Program-made: the position numbers and the translations under genes | Origin: Ianthella basta | Taxonomy: Eukaryota > Porifera > Demospongiae > Verongiida > Ianthellidae | Direction of reading: 5' to 3' | DNA length: 64,000 nucleotides | Assembly (NCBI GenBank): GCA_964019415.1 | Contig: OZ025878.1 | Span: forward strand, 3,910,512-3,974,511 | Shown here: piece by piece, positions 1 to 64,000 of the stretch | Numbering within the stretch: position 1 is the stretch's first letter | How the letters are laid out: each line of letters opens with the position of its first letter | Notes under the pieces: generated by a model | The model's input: the letters and a program-made list of their open reading frames with translations, nothing else | What the model was told of the DNA's origin: nothing | Databases searched by the model: none

Positions 1-56
1 TGTACGCATGCGCAGTGTTTGTGTGCCACGTGATTTGGCACGTGTGTTGCTATATC

Positions 57-84
57 CATCTATCTATCTATCTATCCATCTATC
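57..84. repeat. (TATC)n short tandem repeat
   Basis: A short run of CTAT/CCAT tetranucleotides at the window start, inside the intron before the first exon seen. Positions 1-525 hold no exon that I recognise. Confidence 0.7.
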
Positions 85-525
85 TGTATAATCTAATGCT
101 AATTTGACCAGTACATCAGTGTCACTGATTGTGTCCTGCTGTTGGCAGCGTGTTACACTATATATATTTAGGTGTCCTACTGCATAGCATTCATAATGGT
201 TGATCACTTTCTTAGCAATGTATTTGTCTGTATAGTCTGTAAAAGTTACCCAACAGTAGTCAATCAGTCATACGTACATGTATGCACATTTAACATACCC
301 TACCTACATTGATAAGTAGCTGTGCAGGGCTATTGCAAATTTTGGCAAGAACATTATTATTTAGTATACATCTACATTCTATTGTGTCTCAGTATTGACG
401 TAATGCAATAGAGTAATATGTTGGACTGTTCTCTAATATTCTGTAGCCCTATACTGTATGTGTGCACTCTTAACAGCTTGTTCAACATGTACGTTGTGTT
501 TGTTCCCTATCTGTTCTGTGTACAG

Positions 526-941
526 TCCCTGTGCAGTTCAACCCAGCTATGTACACTGTGACAGAGGGGGACAGTGTTGTCACTGTCACTTTGGAGGCCT
601 TGAATGACCATGAGTTTCCCTTCAATGTCACTGTGAACACCATGGATGGAACAGCTGGGCGTAAGCTGATTGCTTTATCTGGTCTCCTCTACATTGTACT
701 TTACAATTGTCATTCTATTATTTGCCAGGTGGATCTGACTATGGTGGTCCACAAATGATCACAGTGATGTTCCCAGCTGGAGACAACAGCATTGATTTCA
801 CTATTCCCATTATCAACGATGACATTGCCGAGTGTCCTGAGAACTTCACTTTGCAACTGGTGATCCCCCAGAGTGCTGCTGACTTGGGTGTTGTTACAAA
901 GTCAAATGACATTGCAAGCATTAACATCATGGATGATGATG
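526..941 (+). CDS. Calx-beta domain A1 (exons 526-660 and 729-941)
   Basis: The first exon reads VPVQFNPAMYTVTEGD and then VTVTLEAL, the N-terminal strands of a Calx-beta fold. The second exon carries GSDYGGPQ, DDIAECPENFTLQL and a terminal IMDDDG, which matches the acidic calcium-binding end of the family. Splice sites: tacag before 526, gtaagc after 660, gccag before 729, gtaagg after 941. Both exons are phase 1 on both sides (135 and 213 nt). The short 68-nt intron inside the domain is shared by all six domains. Confidence 0.82.
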
Positions 942-3900
942 GTAAGGAATAGCTGAGAAGATCCCTGTGTATGCATTTCACCACTTTCATGTGGAACCAT
1001 TCAACCTGGGCCAAAGCCTGGATTACTTGACTTGGATTCAGCCTGGTTGCATGTCCATGTGAAACAGTTGTTTGTGTATCTGTGCTGTGCTGTGACATTT
1101 GTAATTCATGGACTTAATTCATATATATAATAGGTATTTTGCTTGGAAATATTAACATAATTATTAGAATATGTACATACACTATGCACAATCATTCGGC
1201 ACTCTTTGTTGATGATTGATGAGGCTCACTCACCCGTTAGGGATAGTTATGAACTGAGTTAAAGTGCACAAATGAGTGTATGTGGTATTGAAATGGAGGG
1301 AGAACTCCAATACCAGTATGAATATTTATTTGCTAATGGATCAAATGTGTGCTAAAGAAAACCCTATGAATAATAGTTATTTATACCTAGTTTCATATGT
1401 AGCAGTTATAAAACTGTTATAAGTGTAAATAGAAGTTACTTTGTACCAACTTACTTTGTCTTGGCTCAGCTAAAATCATGTAAAAACACAGCCTAAAGTT
1501 GTATGTATTCATCATAATTATTCTATAAGAGTTGTGCATACATACTCTACAAAAATAATAGTAATGTGTATAGTATGGACTCTATAAGAGTACATGAAAT
1601 ATATTTACATGTGCGGTGACTGCTTTTGCCTTACAGAACACCTTTTGTGAATAGGCATACATTCTCTTTTTCTTGTTGATTTAGCATACTGTACTCTTAA
1701 TCAATGAGAGCAGTTCTATATACAATTATTAATCATATCCTTCCACTCTATACTCTTTTACTCAGTGGTGACAGTCAGTTTCAGTCCTCAGAACTACACT
1801 GTCCCTGAGGGCACACCAGTTGAACTCATGATTGTGCTGGACAGAGAAGCTGTGAAGGATCTAACATGCACTGTAGCTACCATGGACATCACAGCTGAAT
1901 GTGAGTAGAGGGTGTTAATGTGTTATGAAACTGTTATAATGCCTACTGCATAGATTCCATTGTTCGCCTTTCACCTTTGCAGCTCCCAGTGACTACACTG
2001 GTGGCCCTTTTCCAATCACATTTCAAGCCGGTAGGATGAAGGTCACCCTGCCAGTGTCAACTAACAGGGATACAGCTTGTGATGGGAATGAGACTTTCAA
2101 GGCCACCATCACCTGTGATCCGACTCTAATTACCATAGAAATTGGGCCAGACGCTTTTGTTACCATCACCGATGAAACTGGTAAGCCCACAGCACAGTAA
2201 ATGTTATGAATCTTGATCATTTCCACATACTTTTGTTTCTTGTATATAGTCCCTGTGCAGTTCAATCCAACTGTGTACACTGCAACAGAGGGAAATGGTG
2301 CTACTGTTACTGTCACTTTGGAGGCCTTGAATGATCACAATTTTCCCTTCAATATCACTGTGAGCACCATGGATGGAACAGCTGAACGTAAGTTGATTAC
2401 TTCATCTGGTCTCTTCTACACTGTACCATTAAAGTGATAATCTGTTGTATGCCAGGTGGATCTGACTATGGTGGTCCTCAAATGATCACAGTGATGTTCC
2501 CAGCTGGACAGAACAGTGTTAACTTGACTGTTCCCATTATCAACGATGACATTGCCGAGTGTCCAGAGAACTTCACTTTGCAACTGGTGATCCCCCAGAG
2601 TGCTACTGACTTGGGTGTTGTTACAAAGTCAAATGACATCGCAAACATCAACATCATGGATGATGATGGTAAGAAATAGCTTATTGTGAGTCTTTATATC
2701 TTTGCACATTTGTATTTATGGACATGTACAATGTAGTGACATCTGTGGATTCATAGAATTATTTCACAGAGCCAAAGTACCATACTCCATTATGTATTGA
2801 CTAACTTATCAGAAATAACACTATGCACACTTGTTCATGCCTTATTGAGCATTTGATGAGGTTTAGTTGTTGGGTATAAAGGAAGAGGTTAGGCTGAGTT
2901 TCGGTGTAACAGTTAAACCTTGTGTGCGGGGGTTTCTGTAATGTGGCAAGAGTGATAGGCGAGCAGCTTATCAACTATACATGAAGTTATCAATGCGGAG
3001 ATTGAACTGATGTCCGAGCGAGGCAATTTGTACAGACAGTACGTGTGATGTAAAAGGGAAAGGGAGCCCCGAAGCCCCTTGCCTTCTGCAATTATTATAA
3101 ATCCTAAGTATTAAAGGTGTACAAGGAGGATCCCCATGGCCATGCAAAGAAGTGTACATACGTATAAGCAGCTATTGGCAAAATTGCATTACAGTTGGCA
3201 TACAACTTAGCACATTTAAGGTTAAGTGCATGATTTATACCTCATGCAGATCAGCTACATCATGAAAACCACTACCTTGGACTATAACCTATTCATACAT
3301 ACATACATACTTAGCAGCAATGTCATTGCAATGAACAACACATATATGCAAAGTGACAGTTTTTGCCTTGGAAAGAGCCTATGGTGACTGTACCTAAATT
3401 GACCATTCACTGCTAAATTGCATATTCATTGCTGCATTCCTTATGGCTGCATCACGTCTGCCACACTACTCTTTCACTCAGTTGTGACAGTCAATTTCAG
3501 TCCTCAGAACTACACTGTTCCCGAGGGCACACCAGCTGAACTCATGATTGTGCTGGACAGAGAAGCTGCGAAGGATCTAACATGCACTGTAGCTACCATG
3601 GACATCACAGCTGAATGTGAGTGGAGGGTGTTCCTGTAGTATAAAACTGATGAACTGCCTACTGTACAGATTCCATTGTTCGCCTTTCACCTTTGCAGCT
3701 CCCAGTGACTACACAGGTGGCCCTTTTCCAATCACATTTCAAGCCAGTATGATGAAGGTCACCCTGCCAGTGTCAACTAACAGGGATACAGCTTGTGATG
3801 GGAATGAGACTTTCAAGGCCACCATCACCTGTGACCCAACTCCAATTAATATAGAAATTGGACCAGATGCCTTTGTTACCATCACCGATGAAACTGGTAA

Positions 3901-6900
3901 GCACACAGCACACTAGGAATGTGCATACTGCACATGCACACTCATTTCAGGAACACCAAGATGGTAAATACGTATCTGGAATCAAAGTAATCCCAATGCA
4001 CATGTTGTACATAATGGTGCACATCCACCAAGCAGCAGTCACACATTAGGACAACAATGCCGAATAGCAGAAAAAAAAGAGGAAGAAACATTTCACACTT
4101 TTGCTTGAGAACAGGCAATTCTTGGTAAAATTTTACAATTATGTGTGTGGATAATTTGCATTTGTGTATTGGTATCATGCACTTTCAGGCTGCCTTACAC
4201 AGCAAGCAAGCTATAGAGATGTTTTGCAATGGCTGCATGACCCGGAACTTCAGTTACTATTGAAGGCATCATGTGTAAGAGGCTACTAGTGGCAGCAGTT
4301 CTGTCATCGTCCTCTTACGTACCTTTCTGTTGACACCTATACTTTCAGTCGCCTATTGGTATTTGACTTTCTTGTAAAGGTCTGAGTGACTAGGCACAAT
4401 AGGCTATACTTGCTTCTTTTTGATACACACAAGCCAACATTTCACTGTTGTTCAGACATTACAATGCTACCAGCTACCTTCATCAGTGAATGACAAGAAA
4501 GCGCTCTCTATGGGCTGATATGGCATGATGGATGCCAGCTGTTGATGCGAACTATGACTAAAGTTACATAATTATAAACAGGATAATAAAGCCAAGATAA
4601 GCAGGCTAGGATATATACAGGTGGGTAGGTGTATGACATTACACAAGGGGACTAAGATGAGATTAGTATCAGAAAAAAGAATTGCAATTTCAGCCTTAGA
4701 AGTGCGGTGAAAACTTTAGGAAGGGTTCCTCACTCCATATGTCTACATATCCTTGTCCATTCGTCTTGCCTGTGTTCTCATGTATAATTATCATAATTAT
4801 TAATCAATTTTGGCAAGCATGTAAAAAGGCAAAGCAACTATACTAACATTATCACAAAGGCTTGACTATGACTGTGCTTACTGAAGCTTGGTAATGCCTG
4901 GGTGACACATCATGTACATACGTACAGAGTGGCCCTGTAAATCAGCATTCTATATTTTCTCACTAACCTTACTGGACACTTTGTGAACTAAGAGGAACAG
5001 ACAAGCTGAAAAAACATGCATGAGAAAATTATGCATAGTGTGTTCCGGAGAGAACACCTGGACCCCTTCAATTGAGTACCATAAAATGCTCAGACATCAT
5101 ACATGATTAGATGAATCAGCCATTCTCTATGTAAAGTACAACATGTGCAATGTATCTGGCAGAATTAGATTTAGAACAAAAAAGCAAGTAATGGGATATG
5201 AGGTACACATAAAAGTCAGCTTCCAAACTACTTCACACTATTATATTAGCTTACAAACATGCTGTCTTCCTACTTACTAATCATATATGCATAGGCTATC
5301 TTTCTGATTTTACATCAATACACCCAATGACCCCTTTGTATATACAGTCCCTGTGCAGTTCAACCCAACTATGTACACTGTGACAGAAGGAGATGGTGTT
5401 GTCACTGTCACTTTGGAGGCCTTGAATGATCATGAGTTTCCCTTCAGTGTCACTGTGAACACCATGGGTGGAACAGCTGGACGTAGGTTGATTACTTCAT
5501 CTGGTTTCTTGTACAAATTGTACCTGTACTCATGATGTTCTCCTGCTCTATGCCAGGTGGATCTGACTATGGTGGTTCTCAAATGATCACAGTGACTTTC
5601 CCAGCTGGAGACAATAGTGTTGATTTCACTATTCCCATTGTCAACAATGAAATTGCCGAGTGTCCAGAGAACTTCACTTTGCAACTGGTCATCCCCCAGA
5701 GTGCTGCTGACCTGGGTGTTGTTACAAAGTCTGATGATACTGCACTCATTAGCATCATGGATGATGATGGTAATGAACAAAATGACACTTGCTCACAGCT
5801 GCTCAACAATAAATTGTTTGCCTTACAGTATTTAGATAAGCCTAATGAAGAGTCCCTTCAATACCACAGGGGAATAACTGACTATGTGTTAATGCATATA
5901 ATTATATGAAACATGAATGTGTTAATAACCTATAATTTCATAATTATACAATGCAGTGGATTCCTTTATCAAACAAGTGGTTTATCAAAACGTAGTTCTC
6001 TGTTCATCAGAGCAACTTTCAGAGTTTGCATTATGACCCCTGATCTCTTTTCCTTCACTCAGTTGTGACCATCAGTTTCAGTCCTCAGAACTACACTGTC
6101 CCCGAGGGCACACCAGCTGACATCATGATTGTCCTGGACAGAGAATCTGCAAAAGAAATAACATGCACTATGACTACCATGGACGGCACAGCTGAATGTG
6201 AGTGAAAGGGACTTCTTTGTAACAGGGCTAACAGTGCTTACACAATTTCACTTTCACTCCTTTACAATATTGCAGCTCCCAGTGACTACCTTGGTGGCAC
6301 ATTTCCAGTCACATTCCGTGTCGGTGAAATGAAAGTCACCCAGCCGGTGGAAACTATCAATGATACTTCATGTCAGACTGATGAGTACTTCAAGGCCACC
6401 CTCACCTGTGACCAGACACCTGTTAGAATGGCAGTTGGGCCAAATGCTTTCACTACTATCATTGACACAACTGGTAAGTACACAGTAGGGAAGGCTACTA
6501 TTGTCATCCCTATACATGCAGCAAGGGTTGGGAATGACAAAGAGATATGTACTTTTGTAGAAGGACACAACCAGGCAGTGCCAGTTAGAAATGGACACTG
6601 GAAGTTGTAGCATGTGGGAAAATGTATTCCTAACATACGTAAATGAACCTGCCACAGCAACATTAGCAATAAATATTATAGTAATATTGGCTGCACGTTT
6701 GTCAGTGAAACCAACCTTAGGACCACTGACAGATCTCATTAGCTGCCAAGGACTGTAACTAGTTCATGTTAAAACAACAGCTGTCATCATACCAGGATAT
6801 CTAATGATAAGCATTGTTGCTTCCTGTTTGGATGTAAATGTGTGTGAATATTTGTATCTATATCTTTGCACAGTATGTCCATCTCATTCTGTTCAGAACA

Positions 6901-9161
6901 CCTCAATTGTTACATGCTGACTGCCACTCACTATGTTAGAGGTCAATCAGGAGCTACTAGTTGCTAGCATCCTAGCTGTCTGCTAACCTGGTGTTTCACG
7001 GTGTACACAGCATTCACTTTTCATTGCCAAAGTCTGTAAATTCATGCCAAAACTATCAAGTCTTGAATCCACTATTTTGACTGACACCATTTGCACCACA
7101 TGGGCCCAGGGGGATAGGACAAGGTGAGTACAGTCATGACCCATTAATTGCATTCCTGACATCCGATCACATCTCCGTATATTAGCTCGCTGTGCTTCAA
7201 GACCAAATGTGCCTACGCTGAGCCATACCAATGCCTTGTGTGTCCTTCACACCCCTGGTGTTACCCCTATGTACGTTGGGCTTAGCTGTTGTACTACTTT
7301 CGCAGTTGAAGTGTCACAAGTTATGGCACAAGGTTGAGTACCTATGGTCGTAGCAGTTTGCCTGATTTTGGCATTCCTACTGGCTGAAGTAGGTATGTAT
7401 ATAAACAAGACATATTATGAACGAGCCTGCTGACTGTATGCACTCCCATTGCAAAAGCAGCCACCTTATCACTCTGCAGTCCTATATACTGTACATTGGT
7501 TGATGAGGACTTGCTACCAGCTTTAAGGAGTCAGTTGCACAGCAGCACTTGCTCAGTCCACCAGATTAGGATATAAATGTCTCTATCCATCTCATAAATC
7601 ACATCAGCAATGCTTGTAGACTGGCATTGTGAATGCCAGCAAAAGCTACCTAGATACCAGGGTAGGATGGGGCTCCCCCCATGTTTCCAAAGGATCAATT
7701 GATATTTCCCAGTTTCACTTTCAACTGAACAACAGTTACACTGGGAGCTCTGCTCATGAATTGTGTATGTGAAATACAATATTACAAGTGTGCGGAGTCA
7801 GCCATTTTTCTGTGCACATGACCTTGTCCTACCCCCTTGACATGGCCCAGACGCCTTGCATCCATTATCTTGGGGAATGCATATGAACTGGCCGGAAACC
7901 TGGAAAAATCATTGCTTTGCAATTCCTGTTTGAATTGCAGTTCATTTGCCAGTGTAGGGTGATGAGACAGAAACTAAGCATACTTGATAATAATACGCTC
8001 ACGTGCCATTGTATACATAACAGTCCTGTGAGCCATTAAATCAAAATTCACTGTCTCCCAATTATACTAGTTATATTGTTATCTGGTCATCTGTCTCCTA
8101 TCTCCACAGATGACTGCACACCACCTGGCATACGTGTCAATGACACTGTAATAGCTGATCCCGTCTTCACAGTTCCCATTAACACACAAAATACCTCCAA
8201 CATTACTGAAGGATTCCCAATGTGCTATGATGTTCATGGGAGGAATGACACATACTTCAATTTTGTATCTGATGACTGTGCCTCAGTGAATGCCTACTAT
8301 GCCCTTGCTGATGATCCCAAAGTTGGCAACGTGATTAGGGAAATTGGTGTTGTAGCAACAGACATTGACAAAGGCTGTCACTATATGAGAGTCGCAGTTG
8401 TTAACAATGGGAGCTGTGTTGCAATGTTTGATGGACAGGTACTGCAGTCTGGCAGATACAACAGCAGTGGCATTACATTTAACCACAAGAATGGTTTTGT
8501 GAGGATTTCAGTTCCAAACTGCGCAACACAGAAGAATCTTGAGCTTGTGATGTGGATTAACTGCAAGAAACTTGTTTTGGGACACCGTTCTAGAGTTGAG
8601 CAGCCCCTGATCAAGTTTGTCATCTGCCGTGGCCTAAGGCATAGACCCCAAGCCCACGGACTGATTGGTGAGCTACTCCTCAGTGTGAGCTTCTTCTTGG
8701 TGTGAGCATAGAACTTGTACAGGATGAAGTATGTACACAGCTGATTGTGACAGTCCAGATAGAGATCAATTCCATACACTCACATTGCAATGGCAGACAG
8801 AAAAACTGCTTATTTCATTCATAGTACTGTACATATCTCCTTCCCCATTGTAGGTCAGTTCTGGGGTGTTCCCTTCACAGTGGAGCCATGGACGACTGCA
8901 GACTACTACAACCTGACCATGTGCCCCGAGAATGGTCCTAAACGTTCCTTTATTGCCCATCTGGGTCACTCCACCTGGTCACTGAAGCATGCCTTTGCTA
9001 TGCCTGACAGCAAATGCCTGTATGTGGGGAACAGCCAGGGTGGTCGTGATCCCTTGTCCGTTGATTCCACCATTGAAGGAGACTGGCCAGACTACATTAC
9101 CACTGGACTGTATGACACAAAGTGGAAGTACAACCGGTACACTGAGGATACCTGCCCTTAA
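526..9161 (+). CDS. Sponge aggregation-factor-like gene, 3' part (six Calx-beta domains plus C-terminal domain)
   Basis: The 5' end lies before the window. Fourteen exons can be placed by GT-AG sites and reading frame: 526-660, 729-941, 1766-1900, 1983-2180, 2250-2387, 2456-2668, 3482-3616, 3699-3896, 5348-5482, 5557-5769, 6063-6197, 6276-6473, 8110-8667 and 8854-9161, ending at TAA 9159-9161. Every internal junction is phase 1, so exons or exon pairs can be added or lost without a frameshift. The first twelve exons encode six Calx-beta domains (about 110 aa each, two exons per domain); the last two encode a cysteine-rich, sequon-rich C-terminal region. Calx-beta arrays followed by a special C-terminal domain are known from demosponge aggregation factors, the secreted proteoglycan cores of cell adhesion and allorecognition. 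Placement in that family is inference from architecture. Other extracellular Calx-beta proteins are the alternative. Confidence 0.8.
1766..2180 (+). CDS. Calx-beta domain B1 (exons 1766-1900 and 1983-2180)
   Basis: The B type differs from the A type: the first exon reads VVTVSFSPQNYTVPEG, and the second has SDYTGGPFPITF, DTACDGNETFKATITC and ends FVTITDETG. It has two cysteines (DTAC and TITC) that could pair, and its second exon is 198 nt instead of 213. The acceptor tttgcag precedes 1983 and the donor gtaagc follows 2180. Both exons are phase 1. Confidence 0.8.
2250..2668 (+). CDS. Calx-beta domain A2 (exons 2250-2387 and 2456-2668)
   Basis: This is a close copy of A1. The first exon is one codon longer (138 nt, in the stretch GNGATVTVTL), and the second is again 213 nt with ECPENFTLQL and IMDDDG. 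Flanking sites: tatatag before 2250, gtaagt after 2387, gccag before 2456, gtaaga after 2668. The intronic tract just inside each A domain is also similar between copies, which points to duplication of whole genomic blocks rather than of exons alone. Confidence 0.8.
3482..3896 (+). CDS. Calx-beta domain B2 (exons 3482-3616 and 3699-3896)
   Basis: Nearly identical to B1, with exon lengths 135 and 198 nt. It has the same cysteines and the same end FVTITDETG before the donor gtaagc at 3897. The intron before it (2669-3481) has no recognisable exon. The close match with B1 suggests recent duplication or gene conversion. Confidence 0.8.
5348..5769 (+). CDS. Calx-beta domain A3 (exons 5348-5482 and 5557-5769)
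   Basis: Third A-type domain, with exons of 135 and 213 nt. It reads VPVQFNPTMYTVTEGD, then GGSDYGGSQ, EIAECPENFTLQL and IMDDDG. Splice sites: tatacag before 5348, gtaggt after 5482, gccag before 5557, gtaatg after 5769. The 1.45-kb intron before it (3897-5347) shows nothing else I can support. Confidence 0.8.
6063..6473 (+). CDS. Calx-beta domain B3 (exons 6063-6197 and 6276-6473)
   Basis: Third B-type domain and the most diverged one: VVTISFSPQNYTVPEG, then SDYLGGTFPVTF, DTSCQTDEYFKATLTC and FTTIIDTTG. Cysteine positions are kept. It is the last Calx-beta domain before the C-terminal region. The 1.6-kb intron that follows (6474-8109) has no further exon I can recognise. Confidence 0.78.
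8110..8667 (+). CDS. AF-like gene, penultimate exon (N-terminal half of C-terminal domain)
   Basis: This 186-codon exon lies between acceptor ctccacag and donor gtgagc, phase 1 on both sides. It starts DDCTPPGIRVNDT and is rich in cysteine and in N-glycosylation sequons (NDT, NTS, NIT, NDT, NGS, NSS), fitting a secreted, disulphide-bonded and glycosylated domain. It has no Calx-beta signature. Its place after the Calx-beta array corresponds to the Wreath domain of some demosponge aggregation factors. I infer that identity from position; alignment to MAFp3-type proteins was not possible here. Confidence 0.7.
8854..9161 (+). CDS. AF-like gene, terminal exon
   Basis: The exon starts after ccattgtag with phase 1 (G/GT), reads GQFWGVPFTVEPW and ends KYNRYTEDTCP before TAA 9159-9161, about 102 aa. 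A marked motif is CLYVGNSQGG followed by DWPDYITTGLYD. The same motif layout recurs in the exon fragment at 35923-36110 and in the minus-strand exon at 48195-48457, which supports this as a real conserved domain and marks the shared C-terminus of a small gene family. Confidence 0.75.
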
Positions 9162-10812
9162 CGAAACAGTTGTTTCTCATGTGGTATACATAGGTATAGT
9201 TTAGGACTTTCTAAAATAGTATAAGAACCTATATGACAGTATAGTGGGCATTAGTGCCCCACAGTAGCTGTAATTAGATAATATAGGCTTTAATATAACT
9301 GATAATGGTACATATAAAGGCATTAGAGAGTAGACAAGCAATGCAGAATACTGTTCCAATGAGTTTTGTATGTCCACTCTCACTAAGTTTAGTTTTGTAG
9401 GACATAATCACCTATTGTGTGTGCAGTAATATGATTTGGAGTGACAAAATCTGAGTGAGCTACTGTACTCAACATGCGCTCATAGCTGTAGAATACTAAC
9501 ATTTACTTTACTACAGTATGTATAAACACTGATATATAGCCAAGCTCTCCTCAAAGTGCACAACTGCATTATCTATATAAAGGTTGCTGGATGTATCTAT
9601 ACATACATCTGTGTGCATCTTGCCACTACGTATCTCAGGTGGCATGGTATCACCTGATGTCTTAACTTACACAATGCTAATAGCTTAGGATCACAACCTC
9701 TGAGCTCAGTGGTATATCAGTATATGAAGTAATTACATTAATGTGGTGGCACTCTTGTAGGGTTAAGGGATGGAAAGTTGTCTTGTACAGACCAATTTAG
9801 AAAAGGGCCCATTTCCTTGATGGTTACATGCTGGGTATCTCACCATATCTTGTGGATGATGCTATTACTATGTATCATACCTATGTACTCATTTGCAATT
9901 GGCTACTGCACACACACACACACAAATGCGTACATAAGTACATTCATGCACAGACACAGTTTGATATGTAACAGTTCAATAATATTATGTTAGCCCAGAC
10001 GACACATCAGTGTATAGTCAATGTACAGCAGCTTTTCAATTGCTTGCCCTGAAAGTATTTAATATTGAACACTCAATATTGAGAACAACAGCAGCATCAT
10101 GGTTCTTCTAGTAGCAGCAGGGTTTTCCTAATTTTGACAATTTCAAATTATTGTGTATAAAGAATTTTGTGATTACAGTTTCAGCAGTATTTGAACTACT
10201 TGCAAATTTGCAAAAATTAGTACATGTAAACTATTAGTAGCCACTTAAGGAAGAATCAATAGTTGGTAGAATAAATGCAGCACACCTGTCACTTGAGACC
10301 TCTTAAGCATTGATTGCATCAAACATAATTTATTGCTAGTTTTGAAATCATTTTTAACTTCATTTACATTTGTATACAGCCTCAATGTGATGTGTGTACT
10401 GATTGTGTGCAATCACATTGGTATCCTGCTTCATTGTAGGTTTGCAAAATTTGATTTCTTAGTTGTACTGTACACCAAGTCTGAGATACATTGGTTGCAA
10501 TACTAATCGGTCTAGATATCTTTTAACACATACCAAAAGGTTCCTCAAGAATTCCCTCCAGTACATGTGCTAGTACCACGATAAACACCAGGTAGTCCAG
10601 TGTTGGAAATTAGGTAGTGAAATAACACAGCTGCAATCTTTGGCAATTCTAACAAATTTACACAACAGAATAGCTATGTATGTATATATTGTATGTATTG
10701 TATTGTATTGTATTGTATGTATGTATAGTGCCTGTCTCTCTTGCATCGAGCAAGACAAGAAAAAGCATGTTGATCACACCACTTTTCCAAAAAGTGTTGA
10801 GACATTCAGCAT
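9162..10812. other. 3' flank of the AF-like gene, duplicated at 36111-38257
   Basis: No coding region can be supported. The whole stretch is repeated downstream of the second AF terminal-exon copy, with many small indels. It contains a short (CA)8 tract at 9909-9924 that is about 284 repeats long in the other copy, and a short (TATTG)n tract near 10690-10720. No clear AATAAA signal was found close to the stop codon. Confidence 0.7.
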
Positions 10813-11034
10813 CTCTACTCTCATTCCTTCCAAAGTCAAGATGAATTACTGTCCCTCTATAGTGTTCATTCTAGTCTGTTACAGAAATATCCACCACACT
10901 CACTGGTCCCCATGCCCAAATCTCCATCCACTGGTCCCCACACCCAAATCTCCCCTACCTTCAACCAACTTGACAAAGTCCTGCCTCTTGACCCTCTATC
11001 TTGAGAGCAAGTTGTGGCTTCACTCAATTGTGTA
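10809..11034. repeat. Duplicated segment, copy 1 of 3
   Basis: This segment, with two 'actggtcccca' blocks and a following 'ccaacttgac' block, is repeated at 26487-26640 and 35169-35390. In those two copies it lies next to a short minus-strand coding-like exon that this copy lacks. It marks the junctions between the units of the segmental duplication. Confidence 0.65.
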
Positions 11035-11979
11035 GGAGCTCTCACTCAGAACTCTCATTGACACTCTGGCATGTGTGCATTGGGAATTGTGCAATCGTGG
11101 ACAACACATCCCAAACCACTGGAAAGCACACACACTCAGTGTCTATGATTACAGCACAGCTGCTCCAAACTACACAGCATGGAGTGGACATGGGGAGAGG
11201 AGACATTACAGTGCCGGAGGAACTAGCACTGACCACCACCTCAAGGAAGAGGAGACACGCGCCTCTTCACTAATTCTCAAATGCTATATATCTCACTACA
11301 GGTAGGACCTGACACTACAGCAAAGCTAGCTACACATTACAATAAACGCCTCCTTGTCCTCCACATCCTAGTTACTCCCCTCTATGTATTACACATCAAG
11401 ATTTGAAGGGGCGCTAATACTTGGTGGCAAAACTTGTGCATTCCACCCACAACTCACTCTCCCGCCCACTCGAGGTCTACGGCCTTCCAGAGTGTGTCCA
11501 TTAGAGACTGCCGAGTGGTTCGGGAAGACTATGAACGACTGGGGCCAACTCACTGGAGAAGAGAGATGTCCGCTGCAGAACAAAACGCTAGCTCATTCCA
11601 TATAATTCCCCACATGTGCCGTCACGGGATGTGGTCTTCACCTGAGCAGAGCATACTTTGGGACACAGCGAGTGAAGTGCAGCATTCGCAAAACCGATCC
11701 GATTAAAAAATTCCTCCAGCCCAGTCGATCGATCACATGCATACTTCGCAGCTGTGCAGAATTAATTTTAGTGCATCCACATGACAATTAATTAGCTTGC
11801 ATCTCCTTGTATGCGACTCGATCATGAATATCATGATCATGAATATCATTATAGAGGACAGTGGGCAACACTATATTAATTATACAAAACATACAACTAA
11901 GATACAAGTGAACACACCAACACAATCTAGTATTGTGTGTGTATAGCTACCATGTACTGTGAGTTCTGCACTGCTGGGG
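11035..11979. other. Non-coding region 3' of the first ANK-ROC-COR gene
   Basis: The part from about 11400 to 11760 is repeated at about 27185-27550, just beyond the stop of the second ANK-ROC-COR gene. It is somewhat GC-rich and open in several frames on both strands in both copies, but no domain is recognisable. Position suggests 3' flank or the control region of a neighbouring transcript. I see no gene I can support. Confidence 0.4.
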
Positions 11980-12290
11980 TTAAAGTTCACTGGACAGCTC
12001 TGTCTTGAGTTGCCGTGAGAAGGCCTCATGTCCAGCGTACTCAACTGCTGATAACACAGTTTGCCAGGTTCTCTCTTTCTCCTCTGTGCCTGGTTCCCAT
12101 GACAACCACCACTCAAACATTGCTGTGCAAGCATGCTCACTTTGGTCAGTCTTGATCATCATGATAGCAGAGGATTCAAAACCAAGGTAGACGGCTATCA
12201 GGATACAGTGCTCAGCAACTTCCCGGACAATGATCTTCCTGATGGCTTTTAAGGTGGGGGTGGAGTCAATAGTGAAGTGGGTGTGTCCAT
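11980..12290 (-). CDS. DEATH-domain exon, copy 1
   Basis: A 311-nt terminal exon, acceptor phase 1 (G/AT), stop TAA 11980-11982. It reads DGHTHFTIDSTPTLKAIRK and continues with helices typical of a DEATH domain: EVAEHCILIAVYLGF, ACTAMFEWWLSWEPG, and TWQTVLSAVEYAG followed by FSRQLKTEL. DEATH domains assemble signalling complexes in cell-death and NF-kB pathways. The exon is intact although exons before it are damaged; it ends ELSSEL, while copy 2 ends ELFSLQ. Confidence 0.75.
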
Positions 12291-12641
12291 CTGAGACGGA
12301 ATGGGAGCAGAGCTGGTGTTAGGAACCACTTACTAGTGTGATGGTCTAACCCCTCCAAGTACACATTCACACACACACCTCTTAAAAAATAAAGGCCACC
12401 AGAATTCAAAACCTGTATAATGAGGACACTACCAACTGTCCCATTTAGGGACACACAGACAAAATGCAACACCACCTCTCTAATCAGGTCAGATAGGCCT
12501 GTCCCAGAGGTGCCCAGAATAGCCAGGTTTCACTACAACATGAAGAGCTCAAGTCCACACACACATGCACTGACACACCTCCCACACTACACGGTACACT
12601 GTGGGCGGCACTTGTGTATAGTGACACTGCATGGAGCATAC

Positions 12642-12758
12642 CTTACTGTGTTGTAGTCAGTGCCTCCATCTCTGGGGAGGGTCCCTTATCAACAGTGTTT
12701 GCTCCACTTTGGGAGCTGGAGGATGATGGTACTGAGGGCAGGTCTGAAGAGAGTGGAC
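12642..12758 (-). pseudogene. Serine-rich linker exon 3, copy 1, with stop
   Basis: A 117-nt linker paralogue (GPLSSDLPSVPSSSSSQSGA, then EMEALTTTQ) in which the last complete codon is TAA, while the other four copies have CAA or GAA. If used after the SH3 exon it would end the protein here. Confidence 0.62.
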
Positions 12759-12966
12759 CTGCAAAGCAAAAAAGCAGAATGCAGCGTGATTGGCTAAAAT
12801 ATTCAGCAACACACACATCCATGCACACTTCACACAACACTCCCATACACAGACACAAGCACATGCACCCATGCATGCAGTTTCCCCACCCCAGAAGAAG
12901 AGAGTGGAGCTGCAAAGCAAAATGTGTAATGGAGCAGTGATTGGCCAACAAAGTTAGCTATACATA

Positions 12967-13138
<172 letters not shown>

Positions 13139-13217
13139 ATCAAACAAGGTAAGTTACACACTTCCTCAGTCCGTATCCCAAGTTGTGCTAGTACATGAGT
13201 GTGAGAGGTTCACTGAC

Positions 13218-13503
13218 CTTCCTTGGCCACTGGAGGCGGAGGACGCCTGTCCCTAGACAAGACCTTCCTCATCTCCACGAAGTTGGTAGGGAACATACCC
13301 ACTTCCCCAAACAGCTCTCCTTCTGCCCAACTTCCTCTCAATACACACACTTTCTTTAAGACCTGGCCTACCCTCAGTGTCAGCTCATTGTCCCGCTGAG
13401 CATCATAGTCAAAGTGACCACAGCTTCTGCACATGTGAGGGCAACATACAAGAGGTGCTTCATCACTCACAGCAGGGGCTAACTGACACATCATACAGCA
13501 CAT
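13218..13503 (-). CDS. SH3-domain exon, present only in copy 1
   Basis: The exon ends in phase 1 at a donor (gtcagt) just below 13218. From ATG 13503 it encodes a cysteine-rich lead (MCCMMCQLAPAV, then CCPHMCRSCGH) and an SH3 domain: HFDYDAQ replaces ALYDY, then ELTLRVGQVL, SWAEGELFGEVGMFP and TNFVE. A proline-rich RRPPPPVAKE tail follows. SH3 domains bind proline-rich peptides. An in-frame TAG lies just upstream of ATG 13503, and no phase-1 acceptor fits, so this may be the first coding exon of a separate transcript rather than an internal exon of the Roco gene. Copy 2 lacks it. Confidence 0.68.
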
Positions 13504-13701
13504 AGACTAATGACATGCACATTTGTATACATACACAGATGTGTTATGGGTCACTCTTTTGTGTTCTGTGGCAGCTCAATTTAGTGAGGGGCTTGGGTCA
13601 GTCCTCCCAACACACAAGCATACAATCACACACTGACACATCTTCCACACTTGGTACACTGTAAGATGCACTCGTGTGTAGTGACACTGCATGGAGCATA
13701 C

Positions 13702-13818
13702 CTTGCTGTGTTCTAGTCAGTGCCTCCATCTCTGTTGAGGGCCCCTTATCAGCATTGGTAGCTCCATTTTGGGAGCTGGAAGATGACGGTACTGTGGGAA
13801 GGTCTGAAGAGAGTGGAG
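13702..13818 (-). CDS. Serine-rich linker exon 2, copy 1
   Basis: A 117-nt exon, phase 1 on both sides, similar to linker 1: APLSSDLPTVPSSSSSQNGA, ending with EMEALTRTQQ. It is open. It corresponds in position to the linker between CARD and DEATH in copy 2. Confidence 0.68.
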
Positions 13819-13926
13819 CTGCAAAGCAAAACAGCAGAACAGAGCAGTGATTGGCTAAATTGTTCAGCAACATACACCTCCATGCACACTGCACACACCA
13901 CTCCCATACACAACACATAAACCCAC

Positions 13927-14259
13927 CTGTCTCCAGTCTCCTCTTCATAGATTTACCCAACGCCTTCATTTTAGGGTTGCCCTTTACTGCAGTAATGATG
14001 TCACAGACGGTCTCAAAAGCATCCCCAGTGCACTTCTCCTTCAATATCAAATGAAGAAACTGATTCTGCTGTGTTGGGTTAGTGTTTGCTGCGATTGTCC
14101 TCTGGTCACCTCTATCAATGATATTGTTGTGTAGAAGTTCCAGGACGACAGCATTAGCATCCATTTCCTCAATGAACTGGTCCCGAAAGAGATCAAGAAC
14201 TTGTACAGCTTTATGGAAAGGGAAGACACATGGTACACAAACCCAACATGTTCAAGTAG
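13927..14259 (-). pseudogene. CARD exon, copy 1, with early in-frame stop
   Basis: The exon body is open and reads DLFRDQFIEEMDANAVVLEL, then LIEKCT-like helices ending KSMKRRLET, a CARD-type death fold. Its splice acceptor corresponds exactly to that of the intact exon at 28646-28981, but the second complete codon here is TGA and the alignment shows a 3-nt deletion nearby. No other in-frame acceptor is obvious. A CARD protein could arise only if a different start were used, for example the ATG at 14162-14164. Confidence 0.65.
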
Positions 14260-14487
14260 CTGAAGATATATTCCCCATTCCTCAATTAGCATTAGCACAG
14301 AATCTGTATATCACATGCAGGCCAACTGAGCCACACACTAAACCTCCTCTGTGCACTAAGGGGTCGCCACATGACACTTAGGATTAGTGGATTGCATGAG
14401 ACTCCATCAGAGACAGTAGGGACACACCTCCCACACTCGGTACACTGTGAGGTGCACTCATGTGTAGTGGCACTGCATGGAGCATAC

Positions 14488-14604
14488 CTTCCTGTGTTGT
14501 AGTCAGTGCCTCCATCTCTGTGGAGGGTCCCTTGTCAGCAGTGATAGCTCCACTTTGGGAGCTGGAGGATGACGGTACTAAGGGCAGATCTGAAGAGAGT
14601 GGAG
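14488..14604 (-). CDS. Serine-rich linker exon 1, copy 1
   Basis: A 117-nt phase-1/phase-1 exon with acceptor ctgcag and donor gtatgc. It reads APLSSDLPLVPSSSSSQSGA and ends with EMEALTTTQE. It is a low-complexity spacer between the COR region and the CARD. Five copies of this exon, all 117 nt, exist in the window. Confidence 0.72.
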
Positions 14605-14767
14605 CTGCAGGTACAAAGGAAGAGGAAGCAAGTGTCCAACCTTTAGGCTAGTCAACACAACATCATACTAGTTGAATGGGTGGCCATTACATGTATATGA
14701 GGGTACAATAAGGAGGTACACTGAAGGAATTGCCTCCATCAAACAGGAAGAGGAAACACACACTCAC

Positions 14768-17153
14768 CACTCTGTGGCTTCTTCTTAATATCCATGTCTT
14801 GTACAACTGACAGAGAAGGAGACCAGCTTCCAAACAACTCTGAGAGATTCATTCGGTTAGGATAACAGCCGTCTTGGTGTCGAGACAGAATGAGAATGTC
14901 ACCATCACTGATGCAACGTGTGATACTCGAAACAGGATACAAGGAGTTATGGGGAGGGGCTTTGGTGGCCTTCAACATAGCAGGTGTGTACGGATGGACA
15001 ATGTAGGATGTGGCCTTCAGCTTCGGTGACAGCTGGGTAGTTGTTTTGATGATATCTTGGATAACTGTTGATACATATTGGTGAAGTTTCTCTGGCCCTG
15101 CCTTGCTGTGTCCAACAACCTGGACCACACTACTGTCACTTATCTGGACCACTACATCCACACCCTTAGTGGACATCCAGGAAAGGCCATTCGTCCAAAC
15201 ATTGCAGCAGTGCTCTTTCACACTGGATAACTTGTGGGTAAACACGTGATTGGATGCAAGACGGAGAATGATAGATTGGAGGAGATGTGCAGAGATGAGG
15301 TGCTTCTCCTCTGTCCTCAGTTGCCAGCACACCCACTGGAAGTGGTGTGGGTCTGCATCCTTTGGGAAGAGCTCAGGAGGTTGGGCTGACACAAGAGCAG
15401 GGAAGTACAGCCATCCCTCTCCCTCAGCACCGGCAGTTAGCTTCACAAGGTCTTCTTGCAGTATCCTTGAATCAATCTGGATGCAGAAATCAAGGCTGAT
15501 AAGGACCTCTTGAATCATTGTTGGATCCATTTCGGGAAAAAGCTCCACCAGCTGACTGCAGTGGAGGAGACCAAACTGGTTGACCTTGCCCTGGGACCAA
15601 CTGAACAGGGTGCCATACACGTTGTGGAGAACAGCTTGGATGTCCACAATAAGCCAACTTTGGGAGGGGTCCTGCCTGTTGCGGAGAAAGAGGGTATGGC
15701 CAACTGCTGTTAGATCACGACACACCTCCTCAGGTGGGGGTAAATTCCTAGGGAGTTGTTCAGCGTTCTCCACTAGCCAGGACTGAAAGGTGTGGAGTGT
15801 GATGGCCGGAACAAAGAATGCTTTCCTCACTTGTGCTATGACCCAGTGTAGGTTGTACGAGAGAGTGTCAGAGTTCAGCTGTATAGGTGGAGTCTCCTGA
15901 AAGAAGGTACAAATCTGTCTGATACCATCAGATTCAGGCTTGCGGCAGTCCAGGAGACAGGGACCCTGGATGCTGAAAGGGAACTCCTTCTGCACCCAAT
16001 GAGTGCATCGTAGCAGTTTCTTGGCTGCTTCCTCTTTGGACCTTACTTGGTCAAGGAAACTGCCAACCAGGATCACTTGTGGAGTGGATGGGGCTGACGT
16101 AAGAGCCAGAGGTTGCAACCAACGAACAATTTGTGACTTGATTATGTCTTCCTCGTTGGATGCCTTTACCAGAAGTAACAAGTTTACAGATACCCCTTGC
16201 TTGCTAAGCATGGCCTCCAAGAAGGACTGATGAGGGCCATGGTAATCAGCCTGACCAGCAAAGTCGTAGAACAATGTCTGTCCATACTTACGACTGGAGA
16301 ACTGAACTGCTTCAATTCCAGCTGTGCGTTGGCTGATGTCCTGCACATTTGTAAACCTGTTGATGAACTTCTTCAATCTGCCTTTGTCTTCAACTTGCAG
16401 AGCTGCTATCAGTGTACTCTTACCGTGTTCAGCATTGCCAATTACTGCTACAATGCGCTTGGTAGAGAAAGACTGTGCCTGTCGAATAGTTTGTTGGAAT
16501 TTGTCTGATGCAAGGTCCAAGGGAGATTTGAATTCCTTGTTTCTTGCTGTCATATCTGCTCCTGCCTCCATGAGGAGAACCCCACATTTAATTTTATTGC
16601 ATACAGCAGCAAAATGCAGTGCTGTTGAACCTGCAGCCGGCCTCCCATACCACCACTCTTTGCTAGTGGCAACATTCACACTAGCACCTGCTCTAATCAG
16701 TTCACATATGACTTCATCTCTACCCTCCCAAGCTGCCCTCATCAAAAGGGTCCATCCCCATTGATCTGGTACATTCACATTAGCACCTGCTCTAATCAGT
16801 TCACACACCACTTTTTCCTTACCCTCCACAGCTGCTCTCATCAAAGGGGTCTCTCCCCTTTGATTTCGTACATTGATGTCTGCACCAGCTGCTAGCAGTC
16901 TTTTCACAATACTCAGATAACCATTACAGCTGGCATAGTAAAGGGCAGTTAGTTGTACATTGTCCTTTACATTCACATGAGCACCTTCTCTGATGAGCTC
17001 TTCCACCACTTGGTCATGACCCTCCCTAGCTGCCACAGTTAAAGGTGTTGTGCCATAATGCCCACCTCTGGTGTTCACATTATGGCCCTCTTGACAGGTT
17101 AGCCGCCTCACTTCCTTCAAGTCACCATTCCTACAAGCACTCCAAAGAGCCAT
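14768..17153 (-). CDS. Ankyrin-repeat ROC-COR (Roco) GTPase exon, copy 1
   Basis: About 795 codons are open from ATG 17151-17153 to the donor just below 14768. Residues about 30-210 are five ankyrin repeats (TPL.AA..G, with ELIRAGANVNV in several). A ROC GTPase follows: P-loop GNAEHGKST near 239-247, DFAGQ near 297-301 as the DxxG motif, and GSFLD as the counterpart of the usual THxD motif. Residues from about 430 onward, with WLIVDIQAVLHNVYGTLFS and a QFGLLH segment, look like a COR domain. Roco proteins bind GTP and dimerise through COR. A start in an upstream exon is possible: copy 2 has no ATG here. The exon ends in phase 1, in frame with linker 1. Confidence 0.85.
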
Positions 17154-18420
17154 TCTCCAAATCTCTCTAATAACTACAAGGGAAGGTGTGACCTACAGAA
17201 GATACAATGGACCACTTGTTGAATGAACAACTTCACACACAGAGACCAAATGCCACCTAAAATGGCTGACTACTAAACAGTATGGTTCATTACTAGAGTT
17301 GGCTACAATTAACTGCTAATGACTCTAAAATGACGACGTGAATTGTGCTCCAAGTGCTCCAAGTAATCAAGGATCATGGTAGCGGATCATGGTTACCATG
17401 GTAGTGACACTCGGGCGCTTCGCTTCATGCCTCGTGCTCTAAATCTCAGAGACACCTCTTGGTCAGCATTTAACTACTACTTAAAGGGACACTGCCACAT
17501 ACCATATATCACAAAATGTTCGCAATCAATATTTTTGTAGATTTCACGAATGGAGCAAATTCGTGAAAGTTTCTATCACAAATTTTATATGCATAATAGG
17601 GCATACATTAAAATGCAACCAGCCTCGCTTGAATGTATATAGCTAGTTATTTCACTAATGTACAGTGCATGAGCGTAACTCGGCCAGGGCAAGTACATTT
17701 TGGGCAATAGAACTGTAATCTGCTTTCACTGGCTGTCAGAAAGAAGGGAAAGCAAACCAGACGAAGCACTGAATGGCAGCTGGGCAATCAACACCTGCAT
17801 ATTTGGAGCTGCGCAGGGAAGCCCGTCCCTGCTGAGCTAACACAATGTGCGTTGTGCACTTCACCTGAGGGAACAGTGAAAGTGTTCCCGGCCACGCGGG
17901 GCAAATGACGTCAGCCAATATGGCGGAATCGCCAATAGGCGTGTTGTCCTCACTGGAGCAATGGGCGACGTTAACAACAATCTGAACGCAGCATGCAGCA
18001 GTGAAGTGGAGTGTTGATCAGTTTCGTGGCCGATGGTGGCCAATTAAGTAGAGCGTTTTGTTGTTGTGAGAACACCAGGCTATTGTGCAATCTAGGTGTC
18101 TCGGGTTGACTGGGATGGATATACATAATATATACATACATACTTTTATACAAACGGGGGACGACAACGCAGCACAATTACTTGCCTCGCCTTTCGGCTC
18201 GGCAATAATACTTATGTTATAATAATAACTTGTGTCTGTGCATGATGTCATAATAAACTGGTGGATCAACAAATGGCGCGTAGCTCATTTGCTTGATTTC
18301 AGAAGCAATTGCTTTTGCTACTTCCACTAAAAAGTCTCCTTCGCAAAATTTTATTTGCGAACATCTCTGACACCCCATTTTGGCAGCAATTTGCGACATT
18401 TTTAGGTCGCGAAGATTTTG
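17154..18420. other. Upstream region of Roco copy 1 and start of the inserted block
   Basis: Up to 17307 the sequence matches the region upstream of the second Roco gene (31770-31898). After 'ggttcattact' the match stops and resumes only at 22178. Within it, 17380-17482 contains one arm of the repeat described at 56409-56522, and 17481-17497 holds an end-like motif (aaagggacactgcca). I see no exon. Confidence 0.5.
17906..17935. promoter_or_regulatory. CRE palindrome with CCAAT and YY1-like motifs
   Basis: TGACGTCA at 17906-17913 is followed by GCCAAT and then ATGGCGG within 30 bp. This clustering is typical of animal housekeeping promoters. No downstream coding start can be tied to it with certainty; the THAP exon on the plus strand is the nearest candidate. 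Confidence 0.4.
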
Positions 18421-18699
18421 TGACCTAAAATGCTGTACAAGTGGCCTTCAAATTAAAGTAATAAGTATGAAACCCTTTCTGGTGAAGTTTCAACTCTGAA
18501 AGCACCATCGTTTGTGAGATAGAGCTTCCTTAGCCATGTTTCCGAAGCCATATTCGCTTGACGACGCCATTGGGGTGTGACGTTACTGGCATGAAAGTTT
18601 GCATAGAAACGTTGATTTGTGTACATGAGGACTATTCTAACTCATCTACAAAACGTATCTGCATATGCTCCAGCAACTGTTAACCATAACACCAGAATC

Positions 18700-19017
18700 A
18701 TGCCGCACTGCATTGCCTTTGATTGCAAGAACAACAGCAAGGACTACAAGCATGGTATCAGCTTCTGCAGACCTGTAAAGTATCTGGCCGGCCAAGCTTC
18801 AGCTCAAAGACCCCCCCCAATTAAAGAATCAAGCTGTGTGTGCTCAGGACACTTCACATATGATTGTTTTGAAATGGATGTGAAGAGTGAGCTGATGCCT
18901 GGAACAAAACTGAAGTGCATGCTGAAATTGAACGCTGTTCCAACTTTGTTCTCCTTTGTGAAGAGCAGCAAAAGGTCCACTTTTACAAGGAGGATAAAAG
19001 GAATAGAAGCCAAGCAG
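18700..19017 (+). CDS. THAP-type zinc finger exon
   Basis: From ATG 18700 the frame gives MPHCIAFDCKNN and later CVCSGHF and AVPTLFSF. This is the THAP C2CH layout: C4-x4-C9, then C-x2-H, then the AVPTxF box. THAP domains are DNA-binding fingers shared by animal regulators and P-element-like transposases. The exon ends at the donor caagcag/gtgagc in phase 0. The central tryptophan region of typical THAP domains is not obvious (a PPPI stretch stands there), so the finger may be degenerate. The exon lies inside the 4.9-kb inserted block, so a transposon origin is more likely than a host gene. No transposase domain could be joined to it. Confidence 0.65.
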
Positions 19018-19586
19018 GTGAGCATTGATTTTGGTTGGTATAGTGTCTGATTGCTGCATTCTACTGGCCTGACTCTTCTGGGTACTCCTGTCTCATTCGG
19101 TGCACTGCACAGGCAGGAATCACTCTTCTAATAGAGCGCCCAAGCGAACTGCCGGTATGCTGCCAAGCACGAGGTCCGATTTGGTAGTTAATTGCACTTC
19201 AATGTCCTCGAAGCTCACATCTCACATGGCTACAAGCACTTCTGGGTCCAGGCACACCACACCAAAGCTAGGATGGTCCATGATGCACCCTTGAGATTCC
19301 ATCTTCTGAAGAATTTGTTCACTTCCTTGCAGCAGACACTCTCTTTCCTGGTTGACATCGCAGGACAATTTCCACACTCACATCACCTGTTTTGTCCTGT
19401 CACTGGAAAATTGGTCCTAAAAAAATGGTCCTAGGATCAATTTTTTCATCGAAAATATTGGTCCCCGGACCAGAATTTTCTGAAAATAATGGTCCTACCC
19501 TGAAAAAGTTTGGTCCCATTAAGCAGGGTAACACAATTCTTGAAATAGCTATCTATGTATGTTATGCTATGCATAGCTAGTTATGT

Positions 19587-20162
19587 ATGTTATGCTATGT
19601 ATGGAGGAGAGTAAGAAAAGTATGGAGTCAGGAATTAGAGAACAAACCAAAGCTGTCGATGCTGAAGAAGATTGCGGAGTATGAAGAAGAATCTAGTTGT
19701 GCAAGTGTGAAGATGAAAAGCGAGAGGAGGGTCTTGATCAAGCTGAGGGGAGGTACTGCACCGTTTCAAATGGAGACGGGCAGATGGCATGGAGAGGTGG
19801 AGGGTGTGGTCCATTGGCTGATCAGGTGCCCAGCCTGGATTGGACATCGTGAGGCTCTTTTGAAACAATGTCATGATCATTCCTCCAATTCTGATGAAGA
19901 TACCACGGCAAGACTCCTGTGCCTGGCTTGCCACAACCACAAGATAGCAGCAGATATCCACACATCCACACATAGGGCCAGAATGAATTCCCTATACCCT
20001 ACAGGCCCTTAACTGATTTGTATATTGTATATGGGAAGGACATCATCTAAACAATTTTATGTAAATGTTTGTGTATATTGTGCTGCTTTGGGCCAGCCTG
20101 GGCCCTAGTGCTGTATGGCATGATGCACTCAAATATTGATTGATTGATTGATTGATTGATTG
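19587..20162 (+). mobile_element. LINE retrotransposon 3' end (5'-truncated)
   Basis: An open frame up to 20012 includes VVHWLIRCPAWIGHREALL, resembling the end of LINE reverse-transcriptase proteins (H-x3-CP-x4-R), followed by a short 3' UTR and a (TTGA)n tail at about 20135-20162. Simple-sequence tails of this kind mark the 3' end of CR1/L2-like non-LTR elements. The frame before 19587 is lost, so this is a dead fragment. Confidence 0.55.
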
Positions 20163-20334
20163 TATGCATAATACAAGGTAGATTATAATAGTACAGCATC
20201 TAATAATACATAGGATAGCTACATAGTGTCCAATAGTACATGGCTAAGAATAATAGTACAGCATCAAACAATACACATTGGATAGCTAAAATTACAGTGT
20301 CCAATAGTACTAGGCAATGTTGCTAGCTAACATG

Positions 20335-20505
20335 CACAGTCACTACAGAACCATGCAGTGTTCTTGTTTGCTTCATGTGCTTGTTTCATCTTGTAGTACA
20401 GCTCTCCCTCTGACACCTGAAACTTCTTGGCCTTCTTTCGAATAACTCTTTTCCTGCTGTCAGGGCATCTTTTAGGGTGGTAGGTAGAGATACGCTTCTT
20501 CAATT
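20335..20505 (-). pseudogene. Integrase-like N-terminal fragment
   Basis: On the minus strand one frame reads CPDSRKRVIRKKAKKFQVSE and then GELYYKMK. The pattern R-x2-RRKAxxFxVxxGELYYK is typical of the segment before the zinc-binding part of retroviral-type or Ginger/KRBA2-like integrases. No catalytic DDE core is present nearby, so this is only a remnant. Confidence 0.4.
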
Positions 20506-21220
20506 AAGTCGTCGTTCTTCTCTTATCCACTGTGCTTCTCTTCGTCTTCTGACGCTGTACTTCTTCTCTTCATCGTCCATAGCTCCATAATTCTGTAAGT
20601 TCTTCTTGTTGGCACCTCTCGCACAATCGTCACGGTTCGATCTAGCCACCGCATCAACTAAACAAGCTAACGTGACCACGGCAGACCCCTTGCAAGCTCA
20701 GCACTACTGATACCTTAGTACCTTTAGACGTTAGAGCATTTAAACTGAGCTTGCTGCAACCCCACTGCCATCGCTGCATGCAGTTTATACAAGACGGACC
20801 AATATTCCAATCTCAGACCAATACTTTCATGGAAAAATAGTCCGCCCGGGTCATTTTTCCTGGAATATTGGTCGGGTGGACCAATTTTTCGCCGAACCAA
20901 AATTTCCGTGACAGTCCAATCCCGGCTTCTGAAAGCTCAGTAGGCCTTTGTTCCTGCCTGTTTCTTTCATTCCTGTGTCTTTCATGGAGACTTTCTCCAG
21001 TTTTCCGACCATCACTAAAGGCTCGAAAAAGTACCGTTCTATGTGCCGCACACTTAGAACGGTATCTAGCTTATTTTACAACAGTGACATCATCAATATG
21101 GCTACCCCAACCGAAGTTTTTCTATTTTTGAAGTAAAATTTCTCCCAAAGGCAAGTTGCATGATGTTTTCGCAAAAAAACTAGTTACAGTTTACAACATC
21201 TACTACGTTTTGAACCTCAT

Positions 21221-21840
21221 TTATTGTATTGTATTGTATTTATTAAGGTTACCCCTTCAGCACAAGGCTGGTGTGAATGGGGGACCCAACAAGATACAGT
21301 AGGATAAAGGCAACAGGGAGAACATGAAACATAGACAACAGGGAGAACATGAAATAATATACTGTTACTGAATTGTGATAAATTGCATTGTCATAACATA
21401 ATTCAATGGTTCAATCCAAGGTCATGGTCAATGAAATATTGCTTTAAGGCTGATTTAAAAGTAGTGTCACTTGCATCTCTGATTGACAAAGGTAGACTGT
21501 TCCAATCCTGCCCTGCACAGTAAGCAAAGGACCTGCTCAGCCAATTGGTCTTGCATGGTTTCAAATGCAGATCATTTGGCCTCCTTGCACTTCGCAGCCC
21601 AAGGCTCTCATTCGTTGCAAACATTCTCTTCATATAGTTCGGTCCCATACCTCTTAAGCATCTTCTGGTGCACACCACCCTCTGCATCCTCCTTCTGTTG
21701 TGAAGGGTCATCCAGCCCAGCCTCGACCTCATGCTTGCAGACGGACAGCCATAATCTTCATCTAAAATAAATCTCATGCCTCTCTTCTGCACACGCTCCA
21801 AAGTTGTGGCATCTTCCCTCGAACATTCAGTCCAAACAAC
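21221..21840 (-). mobile_element. CR1-like LINE 3' end, minus strand, 5'-truncated
   Basis: A 132-codon open frame (21403-21801) reads MERVQKRGMRFIL, then LGWMTLHNRRRM, SRSFAYCAGQDWNSLPLSIR and FKSALKQYF. This is the usual C-terminal signature of CR1/Jockey-type reverse-transcriptase proteins (LExVQKRA..I, RSF.Y....WN.LP..IR). The element ends in a short 3' UTR and an (ATACA)n tail near 21221-21245. The 5' part is missing, as is common after target-primed reverse transcription. Confidence 0.75.
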
Positions 21841-22177
21841 TGCACAATTTCATTTTTGGCAGCGGTGTCCCTTTAACTTGGTCCCTCTACGTATACCAAT
21901 AGGCTATAGAAGTAGGGGCCTGAGGCCAATAGTAGACCCTGCTAGGCCCACTTTGAGTACAGCCTTCACATGCAGGGTACTAGCTACCATTCAGTGGTCC
22001 AGTTAGGGCACAGGTTCACCCACCTATAGCATTATATATGTGTGATATTGTAGAGGCTCATTACTGTGTCCAAAGGGAGCATTTTTCAGCTGTCAAACAG
22101 TTGAAGAAGGCCCCCGCGGCCTATACTGAGTGAAACGCTCACGAATTACCCCGAACTGCAAGTACCATGTGTGTTGG

Positions 22178-23340
22178 ATGCACTACTGCAATACAGTATA
22201 AGAGCACTCACCGGTTGTAGAGGTGTTGGGCTGAGGCGCTAGGGAGGGAAGAGAGCAGAGGTGTTGGCTGCTACTTGGTGGAGGAGAGTTGCTACTGCAA
22301 TTGTTGGAGGAGCTTGTAGCCAGCTACGTAGTTGTGTGAGTTGTATGTGCTGGAGGACCACTCGCGGAGGAGGCGAGGCACTAGCAGGGATAGAGAATCG
22401 TTAATGTGGCGAACGGAACAGCGCAGACCACAAGAGAGGCTGCTAGCTAAAACGGTGACGGAGTAGCTAGTTGTTGGTAACTTCCAGTAAGAGGAGGTAA
22501 AGCACTAAGGGGATAGGAGTGCAGCGGTGTTGGCTTCTACTGTTGGCTGTCGTGTGAGGAAGGAGCGGAGAGTTGCAGCTGTTGGTAGTCAGTGGAGGAG
22601 TTGAGGCGATAAGGAGGGAGGGAGGAATTAGAGGTGTTGAGCACGACGCTGAACAGGGTAGAAACCAGACGGCTAATGGACGAGGTGTTGGCGAAACGGC
22701 AAGTGTTGGAGGAGCGAATACATCGAGGAGTCAGTTGGATGTGGAGGAGGGAGGAATGTAGAGGTGTTGGGTTGAGGTCCTAGGAAGAGAGAGCTGAGAG
22801 GTGATGTACTGATGATGGTGGACTGGTCAGCGCAGATAACGATCGAGGCTAGCTAAAATGGTGAGCGAGTAGCTAGCTTTTGGCAGCTACGGGTAGGAGG
22901 AGGTGAAGCGCTAGGAAGATAGAAGTGTAGAGGGTTTGGGTACCTTGGGCTGAGGCGCTAGGCAGTGAGTACTGTAGAGGTTTGACCAGTTCTGGCAGTG
23001 CTTCTTTTCCCGTGACGGTGGAACCAGGGTATAACCATGCAAACGGTGCTAGTGGACAGGGTACTGGGAAAATGCGAGAAACGAAATGTGTTCCGCTGCT
23101 GTAGGAGCGCAGCTAGCTGGTTGAGCAAACAGGGCAGGAAACCAGCAGATGGCTGACGTTGCGTGGTAAGCGGAAGCGTTGACCTGTATGATGGGTGGGA
23201 AGAGGCTCGTGAAGTTAGTCGCCCCTCTACAATGAGCAGTTCAAGCACAGATACTCAATTATAGTTACGTACTCCGCGGGAGATGGTTGAAGCAAAGATC
23301 GTTGGTTGAAGCAGCTATAGAACCCCAAACACCTAATCCA
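22178..23340. repeat. Purine-rich, internally repetitive segment duplicated at 31899-32700
   Basis: The plus strand is strongly G/A-rich and repeats variants of 'gaggtgttgggctgaggcgctagg' pieces (near 22222, 22757, 22945). The same organisation occurs upstream of Roco copy 2. Open frames on the minus strand are rich in Ser, Thr and Pro and show no domain. It may be a promoter-proximal or 5' untranslated region; I cannot support a protein. Confidence 0.5.
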
Positions 23341-23499
23341 ACAGAAGACTCACTTGTTCTTCCACTGCAAGGGGCGCCTGGCTGGATGGATACAGCATGC
23401 AAGTAGGCAGCCAGGGCTCTCGAGCGATCTACGCTCAACTAAATAGCCTTTCTGTCTGAACGCGACCACCAGGGGGCAGCTTCCAGCGCCCCTTACGCA

Positions 23500-23507
23500 T
23501 GACGTCA
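23500..23507. promoter_or_regulatory. CRE palindrome TGACGTCA (conserved in both units)
   Basis: A perfect CREB/ATF site lies in a region repeated at 32867-32874, where the octamer is kept although the surrounding sequence has diverged. Retention in both copies suggests a promoter, orientation unknown. Confidence 0.45.
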
Positions 23508-23870
23508 TAACCACGTACCGGCCTGTGAATAAGGGACCAGATTTACACCATTGCTGAATGCTTTCACTGCGCTCGAGCTCAATAGCTATAAATTGCTGGC
23601 TCATGCATGAACAAACTCAAACCAGCTAGCACACACACCACGTGCATGTCCACACACAGCAGTGACTGCAGTGTTATAAACTTGGGTGGAACACCACACT
23701 ATGCCATGATGGACTTTGAATTCATCTTGCCAACACAGTTTTCCTTCCTTCCTTGTGCTCTGTACAGACACAACACATGCAACATTCATTAGAATCTGAA
23801 GGACTACAATTGTAGACTCAATATCAAAAGAGTTTGCTTTATACACTGTTCTGTGTATTACCAAAAGGGA

Positions 23871-23978
<108 letters not shown>

Positions 23979-24399
23979 ATTACAAAAAATAGCTACATAA
24001 TGCAAAGACAGTCTTGTATAGTGCATGACGAGGACTACTGTAAGTGTAACACACACTCCACCGGAGGAGAGAAGGCAGAGAACAAGAGGAGGGAGAGGAG
24101 GGGGATGGGGGGTAGGACAGGGGATGACAGGAGGGGAGAAGAGAGGCGATGTGATGGGAGGGGTGAGTACAAATTGGAGGTATGAGAAGTGATGGGTACA
24201 CTGAAAGAAATGAACTAACTTTACAATGGGCGGGGGCTTGTTGTTATGGCAACAAGGGATGAACTGTCGTGAGTGTGTTTGCTGTCACAATGAATTGAGT
24301 GCCGAGGCTGCAGCCATCCACAATCTACCAGTTATCAGATAACTTGAACAGCTCTCCCTGTAGTCCAGCCAGCTTTGGACCCACATACGGTGAAAGCAC

Positions 24400-25140
24400 C
24401 GAACAAGAATCTACTACTTTAAAATCACAAAACGATGCTCAAATATCACACACATTCTGAAATTTCGAAGAGCCCACATTAGCCAAAGACTTTAATTTGA
24501 TTCCCAAATATATGGCAAAGTATGGCAAGAAAGTCATGCAAAGTGTATACAGTTCCAGTCAGCCTGATCTTCATATTGGACTTGGCTGTACTACCATGTT
24601 GATGACAGCATATTTGGCACAACAACAGAAACAGAAACTAGTCAGTATTCAAAACATGTCTGTTTGTGTGTGTAACATTGTTAACATGTTTTGATTAATA
24701 CGTACAAGTTTCTGTTTCTGTTGTTGCTGTACCTTGTGAAACAATTTAATCAGTGATAGTTGCGGCAATGTCACAACACAGTCAATTTCAGAATGGTTGG
24801 CCAAAACGGTAAATGGCAGAGCAGCCAAATACTGTGACGTCACTATTAGTTCTACTGCTTGCCATTACGTACGCCACACCCATTGTCCTGTATTGCCATT
24901 TGCTATGCCATCGATTCATTTGCCATGTACCCTTCAAATTTGGACAACCAATCTGCAATAGGCTGCAATACTTTACCTACCTATTATACACTGTACAGAT
25001 TATCACCTCACATAATGTTTAAGAGTCTGTACTATGTAAGTTGATAATGTCATAATGTCATATAGTGCTAGTCCACACTAACCAGATACCCCACAAGCAG
25101 TAGTTTCCATAGGCCTGACCAATTTTAAAGGTTGTTTCCT
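24400..25140. repeat. Duplicated non-coding block (partner 34130-34805)
   Basis: The two copies share an inverted repeat of 'caacaacagaaacagaaact' with its complement (24622-24730 here, 34320-34412 there) and a perfect CRE palindrome (24835-24842; 34512-34519). No coding region is evident. The inverted repeat would form a hairpin of about 20 bp with a loop of about 60 nt. Confidence 0.6.
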
Positions 25141-26480
25141 GAGTGAACATGATGCTTAAGGGTTTGTACCAAACTCAACACACACACCAACAGCTCAGGG
25201 CAGTAGGAAGGGGGCAGCCATGGACACATCACTTTTGGGATGACTCAGTACATAAAGTCGGTCTCACTTGTTTAACACAAACAGACTATTCAATACAGTC
25301 AGTGCAGTTGAGATGGTTTGTATGAGATTTACAATCTCCAACTCCTAACATCAGCTAGTAAAAACACTAACAAGTGAAATGAAAGAAGAATTAATACATC
25401 ACAAAGAGACCTGTCATGTAAATACATTACCAACTTATTTGTGTCAGTGGGAGCTAAATTAAGGCATCTCTTGGAAACTTAAGAAACTGTCACCAACGAG
25501 TGAAATGCGCTAGGAATAACACTTCCCTCTGGCGACTTAGGCATCCCCTCCAAACTAAGGCTTGGTTTTACATTAAACGTTTTTGTTCATTTATGGAGCA
25601 ACTGCTCCAGATAGTGTTCTGTGTTCACAACGTCAGTCTCACGTGTTAACACAAATGAGATTTGCAATATCCAACTTGACCTGTGCCAGTGGGAGTTTAA
25701 TTTAGCTAACTCATTTGAATGCACCCGGGCTCCATAGCCAGTTTCAATGCGAACTGCACAGCTCATCAACGATTGTCTTAAATCACCTCTTAGTGCTCAC
25801 TGGTGAGTTCTCCCTGAGCTGTGACTGACAACAGGAGGCTGGGGGAGAGGACAATAGCCTGATTACAAGTCTGATCCTTCAGCTTCGAATACACCACTAG
25901 ACTGCCATCATAACCACACCTGAGATGATGTCACTCCACCTCACACATGTGCAGATAGTTGGACAATCATTATATCTTTGGAAAATCAAGTGTATTCAAA
26001 AGTAAGAGAACGTGCTGCACGGAGAGCTTGTAGAGGGCTGGGTACTGCTTTGAGTGGAAAGGCTGTGACCAGGAATGACTTCAGGGACATCTTTCTCTAG
26101 AAGACCAGGAAAGAGCGATAGCAGACAGCGATGGAGGCAACTTCACATTAAAGTTGGATACGTTTGGGATGTAAATGAACCTTCATCCAAACCCAGTCCC
26201 TTCTCTTGACCTACCTAACAGTGAGGAGGATGGTTCACAGGACAATGTTCATATACCGTATGACACAAAATTCACACCATCAATAATGTTTCTGAATTTC
26301 AATACTTCTATCATGAGCCATTCATGAACAGACATGGTGTAATGATAATAAGCAGTACAGGTAAACACAAGGAGCTCAAGGGGAAACACAGACTAAATTG
26401 TTAGGTCCAATTCTAATCATCACCACATGAATCAATATAGGCATCCCCTAAAAACATAGACAATGGTACCTGTACCTCTC
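25141..26480. other. Non-coding region
   Basis: Only short unconvincing open frames occur here. I see no domain, no element termini and no long simple repeat. It has no clear partner in the second unit, where this place is occupied by 34806-35160. Confidence 0.5.
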
Positions 26481-26616
26481 AGTGAATATCACACTCACTG
26501 GTCCCCATACCCAAATCTCCACGCTCACTGGTCCCCACACCCAAATCTCCCCTACCTTCATCCAACTTGACGAAGTCATGTCTCTTGACCCTCTCTCCTG
26601 AGAGCAAGTTGTGGCT

Positions 26617-26715
26617 TCACTCGAATGTGTAGGACCTCTCATCGAGGTGGTATCTGACAGTCATCTTCTTCACACCTGACTCACTGTGGTACAGCCTCTT
26701 CCTTGTCTCCTTCAC
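26617..26715 (-). CDS. Possible short terminal exon of an unrecognised gene
   Basis: After the acceptor gtgtacag a phase-0 frame reads VKETRKRLYHSESGVKKMTV and then RYHLDERSYTFE, stop TGA 26617-26619. A related stretch follows the same acceptor at 35377-35464 (KETKKRLYNNESGVKKMAV). Conservation at protein level between the copies, despite flanking indels, suggests real coding origin. I do not recognise the family and cannot find its upstream exons with confidence. Confidence 0.35.
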   Translation of the reverse strand: MKETRKRLYHSESGVKKMTVRYHLDERSYTFE

Positions 26716-26719
26716 CTGT

Positions 26720-27184
26720 ACACAGTGTGAGGGGAGTCTGGTGGTAGGACACAACACACTGTACATTACTAACATACCAACTGGGATGTGTACACATTGG
26801 TAACAGACATGCATGCAATCACATGTCATATTAATGGACATAAATAAGGTTAACACAACCGGAAGGACTGGGGCAGGCAGGGAAAGGGGGAACCCCCTGG
26901 AATGTACACAAGACACTCGTTAATCAAAACAGATGATGGCAGCACTTGGTAATCAATACAGGTGACGACAGTAATTAAGGTGGGGGTGGAGGGCTGGCCG
27001 GGCAACAGTCTAGTAATGGGTGCAGTGTGTGGTGACCACAGAAAGAAGTGTTGAAGGACTGACACACACACACATATATATATGCAGGTTGCCTGGACCA
27101 GACTACCACGTGTCTACAGTTTATTGTTACGGATGTACCTCAGCCGGAACAACCAACAAAGGGTGCAGCTCACCCTTGGCCTAA
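26720..27184. other. Intervening non-coding DNA between the duplication units
   Basis: A spacer with a short (CA/TA)n tract near 27063-27082. No gene recognised. The match to Roco copy 1 flank starts at about 27185. Confidence 0.45.
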
Positions 27185-27715
27185 ATGGTGAGAAAACTGG
27201 TGCATTCCGCCCACAGCTCACTCTCCCGCCCGCTCGAGGTCTACGGCCTTTCCAGAGCGCGTCCATTAGAGACTGTCGAGTGGTCCGGGAAGACTATGAA
27301 CGACTGGGGCCGACTCACTGGAGAAGAGAGACGTCCGCTGCAGAAGCAAACGCTAGCTCGTTCCTTATTATTCCCCGCGTGTGCCGTCACGGGATGTGGT
27401 CTTCACCTGAGCAGAACATACTTTGGGACGCTGAGTGAAGTCCAGCGTTCACAAAACACAGCCGATCCGAAGACTCCTCCGATCCAGTCCTCGAGCACAT
27501 GGAATACTTCGCAGCTGTGCAGAATTTAGTGCATGCACGTGACGAATTATATTAGCTTGCTTGGCGGCTCGATCATGAATATCAGAGTACAGTTAGCAAC
27601 AAAATTATTACAAAGCATGAAACTAAGATACAAGTGAACACACCAACACAATATACTAGTACTGTGTGTGTATAGTTACAATGTACTGTGAGTTCTGTAC
27701 TGCTGGGGTCTAAGT

Positions 27716-28026
27716 TCACTGGAGACTGAACAGCTCTGTCTTGAGTTGCTGTGAGAAGGCCTTGTGTCCAGCGTACTCTACTGCTGACAACACAGTTTGC
27801 CAAGTCCTCTCCTTCTCCCCTGTGCCTGGTTCCCATGACAACCACCACTCAAACATTGCTGTGCAAGCATGCTCACTTTGGTCAGTCTTGGTCATCATGA
27901 TAGCAGAGGATTCAAAACCAAGGTAGACGGCTATCAGGCTCCAGTGCTCAGCAACTTCGCGGACAATGAACTTCCTGATGGCTTTTAAGGTGGGGGTGGA
28001 GTCAATAGTGAAGTGGGTGTGTCCAT
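27716..28026 (-). CDS. DEATH-domain exon, copy 2
   Basis: A 311-nt terminal exon starting phase 1 after the acceptor ttttcag. Helices KAIRKFIVREVAEHWSLIAV, then YLGFESSAIMM, ACTAMFEWWLSWEPG and TWQTVLSAVEYAGHKAF fit a DEATH domain, including the tryptophan of 'AEHW.LIAVYLGF' that copy 1 has changed to cysteine. Stop TGA at 27716-27718. Confidence 0.78.
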
Positions 28027-31000
28027 CTGAAAAGGGGGTGGGACCAGAGTAAGTGTTGGGAGCCACTCACTTGTGTGATGGTCTAACCCCTCCAAGTACA
28101 CGTCCAAACATACACCTCTTAAAAATAAACGACACCAGAGTTCAAAACCTGCATAATGAGGACACTACCAACTGTCCCATATCAGGGACACACAGACAAA
28201 ATGCAACACCACCTCTCTAATCAGGACACATAGCCCTGTCCCAAAGGTAACCAGAATAGCCAGGTTCCACTACAACATGAAGAGCTCATGTCCGCACACA
28301 CATGCACTGACACACCTCCCACACTACACGGTACACTGTGAGGTGCACTCATGTGCAGTGACACTGCATGGAGCATACCTTGCTGTGCTGTAGGCAGTGC
28401 CTCCATCTCTGGGGAGGGTCCCTTGTCAGCAGTGGTAGCTCCACTTTGGGAGCTGGAGGATGTCGGTACTGACAGCAGGTCTGAAGAGAGTGGACCTGCA
28501 AAGCAAAAAAGCAGAATGCAGCGTGATTGGTTAAAATATTCAGCAACACACACATCCATGCACACTCCACACAACACTCCCATACACAGACACAAGCACA
28601 TGCACCCACGCATGCAGTCTCCCTGCCCCACGCACGTATACCCACCTGTCTCCAGTCTCCTCTTCATAGATTCACCCAAGGATTTCATCTTTGGGTTACC
28701 CTTAACAGCAGTGATAATGTCACAGACAGTCTCAAAGGCCTCCTCAGTACATGTTTCCTTCAATATCAAATGAAGAAACTGATTCTGCTGTGTTGGGTCC
28801 AGGGTCATTGCGATCCTCCTCTCATCACCTCTATCAATGATGTTGCTGTGTAGAAGTTCCAGGACGACAGCATTAGCATCCATTTCCTTAATGAACTGGT
28901 CCCGAAAGAGATCAAGAACTTGTGCAGCTTCATGGAAAGGGAAGACACATGGTACACAAACCTGATAACATGTAAGGTCAGCTGAAAGGGGACTCCCCAT
29001 TTCCTAATTAACATTTAATTTACCACAAAATCTGAATGTTACCAGCTAACTGAGCCACACAATAAACCTCCTCTGTGCACTAAGGGGTCACCACATGACA
29101 CTTGGGGTTAGTGGATTGCATAAGACTCCATCAGAGACAGTAGGGAAACGCCTACCATACTTGGTACACTGTGAGATGCACTTGTGTGTAGTGACACTGC
29201 ATGGAGCATACCTTGCTGTGTTGTTGTCAGTGCCTCCATCTCTGGAGAGGGTCCCTTGGCAGCAGTGGTAGCTCCACCTTGGGAGCTGGAGGATGACGGT
29301 AATGAGGGCAGGTCTGAAGAGAGTGGAACTGCAGGTACAAAGAGGAGGAAGCAAGTGTCTAACTTTTAGGCTAGTCAACACAACATCATGCTAGTTGAAT
29401 GGGTGGCCATTACATGTATATGAGGGTATAAAGGAGGTATACACTGAAGGAATTGCTTCTATCAAACAGGGAGAGGAAACACACACTCACCACTCTGTGG
29501 CTCCCTCTTAAAGTCCATTGCTTGTACAACTGACAGAGAAGGAGACCAACCTCCAAACAACTCAGTGAGACTCGTCTGGTTGGGAAGACGGCCAACATGT
29601 TGTCGGGATAGAACATGGCCGTCTCCATCACTGATGCAATGGACAATACCCAAAACAGGATACAGTGAGTCAAGGGGAGGGGCTTTGGTGTCCTCCAACA
29701 TAGCAGGTGTGTACGGGTGGATGATGTAGGATGTGGCCTTCAGCTTTGGTGACAGCTGGGTAGTTGTCTTGATGACATCTTGGACAATGGTTGATAAGTA
29801 TTGGTGCAGTTTCTCTGATCCTGCTTTGGTACGTCCGACAACCTGGACCACACTGCTGTCACTTGCCTGGACCGCTATGTCCACGCCTTTGGTCGACCTC
29901 CAGGAAAGGCCATTTGTCCAAACACTGCAGCGCTCTTTCACACTAGGTAACTTGTGGGTGAATACATGATTGGCTGCAAGACGGAGAATGATGGATTGGA
30001 GGAGATGGGCAGAGATGAAGTGCTTCTCCTCCGTCCTAAGTTGCCAGCACACCCACTGGAAGTTCTGTGGCCCTGGATCCTTTCGGAAGAGTTCACACGG
30101 CTTGGCTGACACCAGAGCAGGGAAGTACAGACATCTCTCTCCATCATTACCAGCAGTTAACTCCACAAGGTCATCTTCTAGCACCCTTGCATTCACCTGA
30201 ATGCAGAACTCGAGGCTGATAAGGACCTCTTGGATCATCGCTGGATCCAACTTGGGAAACAGCCTAGCCATCTCATGGCAGTGAAGGAGACCAAACTGGT
30301 TGACCTTGCCCTGGGACCCACTGAACAGGGTGCCATACACGTTGTGGAGAACAGCTTGGAGGTCCACAATGAGCCAACTTTGGGAGGGATCCTGCTTGTT
30401 AGGGAGAAACAGGGCATGACCAACTGCTGTTAGGTCATGACACATGCTTTCAGGTGGAGGAAAGTTCCTGAGGACCAGCTTGGCTTCGTCCAGCAGCCAT
30501 GACCGGAAGGTGTGCAGTGTGATGGCTGGAACAGAGAATGCATTTTGCATCTGTTTCATGATCCAGTGGAGGCTGTATGGGAAAGTATCCGAGTTCAACT
30601 GGAGAGGCTGATTCTCTTGAAATAAAGTGCAAATCTGATTGATACCCTCAGATTCAGGCTTGCGGCTGTCCAGGAGACAAGGACCTTGAACATCGAAAGG
30701 CAACTCCTCCTGCACTGACTGACTGCATCTTAACAGCTTCTCAGCTGCTTCCTCTCTGAACTTTACTTTGTCCAGGAAACTGCCAACAAGGATCACTTGT
30801 GGAGTGGATGGGGCTGATGTAAGAGCTAGAGGTTGCAGCCAGCGAATGACTTGTTGTGTGATAATGTCTTCCTCGTCAGTTGCCTTTACCAGAAGTAACA
30901 GGGTCACAGACGCTCCTGGCTTGCCCAGCATGGTCTCCAAGAAGGACTGATGAGGGCCATGGTAATCAGCCTGACCAGCAAAGTCGTAGAACAATGTCTG

Positions 31001-31769
31001 TCCATACTTACGACTGGAGAACTGAACTGCTTCAATTCCAGCTGTCCGTTGGCTGATGTCCTGCACATTTGTAAACCTGTTGATGAACTTCTTCAAACGG
31101 CCTTTGTCCTCAACTTGCAGAGCTGCTATCAGTGTACTCTTGCCGTGTTCAGCATTGCCAATTACTGCTACAATGCGTTTGGTAGAGAAAGATTGTGCCT
31201 GTCGAACAGTTTGTCGGAAGTTGCTTGATGCAATGTCCAGGGGTGATTTGGAGTCCTTGTTCCTTGCTGTCATTTCTGCTCCTGCCTCCATGAGGAGAAC
31301 CCCACATTTAATATGATTGTATTTAGCAGCAAAATGCAGGGCTGTTGAGCCAGCACCTAGCCCCACATACTCACTGCTAGTGACAACATTCACACTAGCA
31401 CCTGCTCTAATCAGTTCACACACTATTTCATCACTACCCCACATAACTGCCCTCATCAAAGAGGTCCTTCCCCATTGATCTTGTAGATTGACGTCTGCAC
31501 CAGCTGCACACAATCTTTTCACAACACTCCAATGACCCCTATAGCTGGCACAGTGAAGGGCAGTCCATTGATACTTGTTCTTTACATTCACATTAGCACC
31601 TGCTCTGATGAGCTCCTCCACCACTTGGACATGACCCCTCCTAGCTGCTTCTATTAAAGGTGTTGTACCGTACTCACCTATGATGTTCACATTATGGCCC
31701 TCTTTAATTAGCCGCCTCAAATCCTCCTCCAAGTTATCCTCACGACAAGCACCCAAAAGATCCAGCGCT
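27716..31769 (-). CDS. ANK-ROC-COR / CARD / DEATH gene, copy 2, open in all exons
   Basis: Five minus-strand exons: 29491-31769 (ANK-ROC-COR), 29212-29328 (linker), 28646-28981 (CARD), 28379-28495 (linker) and 27716-28026 (DEATH, stop TGA 27716-27718). All joins are phase 1, splice sites are canonical and no stop interrupts any exon. The joined product has about 1050 residues plus an N-terminus from an upstream exon not identified here: the exon starts in phase 2 after tatttaccag and has no ATG near its beginning. The order ankyrin repeats, GTPase, COR, CARD, DEATH suggests a cytosolic sensor or scaffold whose GTPase switch controls death-fold assembly, in analogy with DAPK1 and other Roco proteins. 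Role is inference; architecture is seen. Copy 1 at 11980-17153 is its decayed paralogue. Confidence 0.82.
28379..28495 (-). CDS. Serine-rich linker exon 2, copy 2
   Basis: 117 nt, phase 1 on both sides, acceptor tttgcag, donor gtatgc. It reads GPLSSDLLSVPTSSSSQSGA and ends EMEALPTAQQ. It is open and lies between CARD and DEATH. Confidence 0.74.
28646..28981 (-). CDS. CARD exon, copy 2
   Basis: A 336-nt exon, phase 1 on both sides, acceptor ctttcag, donor gtgggt. After a short lead (ADLTCYQVCVPCVFPFHEAA) it gives six predicted helices: VLDLFRDQFIKEMDANAVV, LELLHSNIIDRGDERRIA, PTQQNQFLHLILKE, TEEAFETVCDIITAV and MKSLGESMKRRLET. The spacing and the pattern of a short 'AFxTVCDII' helix fit a caspase-recruitment domain, a homotypic interaction module of innate immune and apoptotic scaffolds. 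A general death-fold of another subclass is the alternative. Confidence 0.72.
29212..29328 (-). CDS. Serine-rich linker exon 1, copy 2
   Basis: 117 nt, phase 1 on both sides, acceptor ctgcag, donor gtatgc. It reads VPLSSDLPSLPSSSSSQGGA and ends EMEALTTTQQ. It is open and joins COR to CARD. Confidence 0.75.
29491..31769 (-). CDS. Ankyrin-repeat ROC-COR exon, copy 2
   Basis: An open exon of about 759 codons. It begins ALDLLGACREDNLEEDLRRL, followed by four or five ankyrin repeats (one fewer than copy 1), then the ROC GTPase with GNAEHGKST, DFAGQADYHGPHQSF and VGSFLDKV, then the COR segment (PSQSWLIVDLQAVLHNVYG, then QFGLLHCHEMARLFP). Close identity with copy 1 in the GTPase core contrasts with differences in the ankyrin region and COR, so the core may be under stronger constraint or gene conversion. 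The donor is gtgagtgt just below 29491. Confidence 0.87.
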
Positions 31770-31898
31770 CTGGTAAATACAGGTGAAGGTGCTACCTACA
31801 GAAGACACAATGGACCACTTGTTGGATGAACAACTTCACACACACAGAGACAAAATGCCTCCCAAAATGCCTGACTACTAAACAATATGGTTCATTAC

Positions 31899-33245
31899 TG
31901 ATGCACTACTGCAATACAGTATAAGAGCACTCACCAGTTGGAGAGGTGTTGGGCTGAGGTGCTAGGGAGGAAGGAGTGCAGAGGTGTTGGCTGCTACTGT
32001 CGGCCGTTGCGTGAGGAAGAAGTGGAGAGTTGCAGCTGTTGGTAGTCAGTGGAGGAGGTGAGGCGGTAAGGATGGAGGTGTGTAGAGGTGTTGAGCAGGA
32101 AAGTGAACAGGTAGAAACCAGACGGTGCTAATTGACGGGGTGTAGGAGAAATGGCAATTGTTGGAGGAGCGTGTAGCCAGCTACGTAGGGGTGTGATTTG
32201 GATGTGTTCAGGATCACTGTGGAGGAGGTGAGGTGCTACAGATTCCGAAGGAGGAGTTTAGAGGTATTGAGTTGAGGCACTAGGGAGGGAGAGTGGAGAG
32301 GTGATGTGTTGATGATGGTGGACTGGTCGGCACAGATAACGCATTCAGCAGGGAGTACTGCGGGAGTTTGAGCAGTTCTGACAGTGCCTTTTCCACTGTG
32401 ACGGTAGAACCAGGGTACAACCAAACGGTGCTCGTGGACGGGTGCCGGGACCGCCGCTGGAGGAGCGCAGCTAGCTGGGTGAGCAAACAGGGCGGGAGAC
32501 CAGCTGCTGGCTGACATTGCGTGGTAGGCGGACGCGTTGACCTGTATGAAGGATGGGAAAAGGCTCGTGAAGTTGGTCGCCCCTCTACAATGAGCAGTTC
32601 AAGCATATATGTACTCAATTATAGCTATCCCGCGGTAGATGGTTGAAGCGCTATAAGAACTTGAACAACTAATCCAACAGAAGACACTCACTTGTTCCTC
32701 CGGTCCGCTGCAAGGGACGCCTGGCTGGCTGGCTACAGCATGCAAGTAGCCAGCTACAGGCTCCCGGCTGCTAGGCTACAGATCTCGAGCGATCCACTCC
32801 CAACTGAACTACCTCTCTCTAGTCCCTGACTACCACCGGGGCAACCGCTGGTGTCCCAACTACGTATGACGTCATAAGCATGCATGCGCTCATCACACAT
32901 GTGCACAGGGACCTTTTAATTGCATCATTGTGTATGCTTTCACTGCCCTCGGGCTTATAATATAACGCAATATTGCTGGCTCATCATGATCAACATGCAA
33001 ACCCAAACCAGCTAGCACACACACCACGTGCATGTCCACACACAGCAGTGACTGCAGTATTATGAACTTGGGTGGAACACCACACTATGCCATGATGGAC
33101 TTTGAATTCATCTTGCCAACGCAGCCTTCCTTCCTTCCTCGTGCTCTGTACAGACACAACACATGCAACATTCATTAGAATCTGAAGGACTACAACTGTA
33201 GACTCAATATCAAAAGACTATACACTATGTTGTGTATTACCAAAA
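31899..33245. repeat. Upstream flank of Roco copy 2 (partner of 22178-23870)
   Basis: Same purine-rich repeats as in the first unit, followed by the CRE-containing stretch and a conserved block at 32995-33240 (partner 23600-23860). This second copy is shorter by several hundred bases because of deletions in the repetitive part. No coding region can be supported. Confidence 0.55.
32867..32874. promoter_or_regulatory. CRE palindrome TGACGTCA, second copy
   Basis: Partner of the site at 23500-23507; the octamer is intact in a diverged surrounding. Confidence 0.45.
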
Positions 33246-33524
33246 GGTGTGTGTGCATGTGTGTGTGCATGCGTGCGTGTGTGCATGCATGCATGCATGC
33301 GTGTGCGTGTGCGTGTGTGTGTAAGAGCCCTGCTTACATCAGCCTCCTCACAGTGTTACATAAACTCTGCAAGGTTGAGGAGTGTCCTAGGGCGGATCGA
33401 GAAACTTTTATGACTGGTTTCCAACGCATGAAGGTATAGCCATAAGGAAGCATAGACATTATAAGACTGATACATGCAAACACTAGCCAGAGGTGATCTG
33501 ACCAGTTTCTGGAAACCTTGGAAA

Positions 33525-33655
33525 TACCCCTGGATCTGCCCTTGGTGTCGGTGTCATCTCAGGGATGTTGGTGACAGAGAGTGCCAGCTTCTTCTGAGCC
33601 GTCCCCAGCTCCATCCAGCAGGAGACAAAGGACACATTGAACAGCTCACTGCAGA
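33525..33655 (-). CDS. Possible orphan exon, family unknown
   Basis: After the acceptor cctctgcag a minus-strand frame reads ELFNVSFVSCWMELGTAQKK and then LALSVTNIPEMTP. Composition looks coding, and a donor-like site follows near 33520. No domain was recognised, and the first unit lacks this stretch. Weak call. Confidence 0.25.
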
Positions 33656-33659
33656 GGAG

Positions 33660-35160
33660 GAGTGGAGACAGACAACATACAAGGGAATTCACATTCCCAG
33701 TTCCAGAAATGGAGCCAATTCTCAATACTTTCAATGAACCATTTCCACACATTTGTTTTGCAACACTCACAACCTTCCCCCTCAGTGAGTGAGGCCACAT
33801 TCAGAGACTACACAAGTATACAAGAAGTGAAGACATTGGCAATTAAAACAAAATAATTAATGCTTTTTAGTAGTCCCAAAACAGTCTCAGTATGGGGTAC
33901 TGCCACTTACCTACTCAAGCACCTCACCAGTCACTCTCACACCCACACGCACACACTCCACTCACTCGATATTTCACACCTACTGTGAGAGGATTATTGC
34001 AGATGTTGACTGATGTTGAGCTCAACATTTACCTGTTTTAGAGAGGTGGCTGCCTAGCTCAGTCACCATCTTTACAAAGAACAAAGTAAAATATAATGAG
34101 GTAGGTGTGCAATTAATAAAGAAATACTAAATGCAACTGCTTTAAGATCACAAGTGACACTCAAATACCACATACATGCTGAAATTTCGGAGAGCCCATA
34201 GAAGCCAAAGAGTTTGATTTCCCAAAAGGGAGTATGGCAAGAAAGCCATGCAAAGTGTAATATACAGTTGCCAGTCAGCCTTGGCCGCACTACCATGTTG
34301 ATGATGGCAGCGTATCTGGCACAACAGCAACAGAAACAGAAACTAGTCAGTATTATTGTTAACACGACATTGTTTTGAATGCTTACAAGTTTCTGTTTCT
34401 GTTGTTGTTGTGCTTTGTGAAACATTCAGTGGTAGCTGCTGCTAATGTCACAACACAGTCAATTTCAGAATAGTTGGCCAAAACGACAAATGGCAGAGCA
34501 GCCAAATACTGTGACGTCACTATTAGTTCTACTGCTTGCCATTACGTACACCACACCCATTGTCCTGTATTGCCATTTGCTATGACATCGATCCATTTGC
34601 CATTTACCTTTAAATTTGGACAATTAATCTGCAATAGGCAGCATTACTTTACCTATGTATTATAAACTGTACAGATTATCACCTCGCATAATGTTTAAGA
34701 GTCTGCTATGTAAGTTGATAATGTCATATAGTGCTAGTCCACACTAACCAGCTACCCCACAAGCAGTAGTTCCCCTAGGCCTGACCAACTTTTAAAAGTT
34801 GTCTCCTTTGAGTCAGTGGTGTGGTGGTAATGCCATCAACTACAAGCTATGTAGCAGCTACAGCTGGTATGACCCACGACTTAGCATCTTAGTTTTGAAA
34901 TCATATCATATTCACCTGCAGTGATATCTCAGAAATGTCACGATATCTTTAAGATTTCAAAATCCATACACTACTTTTGACAGTAGATGACCCCTCGGAT
35001 GGAGTGAAATGCTCAAAATTCAAATCTCTTTTGTAGCAGTATCGCTGTGACCTGTGACACCAAAGATGATTTTCAGCTGGCCACACTACATTTTAAATGC
35101 TTCCTACAGACCTGCAGCTATTGGTGAATAGGCATTAACTGAAGTAGGTAGCCATCTTTA
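33660..35160. other. Non-coding region including partner of 24400-25140
   Basis: 33660-34120 shows nothing supportable. 34130-34805 is the duplicated block with an inverted repeat and a CRE palindrome at 34512-34519. 34806-35160 shows nothing supportable. Confidence 0.5.
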
Positions 35161-35376
35161 GTGAACACTCTCTACTCTCATTCCTTCCAAAGTCAAGATA
35201 AATTACTGTCCCTCAATAGTGTTCATTCTAGTCAGTTACAGAATTATCCACCACTCTCACTGGTTCCCATGCCCAAATCTCCACCCACTGGTCCCCACAC
35301 CCAAATCTCCCCTACCTTCAACCAACTTGACAAAGTCCTGCCTCTTGACCCTCTCTACTGAGAACAAGTTGAGACT

Positions 35377-35537
35377 TCACTCAAGGAAACCGAGGTGATG
35401 TTCGACGGCCATCTTCTTCACACCTGACTCATTGTTGTACAGCCTCTTCTTTGTCTCCTTCCCCCTGCACACAGTGTGAGGGAAGTCTGGTGGTACAAAC
35501 ACACATGCACGCAAGCATGCACGCATGCACGCACGCA

Positions 35538-35606
<69 letters not shown>

Positions 35607-35749
35607 ACACACAATACAAGCTCACAAAAGGGACAGTATGAGGCCGAGGTATTAGAGAACATTGGTGTCAGACACACCTGCATTGCTACCGAGCATCTCA
35701 AAGATGGCACTGCCATCACAGCCAGTCTTGTTGAAGAGGGACTCAACAT
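35377..35749 (-). pseudogene. Exon pair related to 26617-26715, partly frameshifted
   Basis: 35678-35749 is a 72-nt candidate exon between ccccag and gtgtgt that reads DVESLFNKTGCDGSAIFEML in phase 1. 35377-35464 repeats the KETKKRLYNNESGVKKMAV peptide, but one extra G after the acceptor breaks the frame relative to the copy at 26715. A (CA)n tract separates the two. A decayed copy is the simplest reading. Confidence 0.3.
35541..35613. repeat. (CA)n microsatellite
   Basis: About 36 CA repeats with one TA interruption, preceded by a GCAC/GCAT-rich stretch from 35507. Confidence 0.93.
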
Positions 35750-35922
35750 CTGGGGAGGGGGGGTTCAGCAGAGTGAATGTGAGGGTGTGGAGTTCATCTA
35801 TTCACAGCCACATTCTATTTCAAACAACCAAGTCTGTGTGTGTGCAGTTTGCCTGATTTGAGCTGCTCGATGACCTTCATGGTTGCGGCGTGGTTGTGAC
35901 TGTCCACTGAAGTCACTGGCGT

Positions 35923-36110
35923 CCTGGTCACTGAAGCATGACTTTGCTATGCCTAACAGCAAATGCCTTTATGTGGGGAACAGCCAGGGTGGTCGTGATT
36001 CTATATCCCACGATTCCACCATTGAAGGAGACTGGCCAGACTACATTACCACTGCACTGTATGACACAAAGTGGAAGTACAACCAGTACACGGAGGATAC
36101 CTGCCCTTAA
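35923..36110 (+). pseudogene. Truncated copy of the AF-like terminal exon
   Basis: The frame SLKHDFAMPNSKCLYVGNSQ, then GDWPDYITTALYDTKWKYNQ and a TEDTCP end before TAA 36108-36110 matches the last 62 codons of the exon at 8854-9161 almost residue for residue. Homology starts abruptly at 35923 (partner 8974), so the first 40 codons and the splice acceptor are missing. It is a duplicate fragment. The open frame has been kept, which indicates a recent event. Confidence 0.8.
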
Positions 36111-38257
<2,147 letters not shown>

Positions 38258-39404
38258 TTCAGGGTAAACACCTGGACGTAATGTCACTGCAGCCAACATT
38301 TGCAGTTCATGGCCAGTACCTCCATAATGCTCATATGCTGGTACCTGCAGCTGGTGGCTGTCCGAGTGCGCTTTGTGTCTCTGTACAAGTGTAGTGAACG
38401 AGTGTGAGCATGTGAGCTTACAATCCTAAGATGGCAGACTGCTTGACCACAGTCCATTGGACTGAATACCCAGTGTCATGGGAATAAGCAGCAGTGTATC
38501 CATCGGTAGTACCCATACAGTTCCCTATGCACTAGTGCACTTGTGAACAAGTGCATCCAGAGGTAATCCATGCATGTGACTGTAGTGAGTCTAGCAACAC
38601 AACCAATAAAAGGAAATACTCTAGCATTACCATTGCATGTCCAGGACACAGTCACTTCCACTTAGAGCTCAGGATAAAGACTCTTGGGGGAGCTCACAAA
38701 TTTTGTGCACTGTAGTTTATATGCACAATTACTTTGCAGTAGTGGTTTATTGCTTGGATCACATCTTTCCTAAATCGTAATGTCAGTTAAATAATTAATG
38801 CTTTTGCACTAAACCCAGGCAAATGACACTGTGAGATAATTGCTAATGGCAATTGGTCAGTTTTGGTCATTCTGTCACTTGATGAGTGCTTCACTGTTCT
38901 TGGTTGTAAAGAAATGTAAGCTTAAATGGCTGCATTAATGGTTTATGGTCAGCTCTGCAGCATATTACTGTACAATGCAGAAACACAGCAGAAGCAAGAC
39001 ATATTCATTGTAGACAGTATATACACAATGTAAGCAAGATAGGTGTGTGCACAGACAGCGAAATGCAGATAATTTGCACAATCATGCACTTACATACATT
39101 GAGGATGCCAAAAGGTCTCCCCTAGACATCATTAATGTTAATGGCAGGCTACAGTTGAATGCAGGTTGAGGCTACAGTATGGTATAGCCCATTGTGGTGT
39201 ATTAATAAGTACTTACTATTTGGGGTGTATGTGAAGCATTAATGTAAACAGTTTAATATCTTTGTTGCAAACAAAAGACAACGTTGTAAACTACACATGG
39301 TAGTAAAGAGAGGGGGAGAGGAAAATGGCAGTGCGCCAGTCCAGAGCCAGCCACCTCCAGATCCATAGCTGACCTTTTATAGGAATGGATCAATAGCTGC
39401 TGAC

Positions 39405-39500
39405 AGTGACAAGTGGTTCAGCTGCTAAAGAGTCAGATGTAGAACTGGAGGTCACTAGCTCTGGTCCAGTTTACTGTGATTTTTTCCCTCCCCCTCTCTT
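39405..39500 (+). mobile_element. tRNA-derived SINE-like unit
   Basis: The stretch has an A-box-like TGGTTCAGCTGCTA at 39413-39426 and a degenerate B-box-like GCTCTGGTCC at 39458-39467, about 32 nt apart, followed by a T/C-rich tail. This spacing fits an RNA polymerase III promoter of a tRNA-related SINE. The B box is eroded, so activity is doubtful. Confidence 0.4.
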
Positions 39501-39946
39501 TCCTACTATAATTATGCAATTCACAACTTTGTCCTTCGTTCGCTATTATATGCTAACATCTATATTGGCAGTCCCATATGAAAGTGGTATTAAAATGTGC
39601 TGAGCCTGTGTGTTTTCAGTGACTGGATGTGGAAATTTGTAGTGGCCTTCAAAAGAACAAGTTCCAAATTATTACCAATGTACTTCATGCCTTCATGGAA
39701 TCAGATTTACGAACTAAGAGAGTAAGCAATGAAACTAAGAGTACGAACACAAGGTGTAGAGATTGGGTTTGTGAGAACTAAGTCATGTGAAAGCCTTTCC
39801 TACGTACCACAGCATTTGCACACAGAAGAATTGTGCACTTGCAAGAATCGGTTATTTTGGCTGGTCAGCGAGGATACCAGGGCATGTGACAACCTCCCAC
39901 CTCAAACAGTCAATATAGCGTCAACACTGATGGACTTACTGTAGCA

Positions 39947-40105
39947 ATGAGCCTCTACAACATTATCAACTTCTCGGAGTACGCCAATGAGAGCACAGCT
40001 TGCAAGCAGAAGGATTGCAGGGAGGGGCTAGCCAGGTATAGTAACGACCTGAGCTTCCTCACCAAGTATAGAAGGTACAGGATCATCCCCAATCTGTCCA
40101 ATTAG
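39947..40105 (+). CDS. Small open frame, function unknown
   Basis: ATG 39947 to TAG 40103-40105 gives 52 residues (MSLYNIINFSEYANESTACK, later LSFLTKYRRYRIIPNLSN). Composition looks protein-like, but there is no recognisable domain and no second copy. It could be an exon remnant or a chance frame. Confidence 0.2.
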   Translation: MSLYNIINFSEYANESTACKQKDCREGLARYSNDLSFLTKYRRYRIIPNLSN

Positions 40106-41738
40106 CTTGACCAAGGCAAAGATCATTGCAAAGAGGTCTAGCAAGGCTCACATACAGGAAAGGATTGGAGAAATTACAGACATGTGACGCAGTGATGCTA
40201 CTACAAAGCACCACACGACTGGAAGCAGACCTGTCCCAGTCATTAGACACCAACCAACACACCCACATTTAATTACAACTTTTGATTGATCCACTCCCCT
40301 ACATATAAATTATGTAGTTTCATTGGCCAAGCACTTTTACACTTAATTATTATAGAATCTGATCGCTCACCTTCAGTCATTGCCTTCGCCAGCTAATTAA
40401 TGCTAGAGAGTTGACTTAAAACAATATTTCACTGAGCAAACTAGTGAATGGACCCAACACCCACCACATGACCCTTCTGTTCAACATGTGGAATAGGAAT
40501 ACAACAATACAGTTAGCATGACATACTAAAAGGAGTATTCACTAACAAACATTAAATTCATTTTTGTGTATGTTTAGGTAAATCCTATGCTGACGGGTAG
40601 TTTTAGAAGCATGGAACTAACAGTGATGAAATTCTGAATAGGAGCTACTGCTTCTCAATACATAATTATACATCAATCAGGTATTATTAGCACACTTGAG
40701 AAATTATCCAGGGTAAGCCTCTCTGTCTCAAATCAATAAGCAATTAACCACACCTTTCACGTTGCTCATTGTGTAAGAGAGCCCAGTTTGTGCAAGTGGA
40801 AGAGGAGGAACTCTTTGAGTAAGACAATCACAACTTACAGCACAACCTCCACATCATTCACCAACTTACTCACTAAAATGGAATCACTGTTGCATCTGTC
40901 TTCTATCTAGTCAACCCCGCTCTGGTTTTCCAATTTGGGAGACCATTCTTTGCGCTGGCTCATCGATTACAACGGAGCAAGTGTGGCACAGCTCGGGGAT
41001 CCCCCGAGGACTGTTATGACGTCAACAAAATGGAGGGCGATTAACAACAGGTGAACAGTGATTGAAATGCAATTAGCGTGTGCTATACTCACCCAACTGG
41101 TTCGGCACGATTGTAAACGTTCTTGTACTCAATTCGTATTGAGACGATCAAGGTAAGATATCTTTAGTTTTACCCTAGTGGTACAGGTGCCCGCAGGTCT
41201 GCTGGATTTGGAATGTGTCCCGGACGCATTTCAACGTAGCTGTGTTACGTCACCGCACGTACAAAGAGACATGAAGGTTTAGCGACTTGATGGGGTAAGT
41301 ACTGAGTCAGGACCAGGTGTATGCATTGTCTTATGTTACAGCTGCATGAGTTAGGCAACATAAGATCTGTTCTTTAATTATGGTGCATTGTCACTATTGA
41401 GGGGTACTGCTGTACTGAGACTAATGGAATACAAATACCTAACAAGTGCACTATAGATGTTTACTTAGTTTGGCATATTCATAGGTTTACCGTTAGTGTA
41501 TGTTCACCTATTGGAGCAATCCATTTAACACTCTGCAACTTCAGCCGGTGTAGTCACCCTAATCACTAAGTATCACAAATGTCATCTCTTGCTTACAATT
41601 GTTGTGGCATTGAGCCCTTCAACCTAGTGTGGTGTGCATTCATTCCATGTAGTACTACATGCATGGTGGGTGGTGGTCTCAATCAGTGGTGCGCTTGGAG
41701 ACAATGATAGCTGGTAGGTTGTTTCTGTAGTGTTAAGA

Positions 41739-41864
<126 letters not shown>

Positions 41865-42288
41865 GCAGGTGTATGTGTTTGTATGTGTATACAAGCGTGC
41901 ATGTGTCTGTATGCATAATTTCAGAAAGGCTGACTGTCTGTTAGCAGTAAAACTGTGGTGTTTCTCACTATGCTCTAGCGCTTGCTATACATAGAATGTG
42001 CTATTTCAAGTTTTCATTCCATCAAAGTTACAAAGAAGCTTCAAAATGGCTTTCATATACCTAGGCATTTTACTTATGTCCTCAATGTACTTGCATACTG
42101 TTGGCAGTGTTGTGCCTAATAGCTAATCAGCGAGCCCAGCACTCTTGTAGCTTCCTTTCAACATGTGGTTTGTGGAACTTTGTTGATGAGACAGCTCATG
42201 CACCAGCTAGCAGTCACGCTGTAATCAGTAATTGAGTTTGGTTGCTTACTGTTCAGATGAAGTGAGGGCTTCTCAGCTGGTGCAGGCA

Positions 42289-42405
42289 TGAGAAAGGGGT
42301 TGGTTGTCCAAATACCAGTTTGATGCAACATAGTTTGAAACTGTGCCAGATTTGAAAACGCTTTGGATCAAGCTGGTATTTGGAGAACTAACCCCTTTTT
42401 CATCT
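42289..42405. mobile_element. Short inverted-repeat element (MITE-like)
   Basis: The left arm (gaaaggggttggttgtccaa, then ataccag) is mirrored by the right arm (ctggtatttggagaactaac, then ccctttttc) with a few mismatches and a central loop of about 40 bp. No flanking target duplication is obvious. Confidence 0.5.
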
Positions 42406-43775
42406 GTTCAGACATTTTGGTAAGCTGTGGCTGTGGCCACTCCATAAGTATATTGTGAATTGCATTTGTTTTACTCAAGCTTGTGCATAATGCAGCAGGT
42501 CTGTGGTGGGAGTTAAGGAGTATTTATAACTGGTATAGTGTGTTCATTGGTATAATCACGTGTTTGCTGGATATATTGGTATGTAAAATGGAAATTGCTG
42601 TGGATAATGGTTATTGTTGCATGAGAGGCACACTGTGTCAGCAGCAGTGTCTAGGCATGCAAGTGATGTAAATGTTTCTTTGCAGTTGCATGGTTGGTGG
42701 TGAGGGCTCAGGATTTATATGTACGTATTTGTGTGTGTGTGTCTGTGGTACTTAGCCCTCCATTCTCCACCATATGTCCCAATGCCAATCCCTTTATTCA
42801 CTCATCTCTGTTGCTGTAGGTCTTTGTTGCACTGGTACCTTTTAACCATCGTTGCTAATTATGTGTGATTAGTGCACATGAGACTGATTAGCAGATCAGC
42901 TACTGCACTATGGTTCCCTTGTGATGTATGTGGGTTCTTGAACAACATTGTGTTCATGTTGTTTGGGGTAGTAGGCACAAGGTTTCAGCCTTTGACTGAC
43001 ATTCATTGCTCCATTGATTTTGGAGGTAAGGTTTATCACCATACCATATTAGCGCACAGCTGTAGATTCTGTCCATTATAGTAGAGGTCTATTGAATTCG
43101 TACTGCATAAATTCCTAACACAGTGTAGGGCAGTCCTGATGATGGAAATATTTACGTAGATGCCATTAGCTGTGCCTATTGAAGCATCTCTTTATATAAT
43201 TATGGTATCAAGGAGGAGCATATGGGTTGGGAGCATAAGGAAAGGAAATATGATCATGATTTGCTTCATGGTCCATATATCAATCCATGACCTTATCCTC
43301 CTCCTTGCTATTATATGGAGATTTGCAGAAAGTTTGATACAATGTCATTTCATTTTGCACAAGCCTCTCAGCTGGACCTACATGTTCTCATACCTCTTTC
43401 CAATCTCTCTATTCACCAGAACCATTCACCTACTTCAGCTATACACACTGCTAGACTTTTCCTCTTCCAGACTGTCTTGATCACGACTCTACTGGCTGTT
43501 GATTGCTTGCACTTGCACATGCTGAATAACACCATCAACAGCTATTCCTCAACCAGAGTGTCAGGCAAACTGTGATACAAAGTATCCTGCTGGAGCCCAC
43601 CTTCTTGAGAGGAGTTCTTGCTAGCTGAAATCTGGATGTATACCATTTAATATCTAAATCTGCAAAGTTACCAGAGATGCTGGTAGGTACATAGCTAGCT
43701 AGCTATAATGACTCTTTTTGTTCCACCTAGCTAAATGTTGCTAGATTAAAGGATAATTGCTGTGTAGAAATGGTT

Positions 43776-44050
43776 GAGAAGGAAAGGCTAATAAGCATAA
43801 GCACAGCAAGGCCCAATGGAAGGAGCTATGTCCGAAGACCTTAAAGGCAATCTATTGAAACAAGTCACGATCGGTGTCGTTACTGTTCGTAGACCTTTGA
43901 AATGACTTTGGGCTGCAAAGAAAGTGGCGCCGCCAGCAATCGAACCCAAGACATCTGGCTTTAGCTGCAGACAGATTGCCTTTAAGGTCTTCGGACGTAG
44001 CCCCTTCCATCAGGCCTTGCTGTGCTTATGCTTATTATCCTTTCCTTCTC
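43776..44050. mobile_element. 275-bp inverted-repeat element with a B-box-like core
   Basis: Arms of about 80 bp (gagaaggaaaggctaataag at the left end, its complement at the right end) enclose a core that on the minus strand contains GGGTTCGATTGC, close to the polymerase III B box GGTTCGANTCC. It could be two SINE copies in head-to-head arrangement or a foldback element. Confidence 0.55.
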
Positions 44051-45207
44051 TAGCTAAATGTTTGCATAAAGATGGCTCACCCTGTTATCCCTAACTTGTA
44101 TCATTAGCTATATAGCTACTTGTAGGACACTGCAGGTCCTATGCAAACTCCTGCAGAAAAGGGCAATTTTCAGCTCACTATGCATAACAATGCTCTTGAT
44201 TAATGTAGAATTGTATGCAGTGATTATGCTAGCACTGCTTCACAAGGCATAATTGTGAGCATTGCCCATGATGGGCTGTAGCTATTTTTTTTCCAAAATT
44301 CATTCTTATGTGATGGTAAGTACATTTATGCTGCTTTATTTCTTTGCTACATGTATGGACTAAAACAATTAGGCCATAATACATACTGTCTTTCCCACAA
44401 ATGATATATGTATAAATCTGCATAGTTGTTATATAGACTGTATTGCTTGCTAGAGGCCTTACTGCACACACTGTACACCATTCACACCTGTTGTGTGTTT
44501 GTAGTGCACAAGGAGCTTATTAGTGAGCCAGGTGTTGCCTTTCATGTGTAAGGGCTCCTGCTGGTCAGAGCACACAGCTGCTGCATGTGTTTGGACCATA
44601 CTGTATGTGTGCATGGCTTCATTCTTTGTCTGACCCTGCACTCATTAATTGGATTTGGAATTCTTTGTCGGCAATGGTGTTACCCTTGCAGGCTGCACAG
44701 CAGTCTGTCTGTCTACTAGTGGAGGGCACTTAGAGTTCTTTGCATAAATGCATGGTATGATGCCAATGTTTGTTAAGATTCGTGGAAATGCATGTAGATG
44801 TAGTCTGTATAGAGGATTGTCATTAACTATTTGTATCGGGACTGTGTGTGTACATCTTTGCTAAGCAAACCATGACATGCATAAGTTAAGTGCTGAAGCT
44901 GCTTACGTACTGCAGTAGAATACAACAGATTGTTGTGTGTGTTCAGAGAGGCTATCACTTGACTGATAACCTTCACAGTATGTGAAATATCTGGACAACT
45001 GTAATGAGAAATGAGAGGGAGGGGGGTGGAGGTGTCCTTAGGCTGACTGCCCACTACGTATGCCATTGGCTAAATATGTGTTTGTACTACCTCGTGAAAC
45101 AGTGTGGTAACAGGTTTCTTCTACTTGCTATGTTTCATAAACTACTGCAGTCAGGGAAGAAGAAATAGAAATTACAGTTTAATAACACATCCTCACATCT
45201 GCTACTG

Positions 45208-46134
45208 TCTGACAGCTTTCCAACACCGTCATTGCCTGCATTAGCGCACTACGTGCCATGCCCACTGACAGATTGTTTGCATCTAACACATAATTAATAG
45301 AGAGAACTTGTGACACGTAATTGCTGATGGCTATCCTCCATACTGATTGCATCTTAATTGATTAGCATGAATCATGATAACATTAGCTGTGCCATTTACC
45401 ACTGTTAGTGAGTACATGTTTGGTACCTCAGCTATCTCTGACATTGCATGATATGAATGTAAGGCATAGGCATGGTCTGCCTGAACAGGATTCTTGGAAT
45501 AGCAGGTGCACTCTGCACATTGTAGACGGCTTCATGCCATTTCACATGACCTCTCATACAATGCCACTAATTACGTATCAGTCGAAACTCAATTACTGAC
45601 TGCAGCGTGACTGCTACCTGTGAAGCCTGGTGCATGAAGGACTCCCACAGCAATATGAGCTGTTTCATCAGTTCCACAAACCACATGTTGAAAGGAAGCT
45701 ACATGAGAGTGTTTGGTTCACTGCCAACAGTGCACAAATACAGTAATGAGATTGAGCAAGAAACCTGGTGTATGAAAGCCATTTCAACAGGTCTGCGCAA
45801 AATAGATTGAATTTCTTTTGGGAATACGTGTATCATTCTGTACACTGTAAACATCGGAGTCAAGTCACTTAACATCTGAAGCTCACAACCTCTATCTGAC
45901 TGTTAGTAGACGTCTGTTAGACTCCTTCTGCATGAACCCTAATGCAAGTGTCAAAGCATGGCACAGCTAATGCTGTAATGCTCATGCGAATAAGTTTAGA
46001 TTTAATCACTATGGAGGATTTCAGCAACAATTACAAATCAACAAGTGCTCACTGTGTGTTATAAGCAAGTGATGTGTCAATGGGCATGGCACATAGTGCA
46101 GACGGTGCTGGTGTTGGAAAGCAGTCTGACAGGT
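45208..46134. repeat. Large (0.9 kb) imperfect inverted repeat
   Basis: The left part (ctgacagctttccaacaccg, later catgcccac, later cattagctgtgcc) reappears in reverse complement at the right (ggcacagctaatg, gggcatgg, ggtgttggaaagcagtctg). The middle contains a piece related to 42045-42215. No coding content. Confidence 0.5.
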
Positions 46135-48194
46135 CATGTTAAAATGTGTAGTTAGCAAATCCCTGTATCCATAGGTACATGAACTCTGTTATACATACAC
46201 ACCTAGTATTGCTTGCTAAAGGCCCTTCCTACATTGCTCAATGCCTCTGCTGGGTCTCATTAGTGCACAAGGGGCCTATTAGTGGGCCTGGTACTGCAAT
46301 ATGGTTTCCTTTTGATGTGTAAGGTATCAGTATCAGTATCAGAAATGATTACTTAGCCCAATGTGCTACTTCTCAGGGTTCTTGTGGTCGGCTCACACAG
46401 CTGCTGTTGTTAGGACCATGTGTGCGCATGTCTTGCCATATAATATTACTGAGGTGTGAAGTGAAGGTTGATATACAGCCCGACTGAACAATACATTAAA
46501 TGATATAGTGTAGGGCACTGACCTTCCTCTTAACATCTTTGTGACCGCCAACACCTGCACCACTCGATATCTCAAATACAAAATTTTGGCCCTGTCCTTA
46601 ACCACAGAATTGCACAATCATCATACAATATGTAGTGCAGTTTTTGAATGCAATAAGCTGGCAATACATATGCCATAGTGAGCATGCGGTATCAGCAGTA
46701 ACCAAGCTGGCAATCTTCATTTATTTACTTCACTCGCCATTCCTCTTCACTCCTGCAACTATTTGCGTCTTTCTCTCTCCATCTCTCCTTCCCTCCCCAT
46801 ATTTTCAAGATGCAATTATTCTGTAGTTGGCATGTTGAGCTTATTTCAATCTGCTAATGTTTGATTCTCCCTTACATATTGATGGTGTGCCTCATGTTTA
46901 TGTTATCATACTGACTATGCATATACATTGTCACTGTACAGTAGCTGTAGGGTTTTATACATTTTATACTACATATTGTGTATGCATTTGTGAACTGTTA
47001 GCAGTTTACTTGCTTTATTTCACATGTGGTCAAAAGTGTAGTTTTGAACTGCTTACATTCCTCAAATAAGCTTTGTGTGAAGATTATTCTAGTCAGACCC
47101 ATGCAAAATTCTGTGCATGCACTCACAAATGTCTATCAGAGAGTAAACTGGTGCGCATGTGTGAACATGCTCACCTTATGCTATGCATGCAGTCTACCTA
47201 CTTATATTAATTTTCTACAGAATAACAAGAGCTTCAGCCTAATGAAATGACATAAATAATAATCTGTGCAATAAGATTCTTCATCCTAAAGCCAAATGTT
47301 CATAGAGGTACATACAGCAATACATTGGAATATTTGTACTTTGCAGCCAAACTAGTCAGTCCTTGGCTGAGCAGCCTCTGCCGCAAGCTGCGGGGCATGA
47401 GTAATAATAGCAGTGACATTACATGTAGCTAGGCATTATCTTCCCTCATTGATGAAGGTAAGGGGAGTTGCTGTTTCTCAAGCAAACAAATAGAAGGACA
47501 ATAGAATGGACAAAGTTCGCTGTTTGACCACAGAGGTCTTTGTCAGTTGCAAAACTAATGAAGAGGGTGAGCCTCTATGACATGGCAAGTATTAGTCATA
47601 GCACACTTAAGTGTGATGCATAATTGATATCTACCTGAGGCTGAATTCTTAAGGCCAAGCATAGATATCACTTGACATTACATCTTATATAGTATGGTAA
47701 AGTTAATTATTTCATGTCAAGTTCAAGTGTAACATATAGCAAATTATCACACTTAAGAAACTGCCTGATTGTCAAAGTAACTTATAATTTTGTAATATTT
47801 AGTTAAAAGCTACCAAAATGTCCGAACACGTGAACTTTTGGCTGGTATGAAGGGAGTTGAGCATATCTGAGCTACTTCTATTCACTCTGGCCTATAACCA
47901 TACATGGTGTCCACTTGGGTGCACACAGTCTGAACCTGCTGAACATCTGCACTCACGCTCCATAATATCCCCCACTGCCTCTGCGTGTGCCATACAGCAA
48001 TGTCATGCACACTTTTGGACACATGTGATTAATGAATCATCTCTCTCAACTGATCAACATCTACAACAATAATACTGCACTGATGCTATGCTAGTGTCTG
48101 CTATAAATGGATAGGTCCTATTGTACTGTTTCTAGTTCTGCTAACACAACTCAGGTTTAGTATTATGATCAGTTGCATTCATGTAATCCAGGTA

Positions 48195-48457
48195 TCAATT
48201 GCACTGGGAGGTAAACATCTCGTACTTGTAATCTGGGTCAAAGAGGCCGCTCACAATGTATTCATTGTAGGTTCCTTGAATAACCGGGTCAGACAGGGAA
48301 GTAACTTCATACAGCAGCCCGCCCTGGGCATTACCAGAATACAGACACATCTGACTTTTCAGGTCCCAAGTGCGGGGAGACTTCCAAGCAAAGAACCTTC
48401 TTGTGCTGCCATCTGCAGCACTGACAGTGACAGCATAGTGTCTTGGATTAATTATGT
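48195..48457 (-). CDS. Diverged AF-like terminal exon on the minus strand
   Basis: After an acceptor (cacatttctcag) and in phase 1 the frame reads DIINPRHYAVTVSAADGSTR, WKSPRTWDLKSQMCLYSGNA, QGG, TSLSDPVIQGTYNEYIVSGL and FDPDYKYEMFTSQCN, stop TGA 48195-48197. The layout CLYxGNxQGG, 15-20 residues, xYIxxGLxDxxxKY, then a final Cys matches the terminal exon at 8854-9161 (CLYVGNSQGG, DYITTGLYDTKWKY, CP). The same phase-1 acceptor supports homology. This is the end of a further AF-like gene or a remnant. Upstream exons on the minus strand were not found before the divergent gene at 49281. Confidence 0.68.
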
Positions 48458-48582
48458 CTGAGAAATGTGCATATTAAACATAACAACCTTGTCCTGCAAG
48501 CATTAACAGACGGCTTCATCCTCCTTGTCTAAATTCAATATTTCTTCCATTCTCTGACACACAAAGTGCCCCATTGCAGAAA

Positions 48583-48830
48583 CTAAAAAGAATGAAAATG
48601 TTCTGCAAAAACTACTGGTGATGTAGGGCTTGCATAAAAGTACACAAACAAGGAATGCACAGTGGAGAATTCACCATTGTCCCTACATTCAAGAGTAGTA
48701 TTACGGTGCAACACTCCCTTTAGCGACAATGGTGAATGCTCCCTGTGTAATAGCCTTTCCTCGTTTCTGTACTTTTTATGCCAGCCCCACATCTTTAGTA
48801 TAATTATAGTTTTTATAGAAAATCTTCATT
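48583..48830. mobile_element. MITE family M, copy 1
   Basis: A hairpin-type element whose arms carry 'gtacacaaacaaggaatgca', 'cagtgga' and 'gtccctacatt' on one side and their complements, ending 'tgtactttttatgcc', on the other. Related elements lie at 50943-51172, 54381-54615 and 60105-60480. Confidence 0.65.
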
Positions 48831-49229
48831 CTTTCTAGTATAGGTAGAATGACTAGTGGTGGAAAGGGTAGAAAAAAAAGACTACGGCCTGTCGATATAA
48901 AAAACGAAATCAGGTGAAAGCAAGGTATTGCTTAGATGAGACATAGACTTACCTGCTGTGAGAGTTAGCTAGCTACATCCCCATCTGAAACTGAACTTCC
49001 TACATTCTCGGGCATTTCTGATTGTATTTGACCGCTGTCTACGATATTCAGATGTATCCGCCTTGCAGTTGGCATACCATTAGACTCACCTAGAGTTACA
49101 CTTTAGTCCTTGTCTGAATCGACAACCCTAGCACTCGTTGAGAGCCGGGTGCCCTATTTCTGATTTGTCCCGATCCTCAGAGGTCAAATTAAGTTTACAT
49201 AGCCGCGCGCCGCCCTTCCCTTGTGCGAG

Positions 49230-49237
49230 TATAAATA
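49230..49237 (+). promoter_or_regulatory. TATA box of the small Calx-beta-like gene
   Basis: TATAAATA in a GC-rich surrounding (cgcgcgccgccc just before) lies 44 bp upstream of the signal-peptide ATG at 49281. The spacing leaves room for a very short 5' UTR. Confidence 0.55.
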
Positions 49238-49280
49238 GTCCATTGGGCTGTGTCCTACTGTGTTGTCCTGCTGGGAAGCA

Positions 49281-49344
49281 ATGGAGATCATCTTCCTGTC
49301 GGTTGTCATACTTGCTGCAGTACCTGTATGCTCGGCTCAACCAA
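49281..49344 (+). CDS. Signal-peptide exon of the Calx-beta-like gene
   Basis: ATG 49281 starts a 21-codon hydrophobic leader ending CSAQP, and the donor gtgagt follows in phase 1. The TATA box at 49230-49237 and the leader's quality make this a convincing first coding exon. Confidence 0.65.
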
Positions 49345-52300
49345 GTGAGTTCACAATTCCATTTCCTAGATTAATGAGGGATAGGAGAATAGTAGCTTGT
49401 GTGGTAATGACTACGGCTGAAGTTGAAATAGTCTAACCCGAAGTAGGTCGCAGCGCTAAAAGTAAAGCATGGTATCGACGTGCTGAGAAACGTCATAGCG
49501 ACTGCTTGATACAAAATTTCTGAATGATTATGATGTTTCTAATCACACAGTAGCAGCTAGAAGACCGAATTGCCATAGCTCTCGTCGAGCCTAATTGGCA
49601 TACGTCTATAGCAGTACGGCTATACATTTCATTGTCGCAGAGAGCGAGCGGCTTTTCTACTGTCCCAAAAATAATCAGAAATGGGACAGTATGGTCAGAA
49701 ATGGGACTGTCACGGAAATTTAGGTCCGGCGAACAAATGGTATGGACCAATGTTCCAGGAAAAATGGCCCGGTGTCACAGTTTAAAGTATCCCTCCGGGT
49801 AACCGAAAGTCGCGATTAAACGACAGAGAACTGACGATAGAAGCTACTGTATAATGCTTCCTACTGCAGGATGAGACCACCTACTACTAGTAGAGACTGT
49901 TAAGCGTCCAAATCTCCAAACCTTGCATTTCATTTGAGGTGAATTAATGCAGAATAATAGGTCTATCGCGATAACCGACGATCGCGGGGAATTTTCTGTC
50001 TTTGAACTATGGCTGGAACGCTTGTACTGTCCCAAGGACGCTCTGAGAATGCCACGAGGGCCTTACTGCAAGGAGCAGAAGTGTTTAAGCAGCGCCAAGT
50101 AGCATGAAGGCGTGCAATATCTCAAACTGGTGGATATCGTTGTGCAGGTGCAAAATCGCTGCAAAGTAGCATGCGAAGAGGAGGAAACTGTCCGAATGAT
50201 AACAACTACTTGTCCCATAAGTGTCAAATGGAGGTCATATACGGTATTTAAAGAATTGTGTCACCCTGTTTAAAAGGGACGAAAAGTTTCAGGGTAAGTA
50301 TACCCTGGACCATTGTTTTCAGAAAATTCTGGTCCGGGGGAACAATATTTTCCTTTTTAAAAATGGTCCTAGGACCATTTTTCAGGACCAATTTTCCAGT
50401 GACATTCCCATTTCTGATAGCATTCGGTGACACTCAGATACATCACTCGTTCTCTGCAAAACGTAAATGCCACTACCTTGTTGTAAGTACACCAAGCAAG
50501 TATTAACAGAGCTACACTTTGGTCTTGGTCTGATGTCAATATCTCCTATATTCGCAGAGAAACAGCTAGCTGCAACTATCCCACTTTTTCACACACGAAG
50601 TGTCCCATTTGATTACAAGAGTATACGCGGCTCGTCATGATTGCATCCAGTGGATATCAAACGGATTGCGACGAAAGTAGGGTATTTCTTAAATGAAGCA
50701 TAGATCTAACTGCTGTGAGAGTTAGGTGTGGGCCTGTCTAAAACTGAGATCAGACTCAAGTGTCCTGTCACTGAAAAATTGGTTCTACAAATGGTCCTAG
50801 GACCAATTTTTTCATAGAAAATATTGGTCCCCGTACCAGAATTTTCTGAAAATAATGGTCCTACCCTGAAACTTTTGGTCCCTTTTAAACAGGGTGACAC
50901 AATTGTTGAAATAGTACAGTATCAAATAACCAGACATAACAAAACCTTTCTACAAAAATGTTGGGATGGCATAAAAAGTACAGAAACAAGTAAAGGCTGT
51001 TACACAGTGGAGCATTACCCATGGTCCCTACATGCAAGAATGTTGCACCTTATAGTCCTACACCCTTGAATGTAGGGACGATGGTTAATGCTCCACTGTG
51101 TGGCAGCCTTTACTTGTTTCTGTACTTTTTATGCCATCCCTACATTCTTACAATTTTGTAGAAAAATTTTATTATGTCTGGTTTCTGCACTTTTATGGAG
51201 CAGGAGCTAAGAAGCCTGATATAGCTAGCTATTGAAACTTCTTGTGTAGCTCCTAATGGAATTAGCTGCAATTTGCATTTGAGAAATTGTGATAGCATTG
51301 TAAATAATTCAGTCCACAAGCCAAATGCCATGGTAAGTCGTAGAGCAAGGCGAAAATTTCCACTGTGGAGCAAAACAACGGAAGAAGGAGCCTCCGGAAG
51401 CCGTACGCAGCTGCTCGCCGCGCAGTGGCACCACCCACGCCGGTTTCATCTGGTTAAATTACGTAATTTGAAAATGGCGTCCGCCCCTTGGTCAAGCAAC
51501 ACGGCGGGAGTCGTGGCAACCGTCGTCTTTCGCATTAAATTGTGCCGCCTTCTAACCTATAAAGGAATGCAGCCAGCCAAAAATGGTGTAATATGGAGCG
51601 AGAAGTATTCTCCTGGTCCCTCTGGTTCGTGTGCTGCGGCTGTCAAGGAGAAGAAGAAGAAGACGAAACGTGGGAAAACTTGAGGACGCGCTCTACGTGT
51701 AGGCGCAACTTTGCTAGGATGTAAGATTAGCCATGCGCATTGTTCAGTCCCCGCTTCCTCATGGTAATCTTTGTTTGTCGGTTTTCGGTCCTGTTCAGGA
51801 GTAGCGCGACTTTTCGTTTGTATTACAGCATACAAACAACCACTGCCATCCCTACATAGCACTACTGTCTGATACATAGGATAGCTAAATAGCGTCCAAT
51901 TATAGTACATGGCTAGGAATAATGATACAGCATCAAATAATGCACATAGAATAGCTAGCTATACGTAGTGTCTAATATTACACAGTGCAGCCAGCCAAAA
52001 ATGGTGCAATATGGTGCAAGAAGCATTCTTCTGGTCCCTCTGGTTTGTGCGCTACAGCTGTCAGAAAAGAAGAAAAAGACAAAGAAGACGAAACGTGGGA
52101 AATGTCAAGGGTGCTATCGCCATGTAGACGCACTGGTCGTGTTCAGGAGTAGTGCGACTTTTCGTTTGTATTACAGCATGCAAACAACCACTGCCATCCC
52201 TACATCAACCATAGAATGGCAGCAATCAAGTTTGGTCAAAGCCGGAAAACAGCAGGAAGAATAATTAGAAAATGGCGGTCGCCCGGGAAGGAAAAAGCGG

Positions 52301-55300
52301 AAAAAGACAGATAACTCTCTGCCAACTGCACGACGGGTGACGTCAACCCCGCTAAAACCTGACCCCCAATGCCCCCAGCAACCACAGCAAGTTTGATGGC
52401 GATGGAGCAAGAAACGTGTGCGCATATCCCGGACACAGACAATTTCGGCTTTATAATATTATATTAGATTACACTGCCTAGTGATCATCACTTCTTAATT
52501 AATTGATCGTCACTTCCCTTATTGAGATATTCTGATTGACAGTGAAACATTTTCTCTTATTTTGGGGTCAAGTAGCTTCTGAATCAGGAAAACTCTATCT
52601 AGTTTTGCCCTGAAGAGCTGAGAACCAAATTAGGCATACACAATCTACATGCATGTGTGCACAAATCTACGGCAGGTCACCTCCATTTCTTTTTTTGTTG
52701 CAGAGTTATCTTAAAATTATTTACAATTTCAATCAATAATTTCTGGAGAAAAATGTAATAAAGAAGAAAACTAATAATAATAGTATAGGAAAATAAATGA
52801 AAAACATGCGGTCAGTTGAAGGGGAGGCACTGAATGCCCCCCCCCCCCCCCAAAGAGAAAGTCCAGTCAAGAAAAGAAATCAGAAAGGGAGGTGGTGACC
52901 GTGGTGCCCCCATTGTTCCCATCACTGAGGCATTTCCCCTTTAAACAGCAAGGACAGGCGTTGCCTCCGGTAGGAGAAAGACTTGGGTTCTCAGTGACGT
53001 TTGAGACAGCAACCCAGTTCTCTCAAGAACGAGAAAGTCTCTGCACAGTTATTCTCCTTTCACTTAAAAGTTGCGAATTTTGTAATAACTTGCTAGCGAG
53101 TGCAATTTTCCAGGTGGCATCCATAGATTTCTGCGCACCCTTGTGTACATTGCGGTGAACACAACCGAATTTGAAGCGTTAGCAACGCTGCAGACTAAAC
53201 CTTGGCCCCATACACTGCTATAACAGTGAGTGCTTAACACGATGAATGTAGAAAGAAAACGTGTATTCATCTCCTGCACTGCTTCAGAGAGATCACCAGA
53301 AGGCTCTATTAGTGCTTGAAACCCTCACGATTAGAACAAGTGATTCAGTCTTCACACCGACCCGAACGGCTAATAGATTGATTTTCACACCTCGATTTCA
53401 AAGCGTCTCTCTTGCCAAGATGGCCGCAGTTCGCTCCACGGGTTGGTGGCGATTGCATGCCGTACGAGTTCAGCGGCCCCGAAATGAAAGATCCAGTGTC
53501 CAAAGGAACTCCACTACGGCGGAGCAACGCGACGTTCGGACCCTTCTTTGCGAAATCAGGGAGGGGCGGCGATGGTGTAATCTTACATCAGATCGATTGG
53601 CTTTTATTCGGTCGCTGAAAAAGGGACATCATTGTAGGCGGCAGTGCAACCATCATCCTCTCCACCAGATCGTTGTTCTCTTTACTCAACACCTCTACAG
53701 ACTCACTCAATTTGATCATCTCCCCTACGGCAGCTCACCTACCAACTTTGTAACACCTAACACTAACCTAACACTTTTGCCAACAGGCAGAAGCAACAGA
53801 CAAACGCCCATCCATCCAGCATGCCAACACCTTCTTTCATTTTTCAACACTCCAAATGGAACCATCCTGCACACATCTCGCATTCCCAACAACCACCAGT
53901 ACACCACACTGATGAGTCCCAATTAGGGCGAAACAGCTGTCTGTGGCTCTTCCATCTTTGTTGGATGACTGGGGGAGGCGATCACTGATTGCCAACCAAT
54001 AGGGCTTCGTGCCCCTGCCAACTGAGACACCAATACTGGTGTAATAGGTAAGTTAGGCGTAATACCCAGTGATTACCCCATCAATCTCCTTATTATCTGA
54101 GTCAGGTGCCTGACAAGCAGCGAAAGAGCACCTCTTCCCTTCTCTTCTTTGCTATGTCTCAGCGTCGTTGCATTTTTCTCTGTTCTGTGCTTATCTGTTA
54201 ACATTCCACCCTGTTGTCAGGGTAGCTAAAGCTTCTGAAACTGGGGTGCCTTGTCCTGTTCCTTTGGCATGGTCTGTGGATAGGACATGCTACCCTTTGG
54301 CTGGGGTGACTTATAAATCATGTATCTTAGCTCACACTCTATAAAAAGTGCAGAAGCTACCGTATATAGAAATAATAATAAAACTCTACAAAGAATAGTA
54401 AGGAAGTAAGGATAGCATATAAAGGACAGAAGCAAGTGAGGGCTGTTATGCAGTAGAGCATTCACCATCGTCCCTACATTCAAGGATGTAGGACTACAAT
54501 ATAATTATGATTCTTGCATGTGGGGACCATGGTGAATGCTCCACTGTGTAACAGCCCTCACTTGTGTTTCTGTTTTTTTATGCCATCCCTACATCCTTAC
54601 TATTTTCATAGAAAATTAGTATAATTTTAAATGCATGGGTCATGTATTTCCATGCTTTAAAAGTACTGTTTACCTAAAAGCATAACGAAAACCAAAAGGA
54701 ACAATTATGTGTTATATAGTGAAATGCTGGTGTCACGGAAAATGATTCCCACTTTATGGTACCCCCGTGTAGAATTTCCTAGGATATTCGTCCGAGAGAT
54801 ATCTCTGAAATATAGAGCACAAGGCTCAAGGGTACGAAGACCCCAAGTGCCGAGTGGTGCATCAAATACATACACATTACCATGGCAATGGGATCTATTA
54901 CAAGTTATAGGCAAGCACTGGTAATTACACATAAGGCATAAAGCTATGATACAATGGCAAGTGATGGACTTTTAAACTGTCACATGATAAGCTGCTGCCA
55001 AATCAGCCTACAAGACATTTTGAGGGACATTTTGTGGTGATGCATGCCATGTTTTGCTCACCATTGTAATTTTTCAGGCATCAGTCATTCAGAGTTTGGG
55101 TGTGGTTGGAGCAAAGACTAGATAGCTAGCATAGATGGTGCTAGCCAATACCTCCATTCCAGAATAAGAGCACAAATTGGTTATCAGTTTGCCAGCCATT
55201 TATTATCTTATATCGGAGTTATGGATAAGGTTCAAGTACATATGGTATAGGCTTATGCTACGTCATTGAACAGTTCTGTAACTAGCGAATACCCAAAACG

Positions 55301-58300
55301 GTCAAAACGTATCACTAACCTACATTCTTTGCCATGTGATTGCTCCACATCCCCCATTTCTACAAGGTAGCTGCCAAACTAATTTAACTAATTAGTACCT
55401 ACCCTTGCTGTTTTTCTTGTGCAGCTTGCATAATATGAAATAAAGGAACACAGAAACTAGGAATTTAAACAGTTTCCGGAAAGTAAGAGGGATGTAGGTG
55501 TTGTGTAGTATCTCAAAACAACTGCACTAGCTTGAATCTTAAAGGAAGTTACAGGAATGTCTTTCAAGATACAAACTAATTGTGCTGTCTTTTCCGTGTA
55601 TTTCTAAGTCACTGCTTCATCTTCATTATTTCTGAACTTATTCTTCTCAGGTACAGGGAGAGCACATGTAACATTCAATTAAAAGTGTTAGTTTATTTAG
55701 TATCGATAGTGTAACTGTTACAATAATAAATGATAATAGTAATAATTATTATTATAAGACAAAGAGAGAAAGACACAGATACGTATTACATTAATTGTCA
55801 TCAAAGTGTTAGTATGTCATCAAGGTGTTAGTATGTTGTTTGTCATCTTATATTGTCATTCCTTCATCTTCTCTGGTTAAAATGACCATTTAGATTCCTG
55901 AAATGAAACTCTGAATCCATTGCTATATATATACGCTATTCAGTGTTCAACTCATTGATGTGTGATGGACCATAACAGGAAGCTTACTAATGTACATACA
56001 GAATGATTAAATTTAACAAGAAGTTGTACAAAAATGTGCATTTTGTGTAAGAACTAAAGTATACTTTTATCATTCTAATAAACCAGCCGAACTACAGTAC
56101 ACATGCACTCTCTTTACAGTATTTGGCTACTAGATCCTGTCATGTCATGGTTATAATAATACTAGTGTATAAAAATTCCTTTAGAACTAAAAGGAACTTA
56201 GGAATTTCCAACAGAAAAAGCATAGAAATAAGCAGAAGTAACTCAATACCGTGATTAGCCACATTTCTGTGAAGTTCACTCTGCTTTCCTAATTCCTTGT
56301 AGCTGCATGGACCCGCATGCACCCACACACCAATATATCGAGATAGGAGACACCATTTTATTGGGACATTCCTAAATAGACGTCACAAACATGACGTCTA
56401 AGTAATAGTTAAATGCTGACCAAGAGGTGTCTCTGAGATTTAGAGCACGAGACACGAGGGCGCGAATCGCCCGAGTGCCGAGTGGTCTAAATCTTCAGAG
56501 ACACCAATTGGTCAGCATTTAAGTGTTATAGATCCCAACGATTGGGCGAGGAGCGGCAGCGAATCAGTTTAACTACTCGTACTTGCGTCATCACGCGTCT
56601 TCCGGAAGTAGTTAGCAATTTCTGACAATGGCCGAGAGAACGTCGTTTGGTTATTGGGTTTGTCATCTCGCAGCAGACGTTCCTAAAGGTCGGCAGTGGA
56701 TGCGGCGCGTAAGCTAAACGTAAGCTAGTCACTGTCAGCCCCGTCAGCCACTAGTCTCGAACCCAGACCCATTCCGCCATTTTATAAAATGGCGGAATGG
56801 GTCTGGGTTCGAGACTAGTCAGCCACAGCGTTTCCCAGAGCGGTGTCCTAAGCCTGTTCCCAGCTCGTAACCAGTTCCTTCCTCGGCTCTGGTTCGTAGG
56901 CCGCTGCATGCCGGATTGTTGCGTTACCCTGCTTGTCGACAAAACAAGTAAGTCGAGCGACCTGTGCATCGTATGTTGTGGAGTTAGCTACTATTGTTAT
57001 CGCAGCTGCAGTTTCTCTGCTATATAGACCACGGGCCCAAGCCACGCCCATGCTCTAAATCGTTATTTAGAGCATAGGCGCGAACGCCGCGCGTCGAATT
57101 AGAACACGGCTGGACGAAATAGACCACGGCGCGAAAACAACACCCGGGGTGTCTACGACGTTTAGAAATATCGGTTAGACGCACGTTACCATGGCAACGG
57201 GATCTATTAATCATTTTAGTTGCTTGCCCTGCATGCAAAGTATATGTGGAAATATTCAATTTTGCAGCAAATATGAGAAAGAGTCATGCAGTTGCAAAAT
57301 ACACATTTCCTGCAAGAATAAATATTTGTGAATATATCTGAAAATATAATTATGTTATACAAGTCAATACACATAAGGTGTTGTTAATTGCTTGTTGTTT
57401 TATACTACATACGTTACAGTTGCTCTGGCATTTGCACAAGGACAGTACAACGCAGCAGAAAACCAAGACGTGGAAATTCAACTATTTTCACAACTGTCTA
57501 CATCGGGAAATTTCTCTGGGCATATTGCAGTAGAAGTGGAAGTAGGAGCTAGTGGTAGTAGAGGATGTAAACGTAAGTTACAAATCAAAGTACATCTTGA
57601 TTTTTTTTAATTTCAGTTGTATGCATATCCACCTGCAGCTGGCGAAGATTTCACTCTTTCAAACAGCCACAGTAACATTGCGACAGTTACCTTCCTGCCA
57701 TTTCAAGATGACTCCTCCACATTCAGGATCATGCTGCGTTGTGACAGAATCCTTGAAGGCCCTGAAATATGCATCATAAGGGTCAGGAATGTTTCAATAC
57801 CCAAAGGTGCTCCTGTGACGGATGGTGGTCCTGACTCGCGTCCTTCAGTGACTTTAACAATTGACAACTGTCCTGGTGTAGAAGGTAACCATGCATCTAA
57901 TTCACAAGGCAAAGAGTCCATGTAAGGCATAGGCACTGAAACATTTGGACCAATACCTATAGCCAATACCTAGCCAATGACTGCTTCATCTGACTCCGCC
58001 AGGCAATGGTAACAATGCAGCATATTGCACATCATGTGTACGGACCAATTAACACCTAGCAATGGCAACAATATCACATATTATACTAGAATCAGATGTA
58101 CTTTTGTGAAATACCACAGCTAGTGATAGGGAAAGATTCATCTACATGCCCAGAACATACATCTACATACATACATAATTTACTCATAAAATTGTGACCA
58201 ATGCATGTCTATATATATATAGCAGGTCTCCAATATCGCTAGTATGGTGTATCTTCTCTGCCGTGAAGAGCTTTTTGCAATGTCAACATGCTACACTGAT

Positions 58301-59035
58301 TACATATTCATACCAAGTGTATAGGAAGAGCTTATTAGGAGTCTCATCATACATCTTAGTACCAAGCACATATGTAGAATACCATGTATATGGCTATACA
58401 AGTTGGCATGAAATATACATACTAGGATGGATTTGTGGATTTCAGAGCAGTGTAGCAATTTTAGTAATGTTAGTAATAGTGTAGTAATTTTAGTTTAGTT
58501 AGTTAATTTTAGTTTAGCAATTGTAGCAATTTTACTTGTCACCAAAATGCTTACACAAAAACATTATGATGTAAGACTTGCCCACCACAAAGAAGCCAAA
58601 TGCCATACTTGGGCAATCTAGCAAATAATTTCCCCAAACATTTTCTTCTATATTTGTGTTATGACAGATGCCTATACACAAGCATGATGAACGATTATTA
58701 ATTATCACGAATGGAGAATACTTTCTTTACACAACATTTACCTTTCTACAGTTGTACAGTGCAGTTGGGAGAAAAACATCACAAATGTTACTGAAGGGGC
58801 TGTATCATCAGTTGTGCTGTATGCAATTTGCACCGGGCGGTTCAGTATTGACATCAGCATTGGTGTGACATGTAGTGGAAATACAGCCCAGACAGGAGAG
58901 ACAGTCATTCGACCAGGTACACATAAGTAGCTATCTGCATGAATAATGCTATGTACATGAGTAATTAGTGTACATACACATGAACCCATAATACTTTTAA
59001 TTTTAGTTATAACACCTCCAGGAGGATATGGATGA
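49281..59035 (+). CDS. Secreted Calx-beta-like gene with a long repeat-filled intron
   Basis: Proposed exons: 49281-49344 (MEIIFLSVVILAAVPVCSAQ, a clear signal peptide), 57420-57572, 57639-57884, 58752-58916 and 59007-59035 (stop TGA 59033-59035). All joins are phase 1 with canonical GT-AG sites. Exons 2 and 3 give one Calx-beta-like domain: FAQGQYNAAENQDVEIQL at the start, then GEDFTLS, VTFLPFQDD, RILEGPE and PSVTLTIDN. Exon 4 resembles the first half of another (NITNVTEGAVSSVV). The last exon would add only VITPPGGYG, so the product is about 220 aa and far smaller than the AF-like protein. The long first intron may hide other exons, and the 3' end is uncertain. A truncated or degenerating AF relative is possible. 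Confidence 0.6.
49696..50416. mobile_element. Non-autonomous element with TGTCAC termini, copy 2
   Basis: The ends TGTCACGGAAATTTAGGTCC (from 49708) and the complement of AATTTTCCAGTGACA (to 50404) match the element at 19398-20913. Here the inverted repeat extends outwards: cagaaatggga (49696-49706) and tcccatttctg (50406-50416) are exact complements. The 0.7-kb interior has no coding content. Confidence 0.6.
50766..50920. mobile_element. Left end of the TGTCAC element, copy 3
   Basis: About 150 bp from TGTCACTGAAAAATTGG onward match the left end of the element at 19398 (same orientation), including the 'aatggtcctaccctgaaa' part. The right end is absent. Confidence 0.6.
50943..51172. mobile_element. 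MITE family M, copy 2 (near-perfect hairpin)
   Basis: The arms 'gatggcataaaaagtacaga', 'aacaagtaaaggctg' and 'cacagtggagcatta' and their complements are separated by about 50 bp. This is the best preserved copy and could fold into a hairpin of about 90 bp. Confidence 0.72.
51569..52205. repeat. Direct duplication of a 220-290 bp block
   Basis: The block beginning 'gcagccagccaaaaatggtg' and including 'tggtccctctggtt', 'aagacgaaacgtggga' and 'cgacttttcgtttgtattac' occurs at 51569-51857 and again at 51987-52205. Both end in 'ccatccctacat', the same end as MITE family M. The short spacer between them (51870-51985) resembles 20166-20320. Open frames here (for example 51273-51683, Lys-rich end) show no domain. 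Confidence 0.6.
52206..53260. other. Non-coding region
   Basis: Contains a CRE-like site near 52335 and a (C)15 run near 52837-52851. No exon recognised. Confidence 0.4.
53457..53618 (+). CDS. Possible first exon downstream of a YY1-like motif
   Basis: ATG 53457 opens a frame MPYEFSGPEMKDPVSKGTPL, then RRSNATFGPFFAKSGRGG, in GC-rich sequence. AAGATGGCCGC (53418-53428), a YY1-like initiator context, lies 30 bp upstream. No family recognised and no downstream exon found. Confidence 0.25.
   Translation: MPYEFSGPEMKDPVSKGTPLRRSNATFGPFFAKSGRGGDGVILHQIDWLLFGR
53895..54078 (+). mobile_element. Hammerhead-bearing terminal repeat (Penelope-like or retrozyme type)
   Basis: From the ribozyme to 'cccagtgattacc' the sequence matches each arm of the foldback at 63304-63849 ('ccatctttgttggatgact', 'caaccaatagggcttc', 'gtgattacc'). 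It is a single arm here. Assignment to the pseudo-LTR of a Penelope-like element is inference from the ribozyme type; no GIY-YIG or reverse-transcriptase domain was found adjacent. Confidence 0.55.
53904..53946 (+). ncRNA. Type I hammerhead ribozyme
   Basis: All core elements are present in order: stem I CCACA (53904-53908), CTGATGA (53909-53915), stem II GTCC/GGGC closing a small A/T loop (53916-53929), GAAA (53930-53933), a minimal stem III ACA/TGT with a 2-nt loop (53933-53940), the cleavage nucleotide C53941, and stem I return TGTGG (53942-53946), which pairs perfectly with CCACA. Hammerheads with very short stem III are known from Penelope-like retroelements and retrozymes of animals; there they self-cleave, probably as dimers. 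The surrounding repeat also occurs at 63304-63849. Confidence 0.85.
54381..54615. mobile_element. MITE family M, copy 3
   Basis: Arms with 'agcaagtgagggctgtta' and 'gtagagcattcacca' are mirrored by 'tggtgaatgctccactgtgt' and 'aacagccctcacttg'. The ends read 'aatagtaaggaagtaag' and 'cttactattttcatag'. Confidence 0.7.
54740..54935. repeat. Repeat related to 56409-56522 and 57050-57215
   Basis: Shares 'gagatatctctgaaatatag', 'agcac', 'gtgccgagtggt' and 'taccatggcaatgggatcta' with the other two loci. Members of one eroded short-element family. Confidence 0.5.
54936..56400. other. Intron sequence, nothing recognised
   Basis: AT-rich, with a TAAT/ATT-rich stretch near 55722-55760. No element ends and no exon seen. 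Confidence 0.5.
56409..56522. mobile_element. Short inverted-repeat element (relative at 17380-17482)
   Basis: The left arm 'ttaaatgctgaccaagaggt' and 'gtctctgagatttaga' is mirrored by 'tctaaatcttcagagacacc' and 'ttggtcagcatttaa', with a GC-rich 30-bp centre. The locus at 17380-17482 has one arm of the same element. Confidence 0.65.
56628..56708 (+). CDS. Candidate short first exon with ETS-type promoter
   Basis: ATG 56628 gives 27 codons (MAERTSFGYWVCHLAADVPK, then GRQWMRR) ending exactly at a strong donor gtaagc in phase 0. CCGGAAGT, an ETS-factor site, lies 26 bp upstream (56602-56609). Composition is coding-like. No family recognised and no second exon identified; it lies inside the proposed long intron of the Calx-beta-like gene. 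Confidence 0.3.
56750..56819. repeat. Perfect 70-bp palindrome
   Basis: Positions 56750-56784 and 56785-56819 are exact reverse complements with no spacer; the centre reads ATTTTATAAAAT. Each arm contains GGGTTCGAGACT, close to a polymerase III B box. The flanks share 'gtcagcca'. Confidence 0.85.
57420..57884 (+). CDS. Calx-beta-like domain (exons 57420-57572 and 57639-57884)
   Basis: Acceptor cgttacag and donor gtaagt bound the first exon; acceptor acctgcag and donor gtaacc bound the second. Both are phase 1 at each side. The second exon starts with GEDFTLSN and contains DRILEGPEICIIRVR, the counterpart of DDIAECPENFTLQL in the AF-like gene. I chose the acceptor at 57637-57638 over the earlier tttcag at 57611-57616 because only the former keeps phase 1. 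Confidence 0.65.
58752..58916 (+). CDS. Half Calx-beta-like exon
   Basis: A 165-nt phase-1/phase-1 exon after tttctacag: VVQCSWEKNITNVTEGAVSS, then TCSGNTAQTGETVIRP. It resembles the first exon of a Calx-beta pair but has extra cysteines. The donor gtacac is weak. Confidence 0.5.
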
Positions 59036-60104
59036 TTTGCTTGCTTGAGCATGGATGCTGCCTTTTATAATCCATATCATCAAACCTAGCTACACAAGTT
59101 AGGCTGCGTGTGTGATGCTGACCACAATATGAAGCTGCTACAGAAGGCAGTCACATACAGTGCCACTGAGATGTTTCAGTTCTGATTGCATTTGACTATA
59201 TGTAGCAGATGAATAACCTGTGAGGCAGTCTTATGCACTTTGCATATTCCTAATAATTGATTTATGTCCGATTGCTAGGTTTAGCTTGGGAAGGAGGAAA
59301 GTGTACTGTTTGGTTCTGTTTAGGAGCATTGTCAACGTTTATTTCCCATGTGTTAGGAGCGATCTTGTGTAGCCATTGGTGCCAACCTGTGTTTGGCGCA
59401 ATCCCAACTGGTTGTGGTGGAAGCCATATAGTCCAAAGGCTGCTGTTGGACAATGGAAGACAACTCACAGGAATGTTCCATAATTTATAGCTATATCCTA
59501 GGTAATACGCCACCTACAGGAACGATCTGCATGAAGGCTGCCATGGGTTATTGGACCGAAAGCTGTAGCAATTACAATGAAGAAATCAATAATTCACAGT
59601 AAACAAAAAATCAATCGAATCATATATATAGCATGACCTAGCTTCCACACTAGCCCACCAAAGATGATAGAAACAGCAACCAGAAGTTAGCCCAGCACTA
59701 ATTTGAAATGGCAGGATAAGCATGTCCACGAATGGCCTTGAAACGACGCGCAAGCTAACTTTGGCCTAAGCCCTTGTCTTGCATACACCTCAAATAGCCT
59801 CCTGACGGTGTTGTCTGGCTTTGAACAGAAACTGAAGGAACAGTAGGCGGAAACTGCCGTTCCACTACATCATCGTAAAATAGCATCTAGCGTGTAGCAA
59901 CGTCTCCCGAAAGACCCAGCTACCCCAATGAATCAACAATACGCTTTTGGAGTCTATACTACGAAAGAATACAGTTCAGTTAATTTCAAGTAGGTTCGTC
60001 TTGGAATTAGTTAGGTAGCTAATTTAGTTTGTCAGCTACAGGCGCTGGCAAAGAAGAATATGGAGAAGAAGATGTTGTTCAAGAAGAACTAGAAATAAAA
60101 AATC
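59036..60104. other. Non-coding region
   Basis: Short open frames on both strands (for example 59257-59490) show no domain. No element ends recognised. Possibly 3' flank of the Calx-beta-like gene. Confidence 0.4.
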
Positions 60105-60480
60105 TACAAATTTTGTACAAACTTTTAGCAATTTAGAATAGCAAGGATGTAGAGATGGCATAAAAAGCACAGAAACAAGTAAAGGCTGTGCACAGTGGAG
60201 CATTAACCATCCTCCCTACATGCAAGAATGTCGCACCTTATAGCTTAGCTGCTAGTCCTGCATCCTTGAATGTAGAACTATATGGTGGATGGATGTTTTT
60301 GAGCGTCATCTTCTCGCTGACAGACCATGTTCGCTTGCCTTCCAGGTCAGTTCAGTGTAAGAATATTTCATATTTAACCGTACGAAACCTTGTTTTGGCA
60401 GTTTTCTGGCTTTTTGCGATTTCATCCCTATACCAATGTATTGTGAGTTCGAAGCACCCTGTGCCATCCCTACATAGAGA
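60105..60480. mobile_element. MITE family M, copy 4, interrupted
   Basis: The left arm ('ggcataaaaagcacagaaac', 'aagtaaaggctg', 'cacagtggagcattaacc') is intact. The right arm is replaced by unrelated sequence from about 60285 and only the end 'gccatccctacat' remains near 60463. Confidence 0.6.
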
Positions 60481-60835
60481 CTACTAGCATATCCCCACAT
60501 AGGCAGTACTTTTACTATCTGATAGATATAGATATAGATATAAATATGATGCTTCCTTACTTACTGATAGTAAAAGTTGGCGTCCAAATCGAAGGCACGA
60601 GTTCTGAGTTTCTGATTTTGATCTTCTCTGATTGAGTCGGAACCGTGGTTGTAGAAGTCATCAGGTGTATCCCAAAGGATGGCCAGTTGCTACCCTTATA
60701 GCAGCACGCCTCTGTGTGCAATGTGTCTGTGTCCAGGGCCCTAGAAACTTTTTCTAACGTTCTGCCAACCGTGGCCTAAATATTACTTAATTTTTTTACA
60801 ATGTCACACAGCCCCATATTACAAGATAATGCAGT

Positions 60836-61270
60836 CTACACATCTGCAATTATGTACTCATAGTGTATCTTATGCAGAATAGTTAATAGAATAGTTAATA
60901 GGATTTGACCCTCAGCAAGCTGAAGGTCCATGGATTCCATCGCTGGGTGGTGGTGGGACGATCTGGATCCTCTGATGCACATGATGGAGCAGCAGAGCAG
61001 GGCAAAACTCAAACGGCAATGAAGCCATCCTATAGTCTTACTGTAGGGGACATCCCTCTTCTCGCTGAGCATTGAGGTCAGTCGTTTGTAGAACACTGTT
61101 GCTGCTTTGCCCATTCCTCCTGTGGATGACAACACCAGAGGGGTGAAAGCTGCAAGGGCCCTAGAAACTGCCAAAACTCTGCCCCCGAAAGTCAGAATTG
61201 CTGTGCAAATCATGCCCCAAACATTACTAGGACACAGACAAAACAACTCTGAGATTCGATCTCCCATCCC
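60836..61270 (-). mobile_element. Retroelement protein C-terminus, minus strand
   Basis: The open frame 60836-61267 reads FTPLVLSSTGGMGKAATVFY, KRLTSMLSEKRDVPYSKTIG, WLHCRLSFALLC, IMCIRGSRSS and a final IDL-like tail. This is the C-terminal end common to a large family of retroelement polymerase proteins in invertebrates (STGGMG..A..FYKRL...L..KR..PYS...GWLRC.LSFALLR.AIMCIRG.RS). The upstream polymerase part is missing. Confidence 0.65.
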
Positions 61271-61744
61271 AATTGTCCAAGACCAGTAGCATGACTAGCG
61301 AGGCCCGTTCGTTGTCCCCCTCGGTAGGGTCAGTACCTTCCAATACCCTGTCATTTTCCCTCTCGGGCAACACTCTCCTCAGCTTCTCCTGGAAGTCGCG
61401 AAGCTACAGCACCATCAATGCCACGCTCAATTCACGGAATTGCCCCCTTATCTATCATCATCCCAGTCCACCTCCACTTGGGGACAACTGAATGGGCAAG
61501 ACTTAATTCACACAGGCTATCACGGCAGCCTATGCTAAGGTCACCCACTGGAGGCGAAACCTTTGTCATTTAAAAACCTAGAAAGACTGTTACTGAACTC
61601 GCTGTGCCAGCAGCAATTGCGACAGCAATCACAAATCCTTACAGAGGAGATGCGGAGCTACTTGTGATGGTGAGACACTGTACTGCATGAGGGTACCGCA
61701 CAGGGTGATCCACTGGCTACTGGTAATCCGTAGGGGGCATTTCG

Positions 61745-62277
61745 GGATCACTTACTCTGCGCTACAGTTGGGTCTTGGAACGACTTCCCTCCCACTGCAT
61801 CTGCAACAAACCATTTGATGTACACCATGCGTTGAACTGTCCCACCGAAGGATTCCCAACAACATACCACAATGAGGTCCAAGATCTTCTAGCCTCCCTC
61901 CTCAGTGCAGTCTTCCCCCCCCCAACACTGTGGTTGAGCCAGTCCTCCAGCCAATCACAAGGGAGATCTATCAACGGAGTTCAACATCCATGGACAACAG
62001 AGCATGCCTTGAAATTCAAGCAAGAGGTTTCTGGGAAGTTGGTCCGAGGTTGCTTTTGGATGTCAGGATCTCAATCCTGACACACCCTCCAACCACACCT
62101 GCACCTCTGCCGCCTGGTGGTGCTAGCCCACTCACAGACACCTTCATGAAGCACCTGGCCTCCATTGAACTTGCAGAGAAGAGGGATGTGGCATACTGCA
62201 CCATCAATGGCTGGCTGCCTTCCAGACTCACCTTCAGCCTTCTCAGATCATGTGTGATGTGCATTCAGGGCTCATGA
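61745..62277 (+). mobile_element. Retroelement C-terminus, plus strand, frameshifted
   Basis: One frame has LPSHCICNKPFDVHHALNCP and then HNEVQDLLASLLSAV, a zinc-knuckle pattern C-x-C-x7-H-x4-C. A second frame continues with EPVLQPI, NRACLEIQARGFWE, LLLDVRI and later LAEKRDVAYC and LLRSCVMCIQGS. Together they give the order zinc knuckle, DVR-type nuclease-like segment, KR..PYS end, as in complete proteins of the family at 60836-61270. The frame change and stop codons make it a dead copy. The two remnants point towards each other. Confidence 0.65.
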
Positions 62278-63303
62278 TCCAGAGCTGGCCATGTATTCCA
62301 TTACAGCACACCAGACAATGCCGTCATGGAGTCCCAACTCCAGCTTGACTAAGAACTACAATCCATGACAACAGTACAAGAAGTATCCCATGAAAATTTA
62401 ATCCAATTTACTCTTCTATTACTTGAACTGTCTTTTAAGTTGCACTTCGAAGTAATGCGACAATTACTGCTAATATAAACTACTGTTTCCCTGCAAAATC
62501 TGAACATAACAACACTGTAGTTTGCAAGCCAAGTAAGAGGCCTATGCAATGATATTTGTTTACAATCAACAGCCATATGCAGTATTTGGAGAAATAACTA
62601 TCTGCAATTGTTAAATTCCAATCATTATGTTAGATGCACAAGATGTCCTTTTTCTGAATAATCTCAGGACATTCATAAAGGCTCCCTCTCTACAACATTC
62701 CAAGCAACCCTGCAAATGTTATGCCAACTAGGCTAAAAGGAGAGGTTACTCTTTCCAATTAGTCCACCATTAGAATTGGTGTTTATTGAAGACCTTGGCC
62801 TGAAGATTTGCTAAGAACCAGGTGTCCCATGTAGTTCATCTATCTCTGCTTCAGTATTCTGGTTCTTAAACACCTTGCATGATCAATAATGTGATTGTTA
62901 AGTTGGATGGTTAAATTTGGTCTGCTTCAGCTGTTTCTTGCTCAGCAGGTGGATGACACCTACCTTCAAGTTTGCATGGAGTACTCTTTGATGACAAATA
63001 CTTATTGAAGAAGTGTGGCAGGGCTGGCCTCATATATAGAGTTTTCTTCAGGACAGTGTAAGGGATCTGGTCCAGTAGATTGGAAGTGGATAATGACTTT
63101 TATGTCACAATAACATTCCTAGTGCTGCTTCTACGATTTCACAGGTAACAATTGCTGGTGGGGGAGCTTCCAGCATCCATGACAATGTGATGTAAATGAG
63201 TGCAGCCTTGGTATGTAGGAGTTAGTGAAGTAGGACTCAGCTTCCCGCTTACTGAAGGGTACGTTTGCTTGCAGTAAGCCACTGCGAGGCAATAGATTGA
63301 AAT
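62278..63303. other. Non-coding region
   Basis: No exon, element end or simple repeat that I can support. Confidence 0.45.
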
Positions 63304-63443
63304 GGTAATCACTGAATATTACGTCAAACCCACCAACTACACGAGTATTGGTGTCACAGTTAGTAGGTTGGCCGGGCACGAAGCCCTTTTGGTTGGCAAC
63401 CAGTGATTGCGTCCCTCAGTCATTCAACAAAGATGGAAGATCC

Positions 63444-63485
63444 ATAGACAGCTGTTTCTCCCTGATTGGAGCTCATCAGTGTGGC
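63444..63485 (-). ncRNA. Hammerhead ribozyme, left arm of the foldback
   Basis: On the minus strand CCACA, CTGATGA, a weakened stem II, GAAA, the ACA/TGT stem III and the cleavage C are all present. Stem I has one C-A mismatch (CCACA against TATGG), and stem II has weak pairs. The core is intact, so slow cleavage is possible. Confidence 0.6.
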
Positions 63486-63632
63486 ATACTGATAGTTGAG
63501 GGTGGATGACTGGCTGCTTCTGTATCCACCACAAGTTAAACATTTGTGGTGGATACAGTAACTTGTGCTTTCAACGCCCTGTTGAAACTATAAGTGTTTA
63601 ACTTGTGGTGGATACCCTCAACCATCAGTACG

Positions 63633-63676
63633 CCACACTGATGAGCCCCAATCTGAGCTAAAAAGCTGTATGTGGC
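63633..63676 (+). ncRNA. Degenerate hammerhead, right arm of the foldback
   Basis: CCACA and CTGATGA are kept (63633-63644), but GAAA has become TAAA and stem III is broken. The G12 equivalent needed for catalysis is lost, so it is expected to be inactive. Confidence 0.55.
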
Positions 63677-64000
63677 TCTTCCATCTTTATTGGATGACTG
63701 AGGGACGCGATCACTGGTTACCAATCAATAGGGCTTCATGCCCCCCAACCAACTGTGACACCAGGAGTGCATAATTATGCGCTCATGGTGACACCAATAC
63801 TATTGGTGTCACCATGTTGGTGGGTTTGGAGTAATATCCAGTGATTACCGTTTCCTGCTTGCTGCATTAATTGGTTTTATTGCAGTGAAACTCTCATCAA
63901 TGATTTTCTTGGAAAGACATCTGGAGGTAGTGGTAGCACTCTCACTCTGCTAGCTCTTGCTCATGCTGCCTACAGCATGCTTAACTGTCACAAACAGCTT

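Follow-up and report, generated by a model that had tools for sequence, protein, structure and literature searches.

We found that the hammerhead motif at 53.9 kb of the analysed window, a stretch of 64,000 nucleotides from the sponge Ianthella basta, belongs to a non-autonomous animal retrozyme that survives here as a relic and was very probably moved by the machinery of Penelope-like elements (PLEs). The window feature is itself an ordinary relic of a known element type. For animal retrozymes in general, we consider it reasonably probable that they are parasites of PLEs, that is, RNAs with a PLE start-site ('tail') signal that would be inserted from both target strands, with a circular or uncut multimeric template. 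If this is true, the fingerprint of PLEs could be read from retrozyme insertions in whichever animal genome they occur.

The hammerhead ribozyme motif in the window is genuine. An Rfam covariance search, which a sequence-only reading of this DNA had proposed, agreed with the call, as 53903-53947 (+) matched RF00163 (Hammerhead_1) with 36.5 bits (E 1.6e-5) against a gathering cut-off of 34. It was noted that this was the sole match in the window to reach an Rfam gathering score, and that the hammerhead core pattern had two matches within the window compared to 0/100 shuffles. The parts of the motif are listed below.

53903..53947 (+): type I hammerhead ribozyme, from the RF00163 match
53904..53908 (+): stem I, 5' strand CCACA, read from the sequence; it pairs with UGUGG at 53942-53946 over 5 bp
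53909..53915 (+): catalytic core CUGAUGA, from the covariance model and the core pattern
53916..53929 (+): stem II GUCC/GGGC with loop CAAUUA, from the covariance model and pairs read from the sequence
53930..53932 (+): catalytic core GAA, from the covariance model and the core pattern
53933..53940 (+): stem III ACAGCUGU, an 8-nt loopless palindrome; in the 45-nt monomer and dimer folds, full pairing was predicted only between two molecules
53941..53946 (+): C17 (53941), followed by the stem I 3' strand UGUGG (53942-53946); predicted cut at 53941/53942

The invariant core, the 5-bp stem I and stem II had been described at these positions and were found there, with stem II pairing 53916-53919 with 53926-53929 through four pairs that include one U-G, and the predicted cut is the one given earlier. 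The description of the hammerhead as complete stands for the core and for stems I and II, but does not extend to the monomer, where stem III is a loopless palindrome. Compared to RF00163, the motif is alike in its core, in a stem I that is open at its end and in stem II, and it differs in a stem III without a loop and in the one wobble pair of stem II. The sixth stem I pair is A-C in the window copy versus G-C in most of the compared copies.

Folding was then examined with ViennaRNA. Three stems were not obtained within one molecule, as stem III has no loop and the minimum-energy fold of the 45-nt monomer was other than a hammerhead (-12.2 kcal/mol); two 45-nt strands were predicted to form a double hammerhead (-29.9 kcal/mol). 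In minimum-energy folds, 0/5 stem I pairs formed in 130 nt of the window and 0/5 in the full unit, with most core nucleotides paired elsewhere, and in the predicted fold of an 80-nt stretch all five formed and the core was partly paired. A two-strand 97-nt fold that included the distal stem kept the intermolecular stem III, lacked stem I beside the core and placed the core in another hairpin. From the 45-nt folds, the dimer is the plausible active form of the window hammerhead; the longer folds count against this. Predictions of this type omit tertiary contacts and folding during transcription. Because stem III is a loopless palindrome, the solitary window copy would be expected to cut poorly except as a dimer, and cutting within a single transcript should be weak, since a second molecule or copy is required for stem III and the sole further match to the core pattern within the window is decayed and on the minus strand. 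Published minimal and dimeric hammerheads likewise have a weak stem III (PMC7761336). It was also noted for 53871-53972, and for the corresponding part of the unit, that long predicted folds contain a hairpin made by the unit stretch CATCAGTACGCCACACTGATG, which absorbs the hammerhead core; such a hairpin could be a switch by which the ribozyme is turned off once the RNA is finished.

The motif had been placed in a repeat, which was borne out, and the repeat turned out to be genome-wide. Two retrozyme loci were found in the window, with the following parts.

53886..54087 (+): 5'-truncated retrozyme copy, unit 293 to 148 (aligned over 53886-54085), ending at the 'short' 3' terminus; blastn, 90.7% to the full unit
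63269..63550 (-): minus half of the second retrozyme locus, which is a fold-back; 87.7% to the unit; unit 175>244
63447..63479 (-): decayed hammerhead with stem I and stem II pairs broken; core-pattern match, no Rfam match
63579..63854 (+): plus half of the second retrozyme locus, with a changed hammerhead core; pieces 63579-63763 and 63816-63854, no pattern match

The fold-back at 63269-63854 is more decayed than the copy at 53886-54087. For the latter copy neither a minus half nor a target duplication was found, and it is probably no longer mobile. Nested MITE-like inverted repeats were observed directly downstream of it, at 54394-54604.

We assessed the distribution of the repeat across the 209-Mb genome. 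A degenerate core pattern had 389 matches, with none for the reversed pattern used as a control, and the same pattern gave 0 matches in the IMG/VR contigs and 0 in the GTDB genome set. The stretch 53880-54130 had at least 76 matches in its own genome (best 40 of 1023 candidates scored), and RF00163 had at least 18, of which at least 13 were over the cut-off (best 73 of 23027 candidates scored, a lower bound). The repeat units are roughly 340-370 bp long and occur both in tandem and as head-to-head fold-backs. Among 100 of the 389 core-pattern places, same-strand neighbours less than 700 bp apart were spaced 368-374 bp in 11/11 cases, and opposite-strand neighbours within the same limit were ordered minus then plus in 11/11; among the same 100 places, one plus-then-minus pair on C4 was 931 bp apart, past the 700-bp limit.

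A unit taken from locus L039 is 348 nt long with a GC content of 0.474, a longest ATG frame of 45 aa and a fold z of -8.0 compared to shuffles. The features described for metazoan non-LTR retrozymes are a type I hammerhead in short units arranged in tandem, a low GC content, self-paired RNA and the lack of LTRs (PMC7229834, PMC7761336). The sponge family resembles them in its type I hammerhead, in tandem units within their range of ~170-400 nt and GC below 50%, and also in having no long frame, self-paired RNA and PLEs in the same genome. As judged from the sequence, the family is an animal non-LTR retrozyme, fitting wherever tested (tandem units, GC, frame and self-pairing), and in the course of these tests no LTR, PBS or PPT came to notice. 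Unlike the metazoan retrozymes of the cited passages, the copies here are often fold-backs in head-to-head order, in which the 3' end can take two alternative positions; 'inverted' occurs 0 times in the main text of PMC7229834, where other wording or the supplement could describe fold-backs. The palindromic stem III here predicts dimeric action, which the same article describes in amphibians but not in most invertebrates. In one open literature library, nothing was found for hammerhead, Porifera and retrotransposon together, and the retrozyme insertion signature described below was not found there either, so it is not claimed as unpublished.

The hammerhead was further characterized among the subfamilies of the repeat. 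Stem I covaries between subfamilies with pairing kept (CCACA/UGUGG versus CUGCA/UGCAG), and its distal part also covaries with pairing kept (CATCCAAC/GTTGGATG versus CATCCTAC/GTAGGATG), where the pairs were read without the MAFFT alignment, in which the distal stem was out of register. The same distal helix was not found among pairs read from the sequence in L024, L029 or three members of a subfamily with a looped stem III. Mismatches in stem I were located at the sixth pair in the window copy and L029, and at the fourth pair in L033. Among 74 pieces, the 10 invariant core positions had 11/516 cells changed compared to 686/15198 outside the 45-nt motif; with array units that are non-independent and pieces below 84% identity dropped, this count is only suggestive of a hammerhead core that is conserved relative to the rest of the unit.

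The subfamily with the looped stem III was noted in dispersed repeats at L028, L032, L034, L036, L037 and L038 (around 1500). Its members scored 31.3-37.2 bits against RF00163 in the genome search and 29.9-32.9 bits in the four that were rescored, and stem I was CUGCA/UGCAG in the three members examined. From its sequence, this subfamily is possibly active as a monomer. At L036:1406-1447 (+), just upstream of a hammerhead, a match resembling the histone 3' stem-loop was observed (RF00032) at 27.9 bits, against a cut-off of 34.

Insertions of the retrozyme family typically have the anatomy of a fold-back in which the 3' end is short on one side and long (tail) on the other. Units were numbered from the cleavage site, and ends were scored in 24 copy clusters, comprising 22 from 21 fetched loci and two in the window; the two clusters of L044 were counted as one insertion, as were the pieces of the L039 array. 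Among 36 outer 3' ends, 18 were located at 141-161, 15 at 188-198 and three elsewhere. The two preferred positions, ~45 nt apart, hold 33/36 ends in intervals that make up 32 of the 348 unit positions, and both intervals were drawn post hoc, once the ends had been seen. Only one of 34 inner 5' ends fell inside these intervals, a total from which further inner breaks in L039, L043b, L046 and win2 were excluded.

One short and one long outer end were found in 8/12 two-ended clusters of one subfamily, the exceptions being L010, with short/short ends, and L014, L043b and win2, each with one end outside the intervals. In later-fetched loci of the abundant subfamily, the ends were short/long in 3/3 and duplications of 12-14 bp were seen by eye, and for both subfamilies together the short/long pairing was present in 11/15 scored two-ended loci. 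A script identified 11-14-bp target duplications, located at the ends or no more than ~8 nt away from them, in 5/15 loci and no duplication of at least 8 bp in 9/15, both window loci included; L049 has a 14-bp repeat that lies away from its ends. Six loci of another subfamily (L048-L053; 73-80% to the unit) were left out of the end scoring. Their outer ends read about 136-142 or 173 on the same unit and not 188-198, the flanks of L051 continue as inverted repeats, and the true ends of these six loci were not found.

The retrozyme ends reproduce the tail signature of PLEs. The PLE tail consists of two adjacent start sites for reverse transcriptase (RT) and is described as unique to PLEs (PMC11167929), and in bdelloids PLEs exhibit a tail of 31 bp together with an inverted pLTR and duplications of 8-10 bp (PMC3846280). 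In the sponge genome, Pfam identified RT and GIY-YIG domains in both candidate PLE proteins that were scanned (ORFs in L057 and L059). The three PLE loci examined were all fold-backs with short and long ends ~30-38 nt apart and 9-14-bp duplications (partly by eye). A small hammerhead-like motif was read in 3/3 of these loci, and Rfam gave no hammerhead match in them (L057-L059) at E up to 1. Among five further GIY-YIG loci, the hammerhead-like motif was present in L062 and L063 and absent from three. Among 55 GIY-YIG matches, opposite-strand pairs less than 4 kb apart were read as minus-then-plus in 13 cases and never as the reverse. By eye, L060 (C2:8917400-8921400) was noted to be a GIY-YIG fold-back element whose UTR carries a hammerhead-like motif with a changed core. 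No relative of the PLE protein with a solved structure was found by sequence at E 0.001.

The retrozymes are similar to PLEs with pLTRs (PMC3846280, PMC11167929) in the fold-back, the partial tandems, the one-end tail, the target duplications (~8-14 bp) and the hammerhead motif. The tail of PLEs is 30-40 bp, compared to a retrozyme tail of ~45-53 nt. Unlike PLEs, the window's element has no room for an RT or an endonuclease and is non-autonomous, as the 348-nt unit with its longest ATG frame of 45 aa is too small for an RT plus GIY-YIG protein. The whole retrozyme unit had only 12-21-nt matches to the three PLE loci. At the level of the tails, the abundant subfamily shares GCAATGAACC (10 nt) with one PLE (0/5000 shuffles), AATGAACC (8 nt) with the second (69/5000) and only 5 nt with the third (4329/5000). 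The tail of the window subfamily shares 6, 6 and 5 nt with the three PLEs (989, 346 and 4422 of 5000 shuffles), none of them a significant match. The tail match had been seen by eye before it was tested with shuffles, in a total of six comparisons. The full GCAATGAACC block was present in 6/7 tail copies of three loci, with one change in the outer tail of L065.

We also considered which reverse transcriptase moved the retrozymes. LINE insertions can invert by twin priming, which counts in favour of a LINE-type enzyme rather than that of a PLE. LINEs were also left open in the 2020 retrozyme paper (PMC7229834). However, two alternative 3' ends, one per side, are the PLE tail signature, which the three PLE loci here exhibit, and movement by a LINE-type enzyme appears unlikely in this comparison, which covers PLE loci. 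That PLEs mobilise animal retrozymes had been proposed earlier, on the grounds that the two co-exist, share hammerheads and form tandem copies (PMC7229834). The insertion fingerprint provides independent mechanistic evidence for PLE mobilisation of retrozymes and bears on a stated open question, and with it this question can be tested wherever an animal genome has been assembled, as well as by reconstituting the PLE reaction.

Mobilisation by PLEs, the preferred reading, could proceed as follows. Transcription would read through tandem units, and hammerheads paired as dimers through the palindromic stem III would cut the transcripts into ~350-nt RNAs, which by analogy with published retrozymes would probably be joined into circles. 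The PLE RT-GIY-YIG protein would reverse-transcribe a circular RNA or uncut multimer into the chromosome, cutting both target strands and beginning synthesis on each. With the start on each strand at one of two adjacent RNA sites, a short and a long 3' end would result, both facing outward, and the target site would be duplicated. The window copy, which lacks its 5' side, ends at the position of the short start site. We infer both the enzyme and the form of the template from the insertion anatomy. None of the 34 inner ends lay 10 nt or less from the cleavage site, and the sequence continues across this site in many copies, among them that of the window. As a linear cut monomer would stop at the cleavage site, the sequences suggest that the template was a circle or an uncut multimer. 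Between the two, the circle is only a candidate, since in the anole system RNA that had not been processed was the main substrate in vitro (PMC11167929).

One tandem array bears on whether reverse transcription is needed at all. L039 (C15:3663500-3673400) contains ~20 head-to-tail retrozyme units, with 21 copies spaced 342-366 bp, and some units are without an intact hammerhead core. The unit lengths were noted to follow a repeating order, and 77-bp repeats adjoin the array; the length order suggests later amplification of multi-unit blocks. The alternating lengths of these ~20 units suggest local amplification, as would be expected of a transcribed hammerhead satellite DNA spread by DNA-level amplification (unequal crossing-over) alone, without reverse transcription. 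This is quite improbable as an account of the family, as the dispersed loci with 11-14-bp duplications, the two preferred outer ends and the head-to-head order need an insertion mechanism. A palindromic DNA transposon or MITE holding a hammerhead by chance would have the inverted ends seen in the fold-backs, some with target duplications, but is scarcely credible given that the outer ends differ by ~45 nt in most scored two-ended loci, the inner ends vary and tandem multimers exist.

The sequence-only reading had placed the motif in a long intron of a Calx-beta-like gene, from where it could cut the pre-mRNA. This was unsupported, as the motif is in a mobile repeat and the copy is truncated and solitary with a loopless stem III. 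In the Pfam scans and the ORFs tried around the motif, nothing marking 53.9 kb as an intron was found. The nearest downstream plus-strand exon-like ORFs judged gene-like start at 57377, and no Pfam match was found among those tried. If the host had recruited the hammerhead as an intronic element to cut pre-mRNA from the neighbouring plus-strand gene, this would agree with a motif that passes Rfam and is located on the same strand as these ORFs, 3.4 kb upstream. Such recruitment is nevertheless highly improbable, since the motif is one of 389 core-pattern matches of the mobile repeat, its monomer is predicted to misfold, and the ORFs tried around it had no domain supporting a gene model. As a solitary, truncated copy whose stem III is palindromic, the window copy makes a poor candidate for cleavage of a host transcript.

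Pfam located a Calx-beta domain at 5.5-5.9 kb of the window, with a second match under the cut-off at 6.2-6.6 kb; among the best 150 of 969 candidates, another Calx-beta was located at C11:3978846, which corresponds to window coordinate 68335 and is outside the window. Repeated Calx-beta-like exons were observed across 665-6607 (+), with copies near 665, 1970, 2392, 3686, 5487 and 6206. Two ankyrin-GTPase-like genes, related by reading, were noted at 14742-17192 (-) and 29462-31795 (-), and the former had Pfam ankyrin matches and weak GTPase matches. At two distant places, 19419-19497 and 50790-50863, nearly identical 33-bp tandem units were encountered that contain the palindrome TGGTCCTAGGACCA.
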